The notes under the pieces were generated by a model. The model saw only the letters and a list, made by a program, of their open reading frames with translations. It was not told where the DNA came from and did not search any database. Made by a program: the position numbers and the translations under genes. A DNA stretch of 22,443 bases from Sphingobium sp. (GTDB lineage: Bacteria > Pseudomonadota > Alphaproteobacteria > Sphingomonadales > Sphingomonadaceae), in NCBI GenBank assembly GCA_030148625.1, contig JASBTC010000421.1:1-22443 (forward strand), read 5' to 3'. The first letter of the stretch is position 1. Each line of letters opens with the position of its first letter. This document shows positions 1-22,443 of this stretch, in pieces.

Positions 1-12
1 CGAACTACAAAT

Positions 13-41
13 CGCTCTAGAGCGCATCCGATTGAATCGGA
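13..41. repeat. Composite palindromic intergenic element
   Basis: Two palindromes lie side by side. Positions 13-24 read CGCTCTAGAGCG, a perfect 12-bp palindrome. Positions 27-41 read TCCGATTGAATCGGA, a 6-bp stem around TGA. The combination of CTCTAGAGC with a CCGATT/AATCGG hairpin resembles extragenic palindromic elements that I associate with alphaproteobacterial intergenic regions. Only one copy is in this window, so its repeat status is an inference. Confidence 0.4.
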
Positions 42-54
42 AGGGCTCGAACGA

Positions 55-70
55 CGCCCGTTGCCGGGCG
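55..70 (-). terminator. Hairpin after ohr, possible terminator
   Basis: CGCCCG (55-60) pairs perfectly with CGGGCG (65-70) around a 4-base loop that reads GCAA in the minus-strand transcript, a GNRA-type loop. It begins 18 bases beyond the ohr stop codon. The following minus-strand bases are TCGTTCG, so the U tract is poor and termination is likely but not certain. Confidence 0.45.
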
Positions 71-88
71 CCGTCCGTGCGGTCGACG

Positions 89-499
89 TCAGGCGAAGGC
101 CGGCTCAAGCACATTCACCTCGACCTCGATGTTGCCGCGGGTCGCCTTCGAATAGGGGCAGATCTGGTGCGCGAGATCGACCAGATCCCGGGCCAGCTCG
201 ATGTCGATGCCGGGAACCGTGACGTCGAGCTTGGCACGCAGGAAGAATTCGGTGCCTTCCATCAGCAGGTCGATCTTCGCGTCGATCGTCGGGGTCTCGG
301 GCAGCGCGATCTTCTTCTGGGCGGCGGCAAGCCCGATCGCACCGATGAAGCAACCCGACCAGGCGGCGCCGAAGAAGTTTTCCGCGGCGGGGTGCGGATC
401 GGCCAGCTGCAGGTCGAGGAAGCCGTCGGCGCTGCGGGTATAGCCATTGGCGCCGCCGACATTGTGGGTCGTTCCGGAATAGATGGTCTTGGCAGTCAT
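89..499 (-). CDS. ohr: Organic hydroperoxide resistance protein (Ohr/OsmC family)
   Basis: A thiol peroxidase of the cytoplasm that reduces organic hydroperoxides with lipoyl-type reductants (family knowledge). The 136 residues span the whole fold. The two redox cysteines are visible: Cys50 in the AAENFFGAAWSGCF motif and Cys114 in HQICPYSKATRGN, both typical of Ohr rather than OsmC. Glu40 fits the residue that positions the active-site Arg. The start was placed at the ATG at 499 because GAAAGGA lies six bases before it; an in-frame GTG at 517 and an ATG at 505 would add a few residues but lack an equally good ribosome site. It is divergent from katG, and its promoter contains a large inverted repeat. 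No ohrR repressor gene is in the window, so the expected MarR-type regulator must be encoded elsewhere. The ohr assignment is secure at family level. Confidence 0.93.
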   Translation of the reverse strand: MTAKTIYSGTTHNVGGANGYTRSADGFLDLQLADPHPAAENFFGAAWSGCFIGAIGLAAAQKKIALPETPTIDAKIDLLMEGTEFFLRAKLDVTVPGIDIELARDLVDLAHQICPYSKATRGNIEVEVNVLEPAFA

Positions 500-514
500 G
501 TTCATTCCTTTCTT

Positions 515-563
515 CACATAGATAGATCGTATCCGATCAAAGCGGATACGATCTATCTATGTG
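515..563. promoter_or_regulatory. Perfect 21-bp inverted repeat over the ohr promoter, likely operator
   Basis: The arm at 515-535 is the exact reverse complement of 543-563, with a 7-base spacer at 536-542 (ATCAAAG). Each arm holds the decamer CGGATACGAT or its complement, and a third copy lies at 595-604. The arm overlaps the predicted ohr -10 box, so a protein bound here would block ohr. OhrR-type MarR repressors act this way at ohr promoters, but the bases differ from the textbook OhrR site, so the partner is inferred. In RNA the repeat would also form a strong hairpin in the ohr leader. Confidence 0.7.
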
Positions 564-3017
<2,454 letters not shown>

Positions 3018-3071
3018 CGGCTGGTCGGTCGCGATACACCCCTGTCACGGCTTTCCCGCGCCGTGGCGGGG

Positions 3072-3087
3072 GACGCGCCGCCGCGTC
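3072..3087 (+). terminator. Weak hairpin after katG
   Basis: GACGCG (3072-3077) pairs with CGCGTC (3082-3087) around CCGC. A second small stem, CCCGC/GCGGG, lies at 3055-3070. Neither is followed by a T run, so this is only a possible end of the katG transcript. Confidence 0.25.
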
Positions 3088-3143
3088 ACCAGGGCCGGCT
3101 TATGATGTGGAATATGGGCTATGCGCCGCCTGCCTTCCGAAAG

Positions 3144-3163
3144 ACCAACCGGATCAGGTTGGT
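3144..3163 (-). terminator. Stem-loop at the tRNA-Glu 3' end, possible tRNA terminator
   Basis: ACCAACC (3144-3150) pairs with GGTTGGT (3157-3163). On the minus strand the stem begins within the CCA end of the tRNA fragment and is followed by CTTTC. It looks like the original terminator of the tRNA-Glu gene, left on the chromosomal side of the insertion. Confidence 0.4.
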
Positions 3164-3204
3164 GACCCCTACGGGAATCGAACCCGTGTTTCAGCCGTGA
3201 AAGG
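3160..3204 (-). other. 3' fragment of tRNA-Glu, attachment site (att) of the island
   Basis: Read on the minus strand, the 45 bases start in the anticodon arm (CCTTTCACGGCTG, anticodon TTC), continue through the variable loop and the T-arm (ACGGG, TTCGATT, CCCGT), and end with the acceptor strand AGGGGTC, discriminator A and encoded CCA. Upstream of CCTTTCACGG the sequence no longer fits a tRNA: the anticodon 5' stem, D-arm and 5' acceptor strand are missing. A 3' tRNA end next to an integrase gene is the classic duplicated core of site-specific integration. The direction places the element on the higher-coordinate side, with the intact tRNA-Glu at its far end. The amino-acid identity rests on the CTTTCAC anticodon loop. 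Confidence 0.85.
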
Positions 3205-3330
3205 AAGCCCTAAAGACGGTTATGGACGTCCATGGATATCAGTAAAATCAATCAGTTATGACAAAATTAGCCTGTCAAATCTGGCGAAGTCCAGCTATTT
3301 CTATGGACTAAGTTTTGGCCCCGGAACCCC
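3205..3330. promoter_or_regulatory. AT-rich att-to-integrase interval with repeated TGGAC motifs
   Basis: This interval is clearly richer in A and T than the surroundings. ATGGACGTCCAT at 3222-3233 is a perfect 12-bp palindrome. AGTCCA (3288-3293) and TGGACT (3304-3309) form an inverted repeat with a 10-base spacer. In total the pentamer TGGAC or its complement occurs four times in about 90 bp. The site is where integrase arm sites and the int promoter are expected; that reading is inference. Confidence 0.4.
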
Positions 3331-4683
3331 ATGCCCCGTGTTTCAGCCGACCTCCGGCTTCAGGACAGAAGTGCGCGCGCACGCCTCAAGGTGCGTCACA
3401 GCCCCTACTGGCGCGCGATCTGCGAAGGCCATCATATCGGCTATCGCAAAGGCGCCCGCTTCGGCGTCTGGATGGCGCGTTACCGCCCGCCGGGACACGG
3501 CAACGGCATCAAGCGCACGCTCGGCGCCGCCGACGATCTCGGCGACGCCAATGGCGACACCGTTCTCAACTGGCGCCAGGCGCTCGACAAGGCCACGCAC
3601 TGGTTCGAACTCCAGAAAAAAGGCGGCCCCGAAACCGCGCTCAATCCCGACATCACCGTTGCCGAGGCCATCGACACCTATATCACGATGCGTGACGCAC
3701 GCCGCGCCTCGCAGGCCGGCCGCGAAGTGCGCTCGGACGCCTCGCACAAGCTGACGCGCCATGTCCTCCTGGACGGCCAACTCGCCCGCCTGCCGCTGGC
3801 GAGACTCACCGAAGCCGATCTCAAGGCCTGGCAGCTTCGAATCCTACGAAAACGAACGAGCATCCAGCGGATCGTCAATGACCTGAAAGCCGCGCTCAAC
3901 GCCGCCTGGGCCGAGCATCGCCGCGCGCTTCCCGGCGACCTGCCGATCGTGATCAGGCACGGGCTCATCGTCGAGGCGCCCGCGGTCGCCCGGGCCAAGG
4001 CGCGCGACAACCAGATCCTTGCCGATGAACAAGTACGCCGGATCGTCGCCGCCGCGCTCGATCTCGACGCGGACTTCGGGAGGCTCGTGACATTGCTGGC
4101 GGCCACGGGCGCGCGGTTCGCGCAGCTCCGGCGCATGTGCGTCGGCGACGTCCAGGCCGGGCAGCGGCGGGTGATGGTGCCCGAATCGTTCAAGGGCAAG
4201 AAGCAAGCAACAGCCTATATCCGAGTGCAGGTCGGCGCCGATACGCTTGGCGTCCTCGCGCCTGCGATCGAGGGGAGGTCCCCAAGCGCGCCACTGCTCG
4301 AGCGCTGGCGCCATGTCCAGGTCAAGACCGATGACCGCCGGAACGCGACGCAGGTCTGGGAGCGGAGCGAACGCGGCCCCTGGGGCACTCCTTCCGAAAT
4401 GACGCGGCTATGGCACCAGGCATGCGCCGCCGCCGAGGTCCCCGCCAGCACCATCCCCTATGCGCTCCGGCATTCGTCGATCGTTCGCGGGCTTCGGTTC
4501 GGGCTGCCGATCCGGCTGGTCGCCGCCCTTCACGACACCTCGGTCGCGATGATCGAGCGGCATTATTCCCGCTGGATCACCGAAGGGCTCGATGAGCTCG
4601 CCGCCCGCGCGGTCGTTCCGCTGGTTGGCACGGCGGGCGGGCCTCCGCCTGTCTCGCGGATCCCGGATCGGATCCTGGTATAG
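3331..4683 (+). CDS. Tyrosine recombinase/integrase
   Basis: A site-specific recombinase that most likely inserts and excises the island at tRNA-Glu. The 450 residues hold an N-terminal arm-binding-like region (1-100), a SAM-like core-binding region (about 107-215), and the catalytic domain (about 225-430). Catalytic residues seen are Arg262 (ATGARFAQLRR), a Lys in FKGKK (288-291), Arg380 in YALRHS, and the nucleophile Tyr412 in ERHYSRW. The usual His of the HxxR box is Tyr377 and the usual LGH box reads LHD (400-402), so two canonical positions differ; this may be a property of this integrase clade. The ATG at 3331 has only a weak GGA before it, so the exact start is less sure. It sits about 125 bases from the att fragment and reads away from it. 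Confidence 0.9.
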   Translation: MPRVSADLRLQDRSARARLKVRHSPYWRAICEGHHIGYRKGARFGVWMARYRPPGHGNGIKRTLGAADDLGDANGDTVLNWRQALDKATHWFELQKKGGPETALNPDITVAEAIDTYITMRDARRASQAGREVRSDASHKLTRHVLLDGQLARLPLARLTEADLKAWQLRILRKRTSIQRIVNDLKAALNAAWAEHRRALPGDLPIVIRHGLIVEAPAVARAKARDNQILADEQVRRIVAAALDLDADFGRLVTLLAATGARFAQLRRMCVGDVQAGQRRVMVPESFKGKKQATAYIRVQVGADTLGVLAPAIEGRSPSAPLLERWRHVQVKTDDRRNATQVWERSERGPWGTPSEMTRLWHQACAAAEVPASTIPYALRHSSIVRGLRFGLPIRLVAALHDTSVAMIERHYSRWITEGLDELAARAVVPLVGTAGGPPPVSRIPDRILV

Positions 4684-4787
4684 CAATGGCGCCACTGCCA
4701 GATTTCATGTTGCTCCCTGGCTTCATGTCAGGGATGAGTCGCCAGTCGATATCGACCAATCGGACAATTGCGAGAGAGGGGGAATCA

Positions 4788-4995
4788 TGGCGACATTGCT
4801 GAGCAGCCTTCGCCTGTTGTTCCCCGACCTTGGCCGACAGAAAAATCCATTCGACGAACCGCCAGCCCTCCCTGCCGACATCTTCGCTTTCGCGTCTAAT
4901 CTCGTCGATGCCAGTGGCGCCAGCGCTCCTGTCCAGCGATCATCGAGCCGTCCGACGAGGCGGCGCTCGATCATCTGAGGATGCCGGCATGCTAG
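4788..4995 (+). pseudogene. Small frameshifted remnant of a hypothetical gene
   Basis: A reading frame begins at the ATG at 4788 after GAGAGGGGGA and runs MATLLSSLRLLFPDLG, then NPFDEPPALPADIFAFASN and on to SGASAPVQ. After about 4940 that frame becomes Arg/Ser-rich and stops at 4978. The +1 frame continues in protein-like fashion, PAIIEPSDEAALDHLR, and stops at 4993-4995. The simplest explanation is a one-base frameshift followed by truncation. I do not recognise the family and cannot exclude a genuine 63-residue protein. Confidence 0.4.
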
Positions 4996-5585
4996 ACTCC
5001 ATAGCGCTTGTTGCCGCCGCTCGTGATGCAATAGCGACCGCCACGTGGACCGATGCAGACGCGGCTTCCGCTGCAAGGGCAACCGCCACTGCCATAGCTT
5101 CGCGACTTTCGTGTTGTGGATGATCTCGCCTTCCAGCTCTTCGCCCTGGCGGGCCGGGTGGCTTTGGTGCGCCGCGGCTGTGATGCAAAATAGTTCGCCG
5201 CGCTTGCGCCGGTGGCAGCTGCCGTGGCGGCGGTGCCGATGGAGGCCGTGCCGCCCGTCGATGGCGAGGATGAAAGAAACGCGCTCGAAACCCAGCAGGG
5301 CGGCGAGCCTTCCAGTTTCGACCAGTCGTTCATTTCCTCCAGTACCGTGACTGAGGTACCGCGCGCCAATGCCTTGAGCGGTGTCGCTGTCGAGGAGGCG
5401 CTTAACCTGCAGTTGAGCGAGCGTGCATCAACATAGCGCTGCGCACCGCCCGCTGGCGTTGCCGCATCAAGGCCCGGGGGCGACTGTTTCGACGAGCATT
5501 GGCCTATTATGGCGAAACCCACGATCGCCGCGATCAGCCAGCCGAAACAGCCGGCGCCTGATGTTTGAGACCCTGATTGCGCCAT
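4992..5585 (-). CDS. Membrane-anchored SH3-like protein with GPRGGRY-type C-terminal tail
   Basis: The function is unknown. The 197 residues show a hydrophobic segment at about 14-29 (FGWLIAAIVGFAIIG), fitting a single N-terminal membrane anchor. Residues 49-104 have a bacterial SH3b pattern (RYVDARSLNCRLSAS, then VLEEMNDWSKLEG and CWVSSAFL), typical of cell-wall or ligand binding outside the cytoplasm. A low-complexity Ala/Ser/Thr linker follows, then a basic stretch. The tail at 169-195 has four Cys and the motif GPRGGRYCITSGGNKRY, which resembles the short basic GPRGGxYxI-xxGxKxY module of chlorovirus adaptor proteins that also occurs in bacteria. The ATG at 5585 is preceded by GGAGGGGGAAG, so the start is firm. 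Its stop meets the end of the frameshifted remnant on the other strand. It stands alone in the debris zone, so context gives no role. Confidence 0.75.
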   Translation of the reverse strand: MAQSGSQTSGAGCFGWLIAAIVGFAIIGQCSSKQSPPGLDAATPAGGAQRYVDARSLNCRLSASSTATPLKALARGTSVTVLEEMNDWSKLEGSPPCWVSSAFLSSSPSTGGTASIGTAATAAATGASAANYFASQPRRTKATRPARAKSWKARSSTTRKSRSYGSGGCPCSGSRVCIGPRGGRYCITSGGNKRYGV

Positions 5586-5770
5586 CTTCCCCCTCCAGAT
5601 GAGCGACCGATGTCCTGCGGGCCGGTTATTCGATACGACGTCTTACGGATCCGGCGATATCCCATGCCCCCGCATGTTGGTCCTTTGACGAGCCTAGCTG
5701 CCTGCGGGCGAAGGGCAATCATTGATGCATCCAGAGTGAGCGGTACTCTTCAAACTGGGCGGGCTGGGTA

Positions 5771-6367
5771 ATGCCCGAGAGGAACGCAATCTTCCGCAAG
5801 ACCGCGCGGAATTTCAACTCGGTGATGGCGATCGCGACCGTCCAGTCGTCCGACGCGAAGAAGGTGATCACCGTGCGCGGCACCGCGTTCGAGAAGGCCG
5901 CCAAGGACGGCGGCTCGGCTTCGGTCGAGGCAGTCTCGGGGAAGGGCGATGCGGGTCTGTCGAGCTTCTTCGGCGCCGAGATCGCCAAGAGCGAGCGTCC
6001 CGAGCTGACCAGCGCGAAGATCATCGTCTCGGGCGGCCGCGCGCTACAGAACAGCGAGAACTTCCACACGATCATCGAGCCCCTGGCCGACAAGCTGGGC
6101 GCGGGCGTCGGCGCCAGCCGCGCGGCCGTCGATGCGGGCTATGTGCCCAACGACTATCAGGTCGGCCAGACCGGCAAGATCGTCGCGCCGGAAGTCTATA
6201 TCGCGATCGGCATTTCGGGTGCGATCCAGCACCTTGCCGGCATGAAAGACTCCAAGACGATCATCGCGATCAACAAGGACGAAGACGCCCCCATCTTCCA
6301 GGTGGCGGACATCGGCCTGGTCGGCGACCTGTTCAAGATCGTGCCGGAACTGACCGGCAAGCTGTAG
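5771..6367 (+). pseudogene. etfA: 5'-truncated electron transfer flavoprotein alpha subunit (FAD domain only)
   Basis: Intact EtfA is about 310 residues and carries electrons from acyl-CoA dehydrogenases to the quinone pool as a dimer with EtfB. Here only the C-terminal part is present. Family similarity starts at [12 protein letters not shown] (about base 5828) and runs cleanly through [43 protein letters not shown] and [10 protein letters not shown] to the normal end [11 protein letters not shown], so the FAD-binding domain is complete. The N-terminal domain that contacts EtfB is absent. The first 18 residues of the open frame (from 5771) do not look like EtfA and have no clear ribosome site. 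No etfB is adjacent. It is probably a fragment cut by recombination; the working copy should be elsewhere. The 185 bases before it (5586-5770) hold no gene I can support. Confidence 0.8.
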
Positions 6368-6387
6368 TTTGGCCGCTTTCTGTTGGG

Positions 6388-6415
6388 CGCGCTGCTTCAA
6401 TGATGCCGCAGCGTG
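6388..6415. terminator. Hairpin between convergent genes
   Basis: An 8-bp stem with one wobble pair joins 6388-6395 and 6408-6415 (core CGCTGC/GCAGCG) around a 12-base loop. It lies between the etfA fragment on the plus strand and the SDR gene on the minus strand. There is no T run on either side, so a terminator role is tentative. Confidence 0.3.
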
Positions 6416-6424
6416 ATGAACGTC

Positions 6425-7189
6425 CTATTCAGCCGTCCACCCGCCATCAACAACCAGCGAGCTTCCCGTCACCAATGCGGACGCGTCGCTTGCCAGGTAG
6501 AGCACGGCGCCCATCAGGTCCTCGGGCCGGCCGATCCGGCCCATTTTGATTTTCTGCAGGATACTTGCCCTGAAACCGCTGTCCGCCAGGAACGGCCGGG
6601 TCATCGGCGTTTCGATGAAGGTGGGGGCGATCGTGTTGGATCGGATGCCGTGCGGGGCGAGATCGAGCGCGAAGGCTTTGCTCATTCCCTCGATTGCCCA
6701 TTTCGACGCGCAGTAGAGCGAGCGGTTGGGCGCGCCGACATGGCCCATCTGGCTGCCGATATGGATAAGGCTGCCCGCGATCCCAGCATCGATCATCCGC
6801 CGCGCACAGGCCTGGCTGACGAAGAACACCGATTTCACGTTGAGATCCAGCACCGCGTCGTAATCGGCCTCGCCGACATCGACCATTGGCATCGGCCGGT
6901 TCGTCCCGGCATTGTTGACCAGGATGTCATGAGCTTGGTGACTGGCGAAGAAGGCACCGACGGCGACCAGATCCGACACGTCGAGCACCACTGCTTCGGC
7001 TTGGCCGCCGGCATCCCGGATCGCCTGCGCCACGCCTTCGATCTCGCCCGCTGAGCGTGCCGCCAGCGTGACATGCGCGCCGGCCTCGGCAAGGGCTGCA
7101 GCAAGCGCGACGCCGATGCCGCGCCCGGCGCCGGTCACTATCGCCCGGCGGCCGTCCAGGCGAAAGCTCGGCGTTTTCGGCAGTGCCAT
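6425..7189 (-). CDS. Short-chain dehydrogenase/reductase (SDR)
   Basis: A classical SDR of 254 residues that oxidises an alcohol or reduces a ketone with a nicotinamide cofactor. Visible are the cofactor motif TGAGRGIG (19-26), NNAG (92-95), Asn117 (LNVKS), Ser146 (IGSQMG) and the YCASK pair Tyr159/Lys163, so the catalytic tetrad is complete. The second beta strand ends AARS rather than in Asp, which leans towards NADP(H). The ATG at 7189 is one base from the stop of the upstream HisD-like gene, so translation is coupled; the frame is open further upstream but there it lies inside that gene. It is the last gene of the five-gene operon. Probable job: oxidation of a secondary alcohol in the same pathway as the HisD-like enzyme. 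The substrate is unknown. Confidence 0.9.
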   Translation of the reverse strand: MALPKTPSFRLDGRRAIVTGAGRGIGVALAAALAEAGAHVTLAARSAGEIEGVAQAIRDAGGQAEAVVLDVSDLVAVGAFFASHQAHDILVNNAGTNRPMPMVDVGEADYDAVLDLNVKSVFFVSQACARRMIDAGIAGSLIHIGSQMGHVGAPNRSLYCASKWAIEGMSKAFALDLAPHGIRSNTIAPTFIETPMTRPFLADSGFRASILQKIKMGRIGRPEDLMGAVLYLASDASALVTGSSLVVDGGWTAE

Positions 7190-7190
7190 C

Positions 7191-8513
7191 TCAGGCGGCG
7201 ACCGGCTCGGCACGCCCGGCATAGGGCACGTCACGATGGCCATGGCGGCGCACCCGGATATTGGCCTGCTCGCCATGGCCCGCAAAGCCCTCCAGCGCGC
7301 ACAGCCGGCTGCAATATTCACCGATCATCGCGGAGGCCTCGTCCGTCAGCACCCGCTGATAGGTGCAGGTCTTGATGAACTTGCCGACCCACAGGCCACC
7401 GGTATAGCGCGCCGCCTTTTTCGTCGGGAGCGTGTGATTGGTGCCGATCACCTTGTCCCCGAAACTGACATTGGTGCGCGCGCCCAGGAACAGTGCGCCG
7501 TAATTGGTCATATTCTCGAGGAAATAATCCGGCTTCGCGGTCATCACCTGGACATGCTCGGATGCGATCTCATCGGCGATGCGCACCATCTCGGCATCGT
7601 CCTCGGCCAGGATGACCTCGCCGAAATCTTCCCAGGCCTGGCGGGCGACGCCAGCGGTGGGCAGCACAAGCAGCAGGCGTTCGATCCACGCCAGCGTGTC
7701 ACGCGCCAACGACTCCGACGTGGTCAGCAGGATCGCCGGGCTGTCCGGGCCATGCTCGGCCTGGCCGAGCAGGTCGGTCGCCGCCAGTTCGCCGTCGCAT
7801 CCCGCGTCGTCGGCGATCACCAGCGTCTCTGTGGGGCCGGCGAACAAATCAATGCCCACCCGGCCGTAAAGCTGGCGCTTGGCTTCGGCGACATAGGCGT
7901 TGCCGGGACCGACCAGGATATCGACCGGCGCGATCGATTGCGTGCCCAGCCCCATCGCCGCCACCGCCTGGATGCCGCCCAGGCAATAGATCTCGTCGGC
8001 GCCGGCCATGGCCTGCGCCGCGACGATGGCGGGGGCGGGCTTGCCGCCAAAAGGCGGCGCGCAGGTCACCACGCGCGGCACGCCCGCAACCTTGGCAGTG
8101 ATGACCGACATATGCGCGGAGGCGAGCAGCGGATATTTGCCACCCGGCACATAGCAGCCCGCGGCATTGAGCGGCAGGTTGCGATGGCCGAGCACCACGC
8201 CAGGCAGCGTCTCCACCTCCACATCCCGCATGCTTTCCCGCTGGATGTGGGCGAAGTTGCGCACCTGCGCTTGTGCGAATTCGATGTCCTTCAGATCCTG
8301 GGGAGAAAGCGTGTCGATACACGCCTGAATCTCGGCCTGGCTCAGCTGATAATCGTCGCGATCCCAGCCATCGAAGCGGATCGACAAGTCACGCACCGCA
8401 TCATCGCCGCGCGCCTCGATCCCGGCCAGGATCTCCTCCACCGTGTCGCGCACCTGGCGGCTGGTTTCCGCCTTCGCTTCGGCGCTCGCGCCGCGTTTGA
8501 TCCAAATTGCCAT
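7191..8513 (-). CDS. Histidinol-dehydrogenase-family enzyme of the HpsN (sulfopropanediol dehydrogenase) type
   Basis: The family uses Zn2+ and NAD+ to oxidise a primary alcohol through the aldehyde to a carboxylate. All catalytic positions of HisD are kept: Gln251 and His254 (QAEHG), Glu319/His320 (SEHVQ), Asp353 (FGDK) and His413 ([13 protein letters not shown]). It is not the biosynthetic HisD, because no his genes are nearby and the segment [20 protein letters not shown] with FIKTCTYQ is what I know from HpsN-like proteins, which oxidise 2,3-dihydroxypropane-1-sulfonate to sulfolactate. The 440-residue length fits. GAGG stands five bases before the ATG at 8513. It lies between an MFS carrier and an SDR, as in hps loci, but no sulfolactate-cleaving gene is visible here and hydantoinase genes are next door, so another hydroxymethyl substrate is equally possible. 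I therefore give no gene symbol. Confidence 0.85.
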
Positions 8514-8555
8514 AGGTCCTCGCTGATCTCGAAAAAACGGGAAAGAAAAAGGTTG

Positions 8556-10100
8556 TCAGGCCTTCATCCGCCGCCATCCCCAGACCAGGCAGATGACGGC
8601 GGGGATGATGGCCAGTTGCGACAGGAGCAGTGCCTGCTGCACCGATTGCTCCGCGCCCACGCCCCAGACGACCAGTTGGTCACTGAGCGCGCCGACGAAG
8701 AATGGGGCCATGGCGGTGCCCAGGAACACCTGGGTGACGATATAGACGGCCGAAGCGGTCGCCCGGATATTGGGCGGCACCTGGCTGCTGACATTCGCCG
8801 CCGCCGGGGCCAGCCACATCGCGCTGAAAAAGTTGAACGGCACCGTCCATGCATAGGCGGCGGCGGTGGAGCCGCTCAGTAGGCAGGCGATGAGCGCGGC
8901 GGACCCACACGTGATCGCCGCCGCCGAAAAGACCAGCCTGACCCGCTCGCCATGACGCAGAATCAGCCGATCGGTGAGCAGCGCGCCCAGCGTGATGCCG
9001 CTGAACCCGCCCAGCGCATAAGAGAGGCCAAGCATCAGCCCGACATCGGCGGGTGCCGCCCCCAATGTGCGCTGGAAATAGACCGCCAGCCACGCCAGCG
9101 GGCCGATTGTCAGGAAGCAGCAGCCGGCAAAGCCGCCAAAGCCGAGCAGCAGCGATCGGTTACCGAAGATCGCCCTGAACCCGTCGGGATCGACCGCGCG
9201 GAATTTCTGCGTCCAAGTGCAGACCGCGTAGACGCCGAACGCCAGCACGCCCCATTGCAGGTGATCGCCGGTCAGCCACCCGACCAGAGCGCCAACGAGC
9301 GCGGCGGCCAGGGCGATGGCGAAATTGACAAGGAGCGCCCGCCGGCCCGCCACGCGGTAGAGTATCAGTGCCCCGGTGGTCGGCAGCATCGTGAGCGTTT
9401 CGATCGCGATGGTCCGCATCGGCCGGCGATCCGCCACGATGGCTTGCCCGTCCAGCGCGCCCCGGACGGGCTCGCGAAGGGCCGCGACGAACAGGGCGAG
9501 CAGCAGCCCGGGGCAGCCGACGATCACGAACGCCGCCTGCCACGCCTTCAGCTGCAGCGGCGCCTGGGCGGGATCGGGATAGGCCGCAGTCCAGGCGGAA
9601 AGGACCCAGCCGCCCAAAGTGAGGCCCAGGCCCGCGCCGATGAATAGCCCGCTGGTGTAGATGGCAATGGCCGTGGTGCGCTGATGCTTCGGGAAATAGT
9701 CGCACAGCAGCGAATAGACCGCTGGCGAGGCGCTGGCCTCACCAACCCCCACGCCCATGCGACACAACGCCAGGAAGCCGAAGCTGCGCGCCGCGCCGGA
9801 AAGCGCGGTCATCACGCTCCAGGCGGCCAGTCCGATGCTGACCAGCCGGGTTCGGTTCACAATGTCTGCCGCTTTGCCCAGCGGGATGCCGAACACCGCG
9901 TAGAATACCGCGAACGAGGTTCCCAGCAGGAAGCCGATCTCGGAATCCGAGATGCCGAGATCATGCTTGATGCTTTCGGCCAGGATCGCGAGGATCTGCC
10001 GATCCAGCAGGTTGAAGACATAGACCAGCATCAGGATGAACAGCACATAGGCCTTGTAAGCGCCGCTGGCAGGCCCCGGCTGGTCAAGTTCGGTCGTCAA
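8556..10100 (-). CDS. MFS transporter, Spinster-like
   Basis: An inner-membrane carrier of the major facilitator superfamily, about 12 helices in 514 residues. The first half shows YVFNLLDRQILAILAESI, then GIPLGKAADIVNRTR in the loop 2-3 signature and the GVGVGEASASPAVYSLLCDYF motif seen in Spinster-type carriers. The start is a TTG at 10100: no ATG exists until helix 1, upstream codons stay open to the previous stop but offer no better start, and GGAG lies eight bases before TTG. It is the third gene of the operon, between the TonB receptor (57-base gap with a strong hairpin) and the HisD-like enzyme (42-base gap). Its job is most likely import of the cluster substrate from the periplasm. 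A related carrier lies at 20503-21903. Confidence 0.88.
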   Translation of the reverse strand: MTTELDQPGPASGAYKAYVLFILMLVYVFNLLDRQILAILAESIKHDLGISDSEIGFLLGTSFAVFYAVFGIPLGKAADIVNRTRLVSIGLAAWSVMTALSGAARSFGFLALCRMGVGVGEASASPAVYSLLCDYFPKHQRTTAIAIYTSGLFIGAGLGLTLGGWVLSAWTAAYPDPAQAPLQLKAWQAAFVIVGCPGLLLALFVAALREPVRGALDGQAIVADRRPMRTIAIETLTMLPTTGALILYRVAGRRALLVNFAIALAAALVGALVGWLTGDHLQWGVLAFGVYAVCTWTQKFRAVDPDGFRAIFGNRSLLLGFGGFAGCCFLTIGPLAWLAVYFQRTLGAAPADVGLMLGLSYALGGFSGITLGALLTDRLILRHGERVRLVFSAAAITCGSAALIACLLSGSTAAAYAWTVPFNFFSAMWLAPAAANVSSQVPPNIRATASAVYIVTQVFLGTAMAPFFVGALSDQLVVWGVGAEQSVQQALLLSQLAIIPAVICLVWGWRRMKA

Positions 10101-10118
10101 ATCACGCGCTCCAAACCA

Positions 10119-10151
10119 GGCGGGTGGCCGCCGTGCGACCGGCCACCCGCC
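10119..10151 (-). terminator. Strong intercistronic hairpin between TonB receptor and MFS genes
   Basis: GGCGGGTGGCC (10119-10129) pairs perfectly over 11 bp with GGCCACCCGCC (10141-10151) around an 11-base loop. It lies in the 57-base gap seven bases beyond the receptor stop. There is no T run after it on the minus strand, so it more likely tapers expression or protects the receptor mRNA end than fully terminates. Confidence 0.5.
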
Positions 10152-10157
10152 AATCTG

Positions 10158-12371
10158 TCAGAATTGGAAACCGAATGTCACGCCGATGGTCCGGGGCGCA
10201 CCGAGATAGGCCGCCCGGAACGTGCCGATATCGGTACCCGACGAATAGAAGACCTTGTTCGTCAGGTTTTTGCCGTACAGTGAGATGCGGTATTTCTTGT
10301 CGGCAGTGGTGAAGCCCAGATTGGCGCTCAACAGGCCGTAAGGCGCGAAGAAGAAGGTGTTCGTGTCGTTGCCGGCCCGTTCGGCAGTGTGATCGAAGGC
10401 GATCTGGGCATTGATGCTGCCCGCCGATCCAATCTCCGTTTCGTAGGCCGCCGCGATCGAATAGACCCATTTGGGCACGCGGGTGAGCTTCAGGTTACGC
10501 GCCAGCGCCGGGTCGGGAATGCCGTCCCCGGTCAGGTCCAGGCCGTTATATTCGCCGTACTTCGCATCAGTATAGGCCAGGCTGCCGCTCAGCGACAGGC
10601 CGTCGACCGGCACCGCCACCAGATCCGCCTCCACGCCCTGGATGCGCGCGCTGGCGGCATTGATCGTGCGCTGCCGCGCCTGATCGTCCAGCACCTGGCG
10701 TTGCAGGTTGCGGAAGTCGTTGCGGTAGAGTGACAGGTTGGCGCGGACACGCCGGTCGAGCCACTCGCTCTTGATGCCCAGTTCATAGGCGTCGACATTC
10801 TCGGGATCATAAGGGCCCGCCGGGCCGATCGAGTTGCGCAGGTTGTAGCCGCCGGAGCGGAAGCCGCGCGTATAGGAGGCATAGAGCGTCAGATCGTCGG
10901 ACGGCTGAAATTTCAGCGCAGCCTTGGGCGTGAAATCCCGCCAGCTCGTGCTGTCGTCTGTGCCGAAATTGCAGACCGTGACGCTGGTATTGCACTGGCC
11001 GAAATTGGCGACACGGGCATGCTTGCGCTCGATCGTGTAGCGCCCGCCGAGCGTGAGGGTGAAGCGATCGATGAAGCGCCAGTCGGCCTGGGCGAAGACG
11101 CCGCCGGCTATATGGTTCAGCATGCCCCGGCCGCTTGGCGTGCTGCGGGACGTGTTGCTGGTGATGACGCGCGCTTCCTTATAGTCGATGGTCTGGTGGA
11201 AGATGTTGGCGCCCACCGTCAGATCGATGCGCGAGCCGATTTCACCGGCATAGACGATCTCGCCGACCAGCTGCTCCTGCCGCAGTCCCGCGGGGTCGAC
11301 GAAGTGGAACAGCGGGGCGGCGGTGCCGTCCAGCTCGGCCTGATTGTCCACCTTCAGCTTGCGATAACCGGCATTGGCGGTGATCTTGCCGGCGCCCACA
11401 TCGAACACCGTTTCACCCGTCACCTGCCGCCACTGGGTTTCGGTATGGGTGTAGAAATCGGTGACTAGATCGAACTTGCCGGTCGGCACGGGCGGGGCGA
11501 TGTTGGCGGCCGGCGCCTTGATCAGCAGGTTCTTGATCGGCGTGCCGCGATCGGTTTCCTTGCCGACCTCGCCGATCAGCGTGAAGGTGACGACGTCGCT
11601 CGGCTTCCATTCGAGCACCGGGCGGACGATCAGGCTCTCCATTGCGGCGATGCGGTTGCGGGGATTGACCGCGTTAGAAAACAGGCCGTCGCGATCGCGG
11701 TAGAGGATCGCGATCTTGCCGTTCAGCGAACCCTGAACGATCGGCGCCTCGATCGAGATCTTGGCCGATTTGTCGTCGAAGGACGCATAGCCCAGCTCGC
11801 CGCGTACCTGGAATTCGCCCGATGGCCGCCGCGTACGCACCAGCACCGCGCCGCCCGTGACGTTGCGGCCGAACAGTGTGCCTTGCGGGCCGCGCAGGAT
11901 CTCGACCGACTCCAGATCGAACAGATCGGTGAGCGCACCGATGTTCACGCCCTGATAGATGCCGTCGACGAAGACGCCCACGGTCGGGTCGTCGGACGGG
12001 TTGGTCGTATTGATGCCGATCCCGCGGATGTAGAAATTGGCCGAGGCGGGGAAGGTGCCGTTCGTATCGAGCTGCACGCCCGGTGAACGGCGGCCCAACT
12101 CGACCAGATTGACGATATGGTTGGATTCGATCTGCGCACCGGTGAAGGCGGAGACCGAAACGGCGACATCCTGTAGCGCTTCAGCCCTGCTCTTGCGCGT
12201 GCCGGTGACGACGATCTCGTCAAGTTCGCCGCTTCGCGCCGAAGTTTCCGATGCCGCCGCGTCCTGCGCCCGTGCGGGCTGTGCCAGCAGCATCGGCGCC
12301 AGCGCCACGCTTGCCGCCAATGCGGTCCGGATCAGGTTCGCGCGATAATGCCCCATGTCATTTGTCATCAT
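10158..12371 (-). CDS. TonB-dependent outer-membrane receptor
   Basis: A 737-residue outer-membrane active transporter that takes up a ligand using TonB-ExbBD energy. The N-terminus has a signal peptide with likely cleavage after ARA (33-35). The TonB box lies at DEIVVTG (51-57). The plug domain runs to about 180 and includes NFYIRGIG, VFVDGIYQG and VEILRGPQGTLFGRNVTGGAV. The rest is the 22-strand barrel (for example YTRGFRSGGYN, AYELGIKSEW), closing with a terminal Phe in GVTFGFQF. GAAGGGG stands before the ATG at 12371; a second ATG follows at once. It is second in the operon after the racemase-like gene, and the decamer CATGATTCAT stands about 50 bases before it. Such receptors next to catabolic genes are the usual sphingomonad solution for nutrient uptake. 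The ligand is unknown, though presumably it is the cluster substrate. Confidence 0.95.
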   Translation of the reverse strand: MMTNDMGHYRANLIRTALAASVALAPMLLAQPARAQDAAASETSARSGELDEIVVTGTRKSRAEALQDVAVSVSAFTGAQIESNHIVNLVELGRRSPGVQLDTNGTFPASANFYIRGIGINTTNPSDDPTVGVFVDGIYQGVNIGALTDLFDLESVEILRGPQGTLFGRNVTGGAVLVRTRRPSGEFQVRGELGYASFDDKSAKISIEAPIVQGSLNGKIAILYRDRDGLFSNAVNPRNRIAAMESLIVRPVLEWKPSDVVTFTLIGEVGKETDRGTPIKNLLIKAPAANIAPPVPTGKFDLVTDFYTHTETQWRQVTGETVFDVGAGKITANAGYRKLKVDNQAELDGTAAPLFHFVDPAGLRQEQLVGEIVYAGEIGSRIDLTVGANIFHQTIDYKEARVITSNTSRSTPSGRGMLNHIAGGVFAQADWRFIDRFTLTLGGRYTIERKHARVANFGQCNTSVTVCNFGTDDSTSWRDFTPKAALKFQPSDDLTLYASYTRGFRSGGYNLRNSIGPAGPYDPENVDAYELGIKSEWLDRRVRANLSLYRNDFRNLQRQVLDDQARQRTINAASARIQGVEADLVAVPVDGLSLSGSLAYTDAKYGEYNGLDLTGDGIPDPALARNLKLTRVPKWVYSIAAAYETEIGSAGSINAQIAFDHTAERAGNDTNTFFFAPYGLLSANLGFTTADKKYRISLYGKNLTNKVFYSSGTDIGTFRAAYLGAPRTIGVTFGFQF

Positions 12372-12422
12372 AACCCCTTCCCTTGGTCTGTCATTGTGAT
12401 GTTGATGATTTTGAACGATGCC

Positions 12423-13562
12423 TCATGATTCATGATTCCGGCCGAAAACGCCTCGCGTGATCGCTCCGGCCAACCGGAAATGCAGTTCGGTCGCGGCGAT
12501 TCCCATGGCATCGGCCGCCTCGTGCAGGCCGATGGTCTCGCCCCGCTGCGATCCGATCACCGTCACTTCATCGCCGATCACGGGTGCGTCGATGCCGGTG
12601 AGGTCAACGATCGAGTGGAACAGGGTGCGCGCGATCACGGGCACGCGGCGACCACGCACCAGCACGTTGCCGAGCGCGGGGCCGGTGGACAATCCGTCAT
12701 TCCATCCCAGCGGGAATACGCCGGTCGCGCCGTCCGCCGGCAGCATGACGCCCGATCCATACCCTACCGACAGGGTCTGCGCCTCGGCGATCCGGTTGAT
12801 CTGGATGATCGGGCTGGTGACGCCGCGCAGCACCGGTGCGAAGTCTGGTGCCGCCGATACCGGCAACATGCCGTAGAGCAGGCTGCCGGGATGGGCGGCG
12901 GAATAGGGCAGGCGGGGGCGCCAAACGAGGCCATGGCTGGCGGCGGCCATCAGCACCTGCGCGTCGCCGAACGCGGCGCGCAGTTTCGCGCCGAAGCCGT
13001 CGAAACGCTGCAGCCCCTCATCGAACAGCTGCAGGGCGCGGCTGCCGAAATGGGTATAGCCTCCCAGGCACCGCGGCTGGGCGCGCTGCGCCTCGCGCGC
13101 CAACAGGCTATCGAAGGCGGGATGATCCAGGCCGAACCGGCCGAAGCCGCAATCGAATTCGAACATGAAGCGCGCCGCGTCCAGCCCGTCCAGCGCTTCA
13201 TAGGCCGCCACACTGTTCACCGTCACGATCACGCCCCGGCACGCGATCTCCGCGAGGAGAGCGGGCGGGCAGGCGGTGAATAGCAGGATCGGATGGGCAG
13301 GGGCGGCGGCTTTAGCGCGCAGCGCTTCCCCGATCGTGCCGACGCAGAAACCGTCGACGCCCGCGCCAAGGCCCAGGCGCATGGCGCATTCGATCCCCAG
13401 GCCGTAGCCGTCGGCTTTCACGACTTGGTAGAGCGCAGCCCCCGGTGGCATGAGCGTGCGGGCGCGGGCGACATTACCGGCAAAGGCGCGCGCATCGATC
13501 GCGATGACGTTGCCGCGGTCGTCAGCGCATTCGTCCTCTCGCGATTGGGGCAACATATGCAC
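12423..13562 (-). CDS. Alanine-racemase-fold PLP enzyme, divergent
   Basis: A fold-type III PLP protein of 379 residues. The PLP lysine is Lys49 in QVVKADGYGLG (Alr: VVKANAYGHG), and the barrel shows FDCGFGRFGLD, YTHFGSR and HPGSLLYG. Tyr268 in SVGYGSG matches the Alr catalytic Tyr. Other hallmarks differ: the Arg of RxGIxLYG that contacts the PLP nitrogen is His224, the RxCMDQ box reads ARTLFHS (311-317), and GYADGYPR reads GWNDGLS. So this is probably not a housekeeping alanine racemase but a racemase, epimerase or related PLP enzyme for another amino acid. The start is ambiguous: GTG at 13562 lies five bases after GGAGG, while ATG at 13556 lies eleven bases after it. It is first in the minus-strand operon, divergent from hyuA, which suits a role on the amino-acid product of the hydantoinase. 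Confidence 0.85.
   Translation of the reverse strand: MHMLPQSREDECADDRGNVIAIDARAFAGNVARARTLMPPGAALYQVVKADGYGLGIECAMRLGLGAGVDGFCVGTIGEALRAKAAAPAHPILLFTACPPALLAEIACRGVIVTVNSVAAYEALDGLDAARFMFEFDCGFGRFGLDHPAFDSLLAREAQRAQPRCLGGYTHFGSRALQLFDEGLQRFDGFGAKLRAAFGDAQVLMAAASHGLVWRPRLPYSAAHPGSLLYGMLPVSAAPDFAPVLRGVTSPIIQINRIAEAQTLSVGYGSGVMLPADGATGVFPLGWNDGLSTGPALGNVLVRGRRVPVIARTLFHSIVDLTGIDAPVIGDEVTVIGSQRGETIGLHEAADAMGIAATELHFRLAGAITRGVFGRNHES
12424..12433. promoter_or_regulatory. CATGATTCAT decamer before the TonB receptor gene
   Basis: This decamer, with the inner palindrome ATGAtTCAT, sits at the very end of the racemase-like gene, about 50 bases before the receptor start. The same ten bases occur at 13746-13755 before hyuA. 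A shared regulator site is possible, but one match of ten bases in the window is modest evidence. Confidence 0.35.
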
Positions 13563-13794
13563 CAGATCCTCCCATGTTTGCTATGAGTGATGACTCACAA
13601 CTCACGTCGATTTGTCATACGTGAGCGGGCTGCGCAACTCATTTCTGGAATCGACGCGAATCTGGCATTACGTGGCCGTGTCGGACAATATCCGCTAAAA
13701 TCCGCTTGCGCCTCGATCTGATTTCTGCGACTCGAATGCGTGAGCCATGATTCATAGTTCATGACAATTCGTGCAAATCATTTCGGGAATGGCA
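13563..13794. promoter_or_regulatory. Divergent control region with three inverted repeats
   Basis: The region separates the minus-strand operon from hyuA and contains no gene. Three inverted repeats are visible: TGAGT-4-ACTCA (13584-13597), CTCACGT-11-ACGTGAG (13601-13625) and CATGA-8-TCATG (13746-13763). They share TGA/TCA half-site character. Two flank the racemase side and one the hyuA side, so one or two regulators could control both directions; the TetR protein encoded after hyuB is the obvious candidate. I could not place promoter boxes with confidence; TAAAAT at 13696-13701 is a possible -10 for hyuA. Confidence 0.55.
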
Positions 13795-15900
13795 ATGACG
13801 CAGCAACGAAGCTATCGGGTGGGTGCGGATATCGGGGGGACGTTCACCGATATCGTGATCATGTCGTCAACGGGCGAGATCTTCAAACGCAAGCAATCCT
13901 CCACGCCGGATGATTATTCGCGCGGGATCGTGATCGGCCTGGGTGAACTGATGCAGGCAGAAGGCATCCCGGCCGACGCGATCGTCGAGCTCGTCCACGC
14001 GACGACAGTGGCAACCAATACCGTGCTGGAAGGCAAGGGCGCGCGCACCGCATTGATCACCACGCGGGGGTTTCGCGACGTGCTGGAGATCGGCCGCGTG
14101 CGCGTGCCGCGGCTGTACGACCTGGATTATGAGAAGCCCAAGCCGCTGGCGCTGCGCCGGCACCGCTATGAGGTGGACGAGCGGGTGCTGGCCGATGGCA
14201 GCATCCTGACCCCGCTGGACAGTGGCGCGCTAAGCGCCATCGCCGACGACCTCCTGGCCGAGGACGTGGAGGCGGTGGCGATCTGCCTGCTCAACAGCTA
14301 TGCCAATCCGGTTCATGAACAGGCGATCCGCGATGCGCTGGAAGCGCTGCTGCCGCCCGACATCTTCGTCACCTGCTCGTGCGACGTGCTGCCGGAGATC
14401 CGGGAGTATGAACGCACCAGCACCACCGTGGTGAATGCCTATCTGGGGCCGATCGTCCGCAAATATCTCGATGCCCTGTCGGGGCGGCTGCGCGGTATCG
14501 GCGTTTCGTGCCCGATCCGCATCATGAACAGCGCGGGCGGGCTGATGAGCATCGAGGCCGCCTCGCGCAAGCCGGCCTATATCATCGAATCCGGACCCGC
14601 GGCGGGCGTGATCGCCGGGGCCTATATGGCGAACCTGGCGGGTTATCCCGACGTGATCACCGTCGACATGGGAGGGACGACTGCGAAGGCCGCGCTGATC
14701 GAGGCGGGTGAGCCCGCGCGCACCACCGAATATGAGGTGGGCGCCGGCATCAACGTTTCCAGCAAGCTGGTGAAGGGGGGCGGCCATTCGGTGAAGCTGC
14801 CCTTTATCGACGTGTCCGAGATTGGCGCGGGCGGCGGCAGCCTGATCGGGTTTGACGGCGGCGGGCTGCTCACGGTGGGCCCGGAAAGCGCGGGATCGGT
14901 GCCGGGGCCGGTCTGCTACGACAATGGCAATGACACCCCGACGTTGACCGACGCCTTCATTACCCTGGGCTATCTGAACCAGGATGCGATCGCGGGCGGC
15001 GCCGTGCGGCTGAATGCGGCCAGGGCGCGCGCGGCGCTGGACGCGGTCGTCGCCCGGCCGATGGGGCTGAGCACCGAGGATGCCGGGTTGGGCGTGCAGG
15101 CGATTGCCACCGCCACCATGTCACGGGCGGTGAAGGCGGTCTCCACCTATTGCGGGCGCGATCCGCGCGATTTCGCGCTGTTCGCCTTTGGCGGCAACGG
15201 CCCGATGATCGCCAACCAGATCGCCCGCACGATGGGCATCCGGACCGTGATCATCCCGCCCAGCCCCGGCGTGTTCAGCGCGATGGGATTATTGTTCTCG
15301 GCGATCGAGCATGAATTCACCGCCACCGATTTCCGCCCGCTGGTGGCCGATGCGGGCGAAAGCTTCGCGGCCGGATTCCGCCGGCTGCAGGGCCGCGCGC
15401 ACGATGTGATGGCCGTGGAGGGCTATGCGGACGAGGCGCTGGAGAGCGAATGGTACGCGGATCTGCGCTATCAGGGGCAGGCCTATGAACTGACCACCCC
15501 GGTGCCCGCAGGCGAGGACGGCGCTACGCTGCTCGCCACCGCGCTCGACAATTTCCATGCCGAGCATCACCGCACCTATGGCCATGCCAATCCCGCCAAT
15601 CCGGTTGAGCTGGTCAGCTATCGCGTGAAGATGCGCGTGGTGCGCGATCAGTCCGGAGACATGGATCATTGGACGGTGGCGGCCAGCGATGCCGCGCACG
15701 GCGCGCGGCGCGCGGTCTTCCCAGGCGAGCAGCCGGATGAGATCCCGGTCTTCAACCGCGGCCATCTGGTGGCGCAGGCGCGGCCGGGGCCCTTCATCGT
15801 AGAGGAATATGATTCCACCTTTGTCGTCCCGCCCGGTTGCACCGCGCAGGTTGACAGCTTCGGCAACATCGTCGTGACCTTGGGGAGTGAAATCCGATGA
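13795..15900 (+). CDS. hyuA: Hydantoinase/oxoprolinase subunit A (HyuA family)
   Basis: The ATP-dependent subunit of N-methylhydantoinase, 5-oxoprolinase, caprolactamase and acetophenone-carboxylase-type enzymes. The 701 residues show the N-terminal domain with VGADIGGTFTD (9-19), ATTVATNTVLEGKGARTALITTRGF (split: about 69-93), the ASKHA core with ESGPAAGV (265-272) and DMGGTTAKAALI (291-302), and a C-terminal domain. The start was set at the ATG at 13795 because GGGA lies six bases before it; ATG at 13789 and GTG at 13771 are in frame without a ribosome site. It overlaps hyuB by ATGA, so the subunits are co-translated. The family is clear, the substrate is not: hydantoins, lactams and carboxylation substrates are all possible. 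It is divergent from the racemase/TonB operon. Confidence 0.93.
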   Translation: MTQQRSYRVGADIGGTFTDIVIMSSTGEIFKRKQSSTPDDYSRGIVIGLGELMQAEGIPADAIVELVHATTVATNTVLEGKGARTALITTRGFRDVLEIGRVRVPRLYDLDYEKPKPLALRRHRYEVDERVLADGSILTPLDSGALSAIADDLLAEDVEAVAICLLNSYANPVHEQAIRDALEALLPPDIFVTCSCDVLPEIREYERTSTTVVNAYLGPIVRKYLDALSGRLRGIGVSCPIRIMNSAGGLMSIEAASRKPAYIIESGPAAGVIAGAYMANLAGYPDVITVDMGGTTAKAALIEAGEPARTTEYEVGAGINVSSKLVKGGGHSVKLPFIDVSEIGAGGGSLIGFDGGGLLTVGPESAGSVPGPVCYDNGNDTPTLTDAFITLGYLNQDAIAGGAVRLNAARARAALDAVVARPMGLSTEDAGLGVQAIATATMSRAVKAVSTYCGRDPRDFALFAFGGNGPMIANQIARTMGIRTVIIPPSPGVFSAMGLLFSAIEHEFTATDFRPLVADAGESFAAGFRRLQGRAHDVMAVEGYADEALESEWYADLRYQGQAYELTTPVPAGEDGATLLATALDNFHAEHHRTYGHANPANPVELVSYRVKMRVVRDQSGDMDHWTVAASDAAHGARRAVFPGEQPDEIPVFNRGHLVAQARPGPFIVEEYDSTFVVPPGCTAQVDSFGNIVVTLGSEIR

Positions 15901-17693
15901 TCGCATCCGATCCTATCACGCTGGAAATCGTGAAGAACGCGCTCAGTTCGCTGGCGGACGAGATGGCGCTGGTGATCCTGCGCAGCGCCTATTCGCCGAT
16001 CGTGCGCGATTCCATGGATTATTCGACCGCGATCTGCGACCGCAATGGCGAGATCGTCGCGCAGGGGCTGACCAACCCGATCCATCTGGGCGCGTTCCCC
16101 GATGTGATGCGCATCCTTGTCGAGCAGCATCTTTCGGGCATGAAGCCCGGCGACGCCTTCCTGGTGAACGATCCCTATGGCGGTGGCGGCATGCATCTGC
16201 CGGACGTGTTCCTGATCAAGCCGCTGTTCATCGACGGCGCGCTGGAGGGATTTGCCGGAACGCTGGTGCATCATTCCGATATCGGCGGCCTCGCGCCCGG
16301 CAGCATGGGCCTGCAGGCGACCGAGATTTTCCAGGAAGGGCTGCGCATCCCGATCGTGAAGCTGTTCGAAGCGGGCGCGATCAACGAGACCACGATCGCG
16401 TTCCTGAAGGCCAATTCGCGCACGCCGATCGAGCTGATGGGCGATCTTTCCGCGCAGATTGCCTCGGTTGATGCCTGCGAGCGCGGCTATGTGCAAATCG
16501 TGCGCAAATATGGCAGCGCCACGTTCCGGGGCTTCCTGTGCGAACTGCACGATTATGCCGAACGGCTGATGCGCCAGCAGATCGGCGCGATGCCAGACGG
16601 GCGCTACGACTATGTCGATTATGTCGACGGGCTGGGCGCCGATCCCCAGCCGATCCGCTTCGAAGTGTGCATCACGATCGCCGGCGACAGCGTGAGCGTG
16701 GACTGGACGGGCACCAGCCCTCAGGTGCAGGGCGCGATCAACGGCCCGATGCCGACCACCACATCGATGACCTATGTCGCGCTGCGCGCCGCGATCCATG
16801 CCGATATCCCGAACTTCGCCGGCTATATGCGCCCGGTGCGGGTGAGCGCTCCGCTCGGCACGATCGTGAACCCCACGGCACCGGCCGCGTGCGCCGCGCG
16901 CGGCGTGATCGCCTATCGTATGCTCGACACGCTGTTCGGCGCGCTCAACAAGGTGCCGGGCAGCCGCATCCCCGCGCTGGGCGAGGGCGGTCCTTCGGTC
17001 GTGTCGTTCAGCGGGTGGGACCAGGGCAGGGCCTGGATCATCACCGACGGCATATTGGGTAGCTGGGGTGGCCGATCCGGCAAAGATGGGGTGGACGGAA
17101 TATCCAGCCCGGGCACGAACCTGTCCAACCAGCCGATCGAACTGATCGAGGCGCGCATGCCGTTGCGCGTGCTGAGCTATGCCTTTGCTCAGGACAGCGG
17201 CGGTGCCGGCAAATATCGCGGCGGCCTGGCCATGATCAGATCCTATGAGATGCTGGCGGAGGAAGGGCTGGTGCAGCTCCGTTCGGACCGGCGCGACCAT
17301 CTGCCGGCGGCCTCCGGCGGGGGGCTGCCGGGAAGTCCGTCCTACACCTGGCTGACGGACGGGGGCGAGCCGCGCATGCTGCCGGTGATGCCGATGGGGC
17401 CGATCACGATCTCGGCGGGGGCCCGGCTGGTTCACCTGGCGGCGGGCGGCGCGGGCCTGGGCAACCCCTTCGATCGCGATCCGCAGGCGGTGCTCGACGA
17501 TGTGCTGGATGGGCGGATCAGCGCGGAGATGGCGCGCGATGCCTATGGCGTGGTGCTGGACGGTGCGGGACGATTGGTCGACGTGCCCGCAACGGCGGCG
17601 CTGCGCACGGCGCCGGGGACGGTGGAGCAACTGACCGCGCTGCAACAGGCGATCTTCGCGCGCACCAACAGCGCGGCGCGGCTGCTGGGCTGA
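15897..17693 (+). CDS. hyuB: Hydantoinase/oxoprolinase subunit B (HyuB family)
   Basis: The partner of HyuA that performs the ring-opening half of the reaction in this two-subunit family. The 598 residues have the family's typical length and run from LEIVKNALSSLADEM through RDSMDYSTAICD, HLGAFPDVM, NDPYGGGGMHLPDVF (split over about 91-105), HHSDIGGLAPGS, then VDWTGTSPQVQGAINGP, to the closing GGAGLGNPFDRDP. No gap or stop is visible. The ATG lies inside the hyuA stop (ATGA) with GGGGAG ten bases before it. It is followed by a hairpin terminator and then the TetR gene. Without a third carboxylase-type gene, an ATP-dependent cyclic amidase is more likely than an acetophenone carboxylase. Confidence 0.93.
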   Translation: MIASDPITLEIVKNALSSLADEMALVILRSAYSPIVRDSMDYSTAICDRNGEIVAQGLTNPIHLGAFPDVMRILVEQHLSGMKPGDAFLVNDPYGGGGMHLPDVFLIKPLFIDGALEGFAGTLVHHSDIGGLAPGSMGLQATEIFQEGLRIPIVKLFEAGAINETTIAFLKANSRTPIELMGDLSAQIASVDACERGYVQIVRKYGSATFRGFLCELHDYAERLMRQQIGAMPDGRYDYVDYVDGLGADPQPIRFEVCITIAGDSVSVDWTGTSPQVQGAINGPMPTTTSMTYVALRAAIHADIPNFAGYMRPVRVSAPLGTIVNPTAPAACAARGVIAYRMLDTLFGALNKVPGSRIPALGEGGPSVVSFSGWDQGRAWIITDGILGSWGGRSGKDGVDGISSPGTNLSNQPIELIEARMPLRVLSYAFAQDSGGAGKYRGGLAMIRSYEMLAEEGLVQLRSDRRDHLPAASGGGLPGSPSYTWLTDGGEPRMLPVMPMGPITISAGARLVHLAAGGAGLGNPFDRDPQAVLDDVLDGRISAEMARDAYGVVLDGAGRLVDVPATAALRTAPGTVEQLTALQQAIFARTNSAARLLG

Positions 17694-17702
17694 GCGGAAG
17701 TG

Positions 17703-17733
17703 GGGCGGCGGTCCCGGTTGCGAGCCGCCGCCC
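17703..17733 (+). terminator. Terminator-like hairpin after hyuAB
   Basis: GGGCGGCGG (17703-17711) pairs perfectly over 9 bp with CCGCCGCCC (17725-17733), with a 13-base loop, ten bases after the hyuB stop. It is followed by TTCGCATT, a weak T tract. It would separate or reduce expression of the tetR gene. Confidence 0.6.
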
Positions 17734-17739
17734 TTCGCA

Positions 17740-17754
17740 TTGACATCTCATGAG
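17740..17754. promoter_or_regulatory. TTGACA box with CTCATGAG palindrome before tetR
   Basis: Directly after the terminator hairpin, TTGACA (17740-17745) matches the -35 consensus and is followed by the perfect palindrome CTCATGAG (17747-17754). Its CTCA/TGAG half-sites resemble those in the divergent control region. No good -10 box is seen at the right distance. An autoregulatory operator is possible. Confidence 0.3.
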
Positions 17755-17775
17755 CCGCCGTTCACGACGCGTCGC

Positions 17776-18372
17776 ATGACGTCCAAAAAGCCCTTCACCG
17801 TTGCTGAGCATCAGTCGTTCAACACGCTGATGATGGCCGCCTGCCAGGTGATCGGCCGGCACGGCTACAAGGGCGCCTCGGTCGCCCGGATCGCCGAAGA
17901 GGCCGGGATCTCGCAGGGCCATTGCTATAAATTCTTCAAGTCCAGGGACGATATCCTGGATCATGTGATCATCTGGATCATCGAGCAGTTCGAGAACTGG
18001 TCGCGCAAGCCATCGCGCGAGAAGGTGGGCTATCTGGAAAGCGAACACCTCGCGCTCGAGCAGTTCTTCTCATATCAGAAGAAATATCCCTTCTTCTTCC
18101 GCATCATGCACGAGGCTGAGGTGGAGACCCCGGTGGCGTGGAAGACGTTCGCGGATCGCCGCCACGATCAATACGTCGTCTCACTGCAGGCAGCGATCGA
18201 TAGTGGTGAGATTCGCGGCTATAGCGCAGGCCAAGTTGACGATCTGGCGCGATTCCTCTCTGCCGTCCGCAGGGCGATCATCTTCGGCGCCTATGAGGGG
18301 GCGATCACCAACAAGGCTCAGGTGATTGAAAATTACGACCTTTTCCTTCACCAAGCGCTTGGTCGCGCTTAA
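17776..18372 (+). CDS. TetR/AcrR-family transcriptional regulator
   Basis: A one-component repressor or activator of 198 residues. The N-terminal helix-turn-helix lies at about 20-65, with GRHGYKGASVARIAEEAGISQGHCYKFFKSRDDIL in the family pattern (written across about residues 28-62). The C-terminal part (70-198) is the helical ligand-binding and dimer domain, including FFSYQKKYPFFFRIMHEAE and a loop-helix end FLHQALGRA. The ATG at 17776 was chosen although no ribosome site precedes it; a TTG at 17740 would add 12 residues of poor family fit. It follows hyuAB after a hairpin and most likely controls the divergent operons, with a cluster metabolite as ligand. That link is inferred from position only. 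Confidence 0.88.
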   Translation: MTSKKPFTVAEHQSFNTLMMAACQVIGRHGYKGASVARIAEEAGISQGHCYKFFKSRDDILDHVIIWIIEQFENWSRKPSREKVGYLESEHLALEQFFSYQKKYPFFFRIMHEAEVETPVAWKTFADRRHDQYVVSLQAAIDSGEIRGYSAGQVDDLARFLSAVRRAIIFGAYEGAITNKAQVIENYDLFLHQALGRA

Positions 18373-18852
18373 TTCCGTCACTCGCATGTGAGAAAGATGG
18401 CGCGTAGCGGAGCATGTCCTCTGAAAGCCGGCTGTGTGCTCTTGGCGGGCTTCAGACAGGGCATCATCCCCTGACATCCGGCGACTCCGTGGCCGGGAAG
18501 AGCGACGATCTCGGCATCGATCGGTCGGCCCCGTTCGATACTGTGGTGAATGAATTCGCGCGTCGAAGCGATGCGTTACCTCACCAATGCGGCTTGGGCT
18601 GGCTCGATAGAGTTGGCGACGGCGTGCCGTGCGAAAGCATTTGTTGAATCGGTTCGATGCCCATTGCCTTGCGATGGTTCGGCATGGGTAGCGTGCTCTC
18701 CCGCCCCGCGCGACCGATGATCCGTCTTGCGGGAATCATTTGGCGGGGCGCCGCTGACGCAGGGACGTTCCTTGCGTGGCAACGACTGTCGCATGGCTGG
18801 CTATACGGCTGGAGGCGAGTTTCATCTCCGGCCGCGGCGCGGTCACTGCATG
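18373..18852. other. 480-base interval with no supported gene
   Basis: This separates the two catabolic clusters: tetR on the plus strand ends at its left and the CoA-ligase gene on the minus strand ends at its right. Several short open frames exist on both strands (for example 18414-18647 plus and a frame from about 18549 to 18719 plus), but none has a ribosome site or a recognisable motif. It may be decayed coding sequence or a fusion joint. I see no RNA gene, and no clear terminator for the CoA-ligase gene. Confidence 0.5.
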
Positions 18853-20457
18853 TCAACTCGCGATCATGTCCCGAAGTATGCTCTTGGCGATCTTGCCGCC
18901 AGAATTGATCGGCAGTTGGTCGAGTATCACCAGTCGCTCGGGGAAATATTCCGGCGAAACGCCGTTGCCGCGGAGGAAGGCGGCCAACGTCGCCACATCG
19001 GGCGCGGCAAGGCCGGCATTGAGGCTGGCGAACAGGCAGATCTTTTCGCCGAAGATCGGATCGGGCATGGCCACCGCCGCTGCTTCGCGAATTGCCGGAT
19101 GCCCTATCGCCGCAGCCTCTACGCCGACGGCGCTGATATTCTTGCCGCCGCGGATGATGAAATCGCCGACGCGGCCGATCACGCGGAGATAGCCGTCATC
19201 ATCGATCGAGACAATGTCCTCCATGCGCATCGATCCGTCGGGCATGAACAGACCGGCATTGGCCTCGGGATTGTTGAAATAGCCGAGGCCCATGAAGGGG
19301 CCATTGCAGAGTGGCTGTCCGTCACCGGGTGGATGACGGTCATTTCCCGAGGCATCGAGCAGCCGGACGCGCATTTCGGGGATGATCCGTCCGGCACTGT
19401 TCAGGCGGCGCTCGGTCGGATCGGAGAGCGTCGTATGACTGACTGCCCCGGCCTCGTTGGAGCCGTAAAATTGCAGCACCTTCGCACCGGTCAGGACTTC
19501 GAGCCGCTCCACCGCGTGGCGCGGAACCGCTTCGCCGCCGGTATAGACGATGCGCAACGAGGTCAGATCGCTGTCCGCAAGGTCGGGGCTGCTCAGCATC
19601 ATCTGAATTTGCGTGCTGACCAGACAGAGCATTGACACGCGATGATGCGCAATCGCGGCGAACAGCGCCGAAGTCGTGAAGCGGGGCATCAATATGGTGG
19701 GCGCACCCAGCATCGCGGGAATGAAGTGACCGGACCACAGCCCGAAGCCGACCGAGGCCGGCACCGCGCGGAGGAACCTGTCGTTCTCGTTCGGTGCGCA
19801 GCCTTTCTGCACGAGCGCCGCCCAGGCGAGCCAGCGGCTCTGCTGATGGGCGACCAGCTTCGGCATGCCGGTGGTGCCCGAGGTGGAGTTGAGCAGGAAG
19901 AGCGCGTCGGGAGAACAGCGCCGTTCCTGCAGCACGCGCAAGGTTTCCAGCGGAATCGGGTCGAACCCCGTGGGCACGCCGTCGACACTGATCCGATCGA
20001 GCGGGCGCGGCGTCTCCTCAATTATGACATGGTGCTTGAGCGTCCGGCCGGATGCTCGCAGCCGGGCATAGATTGCGCGCATGTCGAGTGCACCTTGAGT
20101 GGCGGCGCTGATAAGGGCCGTTGCCCCCGCCATCGCAACGAGGTGGAGGATCTCTTTCTCGCCGGCGCGGGGTGATAGCGCGGTCGCTACAAGGCCGGCT
20201 TTCTCGCAGGCCACGAACGCGATGTGGGTCTCGATATCGTCGGGAAGCAGGATCGCGATGCGTTCGCCGGCCATGAAGCCCAGGTCCAGCAGTAATGCCG
20301 CTAGCGCATCGGACCGCTCATGATAGTCGCGCCAGTTCAACCTGCGTTGGCCGGCGATGAAAGCGATGTGGTCGGGCCGGGAAGCGGCATGGGTGGCGAT
20401 GATCGCGGCGAGAGTTTCGCCGCCGGTGGGATTGGCGGCCTTTTCGAGCGAAGACAT
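18853..20457 (-). CDS. AMP-forming acyl-CoA synthetase/ligase
   Basis: An ANL-superfamily enzyme that adenylates a carboxylic acid and forms its CoA thioester in the cytoplasm. The 534 residues contain the phosphate loop STSGTTGMPK (191-200), the YGSNEAG motif (331-337), MEDIVSIDDDGYLRVIGR (412-429, Asp414 in the usual tGD position, here MED), the hinge-side GDFIIRGGKNIS, and the catalytic Lys522 in INSGGKIAKS. The substrate class cannot be fixed by eye; its neighbour, a tannase/feruloyl-esterase-family hydrolase, suggests an aromatic acid such as a hydroxycinnamate or benzoate. The ATG at 20457 has no strong ribosome site; the gene follows the MFS gene after 45 bases and is the last of the operon. 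Confidence 0.92.
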   Translation of the reverse strand: MSSLEKAANPTGGETLAAIIATHAASRPDHIAFIAGQRRLNWRDYHERSDALAALLLDLGFMAGERIAILLPDDIETHIAFVACEKAGLVATALSPRAGEKEILHLVAMAGATALISAATQGALDMRAIYARLRASGRTLKHHVIIEETPRPLDRISVDGVPTGFDPIPLETLRVLQERRCSPDALFLLNSTSGTTGMPKLVAHQQSRWLAWAALVQKGCAPNENDRFLRAVPASVGFGLWSGHFIPAMLGAPTILMPRFTTSALFAAIAHHRVSMLCLVSTQIQMMLSSPDLADSDLTSLRIVYTGGEAVPRHAVERLEVLTGAKVLQFYGSNEAGAVSHTTLSDPTERRLNSAGRIIPEMRVRLLDASGNDRHPPGDGQPLCNGPFMGLGYFNNPEANAGLFMPDGSMRMEDIVSIDDDGYLRVIGRVGDFIIRGGKNISAVGVEAAAIGHPAIREAAAVAMPDPIFGEKICLFASLNAGLAAPDVATLAAFLRGNGVSPEYFPERLVILDQLPINSGGKIAKSILRDMIAS

Positions 20458-20502
20458 TGTGAGTGCGACAGGCCTTTTCTGGCTGGAGAAAGTGAGGAAA
20501 AC

Positions 20503-21903
20503 TCAGATCCCTTCGGCTGGTAGCGTGTTCAGCGCAGCGAGCCTGCGCCGGAGCGGGCGGCGGCCTAGCTGGAGGATCAGGCAACCAAGCGCGAGCGACA
20601 CGCAGCCGACCGATGCCAGCGAAAGGCCCACCGCATTTTCACGGCCGAAGACATGATCGGTGGTGAGCGCGACGGCTGTTGGACCGAGTCCGAAGCTGAT
20701 CAGGGTGCCGACGAATTGGTAGATCGCGGTCATCTGACCGCGCATCCGGTTGGGCGTGACGAGTTGCAGCGCGGCGGCATTGACGCCGATCCAAGTGACC
20801 GAGAAGAAGGCCGAGGCGGCAATCAGCGTGAGCGAAAGCCAAGCAAGCGGAATGATTGGGCCGAGCGCGCCGGTCAGTAACATACCCCCGCCATAGAGGA
20901 TGCCGATGCGGAAATGGCCGTCCAGCCGGCCGGCCGCCAGCCAATGATCGGCGAGCCAACCTGCCGTCATCGCGCCGGCGATACCTAAGATCAGCGTCGA
21001 TGCGCCGAGCAACAAGCCCGCGTTGCGCATATCGAAGCCATAATTGCGCTGGAGCAGGGTCGGGTACCAGGCCGCCGCGCCAAACGAGAACAGCGCGATG
21101 AGCGCCATGCCCAGGAAGATCGGCGCGTACACGGTGCGATGCGTCCAGAGAAAACCCAGCGTATCCGCGAAAGTGCTGCTGTCGGTATCGCCCATCGTGG
21201 CGTTCTGGCGGCGCTGTGGCTCCCGAACGACGATCAACGTCAGTGCGGCGAGACCGAGGCCGGGCAAACCCACGGCAATGAACACCGCTTGCCACGCTTT
21301 GAGCGTGCCGATCAACGGCAGGGTCGCCTCGGTGCCCGAGATCGTGAAGGCATGGACCAAAGGGCCACCGATCAAACTGGCGAGGCCGGTGCCGATTGGC
21401 ACTCCCAAGGCGAATATCGACAATGCTCGCGATAGATTGCGTGGTGGGAAATAGTCGGCGACCAACGAGTAGCTGCCGGGCGTCAGGGTCGCCTCGCCGA
21501 TGCCGACGCCGACCCGGGCGGCAAACAGCCCCGCGAAGCTCGACGCGCCACCGCAGAGCATCGTCATCAGTGACCAGAAAGCGACACCTCCGGCAATAAG
21601 GTTTCGCCGGCTCCAGCGATCGACGATCCGACCCAGTGGAATTCCCGCGAGCGCGTAGAGCAGGGCAAAGGCGAGCCCCGCCAGCAGGCTATATTGTGTG
21701 TCGCTGATGCCGAGGTCAGCCCGGATCGGGGCGACGAGGAGGCTCAGGATCGTGCGATCGATATAGCTGCACGTGTAAAGCAGCATCAGAAAAAGCACGA
21801 CCAGCCAAGCATAGGCAGCCGATCTCCTTTCCTCGGCCGGCCGTGCGCGATACATGCCCATAGTCGATGTCCCGGTACCCGCCGTCCTCGCGCTCGATGT
21901 CAT
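20503..21903 (-). CDS. MFS transporter, Spinster-like (second copy of the type)
   Basis: A 466-residue inner-membrane carrier with about 12 helices. The first half reads CSYIDRTILSLLVAPIRADLG, then GIPLGRIVDRWSRRN and GVGIGEATLTPGSYSLVADYF, very similar in pattern to the carrier at 8556-10100. The ATG at 21903 overlaps the stop of the esterase gene (ATGA), so translation is coupled; ATGs a few codons later (MGMYRARP) are alternatives because the first has a weak ribosome site. Likely role: import of the aromatic acid or ester handled by its two neighbours. The direction and substrate are not shown by the sequence. Confidence 0.9.
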   Translation of the reverse strand: MTSSARTAGTGTSTMGMYRARPAEERRSAAYAWLVVLFLMLLYTCSYIDRTILSLLVAPIRADLGISDTQYSLLAGLAFALLYALAGIPLGRIVDRWSRRNLIAGGVAFWSLMTMLCGGASSFAGLFAARVGVGIGEATLTPGSYSLVADYFPPRNLSRALSIFALGVPIGTGLASLIGGPLVHAFTISGTEATLPLIGTLKAWQAVFIAVGLPGLGLAALTLIVVREPQRRQNATMGDTDSSTFADTLGFLWTHRTVYAPIFLGMALIALFSFGAAAWYPTLLQRNYGFDMRNAGLLLGASTLILGIAGAMTAGWLADHWLAAGRLDGHFRIGILYGGGMLLTGALGPIIPLAWLSLTLIAASAFFSVTWIGVNAAALQLVTPNRMRGQMTAIYQFVGTLISFGLGPTAVALTTDHVFGRENAVGLSLASVGCVSLALGCLILQLGRRPLRRRLAALNTLPAEGI

Positions 21904-22443
21904 TGTGGAGCCGGTCCGAAATTGGCCGCGTCATTCGGATCGCCAGCACCTTTGTAGCGGGCGCGCAACGGATAAGGATAGACCGGGCGGGTGAAGGCGA
22001 CGTTGCGATGATCGAGCGGGAAACGCGGTGCGCTATACCCTGCGGCCTGTCGGGCTTCGTCGGTCAGACGGGTGCTGAGTACCATGTCCGGGGCACGGTC
22101 ATGCTCCACCCAGTCATCGATATACGCCAAATAGTCGACGACATCGGCGCCGGCACCGCCGGAACAGTGGTTGACGCCAGGCTGGAGGAAGAGACGGAAG
22201 AAATTCTGTGTTTCGGAGCGACTTCCCATCAGCCGTTCCACAGTGTTGTAATATTCTACGAAGTTGGTGCCGGTCTGATAGGCGTCCGACCAACCGTGCC
22301 ACAGGATAAGCTTGCCGCCATTCGCCTTGAAGCGGCGCAAATCGGGATCGATCGCGGTGAACTGCGCTTCCCAGCTGCCGAGCCGGCGATAGGCACGCGA
22401 GAAATCAAACTGCGACGGTGTCCAGGACTGGCCCGGGGGTGGG
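21900..22443 (-). CDS. Tannase/feruloyl-esterase-family hydrolase, C-terminal part (cut by window)
   Basis: The last 180 residues of an alpha/beta hydrolase that splits ester bonds of plant phenolics or similar aromatic esters. The frame stays open to the window end, so the N-terminal part with the catalytic Ser lies outside. Two of the three catalytic elements are visible: Asp in LILWHGWSD (residue about 53 of the fragment) and His-Cys in LQPGVNHCSGG (92-93), the HC half of the CS-D-HC signature in which a disulfide joins the Ser and His neighbours. The end VYPYPLRARYKGAGDPNDAANF is typical for the family. Its stop overlaps the MFS start. Members are usually exported; the signal peptide cannot be checked here. 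Esterase, carrier and CoA ligase together fit a route from ester to acyl-CoA. Confidence 0.9.
   Translation of the reverse strand, partial: PPPGQSWTPSQFDFSRAYRRLGSWEAQFTAIDPDLRRFKANGGKLILWHGWSDAYQTGTNFVEYYNTVERLMGSRSETQNFFRLFLQPGVNHCSGGAGADVVDYLAYIDDWVEHDRAPDMVLSTRLTDEARQAAGYSAPRFPLDHRNVAFTRPVYPYPLRARYKGAGDPNDAANFGPAPQ

Follow-up and report, generated by a model that had tools for sequence, protein, structure and literature searches.

The window, a 22,443-nucleotide stretch of DNA from Sphingobium sp., carries two divergent gene arms made up of the following features.

6425–7189, minus strand: SDR family oxidoreductase (Pfam PF13561/PF00106; Tyr-x-x-x-Lys read in the translation), an accessory module with HisD
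7191–8513, minus strand: HisD-fold alcohol dehydrogenase (PF00815, 441 bits; motif GKYPL)
8556–10100, minus strand: MFS transporter (PF07690)
10158–12371, minus strand: TonB-dependent outer-membrane receptor (PF00593, PF07715)
12423–13562, minus strand: Alr-fold PLP enzyme (PF01168, PF00842)
13583–13606, plus strand: alr-side operator-like site between the two arms (shared pattern)
13740–13763, plus strand: hyuA-side operator-like site between the two arms (shared pattern)
13771–15900, plus strand: HyuA-type subunit of the ATP-dependent lactamase/hydantoinase family (PF01968, PF05378, PF19278)
15897–17693, plus strand: HyuB-type metal subunit (PF02538, 519 bits)
17740–18372, plus strand: TetR-family regulator (PF00440)

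The minus-strand run of five genes (Alr, TonB receptor, MFS, HisD and SDR, with gaps in that order of 51, 57, 42 and 1 bases) and the divergent hyuA-hyuB-tetR unit, both read earlier from the sequence, were borne out by open reading frames and Pfam families. HyuA and HyuB overlap by 4 bases. The HyuA start at 13771 is provisional, with internal ATG codons downstream, and the mechanical reading frame of the SDR starts further upstream, at 7321. Neither the MFS transporter nor the TonB receptor is assigned a substrate, both scoring under the NCBIfam model cut-offs; the best model for the transporter is TIGR00893 (116.6 bits versus a cut-off of 395).

A single BLASTN match, 11,942 columns long and 86.1% identical, links window positions 6423–18349 to Sphingomonas colocasiae (locus L005), with no second match beyond this 11.94-kb block in the 39.8 kb compared. 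Because this one match ends in unrelated flanks, the boundaries of the eight-gene block are more than chance, and the block is one unit. The TetR regulator of S. colocasiae is 88% identical and holds the same place in the locus, while the SDR is 85% identical there and 78% and 75% identical in Novosphingobium (L001 and L002, respectively). The original prediction had joined the two halves in one pathway, and S. colocasiae does keep both arms. In genome G221, the Alr–TonB receptor–MFS part recurs together with HyuAB, with a TonB receptor relative (48% identity) adjoining Alr; no HisD-SDR pair was found in the 19.9 kb inspected. This partial recurrence and the S. colocasiae block support the proposal that import and cyclic-amide opening form one unit. 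The HisD-SDR pair, also found at other loci with no hyu genes nearby, is an accessory module outside the conserved core. The cassette has probably moved as a block. No repeats of at least 16 bases were found within 6250–6450 or within 18300–18860; repeats over 5600–19000 are many and unremarkable.

A repeated operator-like site lies close to both divergent gene starts, in the window as well as in S. colocasiae. The hyuA-side site has an exact copy at L005 positions 9794–9817, and the alr-side site a related copy at 9950–9973 with one mismatch. The pattern was defined after viewing the alignment, and its 'zero expected' count is descriptive rather than an independent test. Sigma-70-like promoter sites showed no excess, with 2 found versus 2.6 expected from shuffling. 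The TetR-family protein is probably the controller of both arms and would act through the two like sites.

Motifs read in translation (DIGGTFTD, DMGGT and GSVPGP, a GxxPGP motif, in HyuA; HLPD and HHSD in HyuB), with Pfam scores above cut-off, place the pair in the ATP-dependent lactamase family, which PMC8453981 describes. The caprolactamase models NF050156 and NF050157 gave 502.6 and 258.6 bits against a cut-off of 1000, and identity as caprolactamase CapAB was rejected on these scores. Among ten distinct loci found with the Alr query, eight hold hyuAB in the same cluster, directly adjacent in seven and about 5 kb away in L088; the Alr relatives of L089 and L110 lack adjoining hyuAB genes. 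With L092 nearly a copy of L094, and L093 closely related to L095 (HyuA 82%), the eight loci amount to fewer independent cases. Only 4 of 72,556 plasmid records carry an Alr relative (E ≤ 1e-30), and the same four are the best of the 683 HyuA-matching records; viral contigs searched with the Alr alignment yielded no relative. As controls, 79 more distant Alr loci yielded no HyuA or HyuB within the stretches covered, and 20 HyuA loci of 37–51% identity yielded no Alr or DSD1 relative.

The window HyuA falls in a clade of 11 (support 0.97) whose in-cluster partner is Alr-like in eight cases, DSD1/BhcC-like in two and DadA-like in one, families that can all act on D-amino acids. Just outside this clade, in L106, L140 and L107, no Alr or DSD1 relative was detected. 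HyuAB and the Alr-fold enzyme are the deeper core of the cassette. Around them, partner genes vary by lineage (TRAP, peptide ABC or MFS; LacI or TetR; PALP or HisD-SDR), so the lineages may also use different substrates. In L088, L092 and L094, the Alr gene is joined by a relative of SDS-type serine dehydratase. A literature search, sparse on subscription journals, found no paper on a hydantoinase–histidinol dehydrogenase–alanine racemase operon, on a catabolic link between hydantoinase/oxoprolinase and alanine racemase, or on cycloserine degradation, including by a hydantoinase gene cluster.

The predicted structure of the Alr-fold protein (pLDDT 90.2) has alanine racemases as its best PDB matches. 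Lys49, Arg142, His171 and Tyr268 are kept in the alignment, with Lys49 and Tyr268 at the positions of the catalytic Lys39 and Tyr265 of alanine racemase. Arg219 of alanine racemase, which contacts PLP N1 according to PMC3485190, aligns with His224. The protein scored 124.5 bits against TIGR00492, under the cut-off of 168. A plain alanine racemase was rejected on the missing N1 arginine and the score under the alr cut-off. A role as the sole or housekeeping alanine racemase is also unlikely, since genomes G001 and G221 hold further Alr copies that retain the arginine. All nine hyuAB-linked copies have His, Asp or Asn where the arginine would be; each retains the lysine, and eight of the nine the tyrosine. 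The exception is L108, with Phe in place of Tyr and a HyuA that does not group with the clade of 11. Loss of the arginine is not unique to these copies, as 6 of the 11 next homologues (P0035–P0045) also lack it, and lack the tyrosine too.

The cassette probably takes up and degrades a ring-shaped amide. We favor, with moderate confidence, a model that joins ring opening by HyuAB to Cα chemistry by the Alr-fold enzyme, alcohol oxidation by HisD and SDR, and control by TetR. The TonB receptor and MFS transporter would import a cyclic amide (a lactam, cyclic hydroxamate or similar), which HyuAB would convert with ATP to a free α-amino acid, probably D-configured, and the Alr-fold enzyme would then act at Cα of the freed amino acid. 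In alanine racemase, the arginine keeps the PLP pyridine nitrogen unprotonated. Because it is replaced by His here, and by Asp or Asn in relatives, the quinonoid should be stabilized more than in Alr; from this expected stabilization, the enzyme would either racemize an unusual substrate or act as a lyase/eliminase. In the window lineage, HisD and SDR would oxidize a side-chain alcohol.

A more specific reading, which we advance only tentatively, is that the hyuAB-linked Alr-fold enzymes form a natural fold-III lyase/eliminase family that arose via N1 Arg to Asp, Asn or His, with HyuAB degrading a serine-like cyclic amide or hydroxamate. Ring opening would yield a β-substituted D-amino acid, to be consumed by β-elimination or by racemization followed by a serine-dehydratase-like PALP enzyme. 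By structure only, D-cycloserine is a candidate substrate in this reading. As a point against the favored model, the N1 position in the window enzyme is His, not an acid. An Alr scaffold with native β-lyase activity was predicted, in PMC5025676, to need Arg209 to Glu; if the lyase reading is true, nature made an N1 swap of the kind predicted there for an efficient Alr-scaffold β-lyase.

Two other chemistries compete with the favored catabolic model, and we consider both unlikely. In a hydantoin pathway, HyuAB would form N-carbamoyl amino acids from 5-substituted hydantoins, a carbamoylase encoded elsewhere in the genome would free the amino acid, and the Alr-fold enzyme would racemize it. The HyuA and HyuB families do include ATP-dependent hydantoinases (PMC8453981); however, no N-carbamoyl amino acid hydrolase family was found among the window reading frames scanned, and the enzymes in the HyuAB cluster require a free amino group. 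An isochorismatase-family gene occurs at both Bosea Alr loci and at the Paraburkholderia locus, yet these proteins match only the YecD model, at 46.2 and 44.2 bits against a cut-off of 195, and, on visual inspection, they seem to be without the cysteine that the family usually carries. The other chemistry, equally doubtful, is catabolism of D- or L-5-oxoproline (pyroglutamate) or of an α-amino-lactam (ornithine or lysine lactam), with the Alr-fold enzyme as a glutamate, ornithine or lysine racemase. Among NCBIfam models, HyuAB scores highest with caprolactamase, and the best solved matches are chains named N-methylhydantoinase and 5-oxoprolinase, but the caprolactamase score (502.6) is half of the cut-off, and the serine-dehydratase-like and BhcC-like partners at sister loci suit β-substituted amino acids over Glu, Orn or Lys.

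The dehydrogenase had been described as HpsN-like, which holds for overall similarity, its nearest solved chain being 8v35 (HpsN), but not for the diagnostic residue. The HpsN marker motif G-R-Y-A/S-H contains the sulfonate-contact His126 (PMC11382572); in the window protein, GRYAH is GKYPL, with Leu at the His126 position. Of the hps pathway, the window reading frames scanned hold a single SDR, and neither a zinc-ADH (HpsP) nor a sulfolyase domain was found among them. The earlier alternative, catabolism of a sulfonated diol (DHPS) by the minus arm with the hyu genes independent, is thus highly improbable: HpsN is the closest solved relative and the SDR adjoins HisD, like hpsO in hps loci, but the marker histidine and the sulfolyase or HpsP domain are missing from the scanned frames, both arms are conserved as a single unit, and an operator-like site is duplicated at both gene starts. 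A pantothenate role for HisD-SDR, prompted by an amidase in L001, was dropped as the evidence was wanting. Of the original prediction, the import and ring-opening unit is supported and the sulfonated-diol alternative is not, while the role of the Alr-fold enzyme and the membership of HisD-SDR have been refined. That the cyclic amide is hydroxylated and that the two arms are co-induced are both inferred.

Judged from its residues, an Alr relative with a replaced cofactor-binding arginine may have a chemistry different from that of the textbook enzyme, and the public labels 'alanine racemase' and 'hydantoinase/oxoprolinase', where such proteins are annotated, are probably wrong or incomplete. 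Recurrence of HyuAB with fold-III enzymes offers defined loci for finding the substrate of an uncharacterized clade of ATP-dependent lactamases, and the change from Arg to Asp, His or Asn provides natural test cases of how a fold-III reaction type depends on one PLP contact.

With alanine racemase (Alr/DadX, fold type III PLP), the window enzyme has in common the fold, the catalytic Lys and Tyr, and equivalents of Arg136 and His166. It differs at the Asp of the CMD motif, which is His in the window protein and His, Gln, Asn or Glu in relatives, a placement that hinges on a one-residue gap; PMC10288493 is cited for the role of this Asp and not as substrate evidence. The window HisD belongs to the fold family of HpsN sulfopropanediol 3-dehydrogenase and HisD, with equivalents of Glu318, His319 and Asp352 aligned, but has GKYPL where HpsN has GRYA/SH and HisD has GSAPL. 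CapAB, 5-oxoprolinase and the ATP-dependent hydantoinase HyuAB resemble the window HyuAB pair in combining HyuA and HyuB as two subunits that carry nucleotide and metal motifs, whereas the window HyuA sits in a clade whose partners are mostly fold-III PLP enzymes. The hyuA-hyuB-alr loci of Bosea and Burkholderiaceae, labeled hydantoinase/oxoprolinase and alanine racemase where annotated, are 55–58% identical in HyuA, 58–60% in HyuB and 35–36% in Alr; they have peptide-type ABC uptake and LacI, to which Bosea adds a serine-dehydratase-like PALP, in contrast to the TonB/MFS uptake, TetR and HisD-SDR of the window.

The cassette comprises eight genes, and an ORF and Pfam check of the window agreed with the original prediction on both their content and their spacing. 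The minus arm runs from SDR to Alr and diverges from hyuA-hyuB-tetR, the plus arm. A tRNA search of the window found none.

750-3017, plus strand: KatG, full-length catalase-peroxidase (TIGR00198, 1155.6 bits against a cut-off of 770.25)
3331-4683, plus strand: Phage_integrase-domain ORF, about 1.7 kb left of the cassette
5771-6367, plus strand: ETF-alpha fragment (FAD-binding part), directly adjoining the cassette edge
6425-7189, minus strand: SDR
7191-8513, minus strand: HisD
8556-10100, minus strand: MFS
10158-12371, minus strand: TonB receptor
12423-13562, minus strand: Alr
13583-13606 and 13740-13763: operator-like copies of RTGAGNNATGAYTCAYNNYTCAYG
13771-15900, plus strand: HyuA
15897-17693, plus strand: HyuB
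17740-18372, plus strand: TetR
18853-22442, minus strand: AMP-dependent ligase, second MFS and C-part of a tannase/feruloyl esterase

The right-flank ligase, MFS and tannase group is a separate operon, perhaps for phenolic esters. A minus-strand ORF at 666-2714 overlaps katG, has no Pfam family and is probably spurious. Seven of 20 plasmid records matched the ETF-alpha stretch alone.

Scanning genome contigs with an alignment of 25 Alr relatives yielded a single close locus, in Sphingomonas colocasiae (L005; Alr 83%); the other 79 loci kept from the scan reached 21-40% in the best segment. All eight genes are present in L005 in the window's order, at protein identities of 83-94%, bearing out the expected co-occurrence of the two halves in another genome. 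When the whole window was compared by BLASTN with 39.8 kb from the S. colocasiae genome, positions 6423-18349 formed one match (86.1% over 11,942 columns), with no second match, flanks included. The conserved block is one unit; the flanks are unrelated, and past the tetR end in S. colocasiae the first gene that could be assigned to a family encodes a large serine recombinase. One conserved block between unrelated flanks has the look of a transferred catabolic cassette.

With the Alr protein as query, matches were found in three of 397 genomes of the family of genome G001 (E<=1e-40), one of 396 genomes of the order (G001 again), four of 385 genomes of the class at 1e-32 (G001 included) and four of 72,556 plasmid records at 1e-30, giving 10 distinct loci. 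HyuA and HyuB lie in the same cluster as Alr in eight, directly adjacent to it in L005, L092, L093, L094, L095, L108 and L109 and about 5 kb away in L088, where genes for a TonB receptor, an MFS transporter and LacI intervene; hyuAB was absent from the Alr cluster in L089 (genome G336) and L110 (genome G740). These eight are not eight independent events, since L092 nearly duplicates L094 and L093 closely resembles L095 (HyuA 82%). The 79 more distant Alr loci served as a control: no HyuA or HyuB match (E<=1e-20) turned up in their stretches, 20 of which are shorter than 15 kb. In the reverse direction, HyuA matched at E<=1e-100 in at least 129 of 397 family genomes, with only three above 50% identity among the matches listed (G001, 93%; G221, 58%; G012, 51%). 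Neither an Alr nor a DSD1 relative (E<=1e-8 over half the query) occurred in 20 control HyuA loci from 18 genomes (HyuA 37-51%; L145 and L147 cut by contig ends). The four Alr-bearing plasmid records rank as the top four of 683 matching HyuA, followed by Bosea NBC_00550 (52.8%) and Marinibacterium (50.3%). A core of HyuAB and a fold-III PLP enzyme thus occurs in several bacterial groups.

In a FastTree phylogeny of 38 HyuA sequences, the window's HyuA belongs to an 11-member clade with local support of 0.97; eight members, the window's included, have Alr in the cluster. Two others (L096, L105) have a DSD1 protein that matches a single NCBIfam model, 3-hydroxy-D-aspartate aldolase BhcC (294.0 and 289.1 bits, cut-off 690), and L097 has a DadA-like protein, below cut-off, with a Rid-family protein. 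No Alr or DSD1 relative was detected in L106, L140 and L107, with HyuA just outside the clade; the Alr-bearing locus L108 has a HyuA that groups in another part of the tree. L088, L092 and L094 include a PALP enzyme (50% identity between L088 and L092), the L092 protein being closest to mammalian-type L-serine dehydratases. L088 also contains a gene of the methylmalonate-semialdehyde dehydrogenase type, which scores above the cut-off for its family. Judged by their family names, these partners may have in common an alpha-amino acid that is free, beta-substituted and probably D-configured.

The Alr protein has the alanine racemase fold (model pLDDT 90.2), with alanine racemases as its top hits in the PDB. 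Of the 34 homologues nearest to it (41-98%), all keep the equivalents of Arg136, His166 and Tyr265, and 33 keep the catalytic lysine, P0028 being a fragment. The equivalent of Arg219, which touches the pyridine N1 (PMC3485190), is Asp in 27 and His in seven, and His in the window; it is Arg in all 10 genomic proteins sampled from the 79 more distant. The nine hyuAB-linked proteins have His (two), Asp (five) or Asn (two) there, and the catalytic Tyr is Phe in L108. In L089, outside the hyuAB-linked set, the residue is Asn and the Tyr is missing. In L110 (9453-17108) the relative has Cys; a HisD about 5 kb from it could be the histidine-pathway enzyme. Where alanine racemase has a CMD motif, these enzymes have TL(F/L/Q)H or similar. 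Of the next 11 homologues (P0035-P0045), five have the Arg; the six without it (P0035-P0037, P0039, P0042, P0045) also lack the catalytic Tyr and seemingly represent other uncharacterised Alr-fold families. Arg219 is described as keeping the pyridine nitrogen unprotonated and the quinonoid unstable, and a Glu in its place as a probable requirement for this scaffold to reach beta-lyase activity at native level (PMC5025676). Given these roles, the changed N1 contact predicts altered chemistry, for which Asp argues more strongly than His, the window's own residue. G001 and G221 also carry Alr-family genes that keep the Arg, so the hyuAB-linked gene is not the sole copy there.

The original prediction of an HpsN-like dehydrogenase stood in part: HpsN is the nearest solved relative of HisD, but the motif said to distinguish HpsN (GRYA/SH) from HisD (GSAPL) (PMC11382572) is GKYPL here and in the closest relatives from L001 to L005, fitting neither, and HpsN identity was rejected. 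With its catalytic Glu, His and Asp equivalents aligned, the protein looks like an active dehydrogenase. The HisD-SDR pair is a separable module, since Novosphingobium plasmids (L001, annotated; L002, by tblastn) carry it with no hyu genes close by, in a neighbourhood that includes an amidase, a TonB receptor and an HpcH-type aldolase. HisD also accompanies an SDR in Roseomonas. L001 (6684-16091) and L002 each hold two hisD paralogues, the second with GRFPL, plus LacI, in a catabolic locus not recognised as a known one. The module presumably oxidises a side-chain alcohol.

Between alr and hyuA, RTGAGNNATGAYTCAYNNYTCAYG occurs twice without change, once close to the start of each gene; S. colocasiae has related sites at equivalent places, of which one is identical and the other differs by a mismatch, the pattern having been derived from these same sequences. 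One shared regulator, putatively TetR, would control both arms. We propose that the cassette would import a cyclic amide, open it at the expense of ATP and pass the product to the PLP enzyme, with oxidation of an alcohol as well. Caprolactamase identity was rejected on a score below the cut-off; D-cycloserine is a candidate substrate on structural grounds only. The cassette is best viewed as a variant among known HyuAB catabolic loci, one component of which is of enzymological interest.
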